A stretch of DNA of 64,000 nucleotides. Origin: Verrucomicrobiia bacterium (GTDB taxonomy: Bacteria > Verrucomicrobiota > Verrucomicrobiia > Opitutales > Opitutaceae). Position 1 is the first letter of the stretch; each line of letters begins with the position of its first letter. Of this stretch, positions 1 through 64,000 are shown piece after piece. The notes beneath the pieces were generated by a model, which saw only the letters and a list, made by a program, of their open reading frames with translations, did no database searches and was not told the DNA's origin. The stretch spans positions 62,001 through 126,000 of the forward strand of contig WYBX01000041.1 of assembly GCA_011525695.1 (NCBI GenBank), in the 5' to 3' direction. Position numbers and translations under genes: made by a program.

Positions 1-2370
1 GCCACGACCGGCGCGCCGCCGCTGGAACATGTTGTCGTCGGCGAGATCCTCACCCGGGCCAGGCATCCGAATGCCGACAAGCTTTCCGTCTGCACCGTCG
101 ACGTCGGCCCAGCCGGGGGCGTGAAGACGATCGTGTGCGGCGCGCACAACTGCGATGCCGGCAACCGCGTGCTGGTGGCGCTGCCCGGGGCCGTCCTGCC
201 GGGCAATTTTCAGATCAAGGAGTCGAAAATCCGCGGCCAGTCCTCCGCGGGCATGATGTGTTCGCCGGACGAAATCGGGATGGGCACGGACCACTCCGGC
301 CTGCTATTGCTGCCAGGGCGCCCGGAACTCGGGCTGCCGATCCACCAGGCGCTGCCACCCGGCGACACGGTGTTCGACGTCGAAATCACGCCCAACCGTC
401 CCGACTGCCAGTCGCACCTCGGCATCGCGCGCGAGCTGGCCGCCTGGTTCAAGCTGCCCTTGCTGTATCCGCAGGAGAAGTTCCGCGGCGTGATCGACGA
501 GTCGGCGCCGGGGGGCGCGCGGCCGGATTTGCTCCGCTCCGTCCGGGTGGAGGCGCCCGAGGACTGCCCGCTCTATACGGCGCACGTGATCACGGGGATC
601 AAGATCGGCCCGAGCCCGCAATGGCTCCAGGACCGGCTGGTGGCCGTCGGATTGCGCCCGATCAACAATGTGGTCGACGTGGGCAATTACGTGATGCTCG
701 AGACCGGCCAGCCGTTGCACGCCTTCGATGCGCGGCGGCTGGAAGGGAACGAGATCGTCGTCCGCCGCGCCGTAGATGGCGAGACCATCACCACGCTCGA
801 CGGCAAGCCGCGCACGCTCAGCCACCGGATGCTGGTGATCGCCGACGCCAAGGCGCCGGTGGTGATCGCCGGGATCATGGGCGGTGAGAATTCCGGCGTC
901 GGTCCCGACACCACGGACCTCGTGCTCGAGTGTGCCATTTTCAAGCGGCAGTCGATTCGCGCGACCTCGCGCAAGCTGGGGCTCAGTTCCGACTCCTCCT
1001 ACCGATTCGAGCGCGGCGTGGATCCGCACACCGCGCTCGAGGCCGCGTACCGGGCGATCGACCTCATCCTCGAGACCGCGGGGGGGCGCGTCACCGGCCC
1101 GGCGTATCGGATTGGCAGCGACGTTCCGTGGCAGCGCGAGATCGTCGTCACGCACGACTACATCACCGAGCGGCTCGGATTCGACATCCCTGCCGCCGAC
1201 ATGCGGGCCGCCTTCGAGGCGCTGGATCTGACCATCACGCGCGAGGAGGAGACGGTGCATCCGGCCCGCGGGCCCGCCTGGACGGTGAACATCCCGAGCT
1301 GGCGGGACGATCTCGATCGGCCAATTGACCTGGTGGAGGAGGTGCTCCGGCTTTACGGGAGCGACCGGATTCCCCCCGCCGTGGTGCAGTCGCCCGGCCT
1401 CGAGGCGGATGATGATCCCATCGTGCTGTTCGAACGGCGCTGGCGCGACTACCTCGTGGGTCACGACTGCCATGAGTGCGTCACCACGACGCTCCGTCCG
1501 GCGAAGGAGGTGATGACCTGGAGCTCGCATGCGGCGGCGGCCGAGCTCGCGCTGGCGAACCCATTCGTCGAGGACCAGTCGCACCTGCGACCAACGCTGA
1601 TTCCCGGACTGCTGGAAGCGCTTAAGCTGAACCAGTCGCGGGGCGTCGCGGCGGACCGGCTCTTTGAGACCGGCCGGATTTTCGTGGAGCGCAACGGCCA
1701 GATCCTGGAATGCGCCGCGGTGGCCTTTGTGCTGGCCGAGCCCGTCGGGACGCGATCCTGGCTCTCCCGGCCGGCACCGGATTTTTATCAGGCCAAGCAC
1801 CATGTCATGGCGTTGGCCGCCGCTGCCGGGGCGGAGTTTTCGCGGTCGCCGCTCGGACCGATTTCCGGTGCCAGCGGATGGCAGGAAAACCATTCGGCGG
1901 CCGCCGGTGATTTGGCCGGGCCCGGCTGGATTGCGCGGTTCGGCCTGCTGAATCTCGCGCTCGTGCGCGCAGCCGGCCTCGAGGGCCGGATCCACGCGGG
2001 AATCTTTGCCATTCGTCCCGAGCGGCTCTCCCGCGAGGCGACCCGCCGCCGCTATGCTGAATTCAGCCTCTTCCCGGCGGCCTTGCGCGACCTCGCGGTG
2101 GTGGTCGACCGGTCCGTGCCGGCGGCCGACGTCCAGAAGGCGATCGCCAAGGCGGCTCGGGCCGCCGTTGGGAACTCCTTCGCGGTCGAAAGCGTGAAGG
2201 TATTCGATTGTTACGAGGGCAGCGGGCTCCCCGAAGGCAGGAAGAGCCTGGCTTTCAGCCTCGTCTTTCGATCCGCCGAACGGACCCTCACGGACGACGA
2301 GGTGAATGCCGCGTTTCAGAAATTGCAGGACGAACTCACCCGCGTGGCCGGGTACCAGGTCCGTAAATAG
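1..2370 (+). CDS. pheT: Phenylalanine--tRNA ligase beta subunit, 5'-truncated by the window edge
   Basis: Reading frame 1 is open from the first base, so the start lies upstream; 789 codons are visible and roughly 35-45 residues are missing compared with typical PheT. The visible N-terminus (VVVGEILTRARHPNADKLS) is the start of the tRNA-binding OB-fold domain. The B3/4 editing domain follows at about codons 190-360 (RPINNVVDVGNYVMLETGQP), then B5 and the catalytic-like core, and a C-terminal FDX-ACB anticodon-binding domain (ALRDLAVVVDRSVPAADVQ). It forms the alpha2beta2 enzyme that charges tRNA-Phe in the cytoplasm. The pheS partner is expected just upstream, outside the window. Family assignment is secure. 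Confidence 0.97.
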   Translation, partial: ATTGAPPLEHVVVGEILTRARHPNADKLSVCTVDVGPAGGVKTIVCGAHNCDAGNRVLVALPGAVLPGNFQIKESKIRGQSSAGMMCSPDEIGMGTDHSGLLLLPGRPELGLPIHQALPPGDTVFDVEITPNRPDCQSHLGIARELAAWFKLPLLYPQEKFRGVIDESAPGGARPDLLRSVRVEAPEDCPLYTAHVITGIKIGPSPQWLQDRLVAVGLRPINNVVDVGNYVMLETGQPLHAFDARRLEGNEIVVRRAVDGETITTLDGKPRTLSHRMLVIADAKAPVVIAGIMGGENSGVGPDTTDLVLECAIFKRQSIRATSRKLGLSSDSSYRFERGVDPHTALEAAYRAIDLILETAGGRVTGPAYRIGSDVPWQREIVVTHDYITERLGFDIPAADMRAAFEALDLTITREEETVHPARGPAWTVNIPSWRDDLDRPIDLVEEVLRLYGSDRIPPAVVQSPGLEADDDPIVLFERRWRDYLVGHDCHECVTTTLRPAKEVMTWSSHAAAAELALANPFVEDQSHLRPTLIPGLLEALKLNQSRGVAADRLFETGRIFVERNGQILECAAVAFVLAEPVGTRSWLSRPAPDFYQAKHHVMALAAAAGAEFSRSPLGPISGASGWQENHSAAAGDLAGPGWIARFGLLNLALVRAAGLEGRIHAGIFAIRPERLSREATRRRYAEFSLFPAALRDLAVVVDRSVPAADVQKAIAKAARAAVGNSFAVESVKVFDCYEGSGLPEGRKSLAFSLVFRSAERTLTDDEVNAAFQKLQDELTRVAGYQVRK

Positions 2371-2479
2371 CGAAGATTTGTCCGTTGCCTAGTCGTCGGC
2401 GGATTTTCATAAGCGCTTCCACTCCCCACCGGCCGGCCCGTTCCCCGCTCCGGGATCGCGCGTTCGAGCCGGCCCCATC

Positions 2480-3715
2480 ATGTCGACCTTCAGCCTGAGT
2501 GAATTCTACCAGCGCAACCGCCGGGTTGTGATTTGGGTGATCCTTTTCGCGCTGCTGTGGCTGATGCGGGATTTCTTCGGGCTGGTTTTTCTTTCGTTCG
2601 TGCTGGCGTTCATTGCCGCGCCGCTGGCCGATTTCGGTCGGCGCCGGCTCCGGCTGCCCCATTGGCTGGCACTCGCGATTGTCTATCTCCTTTTCCTGGT
2701 CCTGTTGGGATCCTTCGTGCGGTTTGTCGCCCCCAGCGTCGGTTACGAGATCAACCGGATGATTGGCAACCTGCCCGCGACCGAGCAGCGATTGATCGAG
2801 GCGAAGAACCGGCTGGTCGAGCGCTACCCGACGCTGCGGCAACCACTCACCGGTTACCTGCGTAGTGCGCTTCCCGACGACCTGGTGCTGGCAACCGATC
2901 GCAAGCTCAGCGAGGTGCGCGAGCGGCTCGAACTAACCGAGGAGCAGGTGGCCGCGGCGGGATCGACGATTCCGAGCGGCCGGCTGGCGGAGTATTTCAA
3001 CCGCCGGGATCAGCTTTACCTCAACGCGCTCGTCACGGAATTGTTCGAACGGCTCCGCGAATATGCCCCGGCGGTGGTGAACATGCTTTACCGCACCACG
3101 GTGACCACGCTCCTGGCCCTGTTGTTCAGTTTTCTGATCCTGATCGATCTGGATCGGATCAAGCGGGGCATCGCGCGGCTGCGCAACTCACGGGTGGGGG
3201 ATTTTTACGAGGAGGCGGCCCCGCCCGTGGTCCGTTTCGGCGTGCTCGTCGGCCGCGCCATCGAGGCGCAGGCCTGGATTGCCTGCGTGAACACGGTGCT
3301 GACGCTGATCGGGCTGCTCGTGCTCGGCATCCCCCTGGTGGCCATGCTGTCGCTAATCGTCTTCGCCTGCAGCTTCATCCCGGTCCTCGGCGTGTTCATT
3401 TCCACCACGCCGATCGTGCTGGTGGCGCTGAATGCCGGCGGGCTGTCCCTCTCCATTTCTGCCGTCATCCTGATCATCGTCATCCATGCAATCGAGGCCT
3501 ACGGGCTCAATCCAATCATCTATGGGCGGCACCTGAAGCTGAATCCCGTCCTGACGCTCGTCATCCTTTATGTCGGTTACCATGGCTTCGGGCTGTGGGG
3601 CATGCTGCTCGGGGTGCCGGTGGCGCGGTACTTCATCCATGACGTGCTGGGCGTGCCGTTCCGCGATCGCAGCCGCAGGGAAGTGGTGGTCGAGTCGCCG
3701 CCTGGCATGCCGTGA
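2480..3715 (+). CDS. AI-2E family transporter (PerM-like permease)
   Basis: This is a 411-residue polytopic membrane protein. Hydrophobic segments lie at about residues 16-28, 32-50 and 61-83. A long charged loop (85-195) follows, and then several more segments in the C-terminal half (for example TTVTTLLALLFSFLILIDL and ILVALNAG-rich stretches), ending with a polar tail. This split, with membrane hairpins on both sides of a central loop, is the AI-2E/PerM (former UPF0118) architecture. Members have been linked to autoinducer-2 export, Na+/H+ exchange or permease roles, and nothing here decides the substrate. The ATG at 2480 follows pheT by 109 bp with no obvious Shine-Dalgarno. Confidence 0.85.
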   Translation: MSTFSLSEFYQRNRRVVIWVILFALLWLMRDFFGLVFLSFVLAFIAAPLADFGRRRLRLPHWLALAIVYLLFLVLLGSFVRFVAPSVGYEINRMIGNLPATEQRLIEAKNRLVERYPTLRQPLTGYLRSALPDDLVLATDRKLSEVRERLELTEEQVAAAGSTIPSGRLAEYFNRRDQLYLNALVTELFERLREYAPAVVNMLYRTTVTTLLALLFSFLILIDLDRIKRGIARLRNSRVGDFYEEAAPPVVRFGVLVGRAIEAQAWIACVNTVLTLIGLLVLGIPLVAMLSLIVFACSFIPVLGVFISTTPIVLVALNAGGLSLSISAVILIIVIHAIEAYGLNPIIYGRHLKLNPVLTLVILYVGYHGFGLWGMLLGVPVARYFIHDVLGVPFRDRSRREVVVESPPGMP

Positions 3716-3782
3716 ACTCGAACGCTGCTGTCGATCCGATTCCGTGCTCCGTCCCGGCCGCAACGTTCCGAGCTTCGTACAT

Positions 3783-3986
3783 GGAGGGCCGTGCTCCGTC
3801 ACGGCCAGAGAGTTCCGAACTTCGTGCATGGAGGGCCGTGCTCCGTCACGGCCTATCGATAAGCTGCGCAGGATGAATGTCACATTGGGTTTGTGGACGA
3901 CACGGAGGTCGTCCCTCCAGGAAGGTCATTCTGAATGAGAAATGAGACAGAAATGGATTCATGGAGGGCCGTGCTCCGTCACGGCC
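3783..3986 (+). repeat. REP-like hairpin cluster in the 380-bp gap before gatC
   Basis: The gap 3716-4095 holds no gene. It contains three copies of a 24-bp unit starting at 3783, 3830 and 3963, each with the hairpin stem GGCCGTG, loop CTCCGT and stem CACGGCC. A degenerate copy lies near 3742. A second hairpin type lies at 3895-3914 with stem GGACGAC, loop ACGGAG and stem GTCGTCC. The two loops are reverse complements of each other. Confidence 0.85.
3791..3946 (+). repeat. 156-bp inverted repeat, copy A
   Basis: Bases 3791-3946 recur in reverse complement at 10248-10403 with two mismatches. The repeat contains two of the hairpin units plus about 50 bp of unique sequence, so it is a longer duplicated block and not just matching hairpins. 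The two copies bracket the gatCAB, S23-type, mobA and fdhD genes. Confidence 0.9.
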
Positions 3987-4095
3987 ATGGAAACGTTGGG
4001 CCGTGCATGACTGGGTGTCCGATTGAAACTGCGGACGATTTTGCCCGTTGCCTTGCCCTGCCGCGTTTCCCATAAACGCGATTTTTCCCACGCCC

Positions 4096-4386
4096 ATGTC
4101 CCGGAATCCCGATCTAAACATCGATCACGTCGCACGACTGGCGCGTCTTGCACTCACGCCGGAGGAAAAGGCCACCTTCGCGCAGCAGCTCGGCGACGTC
4201 CTGCATCACATCGAGCAGCTGGCAAAGGTGGATGTTTCCGGAGTCGAGCCGTCTGCGCATGCGTTTGCGGTCAACAATGTATGGCAGGAGGACGTCGCGC
4301 GGCCGGGGCTGCCAGTCGAGCAGGCGCTGCACAACGCACCGGCCCAGCGGGATCACATGATCGTCGTGCCGAAGGTGGTGGAGTGA
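4096..4386 (+). CDS. gatC: Asp-tRNA(Asn)/Glu-tRNA(Gln) amidotransferase subunit C
   Basis: This 96-residue protein starts SRNPDLNIDHVARLARLAL, the usual GatC N-terminal helix. It continues with the TPEE / LGDVLHHIEQL helix and ends with the extended segment that wraps around GatA (AQRDHMIVVPKVVE). GatC stabilises GatA and couples it to GatB in the cytoplasmic complex that amidates misacylated Glu-tRNA(Gln) or Asp-tRNA(Asn). The ATG at 4096 was chosen over the in-frame ATG at 4048 because it matches the family's usual length. Its stop is followed 8 bp later by a heptamer repeat array, which separates it from gatA by 223 bp. Confidence 0.95.
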   Translation: MSRNPDLNIDHVARLARLALTPEEKATFAQQLGDVLHHIEQLAKVDVSGVEPSAHAFAVNNVWQEDVARPGLPVEQALHNAPAQRDHMIVVPKVVE

Positions 4387-4394
4387 GCGCCGAA

Positions 4395-4422
4395 GTAGTG
4401 AGTAGCGGGTAGCGAGTAGTGA
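4395..4422 (+). repeat. Heptamer array, GTAGCGA family (left arm)
   Basis: Four exact 7-bp units of the type GTAGYGR start 8 bp after the gatC stop and end in the boundary sequence GCATG. They are inverted relative to the array at 4532-4608. About 110 bp without a gene lies between the two arms. Confidence 0.9.
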
Positions 4423-4531
4423 GCATGCGTCAGAATCACCTAACATTTTCTCGGGCCTCACGCTTCAATCGAAACGGGGTTCGCCGACCAGCCGCGGTCC
4501 TGGGATCAACTGCATCGTGGCTTGGGTCTGC

Positions 4532-4608
4532 CTACCCGCTACTCGCTACTCGCTACTCGCTACTCCCTACCCGCTAGTCGCTACCCGCTACTCGCTACCC
4601 GCTACTCT
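4532..4608 (+). repeat. Heptamer array, CTACTCG family (right arm) abutting the gatA start
   Basis: Eleven 7-bp units in perfect phase (CTACCCG, CTACTCG and single-base variants) end one base before the gatA ATG. The array is open in the gatA frame, giving spurious upstream residues of the type ATRYSLL. The gatA ribosome-binding region is therefore built of repeat DNA with no recognisable Shine-Dalgarno. Confidence 0.92.
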
Positions 4609-4609
4609 G

Positions 4610-6082
4610 ATGGCAGGACTATTCTACCAAACCATCGCCCGGCTTTCGGCCGACCTCGCAGCGAAGAAGCTGTCCGCGGTCGAACTGACGCAGGCGGTGA
4701 TTGCCCGGGCAAAGGCGGTCGAGCCGCGGATCCGCGCGTTCAACTCCTTTGACGAGTCCGATGCGCTGGCGCAGGCCGCCGAATCCGATGCCCGGCGGGC
4801 GGCGGGGCGGTCGCGCGGCTCGCTCGAAGGCATTCCGATCGGGTTGAAGGACGTGATCGCTGTGCAGAACCAGCCGCTCACGGCGTCGAGCCGGATGCTC
4901 GCAAACTTCGTCTCTCCCTACGACGCCACCGTCACGACGAGGCTGAAGGCGGCGGGCGCCATCCTCTTCGGGCGGCTCAACTGCGACGAATTCGCGATGG
5001 GTTCCTCGACCGAGAACTCCGCCTTTCATCCGACGGCGAATCCCTGGGACGTCACGCGCGTGCCGGGCGGATCCTCGGGCGGAAGCGCCGCGGCCCTCGC
5101 GGCCGGTGAGGCGATCGCGACGCTTGGCTCGGACACCGGCGGATCGATCCGGCAGCCCGCCGCGTTCTGCGGCGTGGTGGGATTGAAGCCGACCTACGGG
5201 CTGGTTTCACGTTACGGGCTGATCGCCTTCGCCTCCTCGCTCGATCAAATCGGCCCGTTCGCGCGCACGGTCGGGGATGCCGCGGTGTTGCTCGGCGCCA
5301 TCGCCGGGCATGACGAGCGCGACTCCACCTCGTACCGGGTGGAGATTCCGGATTATGCGGCTGCCCTCGAGGGCCGTCGCGGTCCCTGGAAGCTCGGCAT
5401 CCCGAAGGAGTATTTTGGTGCCGGGCTCGATCCGGAGATCGGCGCCGCGGTGGAGCGGGCGATCGACTTTTATCGCGGCCTGGGCTGCGAGGTGCGGGAG
5501 GTGTCGCTGCCCCACACCCAGTACTGCCTCGACACCTATTACATCATCGCGACGGCCGAGGCCTCCTCGAACCTGGCACGCTACGACGGTATCCGCTACG
5601 GCCACCGGGCGTCGGGCGCGAAGGACGTCGTCGATCTTTATTTCCAGTCAAGGGCGGAGGGGTTCGGTGCCGAGGTGAAGCGGCGGATCATCCTTGGCAC
5701 CTACGTGCTCTCGAGCGGGTACTACGACGCCTATTACCTGCGGGCACAGAAGGTGCGGACCCTGATTCGGCGGGATTTTCTGGCGGCGTACCAGCAGGTG
5801 GATGCGTTGATCACGCCGACATCGCCCATACCGGCGTTCAAGCTCGGGGAGAAGAGCGACCCGCTGGCGATGTATCTGTGTGATGTCTACACGATCGGCG
5901 TGAACCTCGCCGGGCTGCCCGGCATCAGCGTGCCCTGCGGGTTCACGGCGGCCGGGCTGCCGATTGGGCTGCAGCTGATTGGCCAGCCGTTCCAGGAGGC
6001 TCAGCTCCTCGCGATCGCCCACGCCTACGAACGGGAGCATGAGTGGTCACAGCGCCATCCGGCACTTGCCAGTAGCGGGTAG
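4610..6082 (+). CDS. gatA: Asp-tRNA(Asn)/Glu-tRNA(Gln) amidotransferase subunit A
   Basis: This 490-residue amidase-signature protein is the glutaminase subunit, which releases ammonia from glutamine and channels it to GatB. The Ser-cisSer-Lys triad is visible as Lys80 (PIGLKDVI), Ser155 (PGGSSGGSAAA) and Ser179 (DTGGSIRQP), matching Lys79/Ser154/Ser178 of the Staphylococcus enzyme. The ATG at 4610 is chosen because upstream codons are heptamer repeat. At the other end the last codons (AGT AGC GGG) and the TAG stop are the first bases of the next heptamer array, so the repeat now supplies the stop and alters the C-terminus. Confidence 0.96.
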   Translation: MAGLFYQTIARLSADLAAKKLSAVELTQAVIARAKAVEPRIRAFNSFDESDALAQAAESDARRAAGRSRGSLEGIPIGLKDVIAVQNQPLTASSRMLANFVSPYDATVTTRLKAAGAILFGRLNCDEFAMGSSTENSAFHPTANPWDVTRVPGGSSGGSAAALAAGEAIATLGSDTGGSIRQPAAFCGVVGLKPTYGLVSRYGLIAFASSLDQIGPFARTVGDAAVLLGAIAGHDERDSTSYRVEIPDYAAALEGRRGPWKLGIPKEYFGAGLDPEIGAAVERAIDFYRGLGCEVREVSLPHTQYCLDTYYIIATAEASSNLARYDGIRYGHRASGAKDVVDLYFQSRAEGFGAEVKRRIILGTYVLSSGYYDAYYLRAQKVRTLIRRDFLAAYQQVDALITPTSPIPAFKLGEKSDPLAMYLCDVYTIGVNLAGLPGISVPCGFTAAGLPIGLQLIGQPFQEAQLLAIAHAYEREHEWSQRHPALASSG

Positions 6083-6099
6083 CGGGTAGCGAGTAGCGA
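6072..6099 (+). repeat. Heptamer array, GTAGCGA family (left arm of the S23 cassette)
   Basis: Four units (two GTAGCGG, two GTAGCGA) begin inside the last codons of gatA. They end in GCATG, whose ATG is the start codon of the next gene. The mirrored array lies at 6468-6500. Confidence 0.92.
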
Positions 6100-6101
6100 G
6101 C

Positions 6102-6467
6102 ATGGCAGACAAATCACAGTCGTTCAGGGACGTTGTCGTGTGGCAGAAAGCTCACGCATTCACATTGGCGATTTATCGCTGCACCGATGCTTTCCCGAAG
6201 CACGAGCTTTTCGGCCTGACTTCGCAGCTCCGCCGCGCCGCCGCGAGCATTCCATCGAATTTCGTCGAGGGTTTCCGCAAGCGGACGAAGCCGGACAAGC
6301 TGCGTTTCTACAATATTGCACAGGGATCGGCCGACGAGTGTCTCTACCAGCTTATCCTTGCAAATGATCTCCGGTATGTGGACACGACGGCGCTGCAGGC
6401 TCAATTGGAGGAAGTGTCCCGATTGCTCCAGGGCTACATCAATGGCCTCGAACGGGATGGTTCGTGA
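6102..6467 (+). CDS. Four-helix-bundle protein of the S23 / 23S rRNA intervening-sequence family
   Basis: This 121-residue protein shows the family hallmarks: an N-terminal FRDVVVWQKAHAFTLAIY helix, then FPKHELFGLTSQLRRAAASI, then IPSNFVEGF, and YNIAQGSADECLYQLILA. Established knowledge: the family (TIGR02436) was first found as ORFs in intervening sequences of 23S rRNA genes and is related in fold to Avd of diversity-generating retroelements; its biochemical role is unclear. It sits between gatA and gatB, 19 bp after gatA and 37 bp before gatB, in the same direction. It is bracketed by inverted heptamer arrays, the left one ending at its start codon and the right one beginning at its stop codon. 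It looks like a cassette dropped into the operon. Confidence 0.88.
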   Translation: MADKSQSFRDVVVWQKAHAFTLAIYRCTDAFPKHELFGLTSQLRRAAASIPSNFVEGFRKRTKPDKLRFYNIAQGSADECLYQLILANDLRYVDTTALQAQLEEVSRLLQGYINGLERDGS

Positions 6468-6500
6468 CTACCCGCTACTCGCTACCCGCTACTCGCTACT
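6468..6500 (+). repeat. Heptamer array, CTACTCG family (right arm of the S23 cassette)
   Basis: Four and a half units (CTACCCG and CTACTCG alternating) start directly after the S23 TGA and end in CTACTG, 4 bp before the gatB ATG. It is the reverse complement of the left arm at 6072-6099. Confidence 0.92.
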
Positions 6501-6504
6501 GTCC

Positions 6505-8001
6505 ATGAACTACGAAGCCGTGATCGGACTGGAAGTCCACGTGCAGGTGAAGACGCGTTCGAAGATCTTCACGCGCGTGGCGACCGGCTACGGGCTGGAG
6601 CCCAACACCCTCACCGATCCGGTCGTTCTCGCGCTGCCCGGTGCCCTGCCGGTGATGAACCGGGCCGCGCTCGATGCCATCATCAAGGCCGGGCTGCTCC
6701 TCGGGTGCCGGATCGCGCCGGTTTGCAAGTGGGATCGGAAGAACTACTTCTATCCAGACTCGCCGAAGAACTACCAGATTTCCCAGTACGATCAGCCGCT
6801 CTGCCTCGGCGGGGAGGTCGAGATTGAGCTGCCCGGCCCGGCGCGCAACCTCATGGGCGAGCACAAGCGGATCCCGCTGACCCGAATCCACCTCGAGGAG
6901 GATGTGGGCAAGCTCAACCACGGCGCGGCCGACTCGCTGATCGACTACAACCGCGCTGGCACACCCCTGATGGAAATCGTCTCGGAGCCGGCGCTGCACT
7001 CGGCCGAGGAGGCGTTTGCCTACCTGACCTCGCTGCGCGCCACCATGATCTACGGCGGCATCTCCGACTGCGACATGGAGAAGGGCCAGCTGCGCTGCGA
7101 TGCCAACATCTCGGTCCGGCCGGTGGGCGAGTCGAAACTCGGCACCAAGGTCGAGTTGAAGAACCTGAACTCGATCTCGTTCGTCCGCGACGGGATCGCG
7201 CACGAAATCAAGCGGCAGATCGCGGTGCTCGAGCGCGGCGGCACCATCGTGCAGGAAACTCGTGATTATGACGGCATGACGGGCACGTCCCAGTCGCTCC
7301 GGACAAAGGAGGAGGCGCACGACTACCGTTACTTTCCGGATCCCGATCTGATGCCGGTGGTGGTGGACGAGGAATGGAAGAACCGGATCCGCGCCGGATG
7401 CCCGGAGCTGCCGTTCGACAAGCAGCGGCGGTTCATTGCGCAATACCGGCTGCCATACACGCTGACCTCCGTCCTCGTATGGGACCGGGAGCTGGCCGAT
7501 TATTTCGAAGCGGCGGTGAAGGCGGCCGGCGAGGATCGGGCGCAGTCGGTGGGCAATTGGATCGCGAACGACCTCCTGCGCGAACTCGGGAAGGCGGCAC
7601 CGGCTGCCGTGTCCGCCGGGGCGGAGGGCGGGCTGTCGGATCCGCACGGCCGGTTCCGGATTCCGCCGGCCCAGCTGGCAGAACTCGTCCGACTGGTGGA
7701 GGCGGGGACGGTGCTGATGAACGCGGCGAAGGAGATTTTCGTGGAGATGTTTGCCACGGGCGAAGCGCCCGGGGTGATCGCGGATCGACGCGGGTTGAAG
7801 GTCGCGGCCGGCGATGCGGGCGAACTCGAGCAATGGTGCCGGGATGCGATTGCCGGGAATGCGAAGGCGCTGGCCGAGTTCAAGGCCGGCAAGGACAGCG
7901 CGATCAATGCCTTCAAGGGCCCGGTCATGAAGGCCGCGAAAGGCCGGGCGAATCCCAAGCTGGTCGACGAAACCCTGCGCCGGCTGCTCGCGGGAAACTA
8001 G
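6505..8001 (+). CDS. gatB: Asp-tRNA(Asn)/Glu-tRNA(Gln) amidotransferase subunit B
   Basis: This 498-residue GatB is the kinase/amidotransferase subunit that phosphorylates and amidates the misacylated tRNA. It begins with the signature YEAVIGLEVHVQVKTRSKIF. The kinase domain follows (YPDSPKNYQISQYDQP, LEEDVGKLNHG, DYNRAGTPLMEIVSEP) and the C-terminal GatB/YqeY tail binds the tRNA elbow (NAAKEIFVEMFATGE). The ATG at 6505 matches other GatB N-termini, and in-frame upstream codons are repeat. Its TAG overlaps the stop of the convergent gene at a CTAG shared by both strands. Confidence 0.96.
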   Translation: MNYEAVIGLEVHVQVKTRSKIFTRVATGYGLEPNTLTDPVVLALPGALPVMNRAALDAIIKAGLLLGCRIAPVCKWDRKNYFYPDSPKNYQISQYDQPLCLGGEVEIELPGPARNLMGEHKRIPLTRIHLEEDVGKLNHGAADSLIDYNRAGTPLMEIVSEPALHSAEEAFAYLTSLRATMIYGGISDCDMEKGQLRCDANISVRPVGESKLGTKVELKNLNSISFVRDGIAHEIKRQIAVLERGGTIVQETRDYDGMTGTSQSLRTKEEAHDYRYFPDPDLMPVVVDEEWKNRIRAGCPELPFDKQRRFIAQYRLPYTLTSVLVWDRELADYFEAAVKAAGEDRAQSVGNWIANDLLRELGKAAPAAVSAGAEGGLSDPHGRFRIPPAQLAELVRLVEAGTVLMNAAKEIFVEMFATGEAPGVIADRRGLKVAAGDAGELEQWCRDAIAGNAKALAEFKAGKDSAINAFKGPVMKAAKGRANPKLVDETLRRLLAGN

Positions 8002-9068
8002 TGGATGCAGGCTGAGCCCGGCAGGCCGGCAACACATCCGGGTGCGGCACGCGCGAGATCGGCCGGGGTGTTCAGATTGAGGAGTTGCACCGCTTCGCCC
8101 GCGGTCAGGTCAGGGGATTCCAGTAGACCTCTTGCCTTCAGGATGGCACAGGCCTCCTGCAGCGGGCGGCCTTCACCAAGCACGGCCTGCAATACCGGCA
8201 GCGCCGAACGATGCCAGGCGGCAGCGAACGGCTCAAACCCGTTTTCATGCAGGGGAACGACGGATACACCCGCCATGCGAGACAGGTCGGCGATGCGCCC
8301 GAGCAGATCGGCGGCAATCAGCGGCAGGTCGACCGCCAGTACGGTGAGCACCGGCCGGTTCGCGACGGCCAGCCCATTGACCAATGCACCAACGGCACCA
8401 ATGGCGGCGCCCGAATCCTCGATTCGCCGGAAACCCGCCGGTGTCCAGGGTTGATCGGGCCGGCATGCGAGCAGCAGCGGCCACGCGCCTGATCGCGCGA
8501 GGGTTGTGGCCTGATGTTCCCTTAGGGGACGCCCCTGCCAGGCGAGCGCGGACTTGTCCGTGCCCATCCTTCGCGACCGACCGCCGGCCAGCAGGAGACC
8601 GGCCGCACCGGGGCAATCCACTCGCAGGGACCCATCGCTCAGGATTTTCGCCCTCAGCCCCCCGCGACCGCGGAGCCAGGCTTCGGCTCCGGCCGTGACC
8701 ACCTTGTCCATCCAGTAGCACGGGCTGCACTCCGCCATGCCTTGAAAGCGGACTCCCTGGACGGAGAAACGCCGCCCGATCATTCCGGTGAGGTCGATGC
8801 CACGGGTGATGACATTGCGCCGGTAGGCGCCATCCGAATACGGGGCCGGGGACAGCTCCCGCAGGAGCGTCCGGTGCACCTCCTCGGCAAAGAATGTGAT
8901 CTGGCCGGGATAGTCCGGCCGGTGGTCGAAGAAGCGATCGCCGACAATGCCGCGGCCCGCGACGCATTCGACCCGATCCGGCGATACAACCGGATGGTCA
9001 CCCTGCGGGCGACCGTGATGACCAAAGAAGTTGTGGCCGCCGGTGATATGGAGCGCCGAAATCCTCAT
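7998..9068 (-). CDS. MOSC domain - molybdenum cofactor guanylyltransferase (MobA) fusion
   Basis: This 356-residue protein has two domains. Residues 1-152 form a MOSC domain with the conserved ECSPC cysteine (Cys114), a sulfur-carrier module linked to molybdenum-cofactor handling. Residues 156-356 are MobA-like, with the nucleotide-binding signature LLLAGGRSRRMGTDKS (158-173), which attaches GMP to molybdopterin. The two in one chain suggest coupled sulfuration and guanylylation for the neighbouring molybdoenzyme. The ATG at 9068 has GGGAG about 8 bp upstream and was preferred to the longer frame from 9140. The gene follows fdhD by 68 bp on the same strand. Confidence 0.88.
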   Translation of the reverse strand: MRISALHITGGHNFFGHHGRPQGDHPVVSPDRVECVAGRGIVGDRFFDHRPDYPGQITFFAEEVHRTLLRELSPAPYSDGAYRRNVITRGIDLTGMIGRRFSVQGVRFQGMAECSPCYWMDKVVTAGAEAWLRGRGGLRAKILSDGSLRVDCPGAAGLLLAGGRSRRMGTDKSALAWQGRPLREHQATTLARSGAWPLLLACRPDQPWTPAGFRRIEDSGAAIGAVGALVNGLAVANRPVLTVLAVDLPLIAADLLGRIADLSRMAGVSVVPLHENGFEPFAAAWHRSALPVLQAVLGEGRPLQEACAILKARGLLESPDLTAGEAVQLLNLNTPADLARAAPGCVAGLPGSACIH

Positions 9069-9136
9069 CGATGACTCCCGCTCCCGTGTGGAGACATCGA
9101 CCCGGTAAGCCGGATCCGAAATGGCAGACGGTGGAT

Positions 9137-10036
9137 TCACTGGCGGGGAGCGGGTTCACGGTAGCGGCTGGCGGAACCGCAGGAACTTCCATTGCCGCCA
9201 TCCATTTCTCGCGCGAGCCGTTCAATGCCGGTGTAAACGTTCAGTCGCTCCGCCCGCAGAAAGCCAATCAGCGTCTGGCGGCCACGCTCGGCACAGGCGA
9301 TGGCCAGGCTCGAGGGTGCGCCGATGCCGGCGATCAGCGGAATGCCCGCGGCGAGCGCCTTTTGTACAAGTTCGAAGGAAACGCGGCCGCTGAGGAGCAG
9401 TCCGTGCCCGCGCAGAGGCAGACGACGGTCCAGCACGGCACGGCCGAGCACCTTGTCGAGGGCATTGTGCCGCCCCACGTCCTCGCGCACGAGTTCCAAC
9501 TCGCCTGTGGGCGCGAACAAGGCGCAGGCATGAAGTCCGCCCGTGGTGGCAAAGACGGGTTGCGAGGCGCGCAACCGTGCTGGAAGCTCCACCAGTCGCG
9601 CGGGATCGAAGGCGGGACCGTCCAGCGCGGGAGGGAACGCCTGCAGCACCGCGTCGAGCGTGGCCTTGCCGCACACGCCGCAGCTGGAGGAACTGAACAC
9701 GTGCCGCGTGAGCCGGCCCAGATCCAGCGATGCGGAAGGCGCCAGCAGGGCGTTCACGACATTGCCCGACGCCCCGTCGGCCTGATCGCGGCACAGCACG
9801 ATGTCGAGGATGTCATCGGCATTGCGAATGACGCCCTCGGTGAGAAGAAAGCCGGCGGCGAGTTCGCGATCATGTCCCGGCGTGCGCATCACCACCGCCA
9901 CGCTCCGGTCGCCGACGCGGATTTCCAACGGCTCCTCGACTGCGACCACATCGGAGATCGGAGCAGGGTGGGTGGCCGCAAGTGACCAGTCAGCCTGCCA
10001 CTGGCGGATCAAGACTGTGACCGGATCGGGGTTCAT
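9137..10036 (-). CDS. fdhD: Formate dehydrogenase accessory sulfurtransferase FdhD
   Basis: This 299-residue protein has the FdhD core, including the cysteine pair in SSSCGVCGKA (Cys119 and Cys122, equivalent to Cys121/Cys124 of E. coli). It also has the conserved REDVGRHNALDKVLG and LSGRVSFELVQKA segments. FdhD relays sulfur from IscS to bis-MGD before insertion into formate dehydrogenase. The ATG at 10036 gives a length near the family norm, but no clear Shine-Dalgarno is seen, so the start is moderately certain. It lies between the fdhF-like gene and the MOSC-MobA fusion, consistent with one cofactor operon. Confidence 0.94.
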   Translation of the reverse strand: MNPDPVTVLIRQWQADWSLAATHPAPISDVVAVEEPLEIRVGDRSVAVVMRTPGHDRELAAGFLLTEGVIRNADDILDIVLCRDQADGASGNVVNALLAPSASLDLGRLTRHVFSSSSCGVCGKATLDAVLQAFPPALDGPAFDPARLVELPARLRASQPVFATTGGLHACALFAPTGELELVREDVGRHNALDKVLGRAVLDRRLPLRGHGLLLSGRVSFELVQKALAAGIPLIAGIGAPSSLAIACAERGRQTLIGFLRAERLNVYTGIERLAREMDGGNGSSCGSASRYREPAPRQ

Positions 10037-10073
10037 CGGCAGGGCAAGGGATTCCACGAGTCCGATGACGTCA

Positions 10074-10089
10074 ACTGCGGCCGCAGTTT
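10074..10089. repeat. 16-bp perfect palindrome upstream of fdhD
   Basis: AACTGCGG followed by CCGCAGTT forms a perfect dyad 38 bp upstream of the proposed fdhD start. It may be a regulator site or a transcript hairpin; nothing else in the window matches it that I could find. Confidence 0.5.
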
Positions 10090-10247
10090 GGGCCGCGTTT
10101 CGCTCGCACCCCGCGGCGGGGCGCCGCGGCTCCAACTACAGGCCGATCGAAAGATACCGCATGATTGCGCTGATATCGGTTCGAGTCGTTCACGTTTGCG
10201 ACGATTTGATGGAGTAGCGGGAACGGTCCATTTCCGACCCATTCATG

Positions 10248-10403
10248 CTCATTTCTCATTCAGAATGACCTTCCTGGAGGGACGACCTCCGTGTCGTCCA
10301 CAAACCCAATGTGACATTCATCCTGCGCAGCTTATCGATGGGCCGTGACGGAGCACGGCCCTCCATGTACGAAGTTCGGAACTCTCTGGCCGTGACGGAG
10401 CAC
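10248..10403 (-). repeat. 156-bp inverted repeat, copy B
   Basis: This is the reverse complement of 3791-3946 with two mismatches. It fills most of the fdhF-fdhD gap (10037-10435), carries the same two hairpin types, and is followed directly by a GTAGCGA-family heptamer array. Confidence 0.9.
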
Positions 10404-10406
10404 CAT

Positions 10407-10442
10407 CATGCTCGCTACTCGCTACTCGGTACTCGCTACTGG
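10407..10442 (-). repeat. Heptamer array supplying the stop codon of the molybdoenzyme gene
   Basis: On the minus strand the array reads CCAGTAGCG, then heptamers, then GCATG. These are the boundary sequences of the arrays at 6072 and 43147. The TAG of the fdhF-like gene is inside the first unit. Confidence 0.88.
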
Positions 10443-12721
10443 TTTGGTTGCGGCATCTCCGTCATCTCCGACACGGCCGGATCGCGCACCGATTCCAGCC
10501 TGACGCGTGCGTTGTAATCCGGGGTGTCGCTGGACGGCTCACGCGAGTTTCGCGGTAGGAGATGGTTTCCTTCAGGCCAGTGGATCTGCAAATTGCCCGG
10601 TGCAATCGGCGCGATAAAAACCCGGCCGCGAAACCGGCCGGACTCGCTGACGAGGTCCACGGGATCGCCCTGCATGAGGTGGAGCGCGGCGGCATCATCG
10701 GCATTCATCAGCACCGCGTCGCGGGCGGCGCCATTCAGAGGATCGACGGCCGCGTAGATCAGCGAATTGAACTGCTTGCCGCGGCGCGTGCTGACGTGGA
10801 ACGAACCATCCGCGGGCGGCGGAACCGGGATGGCCGGAACGGTGAAGACCGCGCGTCCCTCCGGCAGCGGAAATTTGCCGCCGGCGCACAGGTGCCGGCC
10901 GCCGTATTGGAACGCATCGCCGGTTTTGCGCAGATGCTGGATGCCGTCGTAGAACGGCACCACCCGGGCAATTTCCTCCCGCAGCGCCCAGCCATCGGCA
11001 CTGCCCAGTTGCGCGGCGCGCTCGGGCCATGCGGCTGCAGCGAGATCCCGAAGGATTTTCCACTCGGCGCGCGCCTCGCCGACCTGCCGGGGCAGCTCCG
11101 GACTGAACATCACGCGGCGTTCGGTGCTGGTTTCTGTCCCGCCATCGTCCTGTTCATAGCGGGTTTTTGCCGGCAGCAGCCAGACCTCCTCGCCGGGATC
11201 CACCAGCATCTGATCCGTGACAATGATGTCCTGGTGCACGCGGACCGGCACGCGCTCCAGCGCGGCACGGGCGTAGTCCGGATCGGGCATCGTGCGGAGC
11301 AGGTTGCCGCCGGCGCAGTAGAAGACATCGAGGCGGCCGCGATGCGCGGCTTCGATCATCTCCGGTGTGGTGAACCCCGGCCGATCCGGGATCGGGAAAC
11401 CATACTCGCGTTCCAGCGCGGCCGCGTTTTCGCGGGTGATCGGCAGCCCGCCGGGCAGCGCGGTGGAATAGCAACCCATCTCCGCGCCGCCCTGCACGGA
11501 CGAGTGGCCGCGGATCGGGACGACGCCGCAGCCATCGCGGCCCACCCAGCCACGCGCCAGCCCGAGGTTCAGGATCATCCGGGCGCCATCGGCACCCGCG
11601 GGTTGTTGCGTGATGCCCATGCTCCACACGAGAACGCCATTGCGCGCGGCACCGATCAGCGCCGCAAATTCCTCCATGTCTGCCCGCGACAGTCCGCTCG
11701 CCGCTTCCAGTTCGGGCCACCCGGTCTGCGCAACCGTGTCGCGAAGATTCGCGAACCCGGTCGTGTGGGCATCGATGAACTCCTGATCGACCTTTCCGGC
11801 GGCGATCAGGGCCTTGAGCGTGCCATGAAGAAACGCGACATCGCCTCCCTGGGCTACGGGAAACCAGTGATCGGCAAAGGATGTCCCGAAAAGCGCGCTG
11901 CGGGTGTCCGAGGGCACCCAGTAATGCCGCATCCCCGGCTCGAGGTAGGGATTGACGAGGATGATCCGAGCGCCGCGCCGCTTGGCCTCGAGAAGGTACT
12001 TCGTGGTGACGGGTTGATCGTTGGCGGGGTTCGCGCCGAAGAAGACAATCACGTCGGCGGCCATCCAGTCGATGTAGCTGCAGGTCGAAGCTGCAACGCC
12101 GATCATCCCCTTCATCGCGGCGGTCGACGGCGCGTGGCAGAGCCGGGCCGCGTTGTCCACATGGTTGGTTCCGAGAAAACGCGCGGCCTTCTGCGCCATG
12201 TAATAGACCTCGTTGGTCACGCCGCGGGCGGTGATGAAGAAGGCCAGCCGCTGCGGGTCGGTCGCACGCAGCCGCGCGCCGAGTCGCGCGTGGACTTCGT
12301 CCCAGCTGACGCGCGTGAATCCCGGTTCGCCGCGGCGCCGGACAAACGGGAATGGCAGCCGGCCAAGTTCGCGGAGGGCTGCGTTGTCGAGCCCGGCGAG
12401 AGCGCCGACATCCGCCAGCCGGCTGGGATCGAGCGGGCCGACGGTATTGAGCCGCAGCAGGTTCAGCCGCGTCATGCAGAGGTGGACGCCCGGGATGGTC
12501 CAGTCGTGGAAGCCGGCGACGCCGAGGGCGCAGCCGTCGCAGACGCCCTTGCTCAGAACCTTCCAGGCGTAGGTGGGATTGTCGCGGTTGCGCCAGGCGA
12601 CCACGAGCATGTCGCGAAAATGCCGGGGCTTCCGCCAGCCGATCCCGAACGGGAGCAGGGGTGCGAGCCGTTCGCGGAATCCGGGGCGAATTCGGCGGGC
12701 GGAAAGATGATCGACGGGCAT
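10436..12721 (-). CDS. FdhF/YdeP-family molybdopterin oxidoreductase (formate-dehydrogenase-like)
   Basis: This 761-residue protein belongs to the Mo-bisPGD oxidoreductase superfamily. Near the N-terminus it has Cys61 and Cys64 (SKGVCDGCALGVAG) and Cys82, fewer and differently spaced than the classic four-Cys cluster motif, as in the YdeP subfamily. Cys195 in NAARLCHAPST aligns with the selenocysteine position of E. coli FdhF (ARVUHGP), so it is the likely Mo ligand. The C-terminal molybdopterin dinucleotide-binding domain is present (DAVLMNADDAAALHLMQGD). fdhD and MobA downstream support formate dehydrogenase activity, but YdeP relatives have other proposed roles such as acid resistance. The start is ATG 12721; the stop lies in a heptamer repeat. 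Confidence 0.87.
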   Translation of the reverse strand: MPVDHLSARRIRPGFRERLAPLLPFGIGWRKPRHFRDMLVVAWRNRDNPTYAWKVLSKGVCDGCALGVAGFHDWTIPGVHLCMTRLNLLRLNTVGPLDPSRLADVGALAGLDNAALRELGRLPFPFVRRRGEPGFTRVSWDEVHARLGARLRATDPQRLAFFITARGVTNEVYYMAQKAARFLGTNHVDNAARLCHAPSTAAMKGMIGVAASTCSYIDWMAADVIVFFGANPANDQPVTTKYLLEAKRRGARIILVNPYLEPGMRHYWVPSDTRSALFGTSFADHWFPVAQGGDVAFLHGTLKALIAAGKVDQEFIDAHTTGFANLRDTVAQTGWPELEAASGLSRADMEEFAALIGAARNGVLVWSMGITQQPAGADGARMILNLGLARGWVGRDGCGVVPIRGHSSVQGGAEMGCYSTALPGGLPITRENAAALEREYGFPIPDRPGFTTPEMIEAAHRGRLDVFYCAGGNLLRTMPDPDYARAALERVPVRVHQDIIVTDQMLVDPGEEVWLLPAKTRYEQDDGGTETSTERRVMFSPELPRQVGEARAEWKILRDLAAAAWPERAAQLGSADGWALREEIARVVPFYDGIQHLRKTGDAFQYGGRHLCAGGKFPLPEGRAVFTVPAIPVPPPADGSFHVSTRRGKQFNSLIYAAVDPLNGAARDAVLMNADDAAALHLMQGDPVDLVSESGRFRGRVFIAPIAPGNLQIHWPEGNHLLPRNSREPSSDTPDYNARVRLESVRDPAVSEMTEMPQPNQ

Positions 12722-12765
12722 GTGGGTGGGGTGTGGGTGGGGACTGAGCGGAGCATGCAGGCGAA

Positions 12766-12856
12766 GGACCAAAGACCAAGGACCAAGGAGTGAGGAGCGA
12801 GGACGGAGGACGGACGACCGAGGACAGATGACAGAGGGCGGAGGGCGGACGACGGA
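12766..12856 (+). repeat. Heptamer array, GGACCAA/GGACGGA family, 13 units
   Basis: Thirteen consecutive 7-bp units drift from GGACCAA through GGAGCGA to GGACGGA and GGGCGGA while keeping exact phase. It lies immediately upstream of the fdhF-like start in the 419-bp gap 12722-13140, which contains no gene. Confidence 0.9.
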
Positions 12857-12930
12857 CGGGTGACTACGGCTTGCCCGGCGAAGCCTCGATCTTCGTTAAG
12901 CCCTCGGTGGAAAAGTTGGTGAAGGCGGGA

Positions 12931-12972
12931 CGACGGAGGGCTGAGGACGGAGGACCAGGGACCAAGGGACTT
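12931..12972 (+). repeat. Heptamer array, GGACGGA/GGACCAA family, 6 units
   Basis: Six units in perfect phase end GGACCAG, GGACCAA, GGGACTT. The same terminal order is seen at 59102-59136 and, in reverse orientation, at 41504-41538. About 70 bp of other repeated-looking DNA separates it from the array at 12766. Confidence 0.88.
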
Positions 12973-13026
12973 TCCAAGAACCGACCTGTTCACATCTTCT
13001 CAAGGGGGCGTCATATCCGCTCTGAA

Positions 13027-13155
13027 ATTGGCGTCCATTCGCGTTCATTGGCGGTTGGCCGCTGAATTGATTCCTATGAGCATCGAGCGTTGCCCAATCT
13101 TCGCTTCGAACACGCCCCCCTCCTTCGCGGCCATGGGCGTCTATTCGCGGTTGGG
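13027..13155 (-). repeat. CGCGAA-type short repeats reaching into the next gene's stop
   Basis: Two copies of a motif related to AACCGCGAATGGACGCC lie at 13027-13060 and 13121-13155. The second covers the last codons and TAG of the dehydrogenase gene at 13141, so its C-terminus (GRQPNRE) is repeat-derived. Related copies lie at 15083 and 41291. Confidence 0.7.
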
Positions 13156-14034
13156 CTGCCGGCCTTTGAACGTCAGTTCGGCGATGCCACTCTTGTCGAG
13201 ATCGCCGAGCCCCAGCGCGACCATCCGTTCGTATTGCTGCTTCGTGGCTGCTGCGAGCGGCAGATCCAGTCCGGCCTGAACCGCGAGTTTCCAGGCAATC
13301 GTGGAGTCCTTTGCGGCATGGGCGGCGGAGAAGTAGCAGTCATGGGCGCGGTTCTGCATGTCCTCGCCGTCCGTCTTCAGCACCTGCGAGTTCGCGCCGG
13401 TCTGCGAAAAGACCTCGCGCAGCATCGCGAGATCCAGCCCGAGGGCGGCGCCGAGGCCAAGCCCTTCAGCGAGGCCGGCCGTGTTGATATTCATGACCAT
13501 GTTCACCAGTGCCTTCACCTGCGCCGCCTGCCCGGTGCTCCCGATATAGCGCAGCGCCGAGCTGAGTTTTTCCAGAATCGGCTTCACCCGCTCGAAGGCG
13601 GCGCGATCGCCGCCGCACATGAGATAGAGGGTGCCGTTGCGGGCCTGGGGAATCGACGACGCCATGCACCCTTCGAGTGTGACGGCGCCGGCCGCCCGGG
13701 CCCGCCGTTCGACCTCGACATGGGTCGACGGCGACAGGGTGGCGCAATTGACGAAAATCTTTCCGGTGGCGCCGACCAGCAGCGAATCGCCGGCTTCAGC
13801 GAACACAGCGAGCTGGGCGGCGTCGTCGGTGACGACGGTGAAGATGACCTCGGCCGCGCGTGTCACATCGGAAAGATGTTGCGCGTGAAGGGCGCCGAGT
13901 TCCTCGGCGAGCGCTGCTGCCGAGGGCGCATGGGTATCGTGGACGGCGGCGACGCGGTAGCCGCAGTCCTTGAGCCGGCGCGCCATGTTGGCGCCCATCC
14001 GGCCGACGCCGACGAATGCAATGGTTTCAGGCAT
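13141..14034 (-). CDS. NAD(P)-dependent oxidoreductase, 3-hydroxyisobutyrate dehydrogenase family
   Basis: This 297-residue protein has an N-terminal Rossmann fold (ETIAFVGVGRMGANMARRL). The beta-hydroxyacid dehydrogenase catalytic segment is GQAAQVKALVNMVMN, with Lys174 and Asn178, followed by the helical C-terminal domain (CYFSAAHAAKDSTIAWKLA). The family oxidises 3-hydroxyacids such as 3-hydroxyisobutyrate, tartronate semialdehyde or L-threonate; the exact substrate cannot be read here. The ATG at 14034 is preferred to the longer frame from 14082. It lies 72 bp downstream of the thymidylate-synthase-family gene on the same strand. The C-terminal codons are in a short repeat. Confidence 0.88.
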   Translation of the reverse strand: MPETIAFVGVGRMGANMARRLKDCGYRVAAVHDTHAPSAAALAEELGALHAQHLSDVTRAAEVIFTVVTDDAAQLAVFAEAGDSLLVGATGKIFVNCATLSPSTHVEVERRARAAGAVTLEGCMASSIPQARNGTLYLMCGGDRAAFERVKPILEKLSSALRYIGSTGQAAQVKALVNMVMNINTAGLAEGLGLGAALGLDLAMLREVFSQTGANSQVLKTDGEDMQNRAHDCYFSAAHAAKDSTIAWKLAVQAGLDLPLAAATKQQYERMVALGLGDLDKSGIAELTFKGRQPNRE

Positions 14035-14106
14035 GGGGGTGGGAATTGAACGTGAATGGCACAGCGCCCCGGCAGAAGTCAAAGGGGCACTTTTCGTTCC
14101 CGCCGC

Positions 14107-15018
14107 TCAATGACTCCGGTCGTATTCGGCGATCTTGGCGCGAACGGCGACCTCGGCCTCCTGGTACATTTCCTGGATCATCGGATCCGAGAACTCGTAG
14201 GTCCGCTCCGCCAGGGTGCTTCGCGGGATCCGATCGAACAGCCGGGCCTTCGCGTCGGCGATATCCTTCCCGTAGATGTGGTAGGAATCAGCCTGCCAGT
14301 TGAGCCGGCCGAGTCTCACCGTCCGGCCTGTGCGCCGCGCGATCTCGGCGGCGATCACGTCGCGATTGAACATCACGAACCCAAAGAGGTTCATGAAGCT
14401 CGCGCCCCACGCATCGTTGCTGCGGAACCGGATGTTGCAGTTCAGCCACCAGGCATCCTCGTCCTCCGTCAGCCGATACCAGAGCGACTGGAGGCATGGC
14501 GGATCGTAGCAGTCCAGATCGATGTTCGGCATCCAGGTGATCATTTGCGCCTGGCGCGTGAACGGCTGTTTCACGAGCTTCGCGATCACGGCCTCGATTT
14601 GGTTGATGTTGAATCCGCCGGCGCGGGTTCGCTGTCCTTCGCGCTGTTCCTGCCAGGTGCCGTAGGCCGCGAGCCGGCCGTGATACGTGTATTCCCAGCG
14701 CGTGTCGGCGGGGTCGTTCAGGTTCTTCACCCAGTGATCCTTGGCGCCGCCGACCTCGAGCACATATTCCCGCAGGTCCTCGATCCCGCCGGGAAACGCC
14801 TTGTGGATCATCGGCTCGGAAAGCGGATCGAGCACGGTGAGATTCATGGTGCAGTCGAGGCTCGGCGGATCGCCGGGTTTGTCGTACTGCGTTCGGAACG
14901 GGGCGCCGTTCTCGTAGAGCGCGACGATCGCGCGTTCATGCGCGGCGGCGAGGCTGTTCTCGCACACGTGCAACACAGGAATGTTCTTCATGCTGGTCTG
15001 GACGTTGGCATGTGAGCC
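14107..15018 (-). CDS. Thymidylate synthase superfamily protein
   Basis: This 303-residue protein carries the core of the thymidylate synthase / dCMP hydroxymethylase fold. It has a nucleophile-type cysteine in DPPCLQSLW (Cys176, cf. LPPCH), the phosphate-binding-like IRFRSNDAWGASFMNL (Arg200-Ser-Asn-Asp) and DSYHIYGKD (His248, Tyr250). The residue after the catalytic Cys is Leu instead of the usual His, and the N-terminal half is unlike bacterial ThyA, so it may be a divergent ThyA, a nucleotide hydroxymethylase or a relative with new chemistry. The ATG at 15018 is chosen because GAGG lies 6-7 bp upstream; the ATG at 14991 lacks one. It sits among carbohydrate genes, an unusual place for DNA-precursor synthesis. 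Confidence 0.72.
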   Translation of the reverse strand, partial: GSHANVQTSMKNIPVLHVCENSLAAAHERAIVALYENGAPFRTQYDKPGDPPSLDCTMNLTVLDPLSEPMIHKAFPGGIEDLREYVLEVGGAKDHWVKNLNDPADTRWEYTYHGRLAAYGTWQEQREGQRTRAGGFNINQIEAVIAKLVKQPFTRQAQMITWMPNIDLDCYDPPCLQSLWYRLTEDEDAWWLNCNIRFRSNDAWGASFMNLFGFVMFNRDVIAAEIARRTGRTVRLGRLNWQADSYHIYGKDIADAKARLFDRIPRSTLAERTYEFSDPMIQEMYQEAEVAVRAKIAEYDRSH

Positions 15019-15082
15019 CATGCGCTTCCTCACCCGACCGCGAGGCGATTCCGTTCCCCTCCCGATTATCCGGGATCATGCA

Positions 15083-15119
15083 GTTCAACCGCGAATGGAC
15101 GCCGATTTCCGCGAATGAA
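15083..15119 (+). repeat. CGCGAAT-type short intergenic repeat
   Basis: The 219-bp gap 15019-15237 contains one copy of the AACCGCGAATGGACGCC motif followed by CCGCGAATGAA. The same motif family occurs at 13027, 13121 and 41291. Confidence 0.65.
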
Positions 15120-15237
15120 GGTCACGGCGGAACTCCTCCGCAGCTCGCCGGCGGCCTTTCGCGAACGGAATATCTTCACGACGGAGGACGCGCTGCAGCG
15201 GGTGTGAACGGTTGGTCAGCGGGATTGCATCCTGCAG

Positions 15238-16053
15238 TCACTTCGCGGTGTACCCGCCGTCGACCGGAAGGTTGATGCCGGTGATGTAACTGGCCGCATC
15301 GCTGAGCAGAAACACGACGGCTCCACCGATCTCGCGGGCCTCCGCCATCCGGCCAAGCATGGTCATCCTGCCGTAGCGCTCGAGGAACGCGGCGGCCTGC
15401 GGTTTTTCGGGGTTGTAGATCCCGCCGGGGGAGACGGCGTTCACGCGGACGCCTTTCGGGCCGTAGTGCGATGCCAGGTACCGCGTGAGATTGAGCATGC
15501 CACCCTTGTGGAAGAAATAGTCCGGCGGTGGATTGGCGCCGCCGCTGTCCTCGTAGAGCCACGGATTCATGCCCACCATGCCCATCATCGAGGCGATGTT
15601 GACGATGCTTCCCCGGCCGGCGGAGGCCATGGCGTCGCCGAATGCGCGCACGCTGGCAAAGAAGCCGGTGGCATTGGTCGCCATCGATTCCTGCCACGCC
15701 TTGAGCTCACTGTCGAATCCGCGCATCGGCCGAGTCACGGCATTGAAGACAAGACCGTCGATCTTCCCGTGGCGCGCGAGCATTCGGTCGCGCAGGGCGT
15801 GGATTGATGATTCTGAGCCGATATCGACTGCCTCCGCTTCGACACGCTGATTCCTGGCACGAGCCGCGGCGGCAGCCGCCTCCAGGGAATCGCGCCTGCG
15901 CGACGCCACAGTCAGGATCGCGCCAGCCCCGCCAATTGCGTCCACCAGCGCCCGACCGAGCAGTCCGCTTCCGCCAATCTGAACGATGACGGAGCCGGCC
16001 AGGGAGAACGGTGTCGCCGTTTCAGGCGTAGGGGCCGGAGGCATTGTGTTCAT
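15238..16053 (-). CDS. SDR family oxidoreductase (module 1)
   Basis: This 271-residue short-chain dehydrogenase begins with a glycine-rich NAD(P) motif of unusual form (VIVQIGGSGLLGRAL). It has FNAVTRPM in place of NAG, then IVNIASMMGMVGMNPW, a Tyr-x3-Lys-like active site seen as DYFFHKGGMLNLTRYLASHYGPKGVRVNAVSPG (split here for length: DYFFHKGGM, VRVNAVSPGG), and the C-terminal YITGINLPVDGGYTAK. In this family the catalytic pair is YxxxK; here the equivalent region reads YFFHK. It is closely similar to the SDR at 53433-54218. It overlaps the HpcH aldolase by 32 bp, so the operon is translationally linked. The start could also be the ATG at 16044. Confidence 0.9.
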   Translation of the reverse strand: MNTMPPAPTPETATPFSLAGSVIVQIGGSGLLGRALVDAIGGAGAILTVASRRRDSLEAAAAAARARNQRVEAEAVDIGSESSIHALRDRMLARHGKIDGLVFNAVTRPMRGFDSELKAWQESMATNATGFFASVRAFGDAMASAGRGSIVNIASMMGMVGMNPWLYEDSGGANPPPDYFFHKGGMLNLTRYLASHYGPKGVRVNAVSPGGIYNPEKPQAAAFLERYGRMTMLGRMAEAREIGGAVVFLLSDAASYITGINLPVDGGYTAK

Positions 16054-16843
16054 GAGTTGGTTCGGTCGGGCGAATATCCTGCTGAATGAGTTTCAGCCGC
16101 GCCTTCAAATAGTCGGAGACGCCGACCACATCGGCACCGATTCCGAACACGCTGTGCCCCTCCTCGACCAACTCGGCGAACGGGGCAATCAAGCCGGCCG
16201 TCATGGCGAATTTTCCATGCTTGCAGGCCACCGCCGCCACGCGCTTGCGGGCGGCGACGACGTCGGGGGCGTCGAGCTGGCCCGCCTTGCCGGTGCGATG
16301 GCTGAAGTCGCCGGGGCCGAACAGAAACCCATCAAAGCCGGGGACTGCGGCAATCTCCTCGACCTGCTCGAGCCCCTTGGGAGACTCGATTTGAAGGATG
16401 ACGATCCGCTCGCGGTTCGAGTGTTCGATATAGTCCTCGAGCGGCAGGAGGCAGAAACGGCCGTCCGCGTTGCCCCCATCGAGCGCCCGTTTGCCGAGCG
16501 GATGAAAGCGAACGTACTCCACGACCTTGCGGGCCTCCTCGGCGCTCGTGACATGCGGCACGATGATGCCGGTGGCATCGGCCTCGAACGGGCGGATATA
16601 GTCGCTGTAACTGCCGCGGGAAACGCGCACGAGGGTGTCGACATCGTGGAGCCGGGCGGCCCGGATCTGGTTCTCGAGCCCGATCCAGTCATTGGGCACG
16701 TGCTCGTTGCACAGCCAGACGGCATCGACGCCGCACAAACCCGCGATTTCGAGCACGCGGGGGTCGGAAAGGTTGACCTTCAGAACCGTCGGAAACTGGC
16801 GCGAACGGAGACGGCGGAGGATTCGACTGGGTCGCAATTTCAT
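16022..16843 (-). CDS. HpcH/HpaI aldolase/citrate lyase family protein
   Basis: This 273-residue class II aldolase-type TIM barrel includes LCGVDAVWLCNEHVPNDW, the metal-ligand glutamate in LQIESPKGLEQV and the metal-ligand aspartate in FGPGDFSHRTG. Relatives cleave 2-keto-3-deoxy sugar acids or 4-hydroxy-2-oxo acids into pyruvate and an aldehyde. Together with the flanking Gfo/Idh and SDR enzymes, a sugar-acid breakdown step is plausible. The ATG at 16843 overlaps the stop of the upstream Gfo/Idh gene as ATGA, and the 3' end overlaps the SDR gene by 32 bp. Confidence 0.88.
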   Translation of the reverse strand: MKLRPSRILRRLRSRQFPTVLKVNLSDPRVLEIAGLCGVDAVWLCNEHVPNDWIGLENQIRAARLHDVDTLVRVSRGSYSDYIRPFEADATGIIVPHVTSAEEARKVVEYVRFHPLGKRALDGGNADGRFCLLPLEDYIEHSNRERIVILQIESPKGLEQVEEIAAVPGFDGFLFGPGDFSHRTGKAGQLDAPDVVAARKRVAAVACKHGKFAMTAGLIAPFAELVEEGHSVFGIGADVVGVSDYLKARLKLIQQDIRPTEPTHEHNASGPYA

Positions 16844-17835
16844 GAGAAGATTTCCTTGATTACCTCGGCCACGGCGACCTGACGGGACTGTTCGCAGCGG
16901 CTGCGGATTCCGCCGATCAAGACGGCCATTAGTTCGATCGTTTCGGAAAACGGGTAGGTTGACCGGCCGGTCTGCACGTAGCTGATGAATTCGGCCAGCT
17001 GGCGCCGGAACGCCGTATAGGTGTCGGCGAGCCGAAGGGTCTTTTCGCCGGCGGTGCCGCAGATGTGGAGGGTGCCGAAGAGCGCGGCGCCGTCTGCGAT
17101 CACGGGCAGCGAGATTTGCACCCCGCTGCGGTGCCGGAGATGAGCCACTTCCAGCCCGGGCTGCGTTTCCAGCCGAACGGTCGCGAATCCCGGGCCCAGC
17201 AGGCGGGCGATGGGTTCGACGAGGTGGATTCCGTAACGCTCCCAGGTCTTGCAACTCAGCCCGGCAATCCAACGGAGTTCTCCGACGCCGAAGTCGATTG
17301 CCAGGGGATCCAGTTCGGGAGAATAGCGAAGCCCGCTCGAGGACTGTATGCGCGCTCCGTGCTGCTGCCAGGAAACGAATGTCTTCAGATCCGAAATTGT
17401 CAGGGCAAGCGGCTTGTCGACAAACACGGGCAGGCCCGCCTCGATGAAGGGTCGCGCCCTTTCCAGGTGATCGAAGCCATCATCGGTGGCGATCAGGACG
17501 GCATCGACCTCGCCGATGACGCTCTGCGGACTTGCCACCACATTCGGAATTTTTGCTGCCCTGGCGACTTGGGGCGCGTCGGCCGGATCATCCGTCCAGA
17601 TATGAGTCACCGTGGCATCCGCGATTCCGACGCTGCCGTCGGGCTGGGCATTCAGGTAGCGAGGAATCACTGGGTAGGGGCAGCCATCCATGGCCGCGCG
17701 GTCGTAGCCGTTGATGATGGCGGACCAGGAGTAGGGGTGACCGTTGCCCGGAATCATCCCTAGCATGGCGAGACGGGCGGGTGTCCGGGGGACAGCATCA
17801 CCTGCGGGTTGAGCTTGGAGTGCGGGGGCAGTCAC
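16840..17835 (-). CDS. Gfo/Idh/MocA family oxidoreductase (module 1, first)
   Basis: This 331-residue protein has a Rossmann-type N-terminus placed unusually late (ARLAMLGMIPGNGHPYSW), DAVLIATDDGFDHLERARPFIEAG and the family EKP-like motif as VDKPLA. A C-terminal alpha/beta domain ends in helices. The family uses NAD(P) to oxidise or reduce hydroxyls of sugars and inositols. The GTG start at 17835 is supported by AGGAG 10 bp upstream. The gene begins 17 bp after the previous Gfo/Idh and ends in a 4-bp ATGA overlap with the aldolase. It is much less similar to the other Gfo/Idh proteins in the window than they are to each other. Confidence 0.85.
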   Translation of the reverse strand: MTAPALQAQPAGDAVPRTPARLAMLGMIPGNGHPYSWSAIINGYDRAAMDGCPYPVIPRYLNAQPDGSVGIADATVTHIWTDDPADAPQVARAAKIPNVVASPQSVIGEVDAVLIATDDGFDHLERARPFIEAGLPVFVDKPLALTISDLKTFVSWQQHGARIQSSSGLRYSPELDPLAIDFGVGELRWIAGLSCKTWERYGIHLVEPIARLLGPGFATVRLETQPGLEVAHLRHRSGVQISLPVIADGAALFGTLHICGTAGEKTLRLADTYTAFRRQLAEFISYVQTGRSTYPFSETIELMAVLIGGIRSRCEQSRQVAVAEVIKEIFS

Positions 17836-17852
17836 GGGAAAGAGGCTCCTGC

Positions 17853-18872
17853 TTACACCGCGGCCGGGAAGGTCGCGTCGCGCACTGAGACTCGCCGGGA
17901 TGTGTCAGCTGAAGCCAGGGCGGCGAGATTGAAGCGGAGTGTCTCCGCCGCGGCTGCGACCGTGCAGAGCCGTGCGGGCTGACCTTCGATTTGGTCCATG
18001 AACGCGTTGGCCTGGGCTATAAATAGAGCATCACGTTCGATGGGAGGTGAATCGTGCCAGGTCCACGCCAGGTCCTTTTCCCCAAAAAACCCCCAGCGCG
18101 GTGGATTGAATTCTATCCTGACGCTGCCACCAGCGGCGTTGAATTGAATCGTGGTTTCGTTGGGCGATTGAAACTGGTTGAGTGAGTAACTCGCAAGCGT
18201 GTCTCCATGGCGGGCGCTGATATGCACCGTGTCCTCTACCGTTACATTGGATAGCACGAGGTGGGCGCAGTCGCAGAGCAGGGAGTCGGCTGGACCGATC
18301 ACGCTTTCCACCCAGTTCACCACATGGGTGAGCGCATCCTGGATGGCGCCGCCGCCCAGGTTGCGCTCGCGGTAATACGTCGACGCGTATCCCGGCCGCA
18401 GCCGGTGAAAAGGTTGCCCGGCGACTGCGACCACCTGATGGATCTTGCCGAGTGCACCGGTCTGGAGGAACGTCCGGGCGTCTGCGAGCACCGGATGAAC
18501 ATGGTACACATACGCAACGGCGCTTTGTCGGGAGGATACTGCGCACGCCTGCAGCAATTCTTCGATGCGATCAAGGGAATGGGACAGCGGTTTTTCGATC
18601 AACACATGACAGCCGGCAGCCAGGGCGGCCAAGGCGAGGGGCACATGGGTGGGTGCCGGAGTGCAAATGACGACCATGCGGGGGCGGAACTGCCGGAGGC
18701 CCTCCTCCCAGCTTGCGCAGGACGGCAACCCATACGTGGCGGCAACCCTATCCCGCGCTTCGGCTACCGGGTCGCAAACCGATGCCATCGCCCGGCCGGT
18801 TTGGAGAAAACAGCGGGCATGGCGTTCCCCAATGCTGCCACAGCCGATGACGAGAACTGTAGGATTGGACAT
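17853..18872 (-). CDS. Gfo/Idh/MocA family oxidoreductase (module 1, second)
   Basis: This 339-residue protein has the N-terminal dinucleotide motif VLVIGCGSIGERHARCFLQT, ICTPAPTHVPLAL and the EKPLSHS motif, with YHVHPVLADAR and GGGAIQDALTHVVNWVES in the substrate domain. It is clearly paralogous, throughout its length, to the protein at 52370-53440. It is the first gene of the minus-strand operon Gfo/Idh, Gfo/Idh, aldolase, SDR, divergent from gntR with an 83-bp shared upstream region holding a candidate operator. ATG 18872 was chosen; a GTG lies one codon upstream. The substrate is presumably a cyclic sugar or sugar acid. Confidence 0.92.
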   Translation of the reverse strand: MSNPTVLVIGCGSIGERHARCFLQTGRAMASVCDPVAEARDRVAATYGLPSCASWEEGLRQFRPRMVVICTPAPTHVPLALAALAAGCHVLIEKPLSHSLDRIEELLQACAVSSRQSAVAYVYHVHPVLADARTFLQTGALGKIHQVVAVAGQPFHRLRPGYASTYYRERNLGGGAIQDALTHVVNWVESVIGPADSLLCDCAHLVLSNVTVEDTVHISARHGDTLASYSLNQFQSPNETTIQFNAAGGSVRIEFNPPRWGFFGEKDLAWTWHDSPPIERDALFIAQANAFMDQIEGQPARLCTVAAAAETLRFNLAALASADTSRRVSVRDATFPAAV

Positions 18873-18926
18873 CACAGCGGTATGGTCTGGCAGCAGGGAC
18901 GACGCGAGAATTCCGTCTTGCCAGCC

Positions 18927-18938
18927 CGTGTATACGAG
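18927..18938. promoter_or_regulatory. Candidate GntR operator between gntR and the divergent Gfo/Idh operon
   Basis: CGTGTATACGAG matches the perfect palindrome at 19839 in 10 of 12 bases. FCD-type GntR proteins typically bind short palindromes with a TGTATACA-like core. Its position, about 18 bp before the gntR ATG and about 55 bp before the divergent start, suits autoregulation and control of both sides. Confidence 0.65.
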
Positions 18939-18955
18939 GGTATTTCCGTTGCATA

Positions 18956-19705
18956 ATGAAGAATGTCAACTCCGATGTGGCCTACGATTTCATTCGCAAG
19001 GGTATACTGGCGGGAGAATTCTCCCCTGGACACCCGCTGATGACGAATGAGTTGGCGAAAGTGATCGGAGTGAGCCGAACGCCGGTCCGGGATGCTTTGC
19101 GCCAGTTGGAGGCCGACGGATTGGTGGTTATACGTCCCAGAGTCGGTGCAAGTGTCCGGACGATGGATCTGTCGGAATTTCGCCAAATCTGTGGAGTCAG
19201 GTTGGCATTGGAGAGCTATGCGGCCGGGCTGGCCGCAGAAAACCGAAGTGAGGCGGAGCTGGTTGAAATGCGGTTGGCGCTCGAGAACATGCGGCGGCTC
19301 ACGGAGAAAATTGTCGGGGTGGAGAATGAACAGCCGTTGCTGACCGAACTTGTCCGGGAGGACGTGCGATTTCATGTTGCCCTCATGACAGCGGCCAAGA
19401 ACGATCTGATGAAGAAGGAGATACTGCGGCTTCATCTGATCAACCGGGTGGTCTCGGCCCCAATGCCAAGCGAGGCGAATGCCCGCCTCGAAAAGTCCGA
19501 GCGGGACCAGCGTCGACGGGCGGTCCTTTCCGAGCACCAGGCCATTTTCGACGCGGTCGTCCAAGGGGAATCGCAGCTGGCGAAGGCGGCCATGGAGAGG
19601 CATATCCAGGACATCATCGACCACAGCATCCTGATGATGGGGCAGGCGGCGAACGCCATGGTGACTCGGGAGCTGACCGAGGAAGAATTGAGTTACACGG
19701 CATAG
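18956..19705 (+). CDS. GntR family transcriptional regulator (FadR/FCD subfamily)
   Basis: This 249-residue protein has an N-terminal winged helix (ILAGEFSPGHPLMTNELAKV, VSRTPVRDALRQLEADGL) followed by an all-helical FCD ligand-binding domain. Metal-ligand type residues are visible in the FCD segment (DVRFHVALM, LSEHQAIFDAV, MERHIQDII). Such regulators usually bind a sugar acid or other carboxylate and derepress catabolic genes. It is divergent from the Gfo/Idh-aldolase-SDR operon and precedes the TonB receptor. Similar palindromes in front of both suggest it controls both. The start at 18956 fits the short N-terminal lead of the family. Confidence 0.93.
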   Translation: MKNVNSDVAYDFIRKGILAGEFSPGHPLMTNELAKVIGVSRTPVRDALRQLEADGLVVIRPRVGASVRTMDLSEFRQICGVRLALESYAAGLAAENRSEAELVEMRLALENMRRLTEKIVGVENEQPLLTELVREDVRFHVALMTAAKNDLMKKEILRLHLINRVVSAPMPSEANARLEKSERDQRRRAVLSEHQAIFDAVVQGESQLAKAAMERHIQDIIDHSILMMGQAANAMVTRELTEEELSYTA

Positions 19706-19815
19706 CCGGAGAACGAGCGGCTGTCCTTTCGAGACGTTGGTTTGTCCCGTGCGATCGGGAGAGCCATTTGGGGATCAACTCCGGGTGAAGTGACGGAGGC
19801 GAAGGAAGAAAGGGG

Positions 19816-19850
19816 TTGACTTCCCGGCCGAGCATGCGCGTGTATACACG
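19816..19850 (+). promoter_or_regulatory. Promoter with overlapping GntR-type operator upstream of the TonB receptor
   Basis: A TTGACT box (19816-19821) is followed after about 19 bp by TGTATA. The latter lies inside the perfect 12-bp palindrome CGTGTATACACG (19839-19850), 43 bp before the receptor's ATG. An operator overlapping the -10 element would be expected to mediate repression. The spacing is longer than ideal, so the promoter reading is less certain than the palindrome. Confidence 0.62.
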
Positions 19851-19892
19851 TTGTTACGGTCTACCTCCTCCCAACACCCCGCTGAAAAACCC

Positions 19893-22148
19893 ATGAAACC
19901 CATCCATCGTTTCCGATCGCTTGCCTTGCCGGTGCAGATTTCCCTGGTATTCGCCCTTGGAGGGGCGGCATCCTCGTTCGGTCAAGTCGCCCCTGCTCCG
20001 AGCAGCACCCGGGCGGAGGAGGACGAATCCAAGCCGGCGGAAGTCGTGAAGCTCTCCGCCTTCACCGTCACCGAGCAGTCCGACCGGGGCTATTCGGCGA
20101 CCCAGGCGATCGGCGCCACCCGCACGGCGCAGGCGATCAAGGACATCGCGCAGACCGTACTCGTCGTGAACCAAGCCTTGTTGGAGGACATCGGCGCTGG
20201 CGAACAAATCGAAGCATTGAAATACATCAGTGGTGTATCCCAAGAGAGCAATAGCGGCGACAACTTCACGCTTCGTGGATACTCGCTCGGCTCGGCTTAT
20301 GCGGACGGGATGCCGGACAACCAGCGGCAACAGAACGTCGGATCTGAGCCGTTCATGTTCGAGCGACTGGAAGTGTTCAAAGGTCCGTCTGCAATTGTGT
20401 ATGGCTCCCATTCTCCGGGAGGTGTGGTCAATCGGGTGCGCAAGGCGGCGGACCTCAGCCGGCCTTCGGGTGGCACGATTGGCGCGACTCTGGGAAACTA
20501 CGGCCAGATGAGGGCCGATTTGGACTACATGAGTCGCCTGGGCGATAACTTTGCCTACCGCATTGTTGGCATATGGCGGGATGAGGATCTCTTCAAGGGG
20601 ACACCGGTGCGGTTCGCGTACGCGAAGCGCTGGAATCTCAATCCCTCGATCGTATGGCGAATCAACGAGCGGGCTCAGCTCAAGATGGTCGGCGAGATCA
20701 TGTGGGAAGATCATTTCAAACACTGGGGGGATGCATTTGCTCTGCGCCCATTTGGGAAGGATGGACCGACCACCTTCAGTACCGGACTCCTGCCGCGGCA
20801 GTGGACCATTTCCGATTCGAGCGGTTACAACCACAATAACAAGCACGGGCTCACGACGTCCTTGGAACTCCAGCCCGCGGACCGCTGGTCATTGCGACTG
20901 CTGAACACGGTTTCCAAGTGGGACCACGAGACCAACGACTGGGTGCCCAATGGCATCAACGCGGACAATCGGACGATGCCCCGGCGTCATCGACTGACCA
21001 TCAACGACGACTTTCTCACTGCCACCGCGATTGACACGGTGTTCGGATTCGACACCGGGCCGGTCAAGCACCAGGTCGTCGCACTCGCTCAATACAATCG
21101 CGGACACGACGAGGAGGTTTGGGTTCAGGACACCAATCTGCTGAACATCGACGTCCTGGCGCCGAATTACTACCAATCGGTGACGGGCGGCACAGGCCGG
21201 TTCATCAATCCGAACCCGAAGCTGAACGTCGCTCTCGATCCTGCGGTGATCGACACCTTCATCACCCCACGGCTCGATCGCGCCAATACCTCGCGAAGCC
21301 ACCTCTGGAGCCTTTCGGCGCAGGATCAGATGAAGTTCTTCCAGGACCGGCTGCAGGTGGTCGGCGGCGTCCGCTATGACAACAGTGCGGGACAGACGGA
21401 CAACCGCCTGACCGAGGTTGAGGGGACAAACAATCGCAGCAGCAATCTCACGTACAAGTTCGGGACGGTGTTCGAAGTGATTTCAGGACTCAACGTTTAT
21501 TATAATTATAGTGAGACATTCGCCCCCAATTTCGGCACCCAACCCGACGGCACGACTTTCAAGCCCCGCGAGGGCATAATCAACGAGGTTGGTGTCAAGT
21601 CGTCACTCTGGAATGGCAAGTTGAGTGGGACGCTGGCAGTCTTTAAGCTCGAACAGACGAATCTGATCCAGAACGACCCCGATCCGCTGCGAGCTGCAGC
21701 TGGATGGAGGGTTCAAAGCGCCCTGAATCGGGTTGAGGGCGTGGAGGCAGACATCGTGGTGAACCCCCTGCCCAACTGGGAAATCATGCTCAGTGGCTCA
21801 TCCATCTCGATTGAACAGCCCAACGGACTGGTGCCGCGTGGCATCCCGGAGAAGACCGCGGCGTTCTGGACTCGTTACGGATTTTCGCAAGGTAGGCTGC
21901 AAGGCCTCAATCTTGGCGGCGGTGTGAGCTGGAGCGGTCCCGCTCCGCTCGAGTCCGGCAACAACTACTTTGGCAAGGATGTCGCGACCGGCGACGTGTT
22001 TGCCAGTTATCGATGGAAGAAATACCACTTCCAGCTGAATCTCTCCAATGTTACCGACGAGTATTATCTCTTTCTCGGTGTAAATCAGACAATCCTGTAT
22101 CAAGCGCCAGCCCGGTTGATCAAATTCACGGTTCGCTACAGCTTCTGA
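19893..22148 (+). CDS. TonB-dependent receptor
   Basis: This 751-residue outer-membrane protein has a signal peptide (residues 1-33, ending near SSFGQ) and the plug leader VVKLSAFTVTE typical of Opitutaceae receptors. The plug domain follows (LKYISGVSQES, NFTLRGYSLGSAYADGMPD, ERLEVFKGPSAIVYGSHSPG). A beta-barrel ends in the aromatic C-terminus KFTVRYSF. It should import a ligand too large for porins, here presumably glycan fragments. No SusD partner is seen. ATG 19893 is chosen because the signal peptide begins there. A GntR-type palindrome overlaps the probable promoter. The next 230 bp contain no recognisable gene. Confidence 0.93.
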   Translation: MKPIHRFRSLALPVQISLVFALGGAASSFGQVAPAPSSTRAEEDESKPAEVVKLSAFTVTEQSDRGYSATQAIGATRTAQAIKDIAQTVLVVNQALLEDIGAGEQIEALKYISGVSQESNSGDNFTLRGYSLGSAYADGMPDNQRQQNVGSEPFMFERLEVFKGPSAIVYGSHSPGGVVNRVRKAADLSRPSGGTIGATLGNYGQMRADLDYMSRLGDNFAYRIVGIWRDEDLFKGTPVRFAYAKRWNLNPSIVWRINERAQLKMVGEIMWEDHFKHWGDAFALRPFGKDGPTTFSTGLLPRQWTISDSSGYNHNNKHGLTTSLELQPADRWSLRLLNTVSKWDHETNDWVPNGINADNRTMPRRHRLTINDDFLTATAIDTVFGFDTGPVKHQVVALAQYNRGHDEEVWVQDTNLLNIDVLAPNYYQSVTGGTGRFINPNPKLNVALDPAVIDTFITPRLDRANTSRSHLWSLSAQDQMKFFQDRLQVVGGVRYDNSAGQTDNRLTEVEGTNNRSSNLTYKFGTVFEVISGLNVYYNYSETFAPNFGTQPDGTTFKPREGIINEVGVKSSLWNGKLSGTLAVFKLEQTNLIQNDPDPLRAAAGWRVQSALNRVEGVEADIVVNPLPNWEIMLSGSSISIEQPNGLVPRGIPEKTAAFWTRYGFSQGRLQGLNLGGGVSWSGPAPLESGNNYFGKDVATGDVFASYRWKKYHFQLNLSNVTDEYYLFLGVNQTILYQAPARLIKFTVRYSF

Positions 22149-22378
22149 GCTCCCGAGCGTCCTCGCAACTCGTGGAGTGACGGTGGCTACCGCCCAGTTA
22201 CGCGGTGCGAAAGCCCTCCTTCATGAGGCACGATTCCGATCAGATTCTATTGCGGGGATCTCGGCATCCTCGTCAAGGTAACCGAACGACGAAGCGCCAC
22301 CTGTCCGACAGTTTCAGGCTTCCGAGCCGGTCGGGGCGTGCGGGCGGCAGATCCCCATGAAGTCTCCAAGCGACCGCC

Positions 22379-24004
22379 ATGATCCATCCGACGCATCCCA
22401 TCACCCGCCGCGGCTTCATCCGCAGTGCCGGAATCACGGCGGTAGCTTCATCGGCGGGAGCGGTAAGCGCGGGCGCGAGCACAGCATCGCAGCCCGTCGT
22501 TTCCGCTAGAACCCGTCAGCGCAGTGGCAAGGGCCCGAACGTGCTGGTGGTGATGAGCGATCAGCATCGGGCGGACTACATGGGTTGTGCGGGACATGCG
22601 GGTTTGCGTACCCCCGGCTGGGATCGCCTCGCCAGGGAGGGGGTGCGCTTCTCGAACGCGTACTGTGGCTTTCCGCTGTGCTGCCCATCCCGGATGAGTT
22701 TTCTGACGGGTCGCCGGCCCTCTGAAATCGACTGCAACGACAACGTCACCCAGCTGGGCAGCGATTTGCCGACGATGGCGCACGGATTCTCCGCCGCCGG
22801 CTACGAGACCGTCCTGGCGGGCAGGATGCACATCATCGGCTTCGATCAGCGGCATGGATTTTCCGAGCGAATCCTGCCCGATGTTCCTGGAACCGCATTT
22901 TTCAATGCGGGCAGCTGGGGCCAGCGGATCCTGGGCCCGCTCCGCGATGCGACGGGTGCGGGGGTGCAGAGCCTGCTGAAGAGCGGGCCGGGCCATCAGG
23001 CATTTCACACCTATGATGCCACGGTCGTCGATCGGGCAATCGCGTGGATGGACAACTGGTCCCGGCAAGCGGCGGACGGCCGCCCCCCATTCTTTATGGT
23101 GGCAGGACTGATCCTGCCGCATCCGCCCTTTGTGGCCTTGCCGGAGGACTTCGATGCCGTCCGCAGCACCTATTCGGACAAGGATCTGCCTGACCCACGT
23201 GTGAGCACCCTGCACCCGCTTCACCGCGAGATGCGCGAAAAGAAAGGCTATGCGCGCCCGGAGGTCACGAAAGAGGCGCGGCTACGCACCCTGCGGGCAT
23301 ACGCCGCAAACTGCCGGCACACGGATCGCTTGATCGAGCGCCTCCTGGCCTGCCTGGACGAACGCGGGCTGACCGAGAATACCATCGTCGTCTACGTTTC
23401 GGATCATGGCGAGCAGATGGGTGCGCATGGGCTATGGGGCAAAAATGCATTTTACGAGGAGTCGATGCGAGTGCCGTTGCTGATGCGGTGGCCGGGCGGG
23501 CTGGAGGGAAATCGCGTCATCGCCCCCTGTGTGTCTCTGGTCGACCTCGGCTCGACTGTGCTGCGGCTGGCGGGCCACGATCCGGTGCCGCGCGCCGATC
23601 CGGAGGGCTTTGCTCCACTCCTGCGCGAAACCCGCTCGTCCGGGACCGAAACAGCTGTGGTGATCGAAGGCGTGTTCAAGGGAGATATTCCCGCCCGCAC
23701 CGTTCGCCGCGGAGCCTGGCGTTACTCCTGCTACCACGATCATGGGGAGGAACTCTATGATCTGGCAACGGATCCGGGGGAGTTCCGCAACCTGGCCGGC
23801 GATCCGGCCCATCGGCAGGTCAGGGACGAACTCGCGGCCATCGCCGCCGGCGGCTGGGCGCCTGCCGCTTTGCAGGCGCAGATCCGGCTGCGCAACCGGG
23901 AACTGCCATTGATCCGGACCTCGATTGAATCCTCGGACCTGATCGAGCCCGATCGTCCCTGGCATCTCGGCCGCGATCTGAACAATTTTGTCAACTCCGG
24001 ATGA
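22379..24004 (+). CDS. Exported sulfatase (arylsulfatase/alkaline phosphatase superfamily), Tat-type signal
   Basis: This 541-residue protein has a twin-arginine leader (ITRRGFIRSAGITAVASSAG). The sulfatase core starts NVLVVMSDQHRADYMG. The formylglycine motif is C-C-P-S-R with Cys101 (PLCCPSRMSFLTGRRP), followed by YVSDHGEQMGAHGLWGK, which contributes metal ligands. Activity needs a formylglycine-generating enzyme acting before or during export, which is not in this window. The gene is followed by an SSS symporter 79 bp downstream, suggesting desulfation linked to uptake. The sulfated substrate is unknown. Confidence 0.93.
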   Translation: MIHPTHPITRRGFIRSAGITAVASSAGAVSAGASTASQPVVSARTRQRSGKGPNVLVVMSDQHRADYMGCAGHAGLRTPGWDRLAREGVRFSNAYCGFPLCCPSRMSFLTGRRPSEIDCNDNVTQLGSDLPTMAHGFSAAGYETVLAGRMHIIGFDQRHGFSERILPDVPGTAFFNAGSWGQRILGPLRDATGAGVQSLLKSGPGHQAFHTYDATVVDRAIAWMDNWSRQAADGRPPFFMVAGLILPHPPFVALPEDFDAVRSTYSDKDLPDPRVSTLHPLHREMREKKGYARPEVTKEARLRTLRAYAANCRHTDRLIERLLACLDERGLTENTIVVYVSDHGEQMGAHGLWGKNAFYEESMRVPLLMRWPGGLEGNRVIAPCVSLVDLGSTVLRLAGHDPVPRADPEGFAPLLRETRSSGTETAVVIEGVFKGDIPARTVRRGAWRYSCYHDHGEELYDLATDPGEFRNLAGDPAHRQVRDELAAIAAGGWAPAALQAQIRLRNRELPLIRTSIESSDLIEPDRPWHLGRDLNNFVNSG

Positions 24005-24083
24005 ATCTCGTCAACCCAACGACCGTCGCTCCGCTTCCCCCCACCACCAGACGAACCCCGAACCCCGAGGGGCAACCACGGCC

Positions 24084-25643
24084 ATGACCTCGACCAACCT
24101 GACCGCATGGGACTGGTTCGTGGTGAGTGCGTATGTCCTCCTCACTTTCGGCACGGCCTTGTGGGCACGCCGGGGGCAGCAGACCGGCGAGGACTACTTT
24201 CTGGCGGGTCGCAAGACCGGGTGGCTGCTGGTCGGCGTCAGCATGTATGCCACGCTCTTCAGCACGATCAGTTTCGTGGCGGTACCAGCCGAAGCCTACC
24301 GCAACGGCATGCTGCTCAGTCTCAATTCGGTGGGATACTTCCTGTTCACCCCGCTGGCGGTCTGGCTCTTCCTGAGATTTTTCTATCGGGCGGGGACATT
24401 CACCGCTTACGAGTACCTCGGGCGGCGCTTCGGACCGTCCACCCGCACCCTCGGGAGCTTGATTTTCATCATCGCCCGCTGCCTGACCGGCGCGATGATT
24501 TTCTACGCCTCCGCCAAGGCGTTCGAAACGCTCGTCGGCTGGAGGCCGGAATTCACCGTGCTCGCAGTCGGGACCGTGACCATCGCCTACAGCTACATTG
24601 GGGGCATGAGGGCGATCCTGCTCACCAATTTCTTTCAGACCGTGGTCATCCTTTCAGGACTCGCCGTCATTGTATTCAAGCTTTCCGCCGCGGCAGACTT
24701 CGACTTTGCGGCCGTGTGGGCTTTTGCCCGGGAGAATGGCCGGACCTACGAATTTGCGGCCACCAAGGAGTTCTTCTCCTTCGATCTCTACATTCGTTAC
24801 ACTTTCTGGTTGTGGCTGCTGTATTCGTTCACGGCTCCGTTGTCCAACTATGGAACGGACCAACTCGTCGTGCAGGGGTTGCTGGCCAGTTCGTCCTACG
24901 GCACTGCCAAACGCGCCATCACGTTGAAGACCCTTGGCACGCTGCCGATCATGCTGACGTTCTATTTTTGCGGCCTGCTCTTGTATTATTATTATAACCG
25001 GCTGGGCACGCCCCCTGTCGGAGTGGAGGCGGATGGGATTATGGGCTGGTACATCACCACCGTACTTCCGGTTCCGATTCCAGGACTGATTGCCGCCGCG
25101 CTGGTTGCCGCACTGATGTCATCCTTTGATTCGACTCTGAACACCCTTTCCACCGTATTCACGATCGACATCCTGAAGCGGAAGGACGGGGCTGAACTGC
25201 TGCGGTTGGGCAGGCGGCTGACACTGCTCTGGGGCGGAATTATGATCGGGCTGGCGCTTGGGGTGATCGAAGCCGGCAAGCGCGTGGAAACAACCGTCTT
25301 CGAAATCAACCTGGTTTGGGCGAATCTTTGGGGCGTTCTCCTGGTCGTCATGCTGGCTGGCATCCTTTTCCCCCGCTGCACGGCGCGTGGCGCAGTCGTC
25401 GGCATCGTCGCGGGCAGCATCATCAATCTCACCCTCCCCTGGTTTCTCTATTTTGGAACGCCGGCAGACGAACGGATCGGTTTTATCTGGCTGGGCGTCC
25501 CCGGATGGGTTGCCACGGCGCTTTCGCTGGCTGTCTTCGCCGGTCATCGGGTGAAGAGCGCCGCGGAACTCGACGGGTTGACCTGGGGGACGGTCGTGCG
25601 TGAGCCGGACGCCGCCATCAGCGAACCAGCGAAATCTTTATGA
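24084..25643 (+). CDS. Sodium:solute symporter family protein (SSS)
   Basis: This 519-residue inner-membrane protein has about 13 hydrophobic segments and SSS landmarks: RGQQTGEDYFLAGRKTGWLL, FTAYEYLGRRFGP, TIAYSYIGGMRAILLTNFFQ, and AALVAALMSSFDSTLNTLST, the Na+-site region. SSS proteins import sugars, sialic acids, amino acids or vitamins with sodium. Neighbouring sialidase-fold and NanA-like genes make a nonulosonate or sugar-acid substrate attractive but unproven. ATG 24084 was chosen over an upstream in-frame start because the family begins just before the first membrane segment. Its TGA overlaps an ATG at 25640. Confidence 0.92.
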   Translation: MTSTNLTAWDWFVVSAYVLLTFGTALWARRGQQTGEDYFLAGRKTGWLLVGVSMYATLFSTISFVAVPAEAYRNGMLLSLNSVGYFLFTPLAVWLFLRFFYRAGTFTAYEYLGRRFGPSTRTLGSLIFIIARCLTGAMIFYASAKAFETLVGWRPEFTVLAVGTVTIAYSYIGGMRAILLTNFFQTVVILSGLAVIVFKLSAAADFDFAAVWAFARENGRTYEFAATKEFFSFDLYIRYTFWLWLLYSFTAPLSNYGTDQLVVQGLLASSSYGTAKRAITLKTLGTLPIMLTFYFCGLLLYYYYNRLGTPPVGVEADGIMGWYITTVLPVPIPGLIAAALVAALMSSFDSTLNTLSTVFTIDILKRKDGAELLRLGRRLTLLWGGIMIGLALGVIEAGKRVETTVFEINLVWANLWGVLLVVMLAGILFPRCTARGAVVGIVAGSIINLTLPWFLYFGTPADERIGFIWLGVPGWVATALSLAVFAGHRVKSAAELDGLTWGTVVREPDAAISEPAKSL

Positions 25644-25688
25644 TGAACCCCAAATCCATACACAAAGTCGGAAATGATGTCGCGGGCA

Positions 25689-25711
25689 GGGGCGCAGCAA
25701 GGCTGCGCCCC
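25689..25711 (+). repeat. REP-like hairpin, GGGCGCAG family
   Basis: Stem GGGCGCAG, loop CAAGG and stem CTGCGCCC. It lies between two possible starts of the next gene and matches the hairpins at 41358 and 41403, which argues that this stretch is intergenic. Confidence 0.8.
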
Positions 25712-25750
25712 GATGGGGGCCTGGCCGGATTTTTTGACGTTGCGTCTGGC

Positions 25751-27004
25751 ATGCCTCGTTGCCCCCGAGGCATCCGCCGGCTGTTCGGATTCTCACTGGC
25801 CGCCTGCATCCTGGCGCAGTTGCACGCCGCTCCGAGCGTCGAAATGGAGCACGTCGTCCTGCATCGGGATGACACGATGTACTATCTTGGACCGTCGCTC
25901 GCCGTTCTGCGGAACGGCGACATCCTCATGGGCCTGCGCGAGGCTCATGGCCGTCCACCGAGCCTGCGGGGGCACGTCGATCCTACGGCTCGCGGCGTCT
26001 TCCTGGTCTCGCGCGACGGCGGCAGGACATTTGGCGAGAAGCAGATCATCGATGATGAAACCCTCCGGTTCTCGTCTTCCCAGGACACGACCCTGACCAT
26101 GCTTTCCGACGGGAGCATTCTGGCCAGCATCTACAGCTGGGGGATTGCCCCGGTTCCGACTGGCATCGACTTGTCGAAGATCCACTCCGGAAAGAGAGTG
26201 GTGGGGCCCACGAAGCCGTTCATCAGCATCTTCGAGGGATTGTGGACGAGGCATTCCAAGGACGGAGGCAAGACATGGACCTCACGGCGCAGTGTGGACG
26301 TTCACGGTTTGCCGCCGCTGGCCGCGCGCAGTCCCGTGGTCGAGCTTGCGGATGGGACGCTGCTGATGCAGGTCAACGACCTGAGCCGCTCGGTCGGACA
26401 GCCGCGCGACTGGGCGAGGGTGTTCTGTCTGCGCTCCAAGGATCGAGGTGTGACCTGGGGTGACCCGGCGCTGGTGGCGGAGGGATCGAAGCTGACGGTT
26501 CATTACCTCGAGCCCAGCCTGGTCAGGCTCAGGAGCGGCCGGCTGATTAGCATGCTGCGGACGCGCGGCGAAGGGCCGGGAGCGGACGAGCGGGTCAAGA
26601 ACGAGGGGGGCGATATCGGCACCATCTACGCCCATTATGGGCATATCTTCCAATCGGTCTCCGACGACGATGGGCGGACCTGGTCCCCGGCGGAGCAGAC
26701 GCCGATGTGGGGCTTTCCCGCGCATGTCCTGGAGTTGAAGGACGGCCGGCTGCTCTGTGCCTATGGCTACCGACGCAAACCTTACGGAGTGCGGGCGACC
26801 CTCAGTCATGACGGGGGGCGGACTTGGGACATCGCGAACGAGATGATTATCCGGGATGACGGCGGCACATCCGATCTTGGATATCCAGTTTCCATCCAGT
26901 TGCCCGACGGCCGGGTTCTGATGGCGTATTATTTCAACCAGGAAAAGCCGGGTGATCCTGAGACAGCCACGCGTTATATTGCCGGCACCTTCCTGAGGCT
27001 CTAG
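25751..27004 (+). CDS. Exported sialidase-fold (BNR/Asp-box) protein, copy 1
   Basis: This 417-residue protein has a signal peptide (RRLFGFSLAACILAQLHA) and five Asp-boxes (SRDGGRTFG, SKDGGKTWT, SKDRGVTWG, SDDDGRTWS, SHDGGRTWD), typical of a six-bladed sialidase propeller. The classical F/YRIP arginine motif of GH33 sialidases is not visible near the N-terminus, so the sialidase reading rests on fold, not on catalytic residues. The frame is open back to an ATG at 25640 overlapping the symporter stop. The start at 25751 is preferred because a signal peptide follows it and a REP-like hairpin lies in the extra segment. It is a tandem paralogue of the next gene. Confidence 0.85.
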   Translation: MPRCPRGIRRLFGFSLAACILAQLHAAPSVEMEHVVLHRDDTMYYLGPSLAVLRNGDILMGLREAHGRPPSLRGHVDPTARGVFLVSRDGGRTFGEKQIIDDETLRFSSSQDTTLTMLSDGSILASIYSWGIAPVPTGIDLSKIHSGKRVVGPTKPFISIFEGLWTRHSKDGGKTWTSRRSVDVHGLPPLAARSPVVELADGTLLMQVNDLSRSVGQPRDWARVFCLRSKDRGVTWGDPALVAEGSKLTVHYLEPSLVRLRSGRLISMLRTRGEGPGADERVKNEGGDIGTIYAHYGHIFQSVSDDDGRTWSPAEQTPMWGFPAHVLELKDGRLLCAYGYRRKPYGVRATLSHDGGRTWDIANEMIIRDDGGTSDLGYPVSIQLPDGRVLMAYYFNQEKPGDPETATRYIAGTFLRL

Positions 27005-27022
27005 CGCAACTGAGCTCAGCCT

Positions 27023-27105
27023 TTACCGCAGATATCGCAGATGAACGCAGATAACTGAAGAACCGCTTTCATCATCTGCGCCATCTGCGTTATCTGCGGT
27101 TGCAT
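27023..27105. repeat. Inverted repeat element built of CGCAGATA-type units
   Basis: The 362-bp gap 27005-27366 contains no convincing gene. Its left part has CCGCAGATA-like units of about 9-10 bp (27025-27058), mirrored at 27074-27105 as ATCTGCG units ending TGCGGTTG. A related element lies at 39771-39834. A separate hairpin follows at 27256. Confidence 0.78.
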
Positions 27106-27255
27106 GAGCCTGGGAAGGCTCGACCTGTTCACAATGAGTTTCGCCATTCAAGTCGCCTACAATGTTTGCGCGCAGCAGCCAACCCGGCGAGTTGGAGCGG
27201 ACATATCACCGTCACATGCCACAGCCCAATTTCCGTTCGGAAGTGATCGAGGTAG

Positions 27256-27274
27256 CGCCGGTTTTCAACCGGCG
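27256..27274. repeat. REP-like hairpin, CGCCGGTT family
   Basis: Stem CGCCGGTT, loop TTC and stem AACCGGCG lie in the gap between the two sialidase-fold genes, preceded by GGTAG. Confidence 0.75.
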
Positions 27275-27366
27275 TCCAGCAGTCGGGAGACACGTACTAC
27301 CGCCAAGCGCCTGCTTCTGAACATGCGGGGATCCGAGTCACGCCGGAGTCGCCCGGCGGTTTTCTT

Positions 27367-28638
27367 ATGAACGAAAGCAAATCGTCAGAAATTGGCGCCA
27401 CCCTCCGTGGCTTGCTTGCCCTCACAATGATGGCGGGCGGGACCGTGCTGGCCGCCACCGGATCCAAGGTGCGGATGGAGCACGTCACCCTCCACCGGGA
27501 CGACACGATGTATTATATCGGGGATCCTTCGCTGGCGGTATTGCCGAACGGCGAGATCCTCCTGGGAATACGTGAAGCGCACGCGCGGCCGCCGGGAGAT
27601 CGCGGTCACGTGGATCCCACCGCGCGGACGATTCTGCTTCGTTCGCGCGATCAGGGTCGCACGTTCGGGGAGAAGCGCGTCATCGACGACGAGACGTTGC
27701 GGTTCTCTTCATCGCAATCCGCTGCGCTCACCGTGTTGTCCGACGGCAGCGTCCTGGCCGGCATCTACACCTGGGGCATCGCACCCGTTCCGATCGGGAT
27801 CGATCTGGCCAAGATTCATTCCGGAAAGCGGGTGGTCGGGCCGCAGAAGCCGTTCATCGGCATCTTCGAGGGGTTGTGGACCCGACGCTCGACTGATGGG
27901 GGCATGACCTGGCAGCCCCGCAATTCGGTGGACATCGCCGGGCTGCCGCCGCTTGCCACCCGAGCGCCCGTGGTCGAACTGCGCGACGGCACGCTCCTGA
28001 TGCAGGTCAACGACCTGAGCCGAAGCGTTGGCCAGCCACGTGACTGGGCCCGGGTCTTTTGCCTGCGCTCCACCGATCGAGGCGCGACCTGGGGCGAACC
28101 CGCCTTGGTGGCCGAAGGCTCGAAGCTGACAGTTCACTACCTCGAGCCGAGCCTGTTGCGGTTACGGAGTGGAAGGCTGATCAGCATGCTGCGGACACGC
28201 GGCGAAGGGCCGGGGGCGGACGAGCGAGCGAAGGGCGAGGGCGGTGGCGTCCGGGCGGTGTACGACCATTATGGGCATATCTTCCAGTCCGTCTCCGATG
28301 ACGACGGGCGGACGTGGACGCAGCCGGAGCAGACGCCGATGTGGGGCTTTCCCGCGCATGTGCTGGAATTGAGCGACGGCCGGCTGCTCTGTGCGTACGG
28401 CTACCGGCGCAAGCCCTACGGCGTGCGGGCTACCCTGAGTCATGACGGAGGACGGACCTGGGATATTGCCAACGAAATGATCATCCGTGATGACGGTGGC
28501 ACATCCGATCTTGGATATCCGGTTTCCATCCAGCTGCCTGATGGCCGGATCCTGATGGCGTACTATTTCAATCAGGAAAGGGCAGCGGATCCTGAATCGG
28601 CGACCCGTTATATCGAGGGCACTTTCCTGAAACTCTAA
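27367..28638 (+). CDS. Exported sialidase-fold (BNR/Asp-box) protein, copy 2
   Basis: This 423-residue protein has a signal peptide (LRGLLALTMMAGGTVLAA) and Asp-boxes SRDQGRTFG, STDGGMTWQ, STDRGATWG, SDDDGRTWT and SHDGGRTWD. It is very similar to copy 1 from the conserved MEHVxLHRDDTMYY onward, so the pair arose by tandem duplication. The substitutions at many third positions suggest the duplication is not very recent. Like copy 1 it lacks a visible RIP motif. It is 12 bp upstream of the pyruvyl-transferase-family gene and probably shares its transcript. The function is predicted as a secreted glycosidase or glycan-binding propeller. Confidence 0.86.
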   Translation: MNESKSSEIGATLRGLLALTMMAGGTVLAATGSKVRMEHVTLHRDDTMYYIGDPSLAVLPNGEILLGIREAHARPPGDRGHVDPTARTILLRSRDQGRTFGEKRVIDDETLRFSSSQSAALTVLSDGSVLAGIYTWGIAPVPIGIDLAKIHSGKRVVGPQKPFIGIFEGLWTRRSTDGGMTWQPRNSVDIAGLPPLATRAPVVELRDGTLLMQVNDLSRSVGQPRDWARVFCLRSTDRGATWGEPALVAEGSKLTVHYLEPSLLRLRSGRLISMLRTRGEGPGADERAKGEGGGVRAVYDHYGHIFQSVSDDDGRTWTQPEQTPMWGFPAHVLELSDGRLLCAYGYRRKPYGVRATLSHDGGRTWDIANEMIIRDDGGTSDLGYPVSIQLPDGRILMAYYFNQERAADPESATRYIEGTFLKL

Positions 28639-28650
28639 TTTGCATCTCTG

Positions 28651-29838
28651 ATGACGAAATACACTGTTCTTACGACTTTTCCCTCCAACCGGAGTTCGGC
28701 CAATGTTGGCGACCAGTTGATCGAGGTGGCAGTGAAGCGACTGATCATGCGGGAGCGCGGAAATGTCGAGTTTCTCACCATCTTTCGCGAGGAACCGCTC
28801 GAGGAGCGCCTCGACGAGATCAACGCGACCGCCGCCATTCTATTTCCCGGGTTTGGAATCCGGGACGTACCCATGTATCCGGGCTGCTATCGGCTGTTGG
28901 AGGATCTCGATCGAATCAAGGTTCCGCTCATTCCGATCGGAGCGAACTGGAATGTCTATCCGGGAGACTCCGAAACCCGCCGTGGCTTGAGGTATTCTGC
29001 GGAGACCATGGGATTCCTGGAGCGGGTGGCGCGGGGCGTGGATCGGATCTCCTGTCGCGAGTATACCGTCTGCGAGATCCTGCGACGGCACGGGATTTCC
29101 AATACGCTGATGACCGGCGATCCGGCATGGTATGACCCGGATTTCTTCGGGCAGCCACTCCATCGCCCGTCTACGATCGAGCGGGTCGTCTTCAGTCCTC
29201 CATTGAGCGCCTTCTATCGGCAGCAGGCTGATGAAGTTCTGTCGATGCTGGCCAAGCTTTTCCCCGAGGCACAGCGTTACTGCGCGATGCACCTGACCGA
29301 TGCGAGGGCTTCGACGTTTGCCGACAAGCGGCCCACGAACGACGCCTCGATGCGGAGCGATGTGGCGGAGAAGAACGCGTTCGTGCGCCGTCGGGCGCGG
29401 GAACTGGGTTTCGAGGTGCTGGAACTGGCCGGCGATGTGACCAAGCTGGACTTCTACCGTGAATGCGATCTGCACGTGGGCTACGAATGTCACGCTCATC
29501 TCGGATTCTTCCGGCAGCGCCGTCCGTCCGTTCTCATCGCCGAGGATGCCCGCGGCGTGGGTTTCAATTACACGCTCGGCGCCGGCGGCTTCAACGGCTT
29601 CATCCGGAAAGGCCGGGAACCCGCCCGCCCGCCGAAGGAGGGCGGGACCTCGGGATACTGCGTCACCGCCGAGGAATTTGCGGCCGCGCCCGCCCGGGCT
29701 GATCTCGTGGCCGACGTCCGCCAGTATCTCGAGGAGGAATGTAACAACGGGTTTCGGCGGTATGGTGCAGTAGCGGGGTTCATTGACGAAACCTACGAGA
29801 AGGTGATGGCTCCGTTCCTGCGATCGCTGCCCGGCTGA
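28651..29838 (+). CDS. Polysaccharide pyruvyl transferase family protein
   Basis: This 395-residue cytoplasmic protein has the PF04230-type N-terminus with a glycine-rich SSANVGDQLIEVAVKRLI segment. It continues with ILFPGFGIRDVP, LIPIGANW, RISCREYTVCEILRRHG and CDLHVGYECHAHLGFFRQR, the usual order of conserved blocks. Characterised members transfer pyruvate from PEP to sugars of exopolysaccharides, but many relatives in catabolic clusters are uncharacterised. Its place between sialidase-fold and NanM-like genes is unusual for a biosynthetic enzyme. The start ATG 28651 follows copy 2 by 12 bp. Confidence 0.8.
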   Translation: MTKYTVLTTFPSNRSSANVGDQLIEVAVKRLIMRERGNVEFLTIFREEPLEERLDEINATAAILFPGFGIRDVPMYPGCYRLLEDLDRIKVPLIPIGANWNVYPGDSETRRGLRYSAETMGFLERVARGVDRISCREYTVCEILRRHGISNTLMTGDPAWYDPDFFGQPLHRPSTIERVVFSPPLSAFYRQQADEVLSMLAKLFPEAQRYCAMHLTDARASTFADKRPTNDASMRSDVAEKNAFVRRRARELGFEVLELAGDVTKLDFYRECDLHVGYECHAHLGFFRQRRPSVLIAEDARGVGFNYTLGAGGFNGFIRKGREPARPPKEGGTSGYCVTAEEFAAAPARADLVADVRQYLEEECNNGFRRYGAVAGFIDETYEKVMAPFLRSLPG

Positions 29839-29863
29839 CCGACGGCTCTCCTTTTGGCAGAGA

Positions 29864-30880
29864 ATGAACTTCCGCCATTCCATTTCCATTGCGACCGGTG
29901 TCTTCCTTGGAATGACCGCTGCCGGATGGACGGCCGAACCATGGATCGAACTGCCGTCGCTGCCTGGAGGACTCGCTGGGTTTGCGGTTCGGAACCTCGA
30001 TGGGAGGATCCAGATCGCTGGTGGCACGAATTGGAAGGATGGCAACAAGACATGGTCTGACCGGATTCTGGAGCTTTCCGAACCTGGCAGGCAGTGGCGA
30101 ATCGTGGGCGATCTCCCCTTTCCGCTGGCGTATGGCGGATCGATGGTTGCCGACGAGGGGTGGTGGCTCCTGGGCGGACACAACGTCCGGGAAGCGAGTG
30201 GTGACGCTGTTTGCCTGGACGACGCGGGCAGGGTGGTGCGAAGGCTCAAATTGTCGATGCGATGGCGCTTCGCCCGTGGGACCGCACTGGGGGAGACGGG
30301 GTATTTCGTCGTGCGTCAGGAAGCGGCGGGAGGAGAGTGGGAGGGAGTATTCATGGAGGTTTCTCCTGGGACTGGCGCAGCACGTGTACTTGCTCCACTT
30401 CCAAATGGAGCCTGGGTGTCACCGGCAATCTCCCCGGCGAATGAACGGATTGTGGTGGCGGGCGGAGCTGCTTTTGACCGGGCATCCGGCACGTTGGACA
30501 ATCGCAGGGAGATTTTTGTCTACGATCCAAATTATCGGCGCTGGTCCCAATGGGGAGCGCTGCCGAAGGCGGTGCGTGGAATGGCAGCTGTCGCACTCGA
30601 TTCCCAACGGATCCTCCTGGCGGGTGGTTTTTCCGTGGACGGCCAGTTCGAAGCGGATGCCTATGTACTCGATTTCGCCGCCGGCCGGCTGGCTCGAACG
30701 CGTCCGCTGCCCATTGGCTGCATGCCTGAACTCGTTCGAGCGGGCGACTGGATCTATTCGATCGGTGGCGAGGATGACCATCGAAGCCGCAGTCGCAGAG
30801 TCTTCAAAATTCCTGTCCGCAGTCTGATCGAGGGGGCTGAAATGAACTCAGCGAACCACGAAACGAAGGATCCACAATGA
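29864..30880 (+). CDS. Exported kelch-repeat protein, NanM-like (mutarotase/epimerase type)
   Basis: This 338-residue protein has a signal peptide (ISIATGVFLGMTAAGWTA) and kelch-type glycine pairs spaced about 45-60 residues apart (IAGGTNW, LLGGHNV, VAGGAAF, LAGGFSV, SIGGEDD), consistent with a six-bladed beta-propeller. The order and size resemble N-acetylneuraminate epimerase NanM, a periplasmic sialic acid mutarotase. Neighbouring sialidase-fold and DapA/NanA-type genes support that reading, but catalytic residues cannot be confirmed by eye. Its TGA overlaps the start of the sulfatase gene as ATGA. Confidence 0.75.
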   Translation: MNFRHSISIATGVFLGMTAAGWTAEPWIELPSLPGGLAGFAVRNLDGRIQIAGGTNWKDGNKTWSDRILELSEPGRQWRIVGDLPFPLAYGGSMVADEGWWLLGGHNVREASGDAVCLDDAGRVVRRLKLSMRWRFARGTALGETGYFVVRQEAAGGEWEGVFMEVSPGTGAARVLAPLPNGAWVSPAISPANERIVVAGGAAFDRASGTLDNRREIFVYDPNYRRWSQWGALPKAVRGMAAVALDSQRILLAGGFSVDGQFEADAYVLDFAAGRLARTRPLPIGCMPELVRAGDWIYSIGGEDDHRSRSRRVFKIPVRSLIEGAEMNSANHETKDPQ

Positions 30881-32403
30881 AGCGAAATGCCATAGCGGGA
30901 GCGTTTTACTGCCTTGCCTCCAGTCTCTGCTCTTTGCCGGTTTTCGGTGCTGGGGCTCTTTCCGGTTCGGGGCAGAAGCCCAACGTGCTCATCATCACGA
31001 TCGACGATCACAGTTCCTACCTGCACAGTGCGCTGCAGCAGGATCGACTGGTCCGCACACCCAACATGGAGAGGCTGGCCAGAGACGGCGTCTGGTTTTC
31101 GAAAGCTTACAGCCATCCCTCCTGCGGCCCGTCCCGCACATCCATTCTCACGGGCGTGAATCCCTCGAGTTCGGGCATCTATTATAACAATCAGGCCTAC
31201 CGCCGGTCCTCAGGCTGGATTGCAAAGGTGACGATCCTTCCCCAGCAATTCCTCCGCCACGGCTACCTCACGGCCGGTTATGGGAAGATAGCCCACAGCA
31301 CGTTCATGGAGGACGACGTCAACGCATTCACCCCTGGATATTACAGGATGCACAGCCGGGAAGGGGATGTGACCTGGACTGACGGGGATCTCGCAAAACA
31401 GGTGCCGCGGCAGGATCTGGTGCAGATTCCCGGGCTGCACTCGGCCCACCGTTATGGAATCCTGCCGGATGAGTGGGACCGGGAGGATCGTTCCAAATGG
31501 CAGCAGGACACCGAACAGGCGCAGCGGGCAATCGATGTGATTCAAGGTGAGCATTCGCAGCCATTCTTCTTGTGGGCCGGCTTTTACCGGCCGCATCTGG
31601 AGTGGATTGCCGCACGGCGATATTACGAGATGTACCCATTGGATCAGATCGAAGTGGATGATGATTATCTTCCCGGGGATCTGGAGGATGTGCCGCAACC
31701 CGGCCGCTGGGCGGCAGCCAACCATCCGAAAGATGGTCATGAGAACGTGACCAAACACGGGCTGTGGCGGCGGTACCTGCAGGCGTACTATGCCTCGATC
31801 ACGTATGTCGACGAGCAGATTGGCCGCGTGCTCGATGCGCTGGAGGCAAGTCCGGAGGCCAACAACACGATTGTGGTCTTCGCGTCCGACAACGGCTACC
31901 ACACCGGCCAGAAGGATCACTGGGGCAAGTTTACCCTGTGGGAACGTGCATCGCGGGTTGTTTTTTCCATCAGGGTGCCGGGAGGGGAACCCCGCATTTG
32001 CCCCACACCGGTGAGTCTGGTGGACATCTATCCCACCCTGCTTGAGCTTTGCGGGCTGGCTGTTCCGGACACCCATGCCCTGGAGGGACGCAGCCTCGTC
32101 CCGATCCTCAACGGTCAAACCGATGACCGCGGCGCCCCGGTTCTGGTAACCCAGGGCATCGGCAACCATGCGATTCGGGACGCACGGTTTCGTTACATCC
32201 GGTACCGGAACGGAGATGAGGAACTCTACGATCATGACACGGACCCCCAGGAGTGGCACAACCTGGCTGGAAATCCCCACTACGATTTTGTGAAGCGCCG
32301 GCTGGCCAGATACCTGCCTGCCACCGATGCTGCCGAATCCGAGTTTCATCGGGGTGATGCCTCGGTCACCGGCTTTGCCCCGGAAGCATTCGAGGAAAAA
32401 TGA
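30877..32403 (+). CDS. Exported sulfatase, iduronate-2-sulfatase-like
   Basis: This 508-residue protein has a Sec signal peptide (residues 1-25), NVLIITIDDHSSYLHSA with metal-binding aspartates, the formylglycine motif C-G-P-S-R at Cys83 (HPSCGPSRTSILTG), FFLWAGFYRPHLEW and VVFASDNGYHTGQKDHWGK. The DHxxYH-type spacing and PHLEW block are like iduronate-2-sulfatases and related polysaccharide sulfatases. It is coupled to the kelch gene (ATGA overlap) and to the dehydratase gene downstream (AATGA overlap), so all three are one translational unit. Confidence 0.92.
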   Translation: MKRNAIAGAFYCLASSLCSLPVFGAGALSGSGQKPNVLIITIDDHSSYLHSALQQDRLVRTPNMERLARDGVWFSKAYSHPSCGPSRTSILTGVNPSSSGIYYNNQAYRRSSGWIAKVTILPQQFLRHGYLTAGYGKIAHSTFMEDDVNAFTPGYYRMHSREGDVTWTDGDLAKQVPRQDLVQIPGLHSAHRYGILPDEWDREDRSKWQQDTEQAQRAIDVIQGEHSQPFFLWAGFYRPHLEWIAARRYYEMYPLDQIEVDDDYLPGDLEDVPQPGRWAAANHPKDGHENVTKHGLWRRYLQAYYASITYVDEQIGRVLDALEASPEANNTIVVFASDNGYHTGQKDHWGKFTLWERASRVVFSIRVPGGEPRICPTPVSLVDIYPTLLELCGLAVPDTHALEGRSLVPILNGQTDDRGAPVLVTQGIGNHAIRDARFRYIRYRNGDEELYDHDTDPQEWHNLAGNPHYDFVKRRLARYLPATDAAESEFHRGDASVTGFAPEAFEEK

Positions 32404-33632
32404 AGATCACCGATATCAGAATGATGCGCCTCTGGGGTCCCCGCCATCATGGCGTGGGCGGCGGGAGTACGAAAATCGCCAAGGTGGTCGTGCGCGTGGA
32501 CACCGATGCCGGAATACATGGCTTGGGCGAGGCCGACGACTTCATGGGTGTCCGCCAGGGAATTGCGTACATGGCCGAATACTTCCGCGGGCACGACGCG
32601 TTTGCCGCGAACCGGCTGCTTTCGCAGATGCTCTATGGCACCCAGCCGCCACATCCCGGGGGGGCGAAGAGCGGCGTCATGGCGAATGGCAGTGTCGCCT
32701 GCAACATGTGTTCGCCCACGGCAACTCCCTGGGGGCCGGTGGTGTGGGCGGCAAGCGCGGTCGAGATTGCGCTCTGCGATCTCATCGGCAAGGCACTGAA
32801 GACTCCGGCCTGCAATCTTCTGGGAGGCAGGTTTCGCGAAGGTGCCCGGGTCTACCTGGACCGAAGTTCGCCGGCTGATCCCACCGATCTTGCAGCTTGG
32901 GAAAGAATGGCGGGCGAGACGGCGGCATCCGGGTTCACGCAGATGAAGTTCGACATCGATTTCATGGCATCGGAGACCGTGACGGATGTCTGGAACCGTT
33001 CACTCTCATTATGTCAGATCAACCGGATCGTGGAGCGACTCGGCGCGGTCCGTCGGGCCGCGGGGCCCGACTTCGAGATCTGCGTGGATTGTCACATGCA
33101 ATACAATGTGCCCGATGCAATCCGAGTGGCCCGGGCGCTCGAACCGCTGAACCTGCTCTGGCTCGAGGATCCCACCCCGATTACAAATCCGGATTCGTGC
33201 GCCGCAGTGCGGGAGAAGAGCCCAATCCCGATTTGCGTGGGCGAAATGTTCATCGCGGAGCAGTTCCGGCTGTTTGTCGATCGGGAGGCCTGTGACATCC
33301 TGCATCCGGATGTGCTGTTTTGCGGAGGCATGAGGGAACTGCAGCGGATCGCACAGTTCGCGGAGCTGCATCACCTGCCGGTGGCATTCCATGGCAACGG
33401 CGGCGCGATTGCCACCATTGCGGCCGCCCACGTCGGTGCTGCCTGCCGGAATTTTCTCGGGCTCGAGTATCATTTCATCGAGACGCCATGGATTGGTGAA
33501 TACGTCCGGCGCGACGTCCCGCTGTTTCGCGACGGCCAGGTTGTCGTCGGCGATGCGCCGGGCTTGGGGATTGAACTGGATCGGGAGGTCTGCAAGCGAC
33601 ACCTGGCCGCGGGAGAGGCGCTTTTCGACTGA
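32400..33632 (+). CDS. Mandelate racemase/muconate lactonizing (enolase superfamily) sugar-acid dehydratase
   Basis: This 410-residue enolase-superfamily enzyme has metal ligands Asp230 (CVDCHM), Glu256 (LWLEDPTP) and Glu282 (CVGEMF). A His331 (FHGNGG) / Asp304 (LHPDVLFCGG) dyad, Lys183 (MKFDID) and His232 are also present. This set is like galactonate or mannonate dehydratases, which remove water from a sugar acid to give a 2-keto-3-deoxy acid. The next genes, a 2-hydroxyacid dehydrogenase and a DapA/NanA-type lyase, could process such a product. The start overlaps the sulfatase stop by 4 bp. Confidence 0.9.
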   Translation: MKITDIRMMRLWGPRHHGVGGGSTKIAKVVVRVDTDAGIHGLGEADDFMGVRQGIAYMAEYFRGHDAFAANRLLSQMLYGTQPPHPGGAKSGVMANGSVACNMCSPTATPWGPVVWAASAVEIALCDLIGKALKTPACNLLGGRFREGARVYLDRSSPADPTDLAAWERMAGETAASGFTQMKFDIDFMASETVTDVWNRSLSLCQINRIVERLGAVRRAAGPDFEICVDCHMQYNVPDAIRVARALEPLNLLWLEDPTPITNPDSCAAVREKSPIPICVGEMFIAEQFRLFVDREACDILHPDVLFCGGMRELQRIAQFAELHHLPVAFHGNGGAIATIAAAHVGAACRNFLGLEYHFIETPWIGEYVRRDVPLFRDGQVVVGDAPGLGIELDREVCKRHLAAGEALFD

Positions 33633-33670
33633 ACCCAGCCGCGTATGACCATGGATGGAGATCTTCGCCG

Positions 33671-34648
33671 ATGAGCACAGCCTCCCCCTTGAGAATTCTG
33701 GTCCATCGGCAGTTCGCGCGCGATCTGGCGCGGGAGCTCACCGCGATCCCGCATGTGCTCACGACCATGCCGGATTCCGGCGACTCCGGAATGGCGGACC
33801 GACTGGCAGAGACGGATGTTCTTGTCTCGGGCATCTTCAAGGCGGCCTGGCGCGATCCGCGCTGTGCGGTCCGCCTCGTGCATTCCACCGGTGCGGGCAT
33901 CGATGGGATCGAGTTTTCAGCGCTCCCGGCCGGCTGCACCGTATGCAATGTCTATGGACACGAGCGCGGGGTCGCTGAGCAGGCTTTCTTGCTGATCCTC
34001 GCTCTCCAGAAGAGTCTGCTCCGGCTGGATGCGGCACTCCGACGGGGCGACTGGACACCACAGCAACCCTATCTTTCTGAGCTCAGGAATCGGAATCTCC
34101 TGATTCTGGGTGCGGGACATATTGGCCGGGAACTGGTCCGTTGGGGCCGGTTTCTCGATATGCACATCACGGTGCTGACGCGCAACGCGTCTCCCGAACG
34201 CGCCGCAGCACTGGGACTGTCCACTGTCGGTCGCCTTAATGATCTCGAACGGCATCTGCCGGAGGCCGATTTCGTTATTGTGGCGATTCCTGCCGCTGCC
34301 GGCACCGTCGATCTGATCGGGTCGCGGCAGTTGCAGCAGATGAAACCGGGCGCCTTCATCATCAACGTCGGCCGCGGTCCGGTGATCAACGAGGATGCGC
34401 TTTTTGAAGCCCTGCAGGCGCGCCAGATCGCCGGCGCGGGACTCGACGTGTGGTGGCAATATCCGGTTGTGGGCCAGGTCCGGATGCCCTCACGCCGGCC
34501 GTTCCATGAACTCGAAAACGTCGTGATGAGTCCGCACAAGCCGACGATCGAGACCATGGAATACCGCTGGAAGGAGATCGCCGCCAACATCCGGCGCCTG
34601 CGTGACGGTGAGCCTTTGCGCTGTGTTGTCCATCGCTCGGCGGGCTGA
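33671..34648 (+). CDS. D-2-hydroxyacid dehydrogenase family protein
   Basis: This 325-residue protein has the NAD-binding motif LILGAGHIGREL (147-152 glycines), the catalytic arginine in INVGRGPVINE (Arg235) and the catalytic histidine in MSPHKPT (His289). The usual catalytic glutamate of the DVF-x-x-EP segment is absent: the region reads LDVWWQYPV (259-265), more like the DVW-x-PQP of NAD-formate dehydrogenases. It is therefore possibly an oxidoreductase with altered chemistry. It lies 38 bp after the dehydratase and 15 bp before the lyase. Confidence 0.88.
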   Translation: MSTASPLRILVHRQFARDLARELTAIPHVLTTMPDSGDSGMADRLAETDVLVSGIFKAAWRDPRCAVRLVHSTGAGIDGIEFSALPAGCTVCNVYGHERGVAEQAFLLILALQKSLLRLDAALRRGDWTPQQPYLSELRNRNLLILGAGHIGRELVRWGRFLDMHITVLTRNASPERAAALGLSTVGRLNDLERHLPEADFVIVAIPAAAGTVDLIGSRQLQQMKPGAFIINVGRGPVINEDALFEALQARQIAGAGLDVWWQYPVVGQVRMPSRRPFHELENVVMSPHKPTIETMEYRWKEIAANIRRLRDGEPLRCVVHRSAG

Positions 34649-34663
34649 GCAGTCTCCGAAGCC

Positions 34664-35572
34664 ATGCCGCTGCACGATTCTGCAGACACTCCAGCCCGGA
34701 TCCTGGCGACGGCGGTCGTGCCATGGACCAGCCGTCATGAGTTTTCCGCGGACATATTCCGCAGGCAGGTGCGGACAATCGCCAACGGCCTGACCCGGAA
34801 CATATATGTTTTCGGCACCGCGGGTGAAGGGTACGCCGTCACTGATCGGCAGTTTCAAGAAATTGCCACCGCGTTTTGGAACACCTCGCTGGAATTTGCC
34901 GTGGCACCGATGCTGGGGGTGATTTCGCTCTCGCTTGGCACGATTATCGAACGTATCGAACTCGGTCGGCGGCTGGGTTTCCGTGCGTTCCAGCTTTCGC
35001 TTCCCTCATGGGGTGCGCTCAACGATCGCGAGTTGGAAAGCTTCTTTTCAGAGACCTGCGGCCGGTTCCCCGACTGTCACTTCCACCATTACAACCTGCT
35101 CCGGTCAAAGCGGCTGCTTACATCAGTGGAGTATCGGCGACTTGCAGATGCGCACCCGAACTTCGTGGCGGTGAAGGCCAGCACGAGCGATCCGGCAGTG
35201 GTGGCGGACCTCCTCGCAGTTTCGCCGCGGTTGCGGTTCTATTTCACGGAAATGGGCTACGCGATTGCCCGGCGCACCCACGATGTCGGCCTGCTGATTT
35301 CAATTGCCTCCGTGAACCATCGTCGGGCCAGGGAATTTGTGTCGGGCGACGATGCCCGGCGAGCGGCGGACGTGGCGGATTTCGAAAAGATGATCGCGTC
35401 GCTCAAGGAAATCGCCGGCGGGCGGTATCACATCGACGGGGCGTTCGACAAGATGTTCGTACGATTTGCCGATCCCGATTTTCCGCTTGCGCTCGTGCCG
35501 CCGTATGCCGGCCCAACCGAGGAGGACTTTGAACTTTTCCGTTCCCGACTGCCGGTAGGCTGGCGGGGCTGA
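34664..35572 (+). CDS. Dihydrodipicolinate synthase / N-acetylneuraminate lyase family aldolase
   Basis: This 302-residue TIM-barrel class I aldolase has a Schiff-base lysine at Lys171 (FVAVKASTSD) and the catalytic tyrosine at Tyr143 (HHYNLLRSK). Its carboxylate-binding loop reads YVFGTAGEGYAVT in place of the usual GTTGE. The family includes DapA, NanA, KDG aldolases and 5-keto-4-deoxyglucarate dehydratase. Context (sialidase-fold, NanM-like, acid sugar dehydratase) favours a sialic-acid-like or keto-deoxy sugar acid substrate over lysine synthesis. It is the last tightly spaced gene of the block. Confidence 0.87.
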   Translation: MPLHDSADTPARILATAVVPWTSRHEFSADIFRRQVRTIANGLTRNIYVFGTAGEGYAVTDRQFQEIATAFWNTSLEFAVAPMLGVISLSLGTIIERIELGRRLGFRAFQLSLPSWGALNDRELESFFSETCGRFPDCHFHHYNLLRSKRLLTSVEYRRLADAHPNFVAVKASTSDPAVVADLLAVSPRLRFYFTEMGYAIARRTHDVGLLISIASVNHRRAREFVSGDDARRAADVADFEKMIASLKEIAGGRYHIDGAFDKMFVRFADPDFPLALVPPYAGPTEEDFELFRSRLPVGWRG

Positions 35573-35689
35573 GTAACCGTTCGCCATGGCATCCATTCTC
35601 CCACTTCTGAAACAGCGGTCGCCAAACATTCCATACGCCCGGAGGGCCGGATTCCAGAAAGACGATTACAACATCCCGAAAAGATGCCC

Positions 35690-35751
35690 ACGAAGCACCC
35701 GAAGAGACGCGAAAGTCACTTTTCGTGCGACTCGCGGATTTCGTGGGCACA
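35690..35751 (+). repeat. CGCGAA-type repeat before sialidase-fold gene 3
   Basis: Units of the type CACGAA / ACGCGAAAG, then ACTCGCGGATTTCGTGGGCAC, form an imperfect inverted structure. They overlap the extra N-terminal codons of an ORF that begins at 35586, arguing that the gene starts after it. Confidence 0.6.
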
Positions 35752-35753
35752 CT

Positions 35754-36938
35754 TTGACCGCACGCATCAGGATTCTGCGGATCGGTCTCGCAGTGATGCT
35801 CGGAACGGGCGGAGCGCTCGCCGTGGCCGGCCCGGCGGCGGGGGAGATTCGGGTGCTCGAGCATCGGACGATTTATTCCGATCGCGCGTTTCATTCGGCG
35901 TTTCCGTCGATTGTCCGCCGGACGGACGGGGAACTGCTGGTCGCCTTCCGCCGCGCGCCCGATCGGCGCCGGTTTGGCGCGAAGCACTGGACGCATACCG
36001 ACCCGAACAGTTATCTGGTCCTGACCCGCTCCCGGGATCTGGGCGTATCGTGGACGCAACCGGAGGTGTTTTTCGCGCACGAATTCGGGGGCTCACAGGA
36101 TCCGTGTCTTCTGCAGCTGGCGGATGAAACGCTCCTCTGTGCGAGCTATGCCTGGGCCTGGATGCCACCCGGGACGACCGGATTGCTCGACAACTCCGTG
36201 GCCAAGAACGGGGACTACGCGTTCCTGGGCGGCTTCCTCTTGCGATCGGAGGACGGTGGCAGGTCGTGGGGACGCAGGTTTTCACCGCCGTCGATCCAGG
36301 CGGAGGCGCGACGCGACCTGTTCAATGCTCCGCTGTCATCGTATAATCGTGGCGCCATGCTGCAGGGGATGGATGGCCGGATTTTCTGGGTGATCGCCAC
36401 CAGCCCCGCGGCCGACGGTGTGACCGAAAATCATCTGTTGGTTTCAGCGGATAACGGCTCCAACTGGGAATATGCAAGCCTCGTCGCTCGCGACGAGGTC
36501 GTGGCATTCAACGAGACTTCGCTCTACGAAACCCCAGGGGGCGACTTGGTCGCCTTCATGCGCACCGCCAATTTCGACGGGCGGATGGCCGTCGCGCGTT
36601 CCCGCGACGGGGGAAGAAGCTTTCAGCCGTGGGCGGACACCGGTTTTCAGGGGCACCCGGCGCATGCGCTCCGATTGCCCGACAATCGCGTACTCCTCGT
36701 CTATGGGTATCGGCATGAACCCTACGGAATCCGCGCGCGGATTCTGAACGCAGAGTGTACCGACATCACCACCGCTCCGGAGATCGTCCTGCGCAACGAT
36801 GGCGGTGGTGTCGACCTTGGCTACCCCTGGAGTGCCCTGATCGATCAGCATCGCGTCATCGTGGTCTACTATTTCAATCAGCACGACGGCCCGCGCGGCA
36901 TCGAGGCGACCGTCCTTGAAACGGGCGTTGAACCGTGA
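35754..36938 (+). CDS. Exported sialidase-fold (BNR/Asp-box) protein, divergent copy 3
   Basis: A signal peptide (RIRILRIGLAVMLGTGGALAVAG) follows a TTG at 35754. The protein is then 394 residues with Asp-boxes SRDLGVSWT, SEDGGRSWG, SADNGSNWE and SRDGGRSFQ, and a C-terminal VDLGYPWSALIDQHRVIVVYYFNQ shared in style with copies 1 and 2. A longer frame from ATG 35586 reads through repeat DNA and gives a low-complexity basic lead, so the TTG is preferred with moderate confidence. It is a distant paralogue of copies 1 and 2. Confidence 0.78.
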   Translation: MTARIRILRIGLAVMLGTGGALAVAGPAAGEIRVLEHRTIYSDRAFHSAFPSIVRRTDGELLVAFRRAPDRRRFGAKHWTHTDPNSYLVLTRSRDLGVSWTQPEVFFAHEFGGSQDPCLLQLADETLLCASYAWAWMPPGTTGLLDNSVAKNGDYAFLGGFLLRSEDGGRSWGRRFSPPSIQAEARRDLFNAPLSSYNRGAMLQGMDGRIFWVIATSPAADGVTENHLLVSADNGSNWEYASLVARDEVVAFNETSLYETPGGDLVAFMRTANFDGRMAVARSRDGGRSFQPWADTGFQGHPAHALRLPDNRVLLVYGYRHEPYGIRARILNAECTDITTAPEIVLRNDGGGVDLGYPWSALIDQHRVIVVYYFNQHDGPRGIEATVLETGVEP

Positions 36939-37051
36939 GCATGGCACGATGGTCCTCTGGACTTGCGCCCAAGCGCTGCTTTCGAGTGTGAGTTCACGGC
37001 CGCAATCCGATTTGCCTACCGCGACGACAAGCCGCCGGGCGCGGCCGACTC

Positions 37052-38557
37052 CTATTTCGCGATGACTGCCACGTTTCGCGGCGTGGCCGGACTCGGCCCG
37101 CCGGGGCCGGGGGCAATCGAGGTGACGGCGCACCCGACCGCGACCGTCGTTATGCATCCGATCATCGCGTGCCAGAGGAATGAGATCTCCGTGCCGAAAC
37201 ACACCCAGATCGTGGCCACCAGCCCGGCCGCCCAGCCGATCGTCGCCGCGCGCGCAGTGGTGCGGCGGAAGAGAATGCCGAGGAGGAAAAGGCCGATCAG
37301 CGGACCGCCGATCAGGCTGATGACCTTGTTGGTCGCCTCGAGCAGGGTGCCGAGCCGCTCGACGAGAAACGCCAGCAGGATCACGATGGCCCCGTAGGCG
37401 AGCGTCAGCCGGCGGGCGAGACTGAGCTGCGTCCGTTCGTTCAGATCCGGGCGGGGCCACAAGCGCTGATAGAAGTCCACGAGGCTCGCTGAGGTCAGCG
37501 AATTGATGCCGGAAGAGATCGTCGACATGCTCGCGGCATAGATGGCGGCAATGAAAAGCCCCGGCAACCCGCGGGGCAGCTCGTGGACGACGAAGTACGG
37601 CAGGATTTGATCCGGTTTGCTGATGTGTCCTGCCGCCATCGGATCGCCGTGCACCTGATAATAGGCGTAGAGCACGAGTCCGGTGCCGTAGAAGACTGCC
37701 GTGACCGGCAGGGTCATGAATAGTTTCAGCCAGAGTCCGCGGCGCGCGACCGCCATGCTCCGGGCCGAGAGGTAACGCTGCACCGAGACCTGATCCGTCG
37801 CCATCTGCACCAAGTGCATGAACGCGGCGCCAATCAGGAGGCCCCACAGCGTCAGCCGGACCGTCGGATCGAAGCTGAGGCTCAGGTCGAGCCTGCCGCC
37901 GGCCTGGCCGAGTTCGATCACCTGGCCGAGTCCGCCCGGCACGCGGGAGATCGCGATCAGTGCAATCGCCAGCTGTCCGCCGAAAAGAACGACGAGTTGC
38001 ATCACGTCGGTCCAGATCACCGCTCGCATGCCGCCGAAGGTGGTGTAAAGGGTGGTGAGAATGCCCGTGCATAGAATCGTGAACCAGAGGGGCATTCCCG
38101 TCGCCTGTTCCAATGCGAGGGCGGGAGCGTAAGTGGCGGCCGCGAGCCAGAGCAGGACCCGGGCGATGAAGGAGGCCGAGGCGATCGTCCGCAAGGGGCT
38201 GGAGAATCTCTCCTCCAGATACTGGTACGCCGTGTAGAAGCGGACCTGGCAGTACGCTGGTAGAAACACCATGGCCGTGATCGGCGTGGCAACGAAGAAC
38301 GCGAGATTGACCAGGAAGAAGACCGGCCCATTGGCATAACCCTCACCCGGTGCGGCCAGGAAGCTGATTCCGGAAAACAGCGAGGCGAGGATCGTCATCG
38401 CCACGAGCACGCTGCCCATGCTGCGCCCGGCAAGAAAGTATTCCTTCAAGTCGCGCTGGCCCTTGAAGAAGAGCGTGCCCACCGCGACGGTCGCAATCAG
38501 GTAGCCGGCGAAAATGGCATAGTCGAGGAAGGAGAAGGCTCCTGGGAGTTGGGGCAT
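37052..38557 (-). CDS. Sodium:solute symporter family protein (SSS)
   Basis: This 501-residue membrane protein has the SSS pattern: FKGQRDLKEYFLAGRSMGS, FYTAYQYLEERFSSPLR, TTLYTTFGGMRAVIWTDVMQ, and LFIAAIYAASMSTISSGINS. The order of segments matches the symporter at 57567-59072 more closely than the one at 24084. It is last in the minus-strand aminosugar cluster with the deaminase-like gene and NagA, so an aminosugar or nonulosonate substrate is plausible. It converges with sialidase-fold gene 3 across 113 bp. Confidence 0.92.
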   Translation of the reverse strand: MPQLPGAFSFLDYAIFAGYLIATVAVGTLFFKGQRDLKEYFLAGRSMGSVLVAMTILASLFSGISFLAAPGEGYANGPVFFLVNLAFFVATPITAMVFLPAYCQVRFYTAYQYLEERFSSPLRTIASASFIARVLLWLAAATYAPALALEQATGMPLWFTILCTGILTTLYTTFGGMRAVIWTDVMQLVVLFGGQLAIALIAISRVPGGLGQVIELGQAGGRLDLSLSFDPTVRLTLWGLLIGAAFMHLVQMATDQVSVQRYLSARSMAVARRGLWLKLFMTLPVTAVFYGTGLVLYAYYQVHGDPMAAGHISKPDQILPYFVVHELPRGLPGLFIAAIYAASMSTISSGINSLTSASLVDFYQRLWPRPDLNERTQLSLARRLTLAYGAIVILLAFLVERLGTLLEATNKVISLIGGPLIGLFLLGILFRRTTARAATIGWAAGLVATIWVCFGTEISFLWHAMIGCITTVAVGCAVTSIAPGPGGPSPATPRNVAVIAK

Positions 38558-38590
38558 GAAAATTGGAGCGGGACTTTTCGCTCTGCGGAC

Positions 38591-38660
38591 TAACAGGAGG
38601 GAACAGAGGAAACGGAGAAGTCGGGGCTGTGTCTCTGTTCCCTCCGTTTCCTCCTGTAAA
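38591..38660. repeat. Inverted repeat of AGGAGGGAACAGAGG type
   Basis: The left arm (38591-38618) of GGAGGGAACAGAGGAAAC-like units is mirrored at 38632-38660. It lies in the 189-bp gap between the deaminase-like gene and the symporter. Confidence 0.75.
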
Positions 38661-38746
38661 CTGGATTGGGGAGCAGCGGGTTCGTGGCTGCGCTATGACA
38701 AAGATCGGAAGGGTTGCATCATCGAGGCGGTCCGGCGAAGTCTTGT

Positions 38747-39691
38747 TCAATATCCTTTGTCCCAACGCGGCTCGATGTTCTCGGCGATGGCTTCGGAGAC
38801 CCAGACGTCGGTCCGGAGGGTCTGGAGGATCGACTCGGGGACGCGGGGCGTCACCGGGCCGTGAAGCACCAGCCGGGTGGTCAGTCGCTGCCAGGAGGCG
38901 AAGGAGCCGTCGATCGTGATCGCGTGCATGTCGATCCGGTGCTTCGCGGCGATGACTTCGGCCGGGCCGATGGTCGCGGCTTTCGGCGGGACCGCGCAGA
39001 GATCACCGCTCATCCCAAAGCTTCCGTGCAGCGAATTCTGCGCGATCGTGAAGGGGCTCAGCGTGCAGACGCGCGGCCCCATCTGTTTCCATTCCTCGAG
39101 CGAGCCGGCAAATTCCGGCGCGTCCGGCTCGATGAAGGCGAGATGGCCCGTCCAACCCGGCCCGCTGTAACAAATGTCGGCGCCGCCGAGGTCCGCGATC
39201 ATCTTTCCGTAGACGCCGATGTTCCTGTCGGTCGGGCCCTGGATGTTCCTTTCCGACGGGCGGAGCTTCGGATCGAGTTCGGACCAGAAGTATTTCTTGA
39301 AGGCGTGCATGAACCCGAGTTCCCAGGTCTCCGGCGCAATCTCACCGTGCTCGTTCGCATACTCGTCCATGTTGAACGTATGCAGCCGGCGGCAATTCAC
39401 CCGCGCCCGGTTCAGCATCGCGGCCAGCTTCGCGTAGCCCGGCCACGGATTCGGCATGATCATCACATAGGGTCGATCGGCCGCCATCGCGGTCTGGATC
39501 CGGAAGAACATGTCCGTGATCCACAGGTGCTCGAGATCGGCGCCGGGCACGACGGTAATCCGGAAGTCCGGATTGCGATGCTTCGTGATGTCCTCTTTCT
39601 TGATCCGACGCACGCGGTCGAGGACTTTGCGATCGCGGAAGGGAATGAACCCGGCGGGAGAGAAGCTGAAGCTGGAGCGGGAGGATTTCAT
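38747..39691 (-). CDS. Divergent glucosamine-6-phosphate deaminase/isomerase-like protein
   Basis: This 314-residue protein has the NagB/RpiA fold layout. Asp109 in LHTFNMDEYAN matches the catalytic base, and SGPGWTGHLAFIEPD matches the G-x-G-x-D-G-H-I-A-F-N-E-P motif with His183 and Glu188 kept. The aspartate equivalent to E. coli NagB Asp141 is Thr181 here and the Asn before Glu is Ile. It may deaminate a modified aminosugar phosphate or act as another isomerase. NagA upstream on the same strand supports an aminosugar role. The ATG at 39691 is moderately certain, as no Shine-Dalgarno is seen. Confidence 0.8.
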   Translation of the reverse strand: MKSSRSSFSFSPAGFIPFRDRKVLDRVRRIKKEDITKHRNPDFRITVVPGADLEHLWITDMFFRIQTAMAADRPYVMIMPNPWPGYAKLAAMLNRARVNCRRLHTFNMDEYANEHGEIAPETWELGFMHAFKKYFWSELDPKLRPSERNIQGPTDRNIGVYGKMIADLGGADICYSGPGWTGHLAFIEPDAPEFAGSLEEWKQMGPRVCTLSPFTIAQNSLHGSFGMSGDLCAVPPKAATIGPAEVIAAKHRIDMHAITIDGSFASWQRLTTRLVLHGPVTPRVPESILQTLRTDVWVSEAIAENIEPRWDKGY

Positions 39692-39770
39692 TATAGATTT
39701 ATGATCAAAGGGTCCGATTTGAACGTGGTGCGTCGTGGCGCGCATTCTTACCCATCCAGCCCAATCCTTT

Positions 39771-39834
39771 GACCGCAGATTACGCGGATTTCGCGGATGG
39801 ATATATCCGCGTCATCTGCGTCATCCGCGGTTGC
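39771..39834. repeat. Inverted repeat element built of CGCGGAT-type units
   Basis: ACCGCAGATTACGCGGATT units of about 9 bp are mirrored by ATCCGCG/ATCTGCG units ending GCGGTTG, around a short ATATAT centre. It lies in the 248-bp gap upstream of the deaminase-like gene. A CGCGTTCTTCGCGG stretch follows at 39902-39927. Confidence 0.8.
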
Positions 39835-39939
39835 CATGTCTGGGCTCCGAGTCTCGGCCATTGCCTCGGAGGATGTAATCATTGCTGCCTTTCGGTTGAC
39901 TGCGTTCGCGTTCTTCGCGGTTCAATTGCATGGTCCCGG

Positions 39940-41127
39940 CTAAGCTCGATTGTAGGTGCTACGTCCTTTCACCCAGGTGCGGGCCGGTTCGAGATTTTCC
40001 CCCCACAAGACGAGATCCGCATCGGCGCCGGGCTCGAGCCGGCCTTTGCGTTCGAGTCCGAGCAGCCGCGCTGGATTCAGCGTGCCCATCGCCCACACCT
40101 GTTCCGACGGAAGCTTTAGCCAGCGGAGGAGATTCGCCATCCCGCGATTCATCGTGAGCGAACTCCCGGCCAGGAAGTTCTTCGTCGCATGCCGCGCCGC
40201 ATCGTCCGGAGACACACGGACGGGGTATCCCCAGGGCGTTTCATAGACCCCGGCGGGAAGCCCGGCGCCAATGTTCGAATCGGTAATCAGCACGACACCG
40301 GCCCACGATTTCGCGGCGACGGCTGCACGAATCGCGGTCGGATGTACGTGCACGCCATCGGCAATGAAATCGACCGTCGCCCGGGGATCCGCCAGGAGCG
40401 CCTCCACCGCACCGACGGGGCGCACCCCGGGATCGGTCTCGGCCGGCGGATAGAAGACGTCGTAGAAATGTGTCGCGTGCGTCGCGCCGGCATCGAGCGC
40501 GGCCTCCGTCTGCTCGACGCTGGCGCGGGTGTGGGTCAGGAAGACGCGGATGTGTTTCTCCCGGAGCCTTCGAATCACCGGAATGATATTCGGCGCGTCG
40601 GGGCTCAACGACATGATCGCGAGCCGGTCGCCGCAGGCTTCGAGAATCTTCTCCAACAACTCGAGATCTGCAGGGAGGGTGGGGCAGGCCGCGCCGCCCA
40701 CGGCCATGAACGGACCCTCGAGATGCAGACCCGGGATACTGACCTCGGATACGGCTGGGATGGCGGCGGCAATCTCGGCAAGACGATCGAGCCACCCGTC
40801 GCGAATCTGCGGGACAATCGTCGGCAGGACGGTCGTCACGCCGAAGCGACTCAGCTCGCGGGCCGTCTTCTTCAGCCCTTCCGGACCGGATTCGTAGAGG
40901 CTGTGCGTCACGCCGTGCGTGTGGACATCGATCAGACCTGGCGTGAGCAAGCGTCCGGATCCTTCGACGACAGCGACCTCTCCATCGGCGGCGCGAGCAT
41001 CGGCAGCGGCCGCCGGAGGGATCTCGCCCACGGCCACAATCCTGCCGCCGCGTACCAACACATCGCCCGTGATTGTGTCCCGGCCGGGATTCAGGATGCG
41101 AACATTGCGAATGAGGAGCGCGGGCAT
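39940..41127 (-). CDS. nagA: N-acetylglucosamine-6-phosphate deacetylase
   Basis: This 395-residue amidohydrolase-superfamily enzyme has the metal-binding GLIDVHTHG (His69, His71), GLHLEGPF, THATHFYD and the catalytic aspartate in LITDSNIG. The C-terminal strand segment is GRLEPGADADLVLW. It removes acetate from GlcNAc-6-phosphate, feeding the deaminase encoded downstream. First-shell variation in NagA enzymes is common, so a related N-acyl sugar is possible. The ATG at 41127 sits in a leader almost identical to that of the FGGY kinase at 47559. Confidence 0.9.
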   Translation of the reverse strand: MPALLIRNVRILNPGRDTITGDVLVRGGRIVAVGEIPPAAAADARAADGEVAVVEGSGRLLTPGLIDVHTHGVTHSLYESGPEGLKKTARELSRFGVTTVLPTIVPQIRDGWLDRLAEIAAAIPAVSEVSIPGLHLEGPFMAVGGAACPTLPADLELLEKILEACGDRLAIMSLSPDAPNIIPVIRRLREKHIRVFLTHTRASVEQTEAALDAGATHATHFYDVFYPPAETDPGVRPVGAVEALLADPRATVDFIADGVHVHPTAIRAAVAAKSWAGVVLITDSNIGAGLPAGVYETPWGYPVRVSPDDAARHATKNFLAGSSLTMNRGMANLLRWLKLPSEQVWAMGTLNPARLLGLERKGRLEPGADADLVLWGENLEPARTWVKGRSTYNRA

Positions 41128-41138
41128 GGTTGGCGGAG

Positions 41139-41285
41139 AAAAGCTGAAAGCTGAAAACTGAAACGCTGAAAGAGGATCCAAATGGTATCGGTTATCAGTT
41201 ATCCGTTCTCAGTTATCAGTACTTCGTCGTCTGCGTTCCGGCCACCAGGGCGCAACCGATCACGAATAACCGATACACATAACTG
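41139..41285 (-). repeat. Leader repeats upstream of nagA: TTTCAG heptamers and GTTAT heptamer inverted pair
   Basis: On the minus strand, NTTTCAG units of 7 bp lie just before the nagA start (41139-41171). Five TCAGTTA-type heptamers (41188-41222) and an inverted partner (about 41256-41285) enclose a core of about 33 bp. The arrangement recurs at 47429-47531. Together with the elements listed next, these fill the 465-bp gap 41128-41592, which has no gene. Confidence 0.82.
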
Positions 41286-41290
41286 TTCAG

Positions 41291-41328
41291 TTTAACCGCG
41301 AATGGACATGAATGGACGCGAATTTCGG
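41291..41328 (+). repeat. CGCGAATGGAC short repeat
   Basis: This is one copy of the AACCGCGAATGGACATGAAT-type motif, as at 15083 and in reverse orientation near 13027. Confidence 0.65.
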
Positions 41329-41352
41329 TGAGGGCCATGCATCTCCCTTCCC

Positions 41353-41428
41353 CGTAGGGGCGCAGACTTGCTGCGCCCGCAAGTGCGATCGAACGGTCCT
41401 GAGGGCGCAGCAAGACTGCGCCCCTACG
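41353..41428. repeat. REPIN-like doublet of the GGGCGCAG hairpin
   Basis: Two 26-bp hairpin units in opposite orientation (41353-41378 and 41403-41428) are reverse complements with one mismatch and are separated by 24 bp. Each has stem GGGCGCAG/CTGCGCCC and a flanking CGTAG/CTACG. A single unit lies at 25689. Confidence 0.88.
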
Positions 41429-41503
41429 TTGGCAATGATTTCTTACGGTGGGTATAGAATTCTTGAGGTCCGAGATACGATCTGAACAGGTCAAGGATTC
41501 AAA

Positions 41504-41538
41504 ATGTCCCTTGGTCCCTGGTCCTTGGTCCCTGGTCC
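41504..41538 (-). repeat. Heptamer array, GGACCAA family, 5 units
   Basis: On the minus strand the units alternate GGACCAG and GGACCAA and end in GGGACAT, as in the arrays at 12931 and 59102. It is followed by a CGAGGCTCCGCCTCG palindromic stretch. Confidence 0.88.
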
Positions 41539-41592
41539 GAGGCTCCGCCTCGCTGGGGATGGTCGGATGATGCATGTGGGAAATCAGTTCAG

Positions 41593-42738
41593 TCACACAG
41601 TTTCCGTGCTCGAACCGGCCTGCGAACGCAGTGCAGCCGTGAAGAGCCGGTGACTCAGCGCCGTTTCCTCCGGCGTGACGCAGCCGGCCGAGGGACGCAG
41701 CGGCCTGCCGTGGACGATTTCATAGAAAAACGCCGACGTCATCTGCAGGATCGAGTCGGAGAAGCCGAATTCGAAGATCTCACCGGTGAGCGTCTTGAAG
41801 GCGCTCGTATAACCGACGTCGATTTCCTGCCAGGCCTGCTCGCCGCCGGTATAATTCAGGAATTCGAGTCGCTTGGGGTTCTTCGTGGAAAAGCGCACAG
41901 AGGCCTTCGTCCCGCAGATCTCGAGATACCAGGTGTTCTTCTGGCCCGGCGCGATCCGCTGGGTCTTGAGCGTCCAGGGGAATCGCGTCCCCTGCCGATC
42001 CTCGGCATCGCAAAGGAGCGTGGCATTGTCCCAGGTTTCGCAGGGCGCCATCCCGCCTTTTCCATCTGGTCGTTCCGTGACGATGTTCGAGAGAATGGCG
42101 CGGACATTGAGTGGGTTCCAGCCGGCGCGAAACGGGAAATGGCAGCCATGCAATCCGAGGTCGCCCATGACACCGTATTCGCCATTGAGCTTGAGCGTGC
42201 GTTTCCAGTTGATCGGCTTGGCGGGGTCGAGATCGCTGGAATGAAGGAATCCGGTGCCGGCCTCGATGATCCGGCCGAACGCACCTTCCTCCGCCATCCG
42301 AAAGATCCGCTGTACTCCGGGAAAGAACGGAAACTCCGAGGAGCACCGGACGACGAGGCCGGGACGGGCGCGGAGTTCCGCCAGGATCGCCGCGTTTGCT
42401 GGCTGATCGATCCCAAACGGCTTTTCGCCGAGCAGATGCTTACCACCGCGAATGATGGCCGAATAGAGTTCAGCATGCAGGTGATGCGGTACCGCACAAT
42501 AGATTGCATCCACCTCGGGGTTCGCGATCAGTTCGCGGTAATCCGTGGTGACCTGCCGAAGGGTCGGGAAATTATTCTTGAACCAGTCCGCGCGTCCGGG
42601 TGGCAGGGTGCGGGAGCAGATGGCGGCAAGCTCCGGGCGGAAATCAAGGTCCTCCAGGTGACACCACCGCGCGACCGCGCTGGCGATCTCCCGGCCCATC
42701 AATCCAAGCCCGATGATGCCGAAGCGAATGGTTTTCAT
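41593..42738 (-). CDS. Gfo/Idh/MocA family oxidoreductase (third)
   Basis: This 381-residue protein has the N-terminal IRFGIIGLGLMGREIASA dinucleotide motif, IYCAVPHHLHAELY, and the family lysine in LLGEKPFGID. A large C-terminal domain follows with GEYGVMGDLGLHGCHFPFR, and a longer insertion than the Gfo/Idh proteins of modules 1 and 2. It likely oxidises or reduces a sugar derivative in the aminosugar cluster. The start at ATG 42738 is directly followed by the Rossmann strand. It is separated from both neighbours by repeat-filled gaps of about 450 bp. Confidence 0.92.
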   Translation of the reverse strand: MKTIRFGIIGLGLMGREIASAVARWCHLEDLDFRPELAAICSRTLPPGRADWFKNNFPTLRQVTTDYRELIANPEVDAIYCAVPHHLHAELYSAIIRGGKHLLGEKPFGIDQPANAAILAELRARPGLVVRCSSEFPFFPGVQRIFRMAEEGAFGRIIEAGTGFLHSSDLDPAKPINWKRTLKLNGEYGVMGDLGLHGCHFPFRAGWNPLNVRAILSNIVTERPDGKGGMAPCETWDNATLLCDAEDRQGTRFPWTLKTQRIAPGQKNTWYLEICGTKASVRFSTKNPKRLEFLNYTGGEQAWQEIDVGYTSAFKTLTGEIFEFGFSDSILQMTSAFFYEIVHGRPLRPSAGCVTPEETALSHRLFTAALRSQAGSSTETV

Positions 42739-42824
42739 GTATTGAGAAAGGTTTTCGGCGAGTGGCCCGGAGATTGGTTCGACATCAAGGATTGTATATT
42801 CATTTTCCAGCGAAGCGGTGTCTC

Positions 42825-43086
42825 AGACCAAGGGACCAAGGGACATCCAATCCTTGGGTCACAGAGCACACAGAGACCGGACGGGAGGACACAAAGTGGG
42901 ACACCTGCAGCGCGGTTGGCAGCCGTTCGCCACCAGTCTTTCGGTGATTCAGGAAGGACCAATTGAGTTGGTGAGGCTGTGAACCATGGATTTTGAACCC
43001 TTGAACCTCTGAACCCTTGTGCCTTGAATCGGTCCTGCTCGTCTCTGTGGCCTCCAATTTCCCTCCGTGACCTCTGTGTCTCAGGT
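42825..43086. repeat. Mixed short-period repeats in the gap before the Gfo/Idh gene
   Basis: The 449-bp gap 42739-43187 has no gene. It holds GACCAAG-type units (42825-42847), CACAGAG-type units (42860-42895) mirrored as CTCTGTG units (43039-43086), and a TTGAACC array of about 9 bp (42990-43030). Confidence 0.75.
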
Positions 43087-43146
43087 GCATCTTTGATTGC
43101 GGTTGCCGCGGTCGGAAATGTGCGGGCCCCGGACGTCTGTCGCTGG

Positions 43147-43182
43147 TCATGCTCGCTACTCGCTACTCGATTCTCGCTACTG
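43147..43182 (-). repeat. Heptamer array, GTAGCGA family, at the aminotransferase stop
   Basis: On the minus strand it reads CCAGTAGCG, then units GTAGCGA and a degenerate GAATCGA, then GCATG. It starts within 10 bp of the aminotransferase TGA and shares both boundaries with the arrays at 6072 and 10407. Confidence 0.88.
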
Positions 43183-43187
43183 GAACC

Positions 43188-44573
43188 TCAGTACGCCAGT
43201 TCCTTTGCCGTTTCACCGATGGCCTCGTCGATGATGTCGAGCCCCTTCAGCAACGTGGCCTCATCCATCACGATTGGCGGACTCATCCGCAGGATGTGGC
43301 CGGCGGGAATCCAGGCCAGGCCCTTCCGGAATGCCTTTTGGTATACGAGCGTGCCGGCCCGGTCGAAGGGCTCCTTGCTCCGCCGATCCTTGACGAGTTC
43401 GATGCCCATCAGGCAGCCCTTCGCACGCACATCGCCGATGATTTTGTGCTGTTCCTTCATCCGCCGCATCCGCTTCAGCGCGACCTCCCCGAGGTGTGTG
43501 GCGTGTTCAAGCAGGTTCTCCTGCTCGATGACCTGAGTCGAGATTAAGGCGGCGGCGCAGGCCATCGGGTTGCCCCCGTAGCTGCTGGAGGCGGAGATGC
43601 TCTCGAAGCTCTCCTTGAACGGCTCGCGCACGGCCACACAGGTCACCGGAAACCCATTGCCGAACCCCTTGCCGATGGTGACGACATCGGGAACGACGCC
43701 CCAGTGCTCCGTGCACAACCACTTGCCGGTCCGGCCCCAGCTGGTGAGCACCTCGTCGGCCATCAACAGGATTTTTCGATCGTCGCAGAATTTCCGTAGC
43801 TTGGGAAAGAAGTCATCGGGCGGCATGACCGAGCCGCCCCAGCCCTGGATCGGCTCGAGCACGAATCCGGCGACGGCGCCGACGGTCGCCTTGTCGAGAT
43901 ACTCGGCGTAGAACTCGAGATACTTGTCGGTATCGATGCTGCCATCGATTTTGGCCCAGACCGGACGGTAGCAGTCCGGTCGCGGCACCATGTGCGACCC
44001 AGGGGCGCGGACTGCGCCGTAGACGTGAGAGCGGATGTGTCCGAGCGAGACGGCGCCGTAGGTTTTGCCGTGAAAGTCGTAGAAGCAGCTGACGGTCTCA
44101 TGCTTTCCGGTCGCGGCGCGAAGGACCCGGATGCCGGCCTCGACCGCGGCCGTGCCGCAATCGTAGAGTTGGAAACCGTCGAGGTCGCCCGGCAGCACGG
44201 CGGCCAGCTTCTCCATCAACTCGGTCTTGAGCGGAGTCGTGAAATCGTGGGCGTTCATCAGCTGCGAGGCCGCCTTCGCGATCCCCTCGCTGATCTTCGG
44301 GTGGCAGTGACCGAGGGTCGTGACGTAGATGCCGGAGGAAAAATCGATATACCGGTTGCCATCGACATCCCGCAGCACGCAGCCCTGGCCCGATTCGAAG
44401 GAGACCGGAAAGAGCTTCACCTGGCTGCTCAGGCCCTTGAAGTGCTTCGTGCAGCGGTCGTGGTACCGCTTTGACTCCGGCCCCGGAGGCGGCACCGGGA
44501 GGTGTGGGATGCGCGCCAAATCGACGCGGCCCCAGTCGAGGGTGGAGAAGGATTCGGTGGTGGCAGTGCTCAT
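43188..44573 (-). CDS. Class III (PLP-dependent) aminotransferase
   Basis: This 461-residue fold-type I aminotransferase has the PLP lysine at Lys302 (VTIGKGFGNGFPV), the pyridine-nitrogen aspartate at Asp273 (LLMADEVLTSWGRTG) and the FVLEPIQGWGG and YDCGTAAVEAGIRVLRAATG segments. Family members act on omega-amino acids, 4-aminobutyrate, ornithine or sugar-derived amines. Neighbouring NagA and DeoR genes suggest nitrogen removal from an amino-sugar-derived compound, but substrate residues cannot be read. It begins 173 bp downstream of deoR on the same strand. Confidence 0.92.
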   Translation of the reverse strand: MSTATTESFSTLDWGRVDLARIPHLPVPPPGPESKRYHDRCTKHFKGLSSQVKLFPVSFESGQGCVLRDVDGNRYIDFSSGIYVTTLGHCHPKISEGIAKAASQLMNAHDFTTPLKTELMEKLAAVLPGDLDGFQLYDCGTAAVEAGIRVLRAATGKHETVSCFYDFHGKTYGAVSLGHIRSHVYGAVRAPGSHMVPRPDCYRPVWAKIDGSIDTDKYLEFYAEYLDKATVGAVAGFVLEPIQGWGGSVMPPDDFFPKLRKFCDDRKILLMADEVLTSWGRTGKWLCTEHWGVVPDVVTIGKGFGNGFPVTCVAVREPFKESFESISASSSYGGNPMACAAALISTQVIEQENLLEHATHLGEVALKRMRRMKEQHKIIGDVRAKGCLMGIELVKDRRSKEPFDRAGTLVYQKAFRKGLAWIPAGHILRMSPPIVMDEATLLKGLDIIDEAIGETAKELAY

Positions 44574-44592
44574 TACGGAACGGGAGGGTTGA

Positions 44593-44676
44593 CGACAGAA
44601 GACGGACGACGGAGGACGGAGGGCGGAAGACGGAGGACGGAGGGCGGAGGACTGAGGACGGACGACAGAGGGCGGA
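44593..44676 (+). repeat. Heptamer array, GGACGGA/CGACAGA family, 12 units
   Basis: Twelve consecutive 7-bp units in exact phase (CGACAGA, AGACGGA, GGACGGA, GGGCGGA, GGACTGA) lie just upstream of the aminotransferase start. A CTTCGCG repeat follows at 44706-44738. Confidence 0.92.
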
Positions 44677-44746
44677 GTTTGGTGTTAGTTCGAATCCCTG
44701 GATTTCCTTCGCGTATCTTCGCGTGCTTCGCGGTTGCAATGAATTG

Positions 44747-45616
44747 TCAGGGATTTTGCGTGAGCAGAGTGGTTGAAATCCTCGACTTCCGACCTCCGAC
44801 TTCGGACCTCTGACCTCTTACCTCTGACTGAGCGGAGCGCTCTGCGGATGCGGTGATGATCTTCACTCCCATCCTGGCGAATCGTTTAAGGGCATCCGCT
44901 GGCGCGGCCCTGTCGGTGATGAAATAATCGACATCGGCGAGCGAGCCGGAGCGCGCGAGGGCCGTGGTGCCGATCTTGGTGTGGTCGGCGAGCACGCAGG
45001 ATGCGCGCGCAACCTTGCGCATCAGCTTGTCGACCCGGGCGAGCCGGAGATCGATGTTGTAGATGGACCCATCAGCGCCGATGCCCTCCGCTCCCTGGAA
45101 GGCGATGTCGGCCGAGAAGAGTTCCAGGCAATGCTCGGTCACGGGTCCGGTGAGGTCCGGGCTGCCGCGATGGATGACGCCACCGAGCAGAATCACTTCG
45201 ACGCCGGCGGCGTGCTGCAATTCGGATGCCACCGCGAGGCTGGGGGTGATGATGGTGAGGTTCTCACCATCGCGGAGCAGGCAGGCGAGTTCGAGAGTGG
45301 TTGTGCCGGTATCGAGGATGAGCCGCATTCCCGGCCGGACGAGCTTCCGGGCCTCGACGGCGATTGCCTGCTTGGCGCGGCGGTTCCTCTCGCGGCGTTC
45401 GCGGTAGTCGAACTCCAGGATCATCCGCTCGGTGAGCACGGCGCCGCCGTGGGTGCGCTGGATGTGGGACTTGGCCTCGAGCGCCGCGAGATCGCGCCGG
45501 ATCGTCATCCCGCTCACGCCAAACTCCCGGGCCAGCCGGGAAATCGACACGCCCGGCTGCTCGGCGAAGCGCTCGCGGATGCGGGCCTGGCGGGCGGCGG
45601 AAGGGAGATGCTTCAT
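44747..45616 (-). CDS. DeoR/GlpR family transcriptional regulator with repeat-encoded C-terminus
   Basis: This 289-residue protein has an N-terminal DeoR helix-turn-helix (ISRLAREFGVSGMTIRRDL) and a C-terminal sugar-phosphate sensor domain (ILDTGTTTLELACLL, LLGGVIHRGSPDLTGP, ADHTKIGTTALA). DeoR regulators usually respond to a sugar phosphate and control aminosugar or polyol genes. The last residues after ITASAE are low-complexity (SEVRGQRSEVGGRKS) and are translated from a heptamer array at 44784-44825, so the natural C-terminus has probably been extended. ATG 45616 was chosen as the family-length start. Confidence 0.92.
   Translation of the reverse strand: MKHLPSAARQARIRERFAEQPGVSISRLAREFGVSGMTIRRDLAALEAKSHIQRTHGGAVLTERMILEFDYRERRERNRRAKQAIAVEARKLVRPGMRLILDTGTTTLELACLLRDGENLTIITPSLAVASELQHAAGVEVILLGGVIHRGSPDLTGPVTEHCLELFSADIAFQGAEGIGADGSIYNIDLRLARVDKLMRKVARASCVLADHTKIGTTALARSGSLADVDYFITDRAAPADALKRFARMGVKIITASAERSAQSEVRGQRSEVGGRKSRISTTLLTQNP
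44784..44825 (-). repeat. Heptamer array inside the deoR reading frame, 6 units
   Basis: Six exact units (on the plus strand GACTTCC, GACCTCC, GACTTCG, GACCTCT twice, TACCTCT) are translated as two near-identical seven-residue repeats at the DeoR C-terminus. Confidence 0.9.
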
Positions 45617-45651
45617 CGCGGGTGCGAATCTCGGCCCGGTGGTAGGCTGTG

Positions 45652-45666
45652 TCAATATGGTATTGA
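45652..45666. promoter_or_regulatory. Candidate operator upstream of deoR
   Basis: TCAATA-TGG-TATTGA is a perfect 6-bp dyad with a 3-bp centre, 36 bp before the deoR ATG, in an AT-rich stretch unlike its surroundings. A TTGACA box on the minus strand overlaps it. It may be the DeoR autoregulatory site. Confidence 0.5.
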
Positions 45667-45836
45667 AATGAACACAAAGTAACATTTGACTGTGAAAGGA
45701 GAATCACCCGTGAACACGAAACCGAGCCGACCGCGTGGAGTTCGAATGCGACAGACCGCAGCCGCCGTTTCGGCAGGTTCAAGGCCCCGAGCGGAGTCGA
45801 GGGCAGCCAAGTTCCAGCCACCAAATTTCTGGCCGC

Positions 45837-45970
45837 AAGAAGGCGCAAAAGGCGCAAGAAAAGTCCGCATCGGAAGTTTTCGACACAGAGGTCACAGAGG
45901 AGACAAAGAGGCCACGGAGCAGGATAGATCCTCTGTGAACTCCGGCTCGATCTCTGTGCGCTCCGTGACG
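45837..45970. repeat. Short-period repeats in the deoR/ceramidase gap
   Basis: The 407-bp divergent gap 45617-46023 has no gene. It contains AAGGCGCAAA units (45837-45862) and CACAGAG/CACGGAG units (45882-45919) mirrored as CTCTGTG/CTCCGTG (45930-45970). Confidence 0.72.
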
Positions 45971-46023
45971 AGTCTTGGTCCGATGCTCCGCCTCGCCCTG
46001 TAGTCCCGTTCGTCCTGAATCTG

Positions 46024-47364
46024 ATGCCAACCCTTTCCTCTGACCACGGTGCCCCTTTGCTCGCCGGCGCGGCGACCGCCGACGTCACGCCGGCGGGCCC
46101 GGTCTTCCTTTTTGGTTATCCGCACGTGCCGCGGCTGAGCACGGGGATCCACGATCCGCTGGAATGTGCCGCCCTTTACCTGCGGCACCGCGATACCCAC
46201 GCGCTCTTTCTCGCGCATGATGTGATCTTTGTTTCGAAGGCGCACGCGGCCGAGATCCGGTGTCGGATTCGGGAGGCAACCGGAATTCCGGAGGCGGCCG
46301 TGATGATCACGGCGACTCACACGCACTCGGGGCCGGTCATGGTGGATTATGTGAGCAACGCATCGGATCCCGTGGTGCCAAAGGCGGATCCCGCCTACCT
46401 CGCGTTCTTTACCGAACGGGTGGTGGCAACCGCCGCCGCGGCGGTGCGCGATGCGGTGCCGGCCGAGATCGGGATGAGTGTGGCCCGCTGCGAGGGGATC
46501 GGCACGAACCGGCACGATCCGGCCGGGCCGGCCGATCCCGACGTGCCGGTCCTCCTGGCCCGATCACTCGCGACCGGCGAGCCGATTGGATGCATGCTGG
46601 TGTGTGCCATGCATCCAACCGTCCTGCACGAGGACTCCACCCTGATGAGTGCGGATTTCCCGTATTTTACCCGCCGGTGCATCCGGCAGCAGCCGGGATA
46701 CGAGGCCTGTCCGGTATTGTTTCACCAGGGCGCATCGGGCAACCAGAGCCCGCGGCACGTCACGCGGACGAACACCTTCGCGGAGGCCGAGCGACTGGGA
46801 GAAATCCTGGGACGCGCGGTGGCGGGAGTCCTGCCTTCCATCAGTTATCGGCGCGATGTCGAGCTGACTGTACGCCGGAAAGAACTCGCCCTGATGCCGC
46901 GCCGGTTTCCTGCTCCCGAGGCCGCAGCGGAGCAGGTAGCCACGGCGAAGACACGTTTTGAGCAGCTGAAGGCCAAAGGCGCGCCGCGGCAGGCAGTCCG
47001 GACTGCTGAGTGCGACGTGTTTGGCGCGGAGGAGACGGCGGAGCTGGCGCAGGCGGCGGTAGACGGCCGGCTGGAGGTAGCGATCGCGGGCTGCATGCCG
47101 GCCGAGATCCAGGCGATCACGATTGGTCCGTGGACCTTTGTCGGCTGGCCGGGCGAGTTCTTTGTGGAGTATGCACTCGAATTGCGCCAGCGGGTGCCGA
47201 ATGCATTCGTGATCACCATGGCGAATGGCGAACTCCAGGGCTACATCGTCACGGAGGAAGCGGCGGCACGTGGCGTTTATGAAGCAACCAACGCAGTCTT
47301 TGCGCCGGAAAACGGCCGGCGTTTTGTAGAAGCGACCCTGGCGCTGCTGGAGGGTGGGAAATGA
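46024..47364 (+). CDS. Neutral/alkaline ceramidase N-terminal-domain family protein
   Basis: This 446-residue protein resembles the N-terminal domain of neutral/alkaline ceramidases: LAGAATADVTPAGPVFLFGY, the zinc-binding TATHTHSGP, CAMHPTVLHEDSTLMSADFP and HQGASGNQSPRHVT, with C-terminal WPGEFFVEYALELRQ. No signal peptide is visible, unlike secreted ceramidases, so a cytoplasmic hydrolase of an N-acyl or other amide compound is more likely. Homologues in carbohydrate clusters are common but uncharacterised. It is divergent from deoR and followed by the FGGY kinase on the same strand. Confidence 0.82.
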   Translation: MPTLSSDHGAPLLAGAATADVTPAGPVFLFGYPHVPRLSTGIHDPLECAALYLRHRDTHALFLAHDVIFVSKAHAAEIRCRIREATGIPEAAVMITATHTHSGPVMVDYVSNASDPVVPKADPAYLAFFTERVVATAAAAVRDAVPAEIGMSVARCEGIGTNRHDPAGPADPDVPVLLARSLATGEPIGCMLVCAMHPTVLHEDSTLMSADFPYFTRRCIRQQPGYEACPVLFHQGASGNQSPRHVTRTNTFAEAERLGEILGRAVAGVLPSISYRRDVELTVRRKELALMPRRFPAPEAAAEQVATAKTRFEQLKAKGAPRQAVRTAECDVFGAEETAELAQAAVDGRLEVAIAGCMPAEIQAITIGPWTFVGWPGEFFVEYALELRQRVPNAFVITMANGELQGYIVTEEAAARGVYEATNAVFAPENGRRFVEATLALLEGGK

Positions 47365-47428
47365 ACCACTTCATTCTGGGCTTCTGCGAGGCTTCTCATG
47401 ATCGAACTTCATTCTCGTTCATTCGCAT

Positions 47429-47531
47429 GGGTTATTCGTTATTGGATACTCGTTATTGGTTATTCCTGATCGTGGCCGGAGCGCGGAACGGATAATCAAT
47501 AGCCAATAACTGATAACTGATAACCGATACC
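47429..47531. repeat. GTTAT heptamer inverted pair in the FGGY kinase leader
   Basis: Five units (GGGTTAT, TCGTTAT, TGGATAC and repeats) at 47429-47463 and inverted units (CAATAAC, TGATAAC, CGATACC) at 47497-47531 surround a core containing GTGGCCGGAGCGC. It matches the nagA leader element at 41188-41285. The kinase ATG follows after a TTTCAG stretch. Confidence 0.85.
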
Positions 47532-47558
47532 ACTGCTTTCAGCTTTTCCCCGCCAACC

Positions 47559-48920
47559 ATGGCTTTCCTCCTCGGCATCGATCTCGGCACGTCGTATTTC
47601 AAGGCCGGGTTGTTTGATTCCACGGGCGCGCTGAAAGGGCTCGGACGGGTCGCGGTCCAACCCGATCATCCCGCGCCTGCTCGCAGCGAGCTCCCGGTGG
47701 CCACGTTTTGGGCACTGCTCCGGCGTGCGGTGGCTGAAGCGCTGGGGCAGGCGAAGGCGAAGCCCGAGGCGATCGTGGCGATGTCGTATTCGTCGCAGGC
47801 GAATAGTTTCGTCCTGCTCGATGCCGCCGATCAGCCGCTGACGCCGATCGTGTCGTGGACAGACGCACGCGCCGAGCCGATTCTGCCGGAGCTGGCGGAG
47901 TTTTCTCGCAGCGAGGCATTCGTCCGCACGGTAGGATTCGGGGGTTGGTCGGCTGGATTCGCGGTTCCGAAGTGGGGGTGGTTTCAAAAGCATGAGCGCG
48001 GATGCTGGGCGCGGGCGCACGCCGTGATGACGCTTTCAGACTACGTCACGTTTGCGCTGACGGGCGAGCGGGTGGGCGATGCGAGCACGGCGGCATTGCT
48101 GGGGCTGTATGATCTGGAGAAACGCGATTGGTGGCCGGGGGCGTTGGCCGTGGCTGGCATCGAGGCAGCGCAACTTTCGCGGCCGCTCACGCCCGGGACG
48201 GTCGTGGGGAAGACGGCTTCGCGAGCGGTCGACTTGCTCGGACTGCGGGCGGGCGTGGCCTTTGCGGTGGGCGGATTGGACCATCATGTGGCCGCACTCG
48301 GTGCCGGGTTGGGAACGAGTGCGGATGTCAGCATTTCGACGGGCACGGTGCTGGCGGCGATGACGCGGGTGCCGGCCGCGCTGCCGTGCGAAGGCTGTTT
48401 TCACGGGCTGGATTTTGATGGCACCAGCTATTTCCGACTGGCCTTCAATCCCGCCGGGGCGGGGCAGCTCGAGGCGTATCAGCGGGAGTTTGCGGCCGGC
48501 ATGGCATTGCCCGAACTGCTGACGCTGGCCGCAGCGGCGCCGGCGGGTGGGGCGGCTCCGCGGGATCTCGGCGCCGCCGGGCATGGGGTGGCGATCCGGT
48601 ATTTGCTGGAGAAGATTGCCGCGACGCATCGCGAACTGATCGGTCGGGTGACGGGAGGCGCGAGGATTTCGCGCGTGGTGGCTACGGGGGGCGGGGCGCG
48701 GAGCGAACTGTGGCTGCAGATCAAGGCGGACATGTTTGGGGTTCCGGTGATAACGCCGTCGATGCCCGAGCGGGCGTGTTTTGGCGCGGCGATGCTGGCG
48801 AGTGTCGCCGCCAGCTGGCATCGCGATGCGGCCTCAGCGATGCAGGTGATGTTCACGTCCGGCCGCGTGTTCGAACCGGAGCCGGTGGGAGTTGACCGAT
48901 ATCTAAACTGGGTTTCGTGA
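47559..48920 (+). CDS. FGGY family carbohydrate kinase
   Basis: This 453-residue sugar kinase has the N-terminal ATP-binding FLLGIDLGTSYFKAGLFD, an IVSWTDARAEP substrate segment, the catalytic-base region GGLDHHVAALGAG (in place of the usual GxxD) and the adenine-binding VVATGGGARSELWLQI with ACFGAAMLA. FGGY enzymes phosphorylate pentoses, pentuloses, glycerol and related sugars. The sequence does not settle which one. It sits downstream of the ceramidase-family gene and converges with the propeller protein gene. Its leader is shared with nagA. Confidence 0.91.
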   Translation: MAFLLGIDLGTSYFKAGLFDSTGALKGLGRVAVQPDHPAPARSELPVATFWALLRRAVAEALGQAKAKPEAIVAMSYSSQANSFVLLDAADQPLTPIVSWTDARAEPILPELAEFSRSEAFVRTVGFGGWSAGFAVPKWGWFQKHERGCWARAHAVMTLSDYVTFALTGERVGDASTAALLGLYDLEKRDWWPGALAVAGIEAAQLSRPLTPGTVVGKTASRAVDLLGLRAGVAFAVGGLDHHVAALGAGLGTSADVSISTGTVLAAMTRVPAALPCEGCFHGLDFDGTSYFRLAFNPAGAGQLEAYQREFAAGMALPELLTLAAAAPAGGAAPRDLGAAGHGVAIRYLLEKIAATHRELIGRVTGGARISRVVATGGGARSELWLQIKADMFGVPVITPSMPERACFGAAMLASVAASWHRDAASAMQVMFTSGRVFEPEPVGVDRYLNWVS

Positions 48921-48955
48921 CGCGGCTTTCAAGTCTTAGGGATTGAGTCTTCGCC

Positions 48956-50335
48956 TCAAATTGAGGCTGAGGGCTTATAATGCCAGACGTGTGCCGATCC
49001 GGCCGGGCCGCGGGCTCCCATGATGAGCGCGTCCTGAAACGTCGCCATCGAGTACACGTAGTGGTCCTTCCGCCAGAGATCCGCGTCTCTGGGCCGGACA
49101 AACCGCTCCATTCCCGGTTCGCCGAGACACCGCCACTGGCTGCCGTCGTCGGCCAGCTCCCAGACCGCGAGCTTCCCGGCATTGACGCCATGTCCGCCGC
49201 CGACAACCAGACGGCCCTGAAAGACGAGCAACTCATTGAACGAGCCCTGTTCGGCGGGCAGCGAAGGATCCTGGCATGCCACCGGCAACTGAAGTTGTTC
49301 CCACCTCAGGCCATCCCAGGTCCAGACATTTCCGAACCGGTTGACATTTGGCGGGCACTCCTGGCAATTATAGCCGATAAATAGCTTTCCTTTGTAGACA
49401 ATCATGCTGGTGACAATGTGCGTTGTGGGAATGCGCCAGCTGGCATTCACGCCTTCCCCGCCAATGCGTTCCCAGCGCTCACCGTTCAGACGCCAGACCT
49501 CGCCGGTAAAGCGCGTCTGGGCTCCGTGTCGGACAATCGAGGCGTGGAGCCGCCCTTCAAAAGAAACGAGCTTGTAGATCCAATGGGTGAACGGAGGGAA
49601 ATCCTCGATCCCTGCGAGTTTTCTCCAGCGCGTTCCATCGAAACTGTATATTTCCCCCTTGTTGTATTGCGCGTCCGGAGTTCCATTCCTCGTGCGTGAA
49701 TCCTGGACATTCATCCCGGGGGGGAGGTGACCCTGGAGTCCCACGCACAGGTTTCCCTGATGCCAGGCGAGGGTATAGACGTGGCTGTAGTCGGGGCCGT
49801 TCCAGTCGCCTTGTCCCCCCATTCCCCCGATCCACTCCCAGGTGGAGCCATCGAACCGCCAGAGCTGCGCTTGGCCGCCCAGCGTCTGTTTTACGCCGGC
49901 GTACAGGTGGCGGCCCTGCGGGTCGGGAAGCAGGACGTTGACCCATGGGGGGCGGGATCCGCGTGGCATTTGCCGCGTCAGATCTGCCTGCGTTGGCCAT
50001 GACCCCATGATGCTTCGCCCTCCGACCTGCACCCAGCGGCGGCCATCAAACCGCCACACTTCGGGCTCCCCGGTCCCGATTCCGACGTAGAGCTTTCCCT
50101 GGAACTCAGCCAACGCACGTGCCCGGTCGTGACGGGCCTCCGTCGACCAGCTTTCATTGCGGCCTGCACCGCCAATCAGTTCCCAAGTCCCCGAAGGCAG
50201 AGAGGAAAGGGACGCTGAAGAGGGGCTTGAGCCCGCTTTAGACTGTCCGGTCGATGCGGCAAGTGCGGTCTTGTTCAGGAAGGCGGAGGTCGCCAAGGCG
50301 CCAATGGAAGCTCGCAGAAAGGCTTTTCGGTTCAT
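48956..50335 (-). CDS. Exported repeat protein of unknown function, probable beta-propeller
   Basis: This 459-residue protein has a signal peptide (AFLRASIGALATSAFLNKTALAAS, Tat- or Sec-like) and about six tryptophan/glycine repeats of the type W-x-x-IGG-x-G-x-N-x-SW (TWELIGGAGRNESWS, RWVQVGGRS, TWEWIGGMGGQGDWN, RWRKLAGIED, RWERIGGEGVNASWR, RWEQLQLPV). Between them lie RLYVGIG / NLCVGLQG / KLFIGYNC strands. This suggests a beta-propeller, possibly glycan-binding or enzymatic. I do not recognise a named family. It converges with the FGGY kinase over 35 bp and has a 15-bp palindrome (GCCTCAA-T-TTGAGGC) at its stop. Confidence 0.85.
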   Translation of the reverse strand: MNRKAFLRASIGALATSAFLNKTALAASTGQSKAGSSPSSASLSSLPSGTWELIGGAGRNESWSTEARHDRARALAEFQGKLYVGIGTGEPEVWRFDGRRWVQVGGRSIMGSWPTQADLTRQMPRGSRPPWVNVLLPDPQGRHLYAGVKQTLGGQAQLWRFDGSTWEWIGGMGGQGDWNGPDYSHVYTLAWHQGNLCVGLQGHLPPGMNVQDSRTRNGTPDAQYNKGEIYSFDGTRWRKLAGIEDFPPFTHWIYKLVSFEGRLHASIVRHGAQTRFTGEVWRLNGERWERIGGEGVNASWRIPTTHIVTSMIVYKGKLFIGYNCQECPPNVNRFGNVWTWDGLRWEQLQLPVACQDPSLPAEQGSFNELLVFQGRLVVGGGHGVNAGKLAVWELADDGSQWRCLGEPGMERFVRPRDADLWRKDHYVYSMATFQDALIMGARGPAGSAHVWHYKPSASI

Positions 50336-50741
50336 GGATGGAAAAATTCAGCTTTGAAATATGAAACGGCGGAGCGCACGTTTTCTGGCGAGGAGCCTTG
50401 CCTGGCCGTGAGGGCCACTTGGAAACTGGAAAGCGTGGATTTGGCGGATCGCAGGTCATGCTCCGGTGCCATTTCGGAAGCTCAAGGCTGGGGGTCTGGT
50501 AAGGTCTATTGTCCACCCCAGGCATGTTGCGAGAGCCGGCAGGTTTCAAATGGTCACGCCAGATGACCTGTTTTTGATGATTGTTTCGACGGAATCGGAT
50601 GCATAACGGAAGCGTATCTTGAGGCGGAATCACGCAGGCCCCATGCTTCAATAAGCCCACTCACCAGGTCTTCGCAGGCGGAGGCCCGGCCGACAGCGGG
50701 TGCGCCCGCCTCACGTGAATGCGCCTGCAAAATCAATTTCA
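50336..50741. other. 406-bp gap between divergent genes, nothing recognised
   Basis: No repeat array, RNA or credible gene was seen here. It must carry the promoters of the divergent propeller-protein and sulfatase genes, but no clear -35/-10 pair stands out. Confidence 0.5.
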
Positions 50742-52160
50742 ATGAAGCTCAACCCGCTTCCCATCATTCTGTTCGCCGGCCTCGCCGGTTCAATCGCTCT
50801 TGCTGCGCGCCAAGCGGATCGCCCGAACATCGTTTTTTTCCTGGCAGACGACCTGGGCTACATGGACATCGGCGCAAATAATCGGAACACGTTTTACGAA
50901 ACCCCGAACATTGACGGGTTGGCGCGGAGGGGAATGCGCTTCACGCAGGGTTACGCCGCGAGCCCGGTGTGTTCACCGACCCGCGCGAGCATCATGACCG
51001 GCAAATATCCCGTGCGCACTGGCGTCACGGATTACATCGGCGAGAACCGGCCCGGGAGGCTGTTGCCCGCGCCAAATGCGGACCATCTGCCGTTGGAGGA
51101 GATCACCCTCGCGGAGCGTTTGCGCGACGCCGGCTATGCGACGTTCTTTGCCGGCAAATGGCATCTCGGTGGCGGTGACTATTCCCCCAACGCGCAGGGA
51201 TTTGGTCCCGGACTCACTTCCGGCGCGGGCCCGAAGGGGAGTGTTCAATTCTGGTTTCCCCAATCGGATGTTCCCGCGCCCGCACCGCCGGACGATCCCA
51301 AGACCACCGACCGCATCGCCAACGAAGCCGTGCGTTTCATCGCAGCGCATGCGGACAAGCCTTTTTTCGCCTACCTCCCGTTTCTAGCGGTGCACACGCC
51401 GATTCAGGCGCGGCGCGACCTGGTGGAAAAATACGAACGCAAGAAAGCCTCGGCACCGCCGGCTGCTTGGGGAAGGGAGCGCCAACGCGAGGTGCGACTT
51501 GTGCAGAACCACGCGACCTATGCCGCAATGGTTGAGCAGCTCGACACCGCCATCGGCCGGGTGCTGGCGGCGCTCGATCGTACCGGTCTCACCGGGCGAA
51601 CGATCGTGGTATTCACCTCCGACAACGGCGGGCTTTCCACGTCCGAAGGCCATCCGACTTCCAATTCCCCATTGCGCGCCGGCAAGGGCTGGCCCTACGA
51701 AGGTGGGATCCGCGAGCCCTGGATCATTCTCGCGCCGGGGCTGACGGAGCCCGGCAGTGTTTGCGACACACCTGTCGTTAGCACGGATTTTTATCCCACC
51801 TTGCTCGCGCTCGCCGGTCTGCCGTTGTTTCCGGAACAACATAGCGACGGCGTGAGCCTCGTGCCGTTGCTCAAGGGCGACAGGCTCCAGCGTGGCGCGC
51901 CGCTGTTCTGGCACTATCCTCACTACGGCAATCAAGGTGGCGCTCCGTCCGGTGCAATTCGCGACGGCGACTGGAAACTCATCGAGTGGTATGAAGATGG
52001 CAGTCTCGAAATCTTCAACGTTCGGGATGACCCGGGTGAAACGAGGAATCTGGCCGTCGAACAACCCGCCCTGGCGAAAAGGCTTCATACGACGCTGGTG
52101 GCGTGGCGCAAGTCGGTGAACGCGGTCATGCCAACGCCCAATCCGGATTTCGGCCGATAA
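50742..52160 (+). CDS. Exported sulfatase, arylsulfatase A-like
   Basis: This 472-residue protein has a signal peptide (residues 1-21), IVFFLADDLGYMDIG with metal-binding aspartates, the formylglycine motif C-S-P-T-R at Cys77 (SPVCSPTRASIMTGKYP), FAGKWHLGG, VVFTSDNGGLS and a C-terminal WKLIEWYEDGS block. It differs from the other two sulfatases in motif (CCPSR, CGPSR), so the three probably attack different sulfate esters. ATG 50742 was chosen because the signal peptide starts there. It is followed, after 209 bp without a recognisable gene, by the second Gfo/Idh + SDR module. Confidence 0.93.
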   Translation: MKLNPLPIILFAGLAGSIALAARQADRPNIVFFLADDLGYMDIGANNRNTFYETPNIDGLARRGMRFTQGYAASPVCSPTRASIMTGKYPVRTGVTDYIGENRPGRLLPAPNADHLPLEEITLAERLRDAGYATFFAGKWHLGGGDYSPNAQGFGPGLTSGAGPKGSVQFWFPQSDVPAPAPPDDPKTTDRIANEAVRFIAAHADKPFFAYLPFLAVHTPIQARRDLVEKYERKKASAPPAAWGRERQREVRLVQNHATYAAMVEQLDTAIGRVLAALDRTGLTGRTIVVFTSDNGGLSTSEGHPTSNSPLRAGKGWPYEGGIREPWIILAPGLTEPGSVCDTPVVSTDFYPTLLALAGLPLFPEQHSDGVSLVPLLKGDRLQRGAPLFWHYPHYGNQGGAPSGAIRDGDWKLIEWYEDGSLEIFNVRDDPGETRNLAVEQPALAKRLHTTLVAWRKSVNAVMPTPNPDFGR

Positions 52161-52369
52161 GGGGAGGCTCCACGCTCAAAGTGCAACCACTGCCCAAAGG
52201 CCTTTGAAAGCGTTCGGGCAGAGTACTGCGACGATGCTTCCACCCCTGGATTGTAAATCGGAGCTTTCGCGCCCTGGCGATGTGGTCAGATCAATTTTCC
52301 AGCGGCCCGGGTTTGTCGGGCGTGACTTAAAGCCAACTATTGCGCCATGATCCTCAGCGAGGTTACCTG

Positions 52370-53440
52370 ATGCATTCAATTATCATCGTAGGTTGCGGCA
52401 GCATAGGAGAGCGCCATCTTCGCTGCTTTCTCAAAACCGGCCGCGTTCGAGTCACTGCCTGCGATACCGATCCGGAACTGTTGCAGCGAGTGGCGGCGGA
52501 GTATCAGGTGCCCGTGAATTCCAACTGGGAGGAAGCGCTGGTACAGGGTGGATTTGATGCCGCGGTCGTCTGCACGCCGGCCCACCTGCATGTGCCGATG
52601 GCGTTGCGGGCGATGGAGTGCGGTTTGCACACCCTGATCGAAAAGCCGCTCTCGCAGTCGTATCAGGGGGTCAATGACTTGATCGGGCTCCGAAACCGAA
52701 CAGGCCTGCAGGCAGCCGTCGCGTATGTGCTGCACGTCCATCCTCTCCTGGCTGGGGCGCGGATATTCTTGCGCAGCGGGGAGCTGGGCCCGGTTCGCCA
52801 TGTCACGGCCAATTCCGGACAGTATTTCCCGGGAGGACGCCCCGCCCATGCGGTGCATTATTCGCAAACCTATTATCGGGACAGGCGAACCGGAGGCGGG
52901 GCCGTCCAGGATGTGCTGACTCACACCGTGAACTGGGTCGAGAGTGTGGTGGGTCCCGCCGACAGCGTGCTCTGCGACTGCGCGCACCAGGTGCTCGAGG
53001 GTGTTACGGTGGAGGATACGGTCAATGTGTGCGCCCGCCATGGGGAGGTCCTGGCCGCATACGCATTGAACCAGTTTCAGGCGCCCAACGAATCGACGCT
53101 GCAGTTCCACACGGCGACGGGCAGCGTGAAGATCGAGCTGCATCGTGCACGCTGGGGCATCCACCGGCTCGGCGACCGGCAGTGGACATGGCGGGAGTTG
53201 CCCCCGGTGGAGCGTGACGCGCATTTTCTCGCCCAAGCGAATCACTTCCTGGATCAGATCGAAGGGCGGTCGTCTCCCCTCTGCTCACTGGAAGCGGCCG
53301 CGCAGACGCTGCGTTTCAATCTGGCGGCGCTGGCCTCCGCCGAAACCGGTTCCCGCATCCGGTGTGCCGACATTGGGCGCGAAACGCCCGGTGCCAGCCC
53401 GGGGGGCGATGTCGCCTCTCATTCCCCTTCCCATGACTGA
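52370..53440 (+). CDS. Gfo/Idh/MocA family oxidoreductase (module 2)
   Basis: This 356-residue protein starts SIIIVGCGSIGERHLRCFLK and has VVCTPAHLHVPMAL, the IEKPLSQS motif, YVLHVHPLLAGAR and GGGAVQDVLTHTVNWVES. It aligns along its whole length with the oxidoreductase at 17853-18872, well over half identical by eye. The ATG at 52370 has GAGG 7 bp upstream. It overlaps the SDR gene by 8 bp. The pair mirrors the Gfo/Idh and SDR of module 1 and likely acts on a related substrate. Confidence 0.93.
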   Translation: MHSIIIVGCGSIGERHLRCFLKTGRVRVTACDTDPELLQRVAAEYQVPVNSNWEEALVQGGFDAAVVCTPAHLHVPMALRAMECGLHTLIEKPLSQSYQGVNDLIGLRNRTGLQAAVAYVLHVHPLLAGARIFLRSGELGPVRHVTANSGQYFPGGRPAHAVHYSQTYYRDRRTGGGAVQDVLTHTVNWVESVVGPADSVLCDCAHQVLEGVTVEDTVNVCARHGEVLAAYALNQFQAPNESTLQFHTATGSVKIELHRARWGIHRLGDRQWTWRELPPVERDAHFLAQANHFLDQIEGRSSPLCSLEAAAQTLRFNLAALASAETGSRIRCADIGRETPGASPGGDVASHSPSHD

Positions 53441-54218
53441 CTCCAATCTTTTTTCACTGCAGGGCAAGGTTGTGCTGCAAGTCGGCGGTACCGGCCTGCT
53501 CGGCCGGGCGCTCGCGTCCGCGCTGACCACGGCCGGCGGCACATTGGTGGTCGCGTCGCGCAACCGGCACTCGCTGGTGGCATTCGCCGATGCCGAGTGC
53601 TCCGCCGGTCGCAGATTTTCGATCGAGGAGACAGACATCCGTTCGGAGACGTCGTTGAGCGAGCTTCGCGACAGAATCCTCGGAAAGTACGGCGGAATCG
53701 ACGGCGTAGTTTTCAACGCAGTCAGCAGGCCGATGCTGGCGATGGATGACAATATCGGGCTCTGGCGGGAGTCCATGGAGGTCAACTCGACCGGGCTCTT
53801 TGCCACCATGCGCATCTTTGGGGACGCCATGGCTGCCCGGCGCAAAGGCAGTATCGTCAATATTTCCTCGATCTATGGCATGGTGGGAATGAACCCTTGG
53901 CTCTACGAGGGAACGGCGATGACGAGTCCACCCGACTATTACTTTCACAAGGGCGGCATGGTCAACCTGACCCGCTACCTGGCATCCCACTACGGCCCGA
54001 GCGGGGTGCGTGTGAATGTCATCTCCCCCGGTGGAATCTTCGATCCCGGGAAGCCGGCGCCGCCGGAATTTGTCGGGCGTTATGGCCGGATGACGATGCT
54101 GGGGCGGATGGCAAACGCCGCCGAGGTGGGTGGAGCGGTCGTATTTCTCTTGAGCGATGCTTCGAGCTACATCACGGGGGTGAACCTCCCGGTGGACGGA
54201 GGCCTGACCGCCAAGTGA
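53433..54218 (+). CDS. SDR family oxidoreductase (module 2)
   Basis: This 261-residue protein is strongly similar to the SDR at 15238-16053: VVLQVGGTGLLGRAL, FNAVSRPM, IVNISSIYGMVGMNPWLYE, DYYFHKGGMVNLTRYL, VRVNVISPGG and YITGVNLPVDGG. The equivalent of the catalytic YxxxK is YYFHK. ATG 53433 lies inside the end of the Gfo/Idh gene, indicating translational coupling; an in-frame ATG at 53409 is also possible. The shared departure from the classic NAG and TGxxxGxG motifs marks the two SDRs as one subfamily. Confidence 0.92.
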   Translation: MTDSNLFSLQGKVVLQVGGTGLLGRALASALTTAGGTLVVASRNRHSLVAFADAECSAGRRFSIEETDIRSETSLSELRDRILGKYGGIDGVVFNAVSRPMLAMDDNIGLWRESMEVNSTGLFATMRIFGDAMAARRKGSIVNISSIYGMVGMNPWLYEGTAMTSPPDYYFHKGGMVNLTRYLASHYGPSGVRVNVISPGGIFDPGKPAPPEFVGRYGRMTMLGRMANAAEVGGAVVFLLSDASSYITGVNLPVDGGLTAK

Positions 54219-54342
54219 GCGAGCAATTGCATCGCCGGGGATCCCGTCATTCTCATCGTAGCTCCCGCGGCGCGGGGTTCCACTCTTCGGAGTCCTGGGC
54301 GCGGCACCACCAGCCAGACAGGCCAGCTTCTCGAATCCAGCG

Positions 54343-55104
54343 ATGACTACAGATTCAACCTCCCGACCCGAAACGCCGGGCCAGCACGACGGCGGTCGTA
54401 CCTATCGCGAAGACTTCGAGCACGGTCCCGGCGGCTGGTGGGGCTGGGCGGGCAACCACGAGGGATTCCGGCGCTTCGAGCTGGCACCCAGCGCAATCCT
54501 CTCCCGCAGCCCCTGGTGGGTCGACTACAACCACGCCCCGCCGGGCGCCGGTTACCTGCACATGATCTTCTGTCTGAATACCAAGGGGCCGCTGGGCGAG
54601 AGCATGACGGACCTGTTCCAACGCAACAAATTCGTTGACGGGAAGTATCCCCAGAATTTCCTGCATGCCTCGCTGACGTTCCGCCTGAAGGGAGAAGTCC
54701 GTCTGCGCGGCGCCCAGCTCTGCCTGCTCCTTCAGGCCTCCGACAGCACCCTGACCTCCGGCTGGGTCCTCCACGGCCAGCCATTGAACATCACCGCCGA
54801 CTGGTCGGAACAGACCATCCAGGTGATGCCTTACCTGGACCAGTGGACGTGCCTCGGCGGCCGGCAAAGCCGGCTGGACTACTATGGTCACCTTCCGCTC
54901 CAGCAGGTGCTGGCGAACGTCAACATCAACCTCATGCTGATACTATTCCCGCTGCAGATATCCCCGATGGGGCCGATCGAGGGCGACCGTCACCTGCTGC
55001 GCGCCGGGCGGGATTATCCGCTCTGGGCCTCCGACCTTCCCGAAGGCTATATCGTCATGGATCGCGCCGAGATTCATTTTCCGGAGACCAGCCTCGTCAA
55101 ATGA
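54343..55104 (+). CDS. Unrecognised protein coupled to the amidohydrolase-aminotransferase fusion
   Basis: This 253-residue soluble protein has no signal peptide. Tryptophan- and glycine-rich beta-strand-like segments (YREDFEHGPGGWWGWAGNHE, WWVDYNHAPPGAGYLHMIF, GWVLHGQPLNITADWSEQ) suggest a jelly-roll or carbohydrate-binding-like fold. Its TGA overlaps the ATG of the fusion gene as ATGA, and it follows the SDR by 124 bp. The tight coupling implies a role with the fusion enzyme. I do not recognise the family. Confidence 0.75.
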   Translation: MTTDSTSRPETPGQHDGGRTYREDFEHGPGGWWGWAGNHEGFRRFELAPSAILSRSPWWVDYNHAPPGAGYLHMIFCLNTKGPLGESMTDLFQRNKFVDGKYPQNFLHASLTFRLKGEVRLRGAQLCLLLQASDSTLTSGWVLHGQPLNITADWSEQTIQVMPYLDQWTCLGGRQSRLDYYGHLPLQQVLANVNINLMLILFPLQISPMGPIEGDRHLLRAGRDYPLWASDLPEGYIVMDRAEIHFPETSLVK

Positions 55105-57428
55105 AGCTCGCCACTCGGCTTTCCCCTCTGGACGAACGCCTGGTGCGCGAATATGCCGCCTTCGTTCCGCACCGAGTCTTCGATATCCACGCCCACCTCG
55201 TGACTCCCGCGGCGAATCTGGGATCGCACCTGCAAACCCAGACGCTCGGACTGGACCGCTATCTCCAGGATATGCAGCGGTTGATGCCCGCCACCAATAT
55301 CGACGCCCTGCTCTTCGGTTTCCCGTCCCGGGACAACGACCGGACGCACATCAACTCGTGGCTCACCGCCCAGCTCCAGTCCGGAGCCAGCAAGGGAACG
55401 TTCCGCGGCCTAGTCCTCACCGCGCCACAGGATGACCGCGAACAAGTCGACCGGCGACTCGCCAGCGGCGCATTTGTCGGCATCAAGCCGTACCATGTCT
55501 ACGCGCCCGGCCAGGACACCAGCCAGGCGGAGATCGAGAGCTTCGCCCCGGAATGGATGTGGGCGTTATGCGATGCGCACGAAGGGCTTCTGATGCTGCA
55601 CATCATGCGGGACCGCGCTCTCGCCGACCCCGGCAATCTTGCGACGATCCGCCGACTGTCGCTCAAGTATCCGCGCTGTCGGTTGATGCTTGCCCATATC
55701 GGACGCTCGTTCAGTTACCGGGCCGCACGGGATGGGCTGCGGCAGATCGCCGACCTCGGGAACGTGTTTGTAGACACCTCGGCGGTGACGGAAACGGACA
55801 CGATTCGGAAGGCGATTGAAGTTCTGGGATTCGAACGCGTGCTGTTTGGATCGGACTATCCCATCACCGACCTGCGCGGCCGCTGCGTCGCGACCGGCGA
55901 GAGCTTCACGTGGTTATATCCCGAGCCCGAAAGCGATTCGCCGGCGGCCCAATCGCCGACGAAGATGACCTTGATCGGGATCGAATCCCTGCTTTGCCTG
56001 CGGGAGGCGTGCGAGGATTGTGGCTTGGGCGAACCAGAAATCCAGGCCATCTTCCGTGGCAACGCTTGCCGGCTGCTCGCCTCCCATCTCGAGCCGCAAG
56101 CCGCGGCACCGACCGTGTCGGGCCCGCAGCTCTGGTCGGAAGCCAAAGGCGTCATATCGTGCGGTGCCGGGCTGCGCTCGAAGTGGGCGGAGCTTTTCGA
56201 CCCGGAGTCATGGCCGTCCTATTACACGAAGTGCGAGGGCAGCACGATCTGGGATTTCTCGGGGCGGAAACTTACCGATTTCTGCGCCGGCGCTGGTGCC
56301 GTAGTCCTCGGATACTCCGACCCGGACGTGAATCGCGCCGTCCAGCGGCGCGTGGCGACCGGATCCTACTGCCAGCTGCTCTCTCCAGACGATCGATCGC
56401 TGGCCGAGCTGCTGCTGGAACTCCACCCGTGGGCAGGCAAGGTGCGTTACGCCCGCGGCGGCGGTGACGCCATGGGAGTCGCGGTCCGGATCGCCCGCGC
56501 GGCCACGGGCAGGAGCGGCATCGCATTCTGCGGCTACCATGGCTGGCAGGACTGGTATCTCGCGGCAAACCTCGGCAACGAGGCCGCGCTCGACGGCCAT
56601 CTCCTGCCGGGGCTGACGCCCTTGGGTGTCCCGCGTGAACTGCGAGGCACCGCGGTTCCATTTCGCTACAACGATGTGGCGAGTTTCGAGGCTGCCCTCG
56701 ATCAACTCGACGGTCGGCTTGCCGCCGTGGTGATGGAGCCGATGCGAACGCAGTTTCCGCTGGATGGCTTCCTCGAACGGGTCAGGCGCCGCTGCCACGA
56801 GCAAGAGGCAGTCTTTGTCTTCGACGAGATCACGAGTGGCTGGCGCTTCGGCTTCCCTGGTGCGCACGCACGGCTTGGAGTGGAGCCCGACATCGCGGTC
56901 TATGCCAAGGCCATCAGCAACGGCTTCCCCTTCGCTGCGATCATCGGCCGCAATCAGGTGATGGACGCCGCCAACCCCAGCTTCATTTCGAGCAGCTATT
57001 GGACGGACGGCGTCGGCCCGGCGGCGGCGCTCGCATCAGTGCGAAAGATGCAAGCGCTAAAGGTCCAACCCGCCATCTGGGCCCGTGGTGAGGAAATGCA
57101 GCACGGGCTCAGGCTCCTCGCGGCCCGGCACCCGGCCTGCAAAATGAAAGTGTGGGGTATGCCGAGTAATCCGTACATGAGCTTCGATCTTGGAGCCGAC
57201 ACTCCGCACATGAAGACGCTCGTTGTTCGGAAAATGCTGGCACGCGGGTTCCTGACCACCGGTGTCGCCCTGTTCATCATGCACACGCACACCTCGGCGA
57301 TGGTACAAACGTATTTATCAGCGCTGGATGATTCGCTCGTGGAGCTCGATGCCCTGGTCACCTCCGGAAGACTCAAGGACGAGGCCGGCAACATGCCCAC
57401 GATCGGCAACTTTTCCCGTCTCACTTGA
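55101..57428 (+). CDS. Fusion: amidohydrolase (metal-dependent TIM barrel) + class III aminotransferase
   Basis: This 775-residue protein joins two enzymes. Residues 1-335 form an amidohydrolase-2-type barrel with His30-x-His32 (RVFDIHAHLV), Lys129 (VGIKPYHVY), His167 (LMLHIMRD), His199 (LAHIGRS) and Asp252 (FGSDYPI). Residues 345-775 are a class III aminotransferase of the glutamate-1-semialdehyde type, with FCGYHGWQDWYLA, Asp575 (VFVFDEITSG) and the PLP lysine Lys603 (VYAKAISNGFPF). A single frame with no stop or frameshift links them by a short PQAAAPTV linker. It could hydrolyse a lactone or amide and then transaminate the product, or vice versa. The order of chemistry is inference. Confidence 0.9.
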   Translation: MKLATRLSPLDERLVREYAAFVPHRVFDIHAHLVTPAANLGSHLQTQTLGLDRYLQDMQRLMPATNIDALLFGFPSRDNDRTHINSWLTAQLQSGASKGTFRGLVLTAPQDDREQVDRRLASGAFVGIKPYHVYAPGQDTSQAEIESFAPEWMWALCDAHEGLLMLHIMRDRALADPGNLATIRRLSLKYPRCRLMLAHIGRSFSYRAARDGLRQIADLGNVFVDTSAVTETDTIRKAIEVLGFERVLFGSDYPITDLRGRCVATGESFTWLYPEPESDSPAAQSPTKMTLIGIESLLCLREACEDCGLGEPEIQAIFRGNACRLLASHLEPQAAAPTVSGPQLWSEAKGVISCGAGLRSKWAELFDPESWPSYYTKCEGSTIWDFSGRKLTDFCAGAGAVVLGYSDPDVNRAVQRRVATGSYCQLLSPDDRSLAELLLELHPWAGKVRYARGGGDAMGVAVRIARAATGRSGIAFCGYHGWQDWYLAANLGNEAALDGHLLPGLTPLGVPRELRGTAVPFRYNDVASFEAALDQLDGRLAAVVMEPMRTQFPLDGFLERVRRRCHEQEAVFVFDEITSGWRFGFPGAHARLGVEPDIAVYAKAISNGFPFAAIIGRNQVMDAANPSFISSSYWTDGVGPAAALASVRKMQALKVQPAIWARGEEMQHGLRLLAARHPACKMKVWGMPSNPYMSFDLGADTPHMKTLVVRKMLARGFLTTGVALFIMHTHTSAMVQTYLSALDDSLVELDALVTSGRLKDEAGNMPTIGNFSRLT

Positions 57429-57566
57429 GACCTTTTCCGCCATGGGCGTCGAAAAGACCGGTGATTCAACGACTGACGCGAACTTCTCCCTGATCGGCGA
57501 AGTGCCCCGACCGTGAATGCCGATGTATCGAGGGAACCTTCGAAACGCGCTTATTAAATGGCCCGG

Positions 57567-59072
57567 CTAAGTCCGATCGGCTGCACAGCCGCGAAATCCG
57601 CGCAGCGTGAACATCCCAGCCCTCGTTTGTTCTTCGGGCGATAGCGGGCGGATGATCGATTCGGCCCAGCCCCAGCCAATCGTCAGCAACATGCCGGCAG
57701 TCGCCAGCCAGAAGACGTTCAGCGGGGTCCAGAAGCCCATGATGAAGGTTGCCACGACACCGAGGAGGCATGCCCGATAGGCCCCACCGGCCCCGAGTCG
57801 GCTGCTGTAAAGCCCGAGCAGGTAGACCCCCAGCATCCCGCCCATGAAGAGGCTCGCGCCCTTGACCGCCGCCAGCGTGACTTTCGAGTCGAGATGTCCG
57901 GCAAGCAGTGCCGTCCCGATGGCAAACACGCCCCAAGCGACAGTAATCCAGCGCGCGAGCCGCATCTGCGCCGCATCTGAAATGGGTCGGGTGACGCCCG
58001 GGCGAATAAAATCGGTGATGGTGATCGTCGTCAGCGAGTTGAGCACCGAACTCAGGGTGCTCATCGCCGCCGCATAGATCGCCGCAATCATCAGACCCGG
58101 CAATCCACGGGGGAGGAAATTGACAATGAAATACGGCAGGTACTGGTCGGTCTCGAGATGGCCGGGAAAACGTCCTGAGTGTTCCTGGATGAACAGGTAG
58201 AGCAGCGTCCCCATGAGAAAAAGGACGAGGATCACGGGAATGGCGTAGAGGGCATTCAGCGCCAGGGAGCGCCGCGCCGCTTGTGCCGAACTGGAAGCCA
58301 AGTACCGTTGTACCAAAACCTGGTCGACGCCGTAAAACGCGACGTTGTAGACGAGACCTCCCAATGCGGAGCTCCAGAAGGTGATCTCCGTCGCCGAGAA
58401 ACGAAAATCGAGCACGTTGAACTTGTTGGCGGCACTCGCGCGTTCGTACCACTCGATCGGTCCTCCATCGAGCACCACCCCGAAGTAGCCCACGATGAAG
58501 AGAGCGCCACCAAACAGCACGACCACCTGCAACAGTTCCGTCCACACCACCGCACTCATCCCGCCGACAGTCGTGTAGACAATCGTCAGAGTTGCGCTCA
58601 GGACGATGCACAGCGTTAAGTCCCATCCGGTCACCACCGAGAGCGCCAGGGACGGCGCGAAGATCGCCACGCCGGCAAGCGTTCCCCGCATCAACAGGAA
58701 CAGCGCGCTGTTCAGCACGGCCACCCGGCGATCGAATCTGCGCTCCAGGTACTCATAGACAGAGGTCAGCCGCAGGGCGTAGAATACCGGCACAAACAGC
58801 GAGGCCACCAGCAGCGCGGCCGGGGCCCCGACAAGGGAGGACGCGATGATCGACCAGTCCTGGGCGACGACGAAGCCCGGCACGCCGAGAAAACTGATGG
58901 CGCTGGTGGCGGTGCCCAGGACGGAGATGCTCATGACGAGTGCGCCAAACCTCCGCTTGCCAAGAAAGTATTCGTCCAGGGAATTCTGCCCCTTGGCAAA
59001 ATAGAGCCCGATCGCCAGCAGCGTCACGAAATACACGCCGATGGCGAACCAGTCGATCAGGTTGAGCGTCAT
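57567..59072 (-). CDS. Sodium:solute symporter family protein (SSS)
   Basis: This 501-residue membrane protein has SSS landmarks: FAKGQNSLDEYFLGKRRFGAL, LTSVYEYLERRFDRR, TIVYTTVGGMSAVVWTELLQ and LMIAAIYAAAMSTLSSVLNS. It is most like the symporter at 37052-38557. It converges with the fusion enzyme gene. A likely partner for import of the substrate used by the second Gfo/Idh-SDR-fusion module. Confidence 0.92.
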   Translation of the reverse strand: MTLNLIDWFAIGVYFVTLLAIGLYFAKGQNSLDEYFLGKRRFGALVMSISVLGTATSAISFLGVPGFVVAQDWSIIASSLVGAPAALLVASLFVPVFYALRLTSVYEYLERRFDRRVAVLNSALFLLMRGTLAGVAIFAPSLALSVVTGWDLTLCIVLSATLTIVYTTVGGMSAVVWTELLQVVVLFGGALFIVGYFGVVLDGGPIEWYERASAANKFNVLDFRFSATEITFWSSALGGLVYNVAFYGVDQVLVQRYLASSSAQAARRSLALNALYAIPVILVLFLMGTLLYLFIQEHSGRFPGHLETDQYLPYFIVNFLPRGLPGLMIAAIYAAAMSTLSSVLNSLTTITITDFIRPGVTRPISDAAQMRLARWITVAWGVFAIGTALLAGHLDSKVTLAAVKGASLFMGGMLGVYLLGLYSSRLGAGGAYRACLLGVVATFIMGFWTPLNVFWLATAGMLLTIGWGWAESIIRPLSPEEQTRAGMFTLRGFRGCAADRT

Positions 59073-59845
59073 GATGGATATTGCCGGTTCCTAAGCAGCA
59101 AGGACCAGGGACCAAGGACGAAGGACCAAGGGACTTTGCTCTTTGCAAGGTGGGCCGGCAGGTCCCGCTGCCGGCCAGCGGGGACACGGACGTGCCCACC
59201 CATCCGGTGCGTGCCCCGCAATGAAATTGGCGCAAACATGAGTGATCGGGACCGATATTATCGTCTCTTTGTCGAAACTGGCCGAAAGGAAGGTGCTGGG
59301 CACACGAGGCAATCGAAAATCGAAGGGCGCCAGAGGTGAAGGGGGAGATGTGAAGAAAGGAACTGCGAAGGTACCCTCTCCGGCCGGAACGGAGGATTCC
59401 AGTGTGATCGGACGGCACAAGCCGGTTCCGCTGGTAAGCTTTCCTGCCCAGAATGCGATAACAGCAGCTGGTCTTCTGGCAGCTGGTTTGCAGGTACTCT
59501 GTGGCACTTACCAAGCCATCGCAGCGGGCATTCCAGGCGTTGCATCTGTCGATGCTGCACGCAAAGAAATGATCCGTGAAAATGCCGGAGGCATTTTCGC
59601 TCCTGGCAGCGTGCCGGTGCAGTCGCCCAAGTGCTCGTTCGACAGCAATCGAGCACTCCTTGGCCGGCACGCTGCTTGGACAAGCAATCATACCAGTTGA
59701 ACAGCTTTGTGCTCGCCATGCATGAGCTCATTGTGCCCGGCGATCTTCTTCTTTTCCCTTCGTGCCTTCATCCGAACTCCATTCGCTGGTCTGTGATTTT
59801 TCCCGGTCGTTCATTCGTTGGCGCCACGACACGACGAAGAAGCCG
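59073..59845. other. 773-bp gap, no recognised gene
   Basis: It contains the GGACCAA heptamer array at 59102-59136. Reading frames of 150-160 codons exist on both strands (for example 59242-59700, plus) but none resembles a known protein or has a convincing start, so they are left out. It could hold a decayed gene. Confidence 0.5.
59102..59136 (+). repeat. Heptamer array, GGACCAA family, 5 units
   Basis: Units GGACCAG, GGACCAA, GGACGAA, GGACCAA, GGGACTT lie just upstream of the symporter start. The terminal order is as at 12952-12972. Confidence 0.88.
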
Positions 59846-60562
59846 ATGCTGACGGCATCCCAGCCTCCGCCAACCACGCTCAACAACGTCCGCATGCCGC
59901 TGGAATGCCTGGTCACCCTGTCGTGGGAGGGGAAGCGAATCGAGTTTGGGCTCAGCGCCTCATGCAAGACGGAACAGGTATTCGTGGAGCGCGACGTGTG
60001 GATGCAGCCTAATGCAGATATGTGCGCGGTGAGCAGCGCAGACCAGTTCATGGTGATCAAGCGTTGGGATAAAACCGACAAAGGGGTGATGCTTTACCCG
60101 CCCAGCCTGGGTGCCCAGCCCGAGCGGCAGTATGTGAATCCAGCGCTCGCCTTCGACACCCATGCGCTGGTGCTGCGTCGACGGCCCGCCCGGCGACTCG
60201 AGGCGATGGAGGAGATCCTCGAAGTCCTCTCGTCGGACGAGGAGGTTGTCTCTCGCACGCTCTATGGCTGCGAAATCGGGGAGGTGTTGCTGGAATATCC
60301 GGTGAAGACCGTGAACTTCAGCGAGCGGCACCGCTATTATCAGGTCGACACCGGTCCGGTCCTGTTTTTCGGAGAACCTTCGGGCCCCGCGCTCATCGAG
60401 CATCTTCATCTCGCCTACGTGGCCCACTTGGGCGGATCCTGGGCCGAGTTCCTGGTCAACCGCCCCACGCCGCTGGAGGGGACGCCGGTTTCGGTGCACC
60501 ACTACAGCGAGGTGCGCCGCGTGGAGGCTCGTAACTCACTTTGGGCCGTAGTTTCAGCCTGA
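59846..60562 (+). CDS. Unrecognised soluble protein A, upstream of protein B
   Basis: This 238-residue protein has no signal peptide. The N-terminal part (RMPLECLVTLSWEGKRIEFG) looks beta-rich, with a middle AMEEILEVLSSDEEVVSRTLYG helix and a C-terminal HHYSEVRRVEARNSLWAVVSA. An in-frame ATG at 59894 is an alternative start. It is followed 74 bp later by another unrecognised protein of similar beta-rich character, so the two may function together. I know no family for it. Confidence 0.65.
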   Translation: MLTASQPPPTTLNNVRMPLECLVTLSWEGKRIEFGLSASCKTEQVFVERDVWMQPNADMCAVSSADQFMVIKRWDKTDKGVMLYPPSLGAQPERQYVNPALAFDTHALVLRRRPARRLEAMEEILEVLSSDEEVVSRTLYGCEIGEVLLEYPVKTVNFSERHRYYQVDTGPVLFFGEPSGPALIEHLHLAYVAHLGGSWAEFLVNRPTPLEGTPVSVHHYSEVRRVEARNSLWAVVSA

Positions 60563-60636
60563 GGAAGCGTTCATGTTCCGGATGCTCCTGACCCACTTCA
60601 TATTGATCACCGAGAAGCCAGTTGGCAGGCCCAACC

Positions 60637-61566
60637 ATGAAACCATCCGCTGACGAAAGCTTGAATCCGAAACGATCACGGGGATGGTCCTGCGCATACA
60701 CCCTCGACCGAGAGCGGCGTCCCGTGGCGGGGAGCGCGGAGGCACTGGCGGACGCGATCCGTGGGGGCGCCGATTTGAGAATCTACACGGAGTTTCGACA
60801 CAACGAGCATATCGACACCGCATCGTCCAACGCGGAGGTGATCAAGGAAGTGGCTGATTTTCGAATCACCTATCTGGTCGAAGGCCATTGGGTGGCGGGA
60901 ATCATCAATCTTCGGCAGCCGATTGCCCTGCCCGACGGATTTGGGCCGCGGCCGTCCATGTCCCTCTTTCTCTATAATCAGGATGGTTCACAGGCGATCG
61001 CCCGGCCCTATCTGGATGGCCTCCCCACACGGGATCGCCCGGCGGGCGATGACCATCGCGATATGCCGAAGTACCATCTGATTGACGCCTGGGATCAGGA
61101 CACGAACGCGCCGAGCAGCAACTTCATCTATGATTTCGAGACCTACCGCTTCCTGGTCCGCGACGATTGGGCGGAGGTTTTCGCCCATACCGGGGAAAAC
61201 GAGGTGCTTTCCGGTTCCATCGATGCGCTGGTCGAGGCCTTCGCGAACGGCTGCGAAGTGAAGGTGGGCATTCGCAACCTGAACGCCGATCTGACGGATG
61301 AACCCGCGCAAGCCGTGCCGCACGAGGTCTTCGTTCAGTGCGGTTCCTGCTACTATTACACCGGGCAACGATTGTTCATGGCGGCATCACAGCCGGTCGT
61401 GCGTGTCCGGCCGACGGTTCCGATGAGGTATAAAAGCAGGAATTGGGACTTCGGCTGGCTCCTGCCACGGTCCGACGGCCATGTGGCCCGCCTGCTAGTG
61501 GACCCCGTTACCCTAAAGTTCCACCGAGGCCAGTCCCGGCATGCAATCCGCTGGTTCGTCCGCTGA
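60637..61566 (+). CDS. Unrecognised soluble protein B, upstream of the Asp-box secreted protein
   Basis: This 309-residue protein has no signal peptide. It starts KPSADESLNPKRSRGWSCAY and has DLRIYTEFRHNEHIDTASSN, VEGHWVAGIINLRQPIALPD, and a C-terminal FHRGQSRHAIRWFVR. The alternation of polar and hydrophobic residues suggests beta-sandwich domains. ATG 60637 is chosen over a TTG five codons upstream. The gene precedes the secreted Asp-box protein by 218 bp, in which no feature was seen. No family is recognised. Confidence 0.7.
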   Translation: MKPSADESLNPKRSRGWSCAYTLDRERRPVAGSAEALADAIRGGADLRIYTEFRHNEHIDTASSNAEVIKEVADFRITYLVEGHWVAGIINLRQPIALPDGFGPRPSMSLFLYNQDGSQAIARPYLDGLPTRDRPAGDDHRDMPKYHLIDAWDQDTNAPSSNFIYDFETYRFLVRDDWAEVFAHTGENEVLSGSIDALVEAFANGCEVKVGIRNLNADLTDEPAQAVPHEVFVQCGSCYYYTGQRLFMAASQPVVRVRPTVPMRYKSRNWDFGWLLPRSDGHVARLLVDPVTLKFHRGQSRHAIRWFVR

Positions 61567-61784
61567 GGTGGTGCCGGGCTTTCGGCAAGGCGTGAACCAC
61601 GGGTCGGCGTCCCAGGTGGGAAAGGAATCTGACCAGATATCGGAGTTTGCGGCGGCTGTCGCGCGCCCAGATATCCCGTGTCCGCGGCCGGCTCACTCCC
61701 TCCTGCCAACCGGCCCCGGCGTCGGATCCCAAGCTGGCGCGGCTCGACATTTTGCTCACCAGAAACATCAAGCTCTTCCTCGGA

Positions 61785-63467
61785 ATGAAACCCTTGGCAA
61801 ATCCCCTTCACCCCCTTAATCGCGGCATGACGCTTGCGCTGATCCTGGTTGGCCTGCAGTACCCGGCGGTGCTGCTGGGTTCATTGGACGTGGGTTCCAG
61901 GAAGCAGTTGTTCATCGATCACAAGTTCATCGAGTCGACCGAGGGCGTGGTTCTGACCATGAATCCGCCGGTGCGCTCCGGCCAGTTGCTTATCACTGCA
62001 GATGCTCCGTGGGAAAAAGATCTGCGTGTGGCGAGTTACTGCACGGTGATCGCGGAAGGCGGTCTTATCCGGGTCTGGTACAACATCGTCGGCAAGCAGT
62101 TCATCCCGCGCCAGAATCCCGATTTCATGGGGCTGGCCTACGCGGAATCCCGGGATGGAATCCACTTTACCAAGCCGATTCTCAATCTCGTCGAACACCA
62201 GGGATCCAAGGCAAACAATCTCGTGCTCCCTGGCGACCCCACGAAGTTCTCAATTGGCGGCGGTTCGGTCCAGCGCGATGACAATCCTGATTGTCCTCCA
62301 GAAGAGCGTTACAAGACCTGGATGAAGATCTATCCGAAGCCGGGAGTCCAGATGCACGGGCCCTCTCGGATCTGGGTTTCCCCTGACGGGATTCATTGGA
62401 CCCTCTCCGAGAAGAAGGTGACCGGACTGAGGGCGACCGACACTCAGTTGACGTGGTTCTGGGAGCCGCGCATCGGCCGCTATGTGGTCTACAGCCGCGA
62501 GTGGGTCCAGTTTGACGGGGAGCGGCAGATTCGAATGGCCAGCTACAACGAGTCGGATGACCTGTTCAACTGGGAGAAGACCCGGATTATCCTGGAACCG
62601 GATGCAAAGGACTTCTCCGCGGTGGTGCGCCCGCTGGTGGTGATGGACAAGATGTTCGTGGAGCGGGAGCGCCTGAAGAATCTTCCGGCAAAGGCTCTTG
62701 ATCGCTCCGGCGAGGAGAACCCGGCCTCCACCGATCAGTTTGCCGACAATGTGCCCCCGCCCGGAGCCCCCGTCGATGTCTATGGGCCGGGCGTGATGCG
62801 CTATCAGGAAGCCGACAGCATCTACGTCTCCCTGGCGGCCATGTTCCACCACTCCTGGCAGGAGCGCGGCACGCCGACGCCCGATCGCCCCGACACGGGT
62901 GACGTCGCGCTGGCGCTGAGCCGTGATGGAAAGAACTTCAATCGCGTGGGCAACCGGAGGCCCTTCCTTGGCGTGGGGCCTGCCGGAGCGTTCGATTCCA
63001 GGTGGCTGTGGCCCATGCCGGGCCTGGTGCGGCAAGGGGATGAGATTTGGGTCTATTACTACGGAATGAATATTGATCACTCGTGGCGGGTGGATCCCGA
63101 GTCCCCGTCGGTGCTGACGGGCATTTCCCGGGCGATCCTCCGGCTGGACGGCTTCATGTCGGCTGATTTCGACTATACGGGAGGCACGATCCTGACGCCG
63201 GCGATCCGCTTCGAGGGTTCCCGGCTGGAACTGAATCTCGACACCGGTGCAGGCGGGCTGGGCCGGATTGAGATTCAAGACGAACAGGGGAGGCCGATTC
63301 CCGGATTCACGCTCGCCGACGCCGATTTCCTCAATGGGAACCACGTGCGCATGACGGCCTCATGGAAGGGTAACCGGGATGTCTCTTCTCTCGCCGGCAG
63401 GCCCGTCCGGCTTCTGATGAAGATGCGCAGTGCCAAGCTTTACGCGTTTCAGTTCAAGGCCGAGTGA
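61785..63467 (+). CDS. Secreted glycoside-hydrolase-like propeller protein (GH32/43/sialidase-like fold)
   Basis: This 560-residue protein has a signal-peptide-like N-terminus (MTLALILVGLQYPAVLLGS), then LDVGSRKQLFIDHKFIEST, an opening common to a large planctomycete/verrucomicrobial family annotated as glycosidase-like. Asp-box-type turns SRDGIHFTKP, SPDGIHWTLS and SRDGKNFNRV, and FNWEKTRIIL, support a five- or six-bladed propeller. A C-terminal beta domain (FEGSRLELNLDTGAGGLGRI) may bind sugar. Catalytic residues cannot be fixed by eye. ATG 61785 is the first start compatible with export. Confidence 0.8.
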   Translation: MKPLANPLHPLNRGMTLALILVGLQYPAVLLGSLDVGSRKQLFIDHKFIESTEGVVLTMNPPVRSGQLLITADAPWEKDLRVASYCTVIAEGGLIRVWYNIVGKQFIPRQNPDFMGLAYAESRDGIHFTKPILNLVEHQGSKANNLVLPGDPTKFSIGGGSVQRDDNPDCPPEERYKTWMKIYPKPGVQMHGPSRIWVSPDGIHWTLSEKKVTGLRATDTQLTWFWEPRIGRYVVYSREWVQFDGERQIRMASYNESDDLFNWEKTRIILEPDAKDFSAVVRPLVVMDKMFVERERLKNLPAKALDRSGEENPASTDQFADNVPPPGAPVDVYGPGVMRYQEADSIYVSLAAMFHHSWQERGTPTPDRPDTGDVALALSRDGKNFNRVGNRRPFLGVGPAGAFDSRWLWPMPGLVRQGDEIWVYYYGMNIDHSWRVDPESPSVLTGISRAILRLDGFMSADFDYTGGTILTPAIRFEGSRLELNLDTGAGGLGRIEIQDEQGRPIPGFTLADADFLNGNHVRMTASWKGNRDVSSLAGRPVRLLMKMRSAKLYAFQFKAE

Positions 63468-63552
63468 GCCGTTCCGGCCTGCCAAGGGGTGCGCTGTCCG
63501 GATCATGGCGATTTGTGCCACGCAATAAGATCCAGCAATGTGGAGGTTGATT

Positions 63553-64000
63553 ATGACTCTTGGCATCTGCCCCGCCTTGCCTTTGCCCGCCAGGGGCGAG
63601 CTGGCCACCAGACAGCGTCTCGCGAGAGGAGACGAGGTCAGGATCGTCTGTTTCGGTGACAGCATCACCGGAGTGTATTACCATACCGGGGGATTGCGGG
63701 CGTGGAGCCACCTGCTGGAGCATGCGCTGCGCACCGCTTATCCCCATGCACGACTCGAGGTCATCAACGCCGGGGTAAGTGGCAACACGACGGCCGAGGC
63801 CCTGGCGCGGATGGAGGCCGATGTCCTCGGTCGGAAGCCACACCTGGTGGCGGTGATGTTCGGAATGAACGACGTGGCCAGGCGTTCCCCGGTCGAGTTC
63901 AGGGACAACCTCAAGGCGATCGTCACCCGCGCAACTGCGCAAGGAATCGAGGTTGTCCTGATGACACCGAACACGACGCATCCCGACGATCCCAGCCGCT
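63553..64000 (+). CDS. SGNH/GDSL hydrolase, 3'-truncated by the window edge
   Basis: 149 codons are visible. The GDS block (VCFGDSITGVYYHTGG) with the catalytic serine, the block II glycine (NAGVSGNTTAEAL) and the block III asparagine (VMFGMNDVARR) identify a GDSL/SGNH esterase. Such enzymes in glycan loci often remove acetyl groups. The ATG at 63553 is preceded by GGAGG at a spacing of 5-6 bp. No signal peptide is visible. The C-terminal Asp-His block lies outside the window. Confidence 0.88.
   Translation, partial: MTLGICPALPLPARGELATRQRLARGDEVRIVCFGDSITGVYYHTGGLRAWSHLLEHALRTAYPHARLEVINAGVSGNTTAEALARMEADVLGRKPHLVAVMFGMNDVARRSPVEFRDNLKAIVTRATAQGIEVVLMTPNTTHPDDPSR

Follow-up and report, generated by a model that had tools for sequence, protein, structure and literature searches.

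Does a single reading frame that joins a metal-dependent hydrolase barrel to a class III aminotransferase encode a genuine enzyme, and what would such an enzyme do? This question arises from a locus within a window of 64,000 nucleotides (the whole stretch of DNA analysed here), which belongs to a 6.5 Mb genome of the Opitutaceae. In the following, the amidohydrolase and the aminotransferase part of the protein are abbreviated AH and AT, respectively. The features discussed are compiled in Table 1.

Table 1 Features at the fusion locus and in the second gene set of the window. Positions are counted from the first letter of the window.
Feature	Position	Strand	Remarks
AH-AT fusion protein, 775 aa	55101..57428	+	barrel aa 1-~330, linker ~331-350, class III aminotransferase ~350-775
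AH domain of the fusion	55101..56090	+	H30/H32 on strand 1, K129 on strand 4, H167 on strand 5, H199 on strand 6, D252 on strand 8
Linker plus AT domain of the fusion	56091..57428	+	PLP lysine K603, D575; GSAM/GenB-like
253-aa protein, ATGA-coupled to the fusion	54343..55104	+	homologue immediately before the fusion in L039 (53%) and L038 (48%)
SDR dehydrogenase	53436..54218	+	52% identical to the SDR in the L177 fusion operon and 50-53% to SDRs at AT loci of Hydrogenedentota
Gfo/Idh/MocA oxidoreductase	52370..53440	+	47% to its counterpart immediately before the fusion in L177
Sodium:solute symporter, convergent with the fusion	57567..59072	-	same-family symporters recur at AH-AT loci
HpcH/HpaI aldolase	about 16022..16885	-	62-63% identical to the L177 fusion-operon aldolase
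Second SDR	15238..16053	-	64% identical to the SDR at 53436
Second Gfo/Idh	17853..18875	-	57% identical to the Gfo/Idh at 52370

A genuine fusion of two enzyme domains

The frame is free of stop codons over 775 codons, and both halves are recognised by Pfam: Amidohydro_2 matches residues 28-326 (E = 2.9e-18, 67.1 bits against a cut-off of 26.4) and Aminotran_3 residues 373-678 (E = 2.8e-39, 135 bits against a cut-off of 30.5). The uninterrupted combination of a metal-dependent barrel and an aminotransferase, which had been described from the letters and their open reading frames (hereafter the sequence-only reading), was thereby reproduced. The list of open reading frames also contains an alternative GTG start at 54843; homologues align from or near the ATG at 55101.

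A search for the two-domain architecture yielded 40 distinct full-length fusions, the window copy included, which constitute our alignment set; the other members are 37-57% identical to the window protein over its whole length. The fusion occurs in at least six phyla (Verrucomicrobiota, Bacteroidota, Planctomycetota, Armatimonadota, Lentisphaerota and Bacillota), with Cyclobacterium, Lunatimonas, Pleomorphovibrio and Paenibacillus agricola as named carriers besides planctomycete, armatimonadete, lentisphaeral and verrucomicrobial MAGs. Full-length matches were present in 12 of 95 relatives and in 9 of 388 genomes sampled from the phylum, with the window's own genome counted in both cases, and a search of plasmids found no full-length fusion.

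These copies decide whether an error in sequencing or assembly could have joined two genes, or whether the window copy could be degenerate. Separate, overlapping AH and AT genes do exist in one relative (L182), and the copy of Gordonibacillus kamchatkensis (L089) is frame-broken. However, the 40 distinct full-length fusions come from many separate assemblies, and of the 176 highly conserved positions the window copy deviates from the family consensus at just 7, an ordinary number for the family. We therefore reject an artefact, which would be next to impossible, and conclude that the fusion is genuine. In the Gordonibacillus kamchatkensis copy (L089:7965-10275), the frame changes near the start of the AT domain, which is either real or a sequencing error.

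The residues to which activity had been ascribed, H30, H32, H167, H199 and D252 in the barrel and D575 and K603 in the aminotransferase, were correctly named and are invariant in 40 of 40 full-length fusions, so that neither domain has lost its activity residues. As judged from invariance and predicted strands, AH displays the amidohydrolase ligand set with HxH on strand 1, histidines on strands 5 and 6 and aspartate on strand 8. Equally invariant are K129, at the end of the predicted strand 125-130, as well as R202, D225 and a C-terminal F771-x-R773-L774. In dinuclear (subtype I) amidohydrolases, a carboxylated lysine on strand 4 bridges two metals, and K129 may occupy this place. This lysine, the wide conservation of the fusion and a second Gfo-HpcH-SDR set in the window (see below) were absent from the sequence-only reading.

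AH and AT are also found as neighbouring separate genes. In L182, AH (6453-7454) overlaps AT (7447-8763) by 8 bases in the order of the fusion, while L185 carries AT followed by AH. A single gene lies between AT and AH in four further loci and encodes a Gfo/Idh protein in L130 and L132 and a PhyH-type dioxygenase in L105 and L107. A lone AH gene (L134:7168-8208) terminates within the linker, and its neighbours are the MFS and NHL genes that also border the fusion in L122 and L123. It therefore appears to represent a clean natural loss of the AT part at the linker, in the syntenic place of the fusion. The AT family also takes part in two further types of fusion, each of which was seen once. In L105 (7005-9356), the fusion partner of the aminotransferase is a D-isomer-specific 2-hydroxyacid dehydrogenase, and the fused gene precedes PhyH and a separate AH gene; in an acidobacterial MAG (L074:6516-9308), it is fused behind a BNR_2 (sialidase-like) domain.

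In the AT tree, one supported clade of 67 contains all fused domains along with 28 unfused ones, and at least five gains or losses of the fusion are required by supported branches. The fused AH domains form nearly one group in the AH tree. We reject a single origin of all fusions without later change, given a p-AU of 6e-57 for the AT tree (a quick tree) and the five or more changes required there. The AT tree fits one origin followed by splits as well as several fusions, as gain and loss are indistinguishable.

Fold relationships of the two domains

AlphaFold2 modelled the full-length fusion with a mean pLDDT of 82 and a pTM of 0.61, and at this lower certainty the model leaves the mutual arrangement of the domains undefined. 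As a fold search with this model returned solely PLP-enzyme (AT-type) matches among the top 50, AH was modelled separately (mean pLDDT 93, pTM 0.92). In this model, H30 and H32 lie on strand 25-34, H167 follows strand 163-166 and H199 follows strand 194-197.

The best TM-score of AH was obtained for the COG3618 enzyme 4do7 (0.60/0.69). AH shares the barrel, the HxH on strand 1, the histidines of strands 5 and 6 and the aspartate of strand 8 with the COG3618/COG2159 enzymes of Amidohydro_2, which comprise lactonases of the L-fuconolactonase type and decarboxylases of the resorcylate/ACMSD type. In contrast to these enzymes, it is fused to an aminotransferase, has an invariant lysine (K129) where strand 4 ends and is less than 20% identical to all nearest solved structures. 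By E-value (1e-11), the nearest solved folds are the 2,6- and 2,3-dihydroxybenzoate decarboxylases, also of Amidohydro_2. This would fit an AH domain that acts as a decarboxylase of the ACMSD or resorcylate type, with the fused AT aminating or deaminating the product. We consider this improbable: the TM-scores of 0.55-0.58 are low, with 11-19% of the residues identical, strand 4 bears the invariant K129, and the gene neighbourhood is sugar-like, not aromatic. We know of no strand-4 lysine ligand in mononuclear decarboxylases of the ACMSD/resorcylate type.

For AT, the best sequence relatives in the PDB are the GenB-type C-6' aminotransferases (7lld, E = 1e-36) and GSAM, and the best fold matches are FumI, PctV and GSAM. 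It has the fold, the PLP lysine and the aspartate of the GSAM-like class III enzymes (HemL, GenB-type C-6' and the PRK06209 group) and the YHGW motif in common with GenB. It differs from them by the fusion itself, by its sugar-catabolic context and by profile scores far under the curated cut-offs. The score for the HemL (glutamate-1-semialdehyde aminomutase) equivalog was 164.6 bits against a cut-off of 527.3, and every listed match to GntE, PigE and other named transaminase equivalogs was likewise under its cut-off. The SGTEA-like motif of GSAM reads GGGDA or GGGEA in the fusion.

Instead of a transaminase, AT could be a mutase or an ammonia-lyase. An enzyme resembling GSAM, ACL racemase or PbfA would deaminate its substrate directly to a 2-keto-3-deoxy acid. 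GSAM and the ammonia-lyase PbfA are among the closest NCBIfam profiles, racemases occur among the fold matches and OngC performs such chemistry with another PLP fold (PMC9537276). On the other hand, the scores are far below the cut-offs of these very families and the best PDB sequence match is to GenB aminotransferases, which makes a mutase, racemase or lyase rather unlikely.

Gene neighbourhoods of the fusion and its relatives

The Gfo/Idh and SDR genes behind which the sequence-only reading had placed the fusion are present in the window, and their closest counterparts lie in the fusion operon of an Opitutaceae relative (L177). The claimed ATGA coupling to an unrecognised protein holds as well: the TGA of the 253-aa gene overlaps the ATG of the fusion, and its product has no match in Pfam, NCBIfam or the PDB. 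Among 94 other relatives, this family occurs in just four (G003, G004, G010 and G016), the very genomes that carry one clade of free-standing ATs, on contigs other than that of the 253-aa gene. Another family of about 500-660 aa with no Pfam match (window 61647-63467; L042-L045, L119 and L120) often adjoins the fusion in Opitutaceae. A neutral/alkaline ceramidase-like protein (46024-47364) is encoded beside an FGGY kinase and a DeoR-like regulator in the window, and a relative of it follows the fusion in L121.

The genes beside the fusion are only part of the module, as an aldolase, a second SDR and a second Gfo/Idh are encoded elsewhere in the window. This set is located at 15-19 kb, about 38 kb from the fusion. 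The stretch from 15238 to 44573 further contains a TonB receptor, sulfatases, sodium symporters, three BNR_2 proteins, an enolase-type dehydratase-like protein, a 2-hydroxyacid dehydrogenase, a DHDPS-type protein, an Amidohydro_1 protein and a second class III aminotransferase (43188-44573). By its predicted gene content, this stretch resembles an island for the catabolism of polysaccharides or sugars.

Across bacteria, AT relatives divide between two contexts, nonulosonic-acid biosynthesis, in which AH was never seen, and a catabolic module in which AH is found. Free-standing ATs of Patescibacteria, Pelagibacteraceae, SAR86, Desulfobacterota, Nitrospirota and Bacillota reside in clusters of DegT, AKR, CMP-transferase and NeuB genes, which are typical of nonulosonic-acid synthesis. 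The window contains neither NeuB nor CMP-transferase genes, and they were detected at none of 53 AH loci, compared to 36 of 76 loci without AH (Fisher 6e-11, a p-value that ignores relatedness). Moreover, loci with NeuB or CMP-transferase and loci with an aldolase were mutually exclusive (0/29 versus 23/79, relatedness ignored). A comparable biosynthetic cluster is known from the Legionella O-antigen, where the GSAM-labelled gene Lp6_764 lies among CMP-transferase, HisF/HisH, DegT and NeuB genes (PMC3694923). It matches the free-standing AT relatives in annotation and neighbours, a likeness of annotation and context alone, and differs from the AH loci in its biosynthetic setting; AH is absent from the AT loci of this type examined here.

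Recurrent partners at AH loci are HpcH/HpaI aldolases, AKRs, SDRs, Gfo/Idh proteins, PhyH, sodium symporters or MFS transporters and BNR_2 proteins. SSS/MFS transporters are commoner at AH loci (20/53 versus 8/76). A module of AKR, Gfo/Idh, SDR and HpcH genes surrounds AH and AT in Lunatimonas (L049) and Paenibacillus (L101), and the same module without AKR is present in L177, while at many fusion loci the full module is absent nearby. Over the whole locus set, AH and aldolase genes were not significantly correlated (12/53 versus 12/76, p = 0.36), and AH is therefore not obligatory in aldolase clusters. Independent contrasts of AH with nonulosonic-acid, aldolase or transporter genes gave no significant effect, with too few informative pairs and presence and absence clustered on the tree.

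A putative route for amino sugar acids

We assign a probability of roughly 0.5 to the reading of the protein as a bifunctional enzyme that works within a catabolic module for sugar acids. In such a module, a sodium symporter would import an amino sugar, which a Gfo/Idh or SDR enzyme would oxidise. AH would hydrolyse the oxidised product at a metal site formed by H30, H32, K129, H167, H199 and D252, most likely by opening a sugar-acid lactone and less likely by removing an N-acyl group. AT would then transfer the amino group to PLP at K603, which would leave a keto or aldehyde sugar acid; further SDR or dehydratase steps may convert the latter to a 2-keto-3-deoxy acid. Cleavage of the 2-keto-3-deoxy acid by a pyruvate aldolase, of the HpcH/HpaI family here and of the DHDPS type in some relatives, is proposed as the end of the pathway because aldolases of these two unrelated families both occur at AT loci. 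The fusion would hold two consecutive steps together. The multi-step route on an amino or keto sugar derivative that the sequence-only reading had suggested is supported in part, as the locus looks like one for several steps on some sugar derivative.

The reaction of AH is not fixed by homology, as its class holds lactonases, decarboxylases and C-C hydrolases, and its likeness to sugar lactonases consists in fold similarity to COG3618 alone. A lactonase is favoured because of the Amidohydro_2 precedents and the neighbouring sugar dehydrogenases, at a probability that falls just short of even; a decarboxylase or some other activity appears doubtful. Nonphosphorylative routes for L-fucose and L-rhamnose proceed via an SDR, an Amidohydro_2 lactonase, a dehydratase, a further SDR and an aldolase or hydrolase. 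The fusion module resembles them in its content of SDR, Amidohydro_2, SDR and HpcH-type aldolase genes and differs from them in its class III aminotransferase and in that the enolase-type dehydratase does not adjoin the fusion.

Alternatively, AH could be an N-deacylase that frees the amine of an N-acylated, possibly nonulosonic-acid-like sugar acid, after which AT removes this amine, as the degradative counterpart of NeuB-linked clusters. Acylated amino groups are the rule in nonulosonic-acid (NeuB) clusters, and the AT family is common to such DegT-AKR-CMP-transferase-NeuB clusters, with AH missing from every NeuB-type biosynthetic locus. Catabolic loci repeatedly contain genes for BNR_2, SASA esterase and DHDPS-type proteins, but BNR_2 and SASA folds are unspecific for sialic acids and the nearest folds of AH are decarboxylases and lactonases. 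The deacylases of the superfamily known to us belong to Amidohydro_1/3 and not to Amidohydro_2, which also counts against this reading. We regard a deacylase as unlikely, although OngB and OngC provide a precedent (PMC9537276).

In the ong pathway for oxidised chitin, which includes an SSS symporter, the deacetylase OngB is followed by the PLP-dependent deaminase OngC, and an amino sugar acid is converted to a 2-keto-3-deoxy acid (PMC9537276). The logic of a deacetylase followed by a PLP enzyme, the sodium symporter and the conversion of an amino sugar acid to a 2-keto-3-deoxy acid are in common. Unlike the fusion, the ong pathway has separate genes, belongs to the D-aminoacylase-like and fold-type III PLP families and uses a kinase instead of an HpcH aldolase. 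It is a functional analogue of the fusion module and not a homologue.

In line with the sequence-only reading, to which the combination was not known as a described fusion, we found no description of the AH-AT architecture in the open-access literature, a coverage outside which most subscription journals lie. Both superfamilies were already known; what seems to be new is their fusion, which may mark an uncharacterised catabolic module. We tentatively propose, at less than even odds, an undescribed pathway for the degradation of amino sugar acids in at least six phyla, with a bifunctional hydrolase-aminotransferase as its signature enzyme. In this pathway, an AT family of nonulosonic-acid synthesis would be reused degradatively, with a pyruvate aldolase at the end.

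As a Rosetta-stone link, the fusion suggests that the two enzymes act in sequence. It also names partner genes (aldolase, SDRs, Gfo/Idh, AKR and symporter) in cultured Lunatimonas, Cyclobacterium and Paenibacillus, which makes the sugar-degradation route directly testable. Proteins that are loosely annotated as 'glutamate-1-semialdehyde aminotransferases' would thereby gain two separable roles, one in the synthesis and one in the breakdown of sugars.
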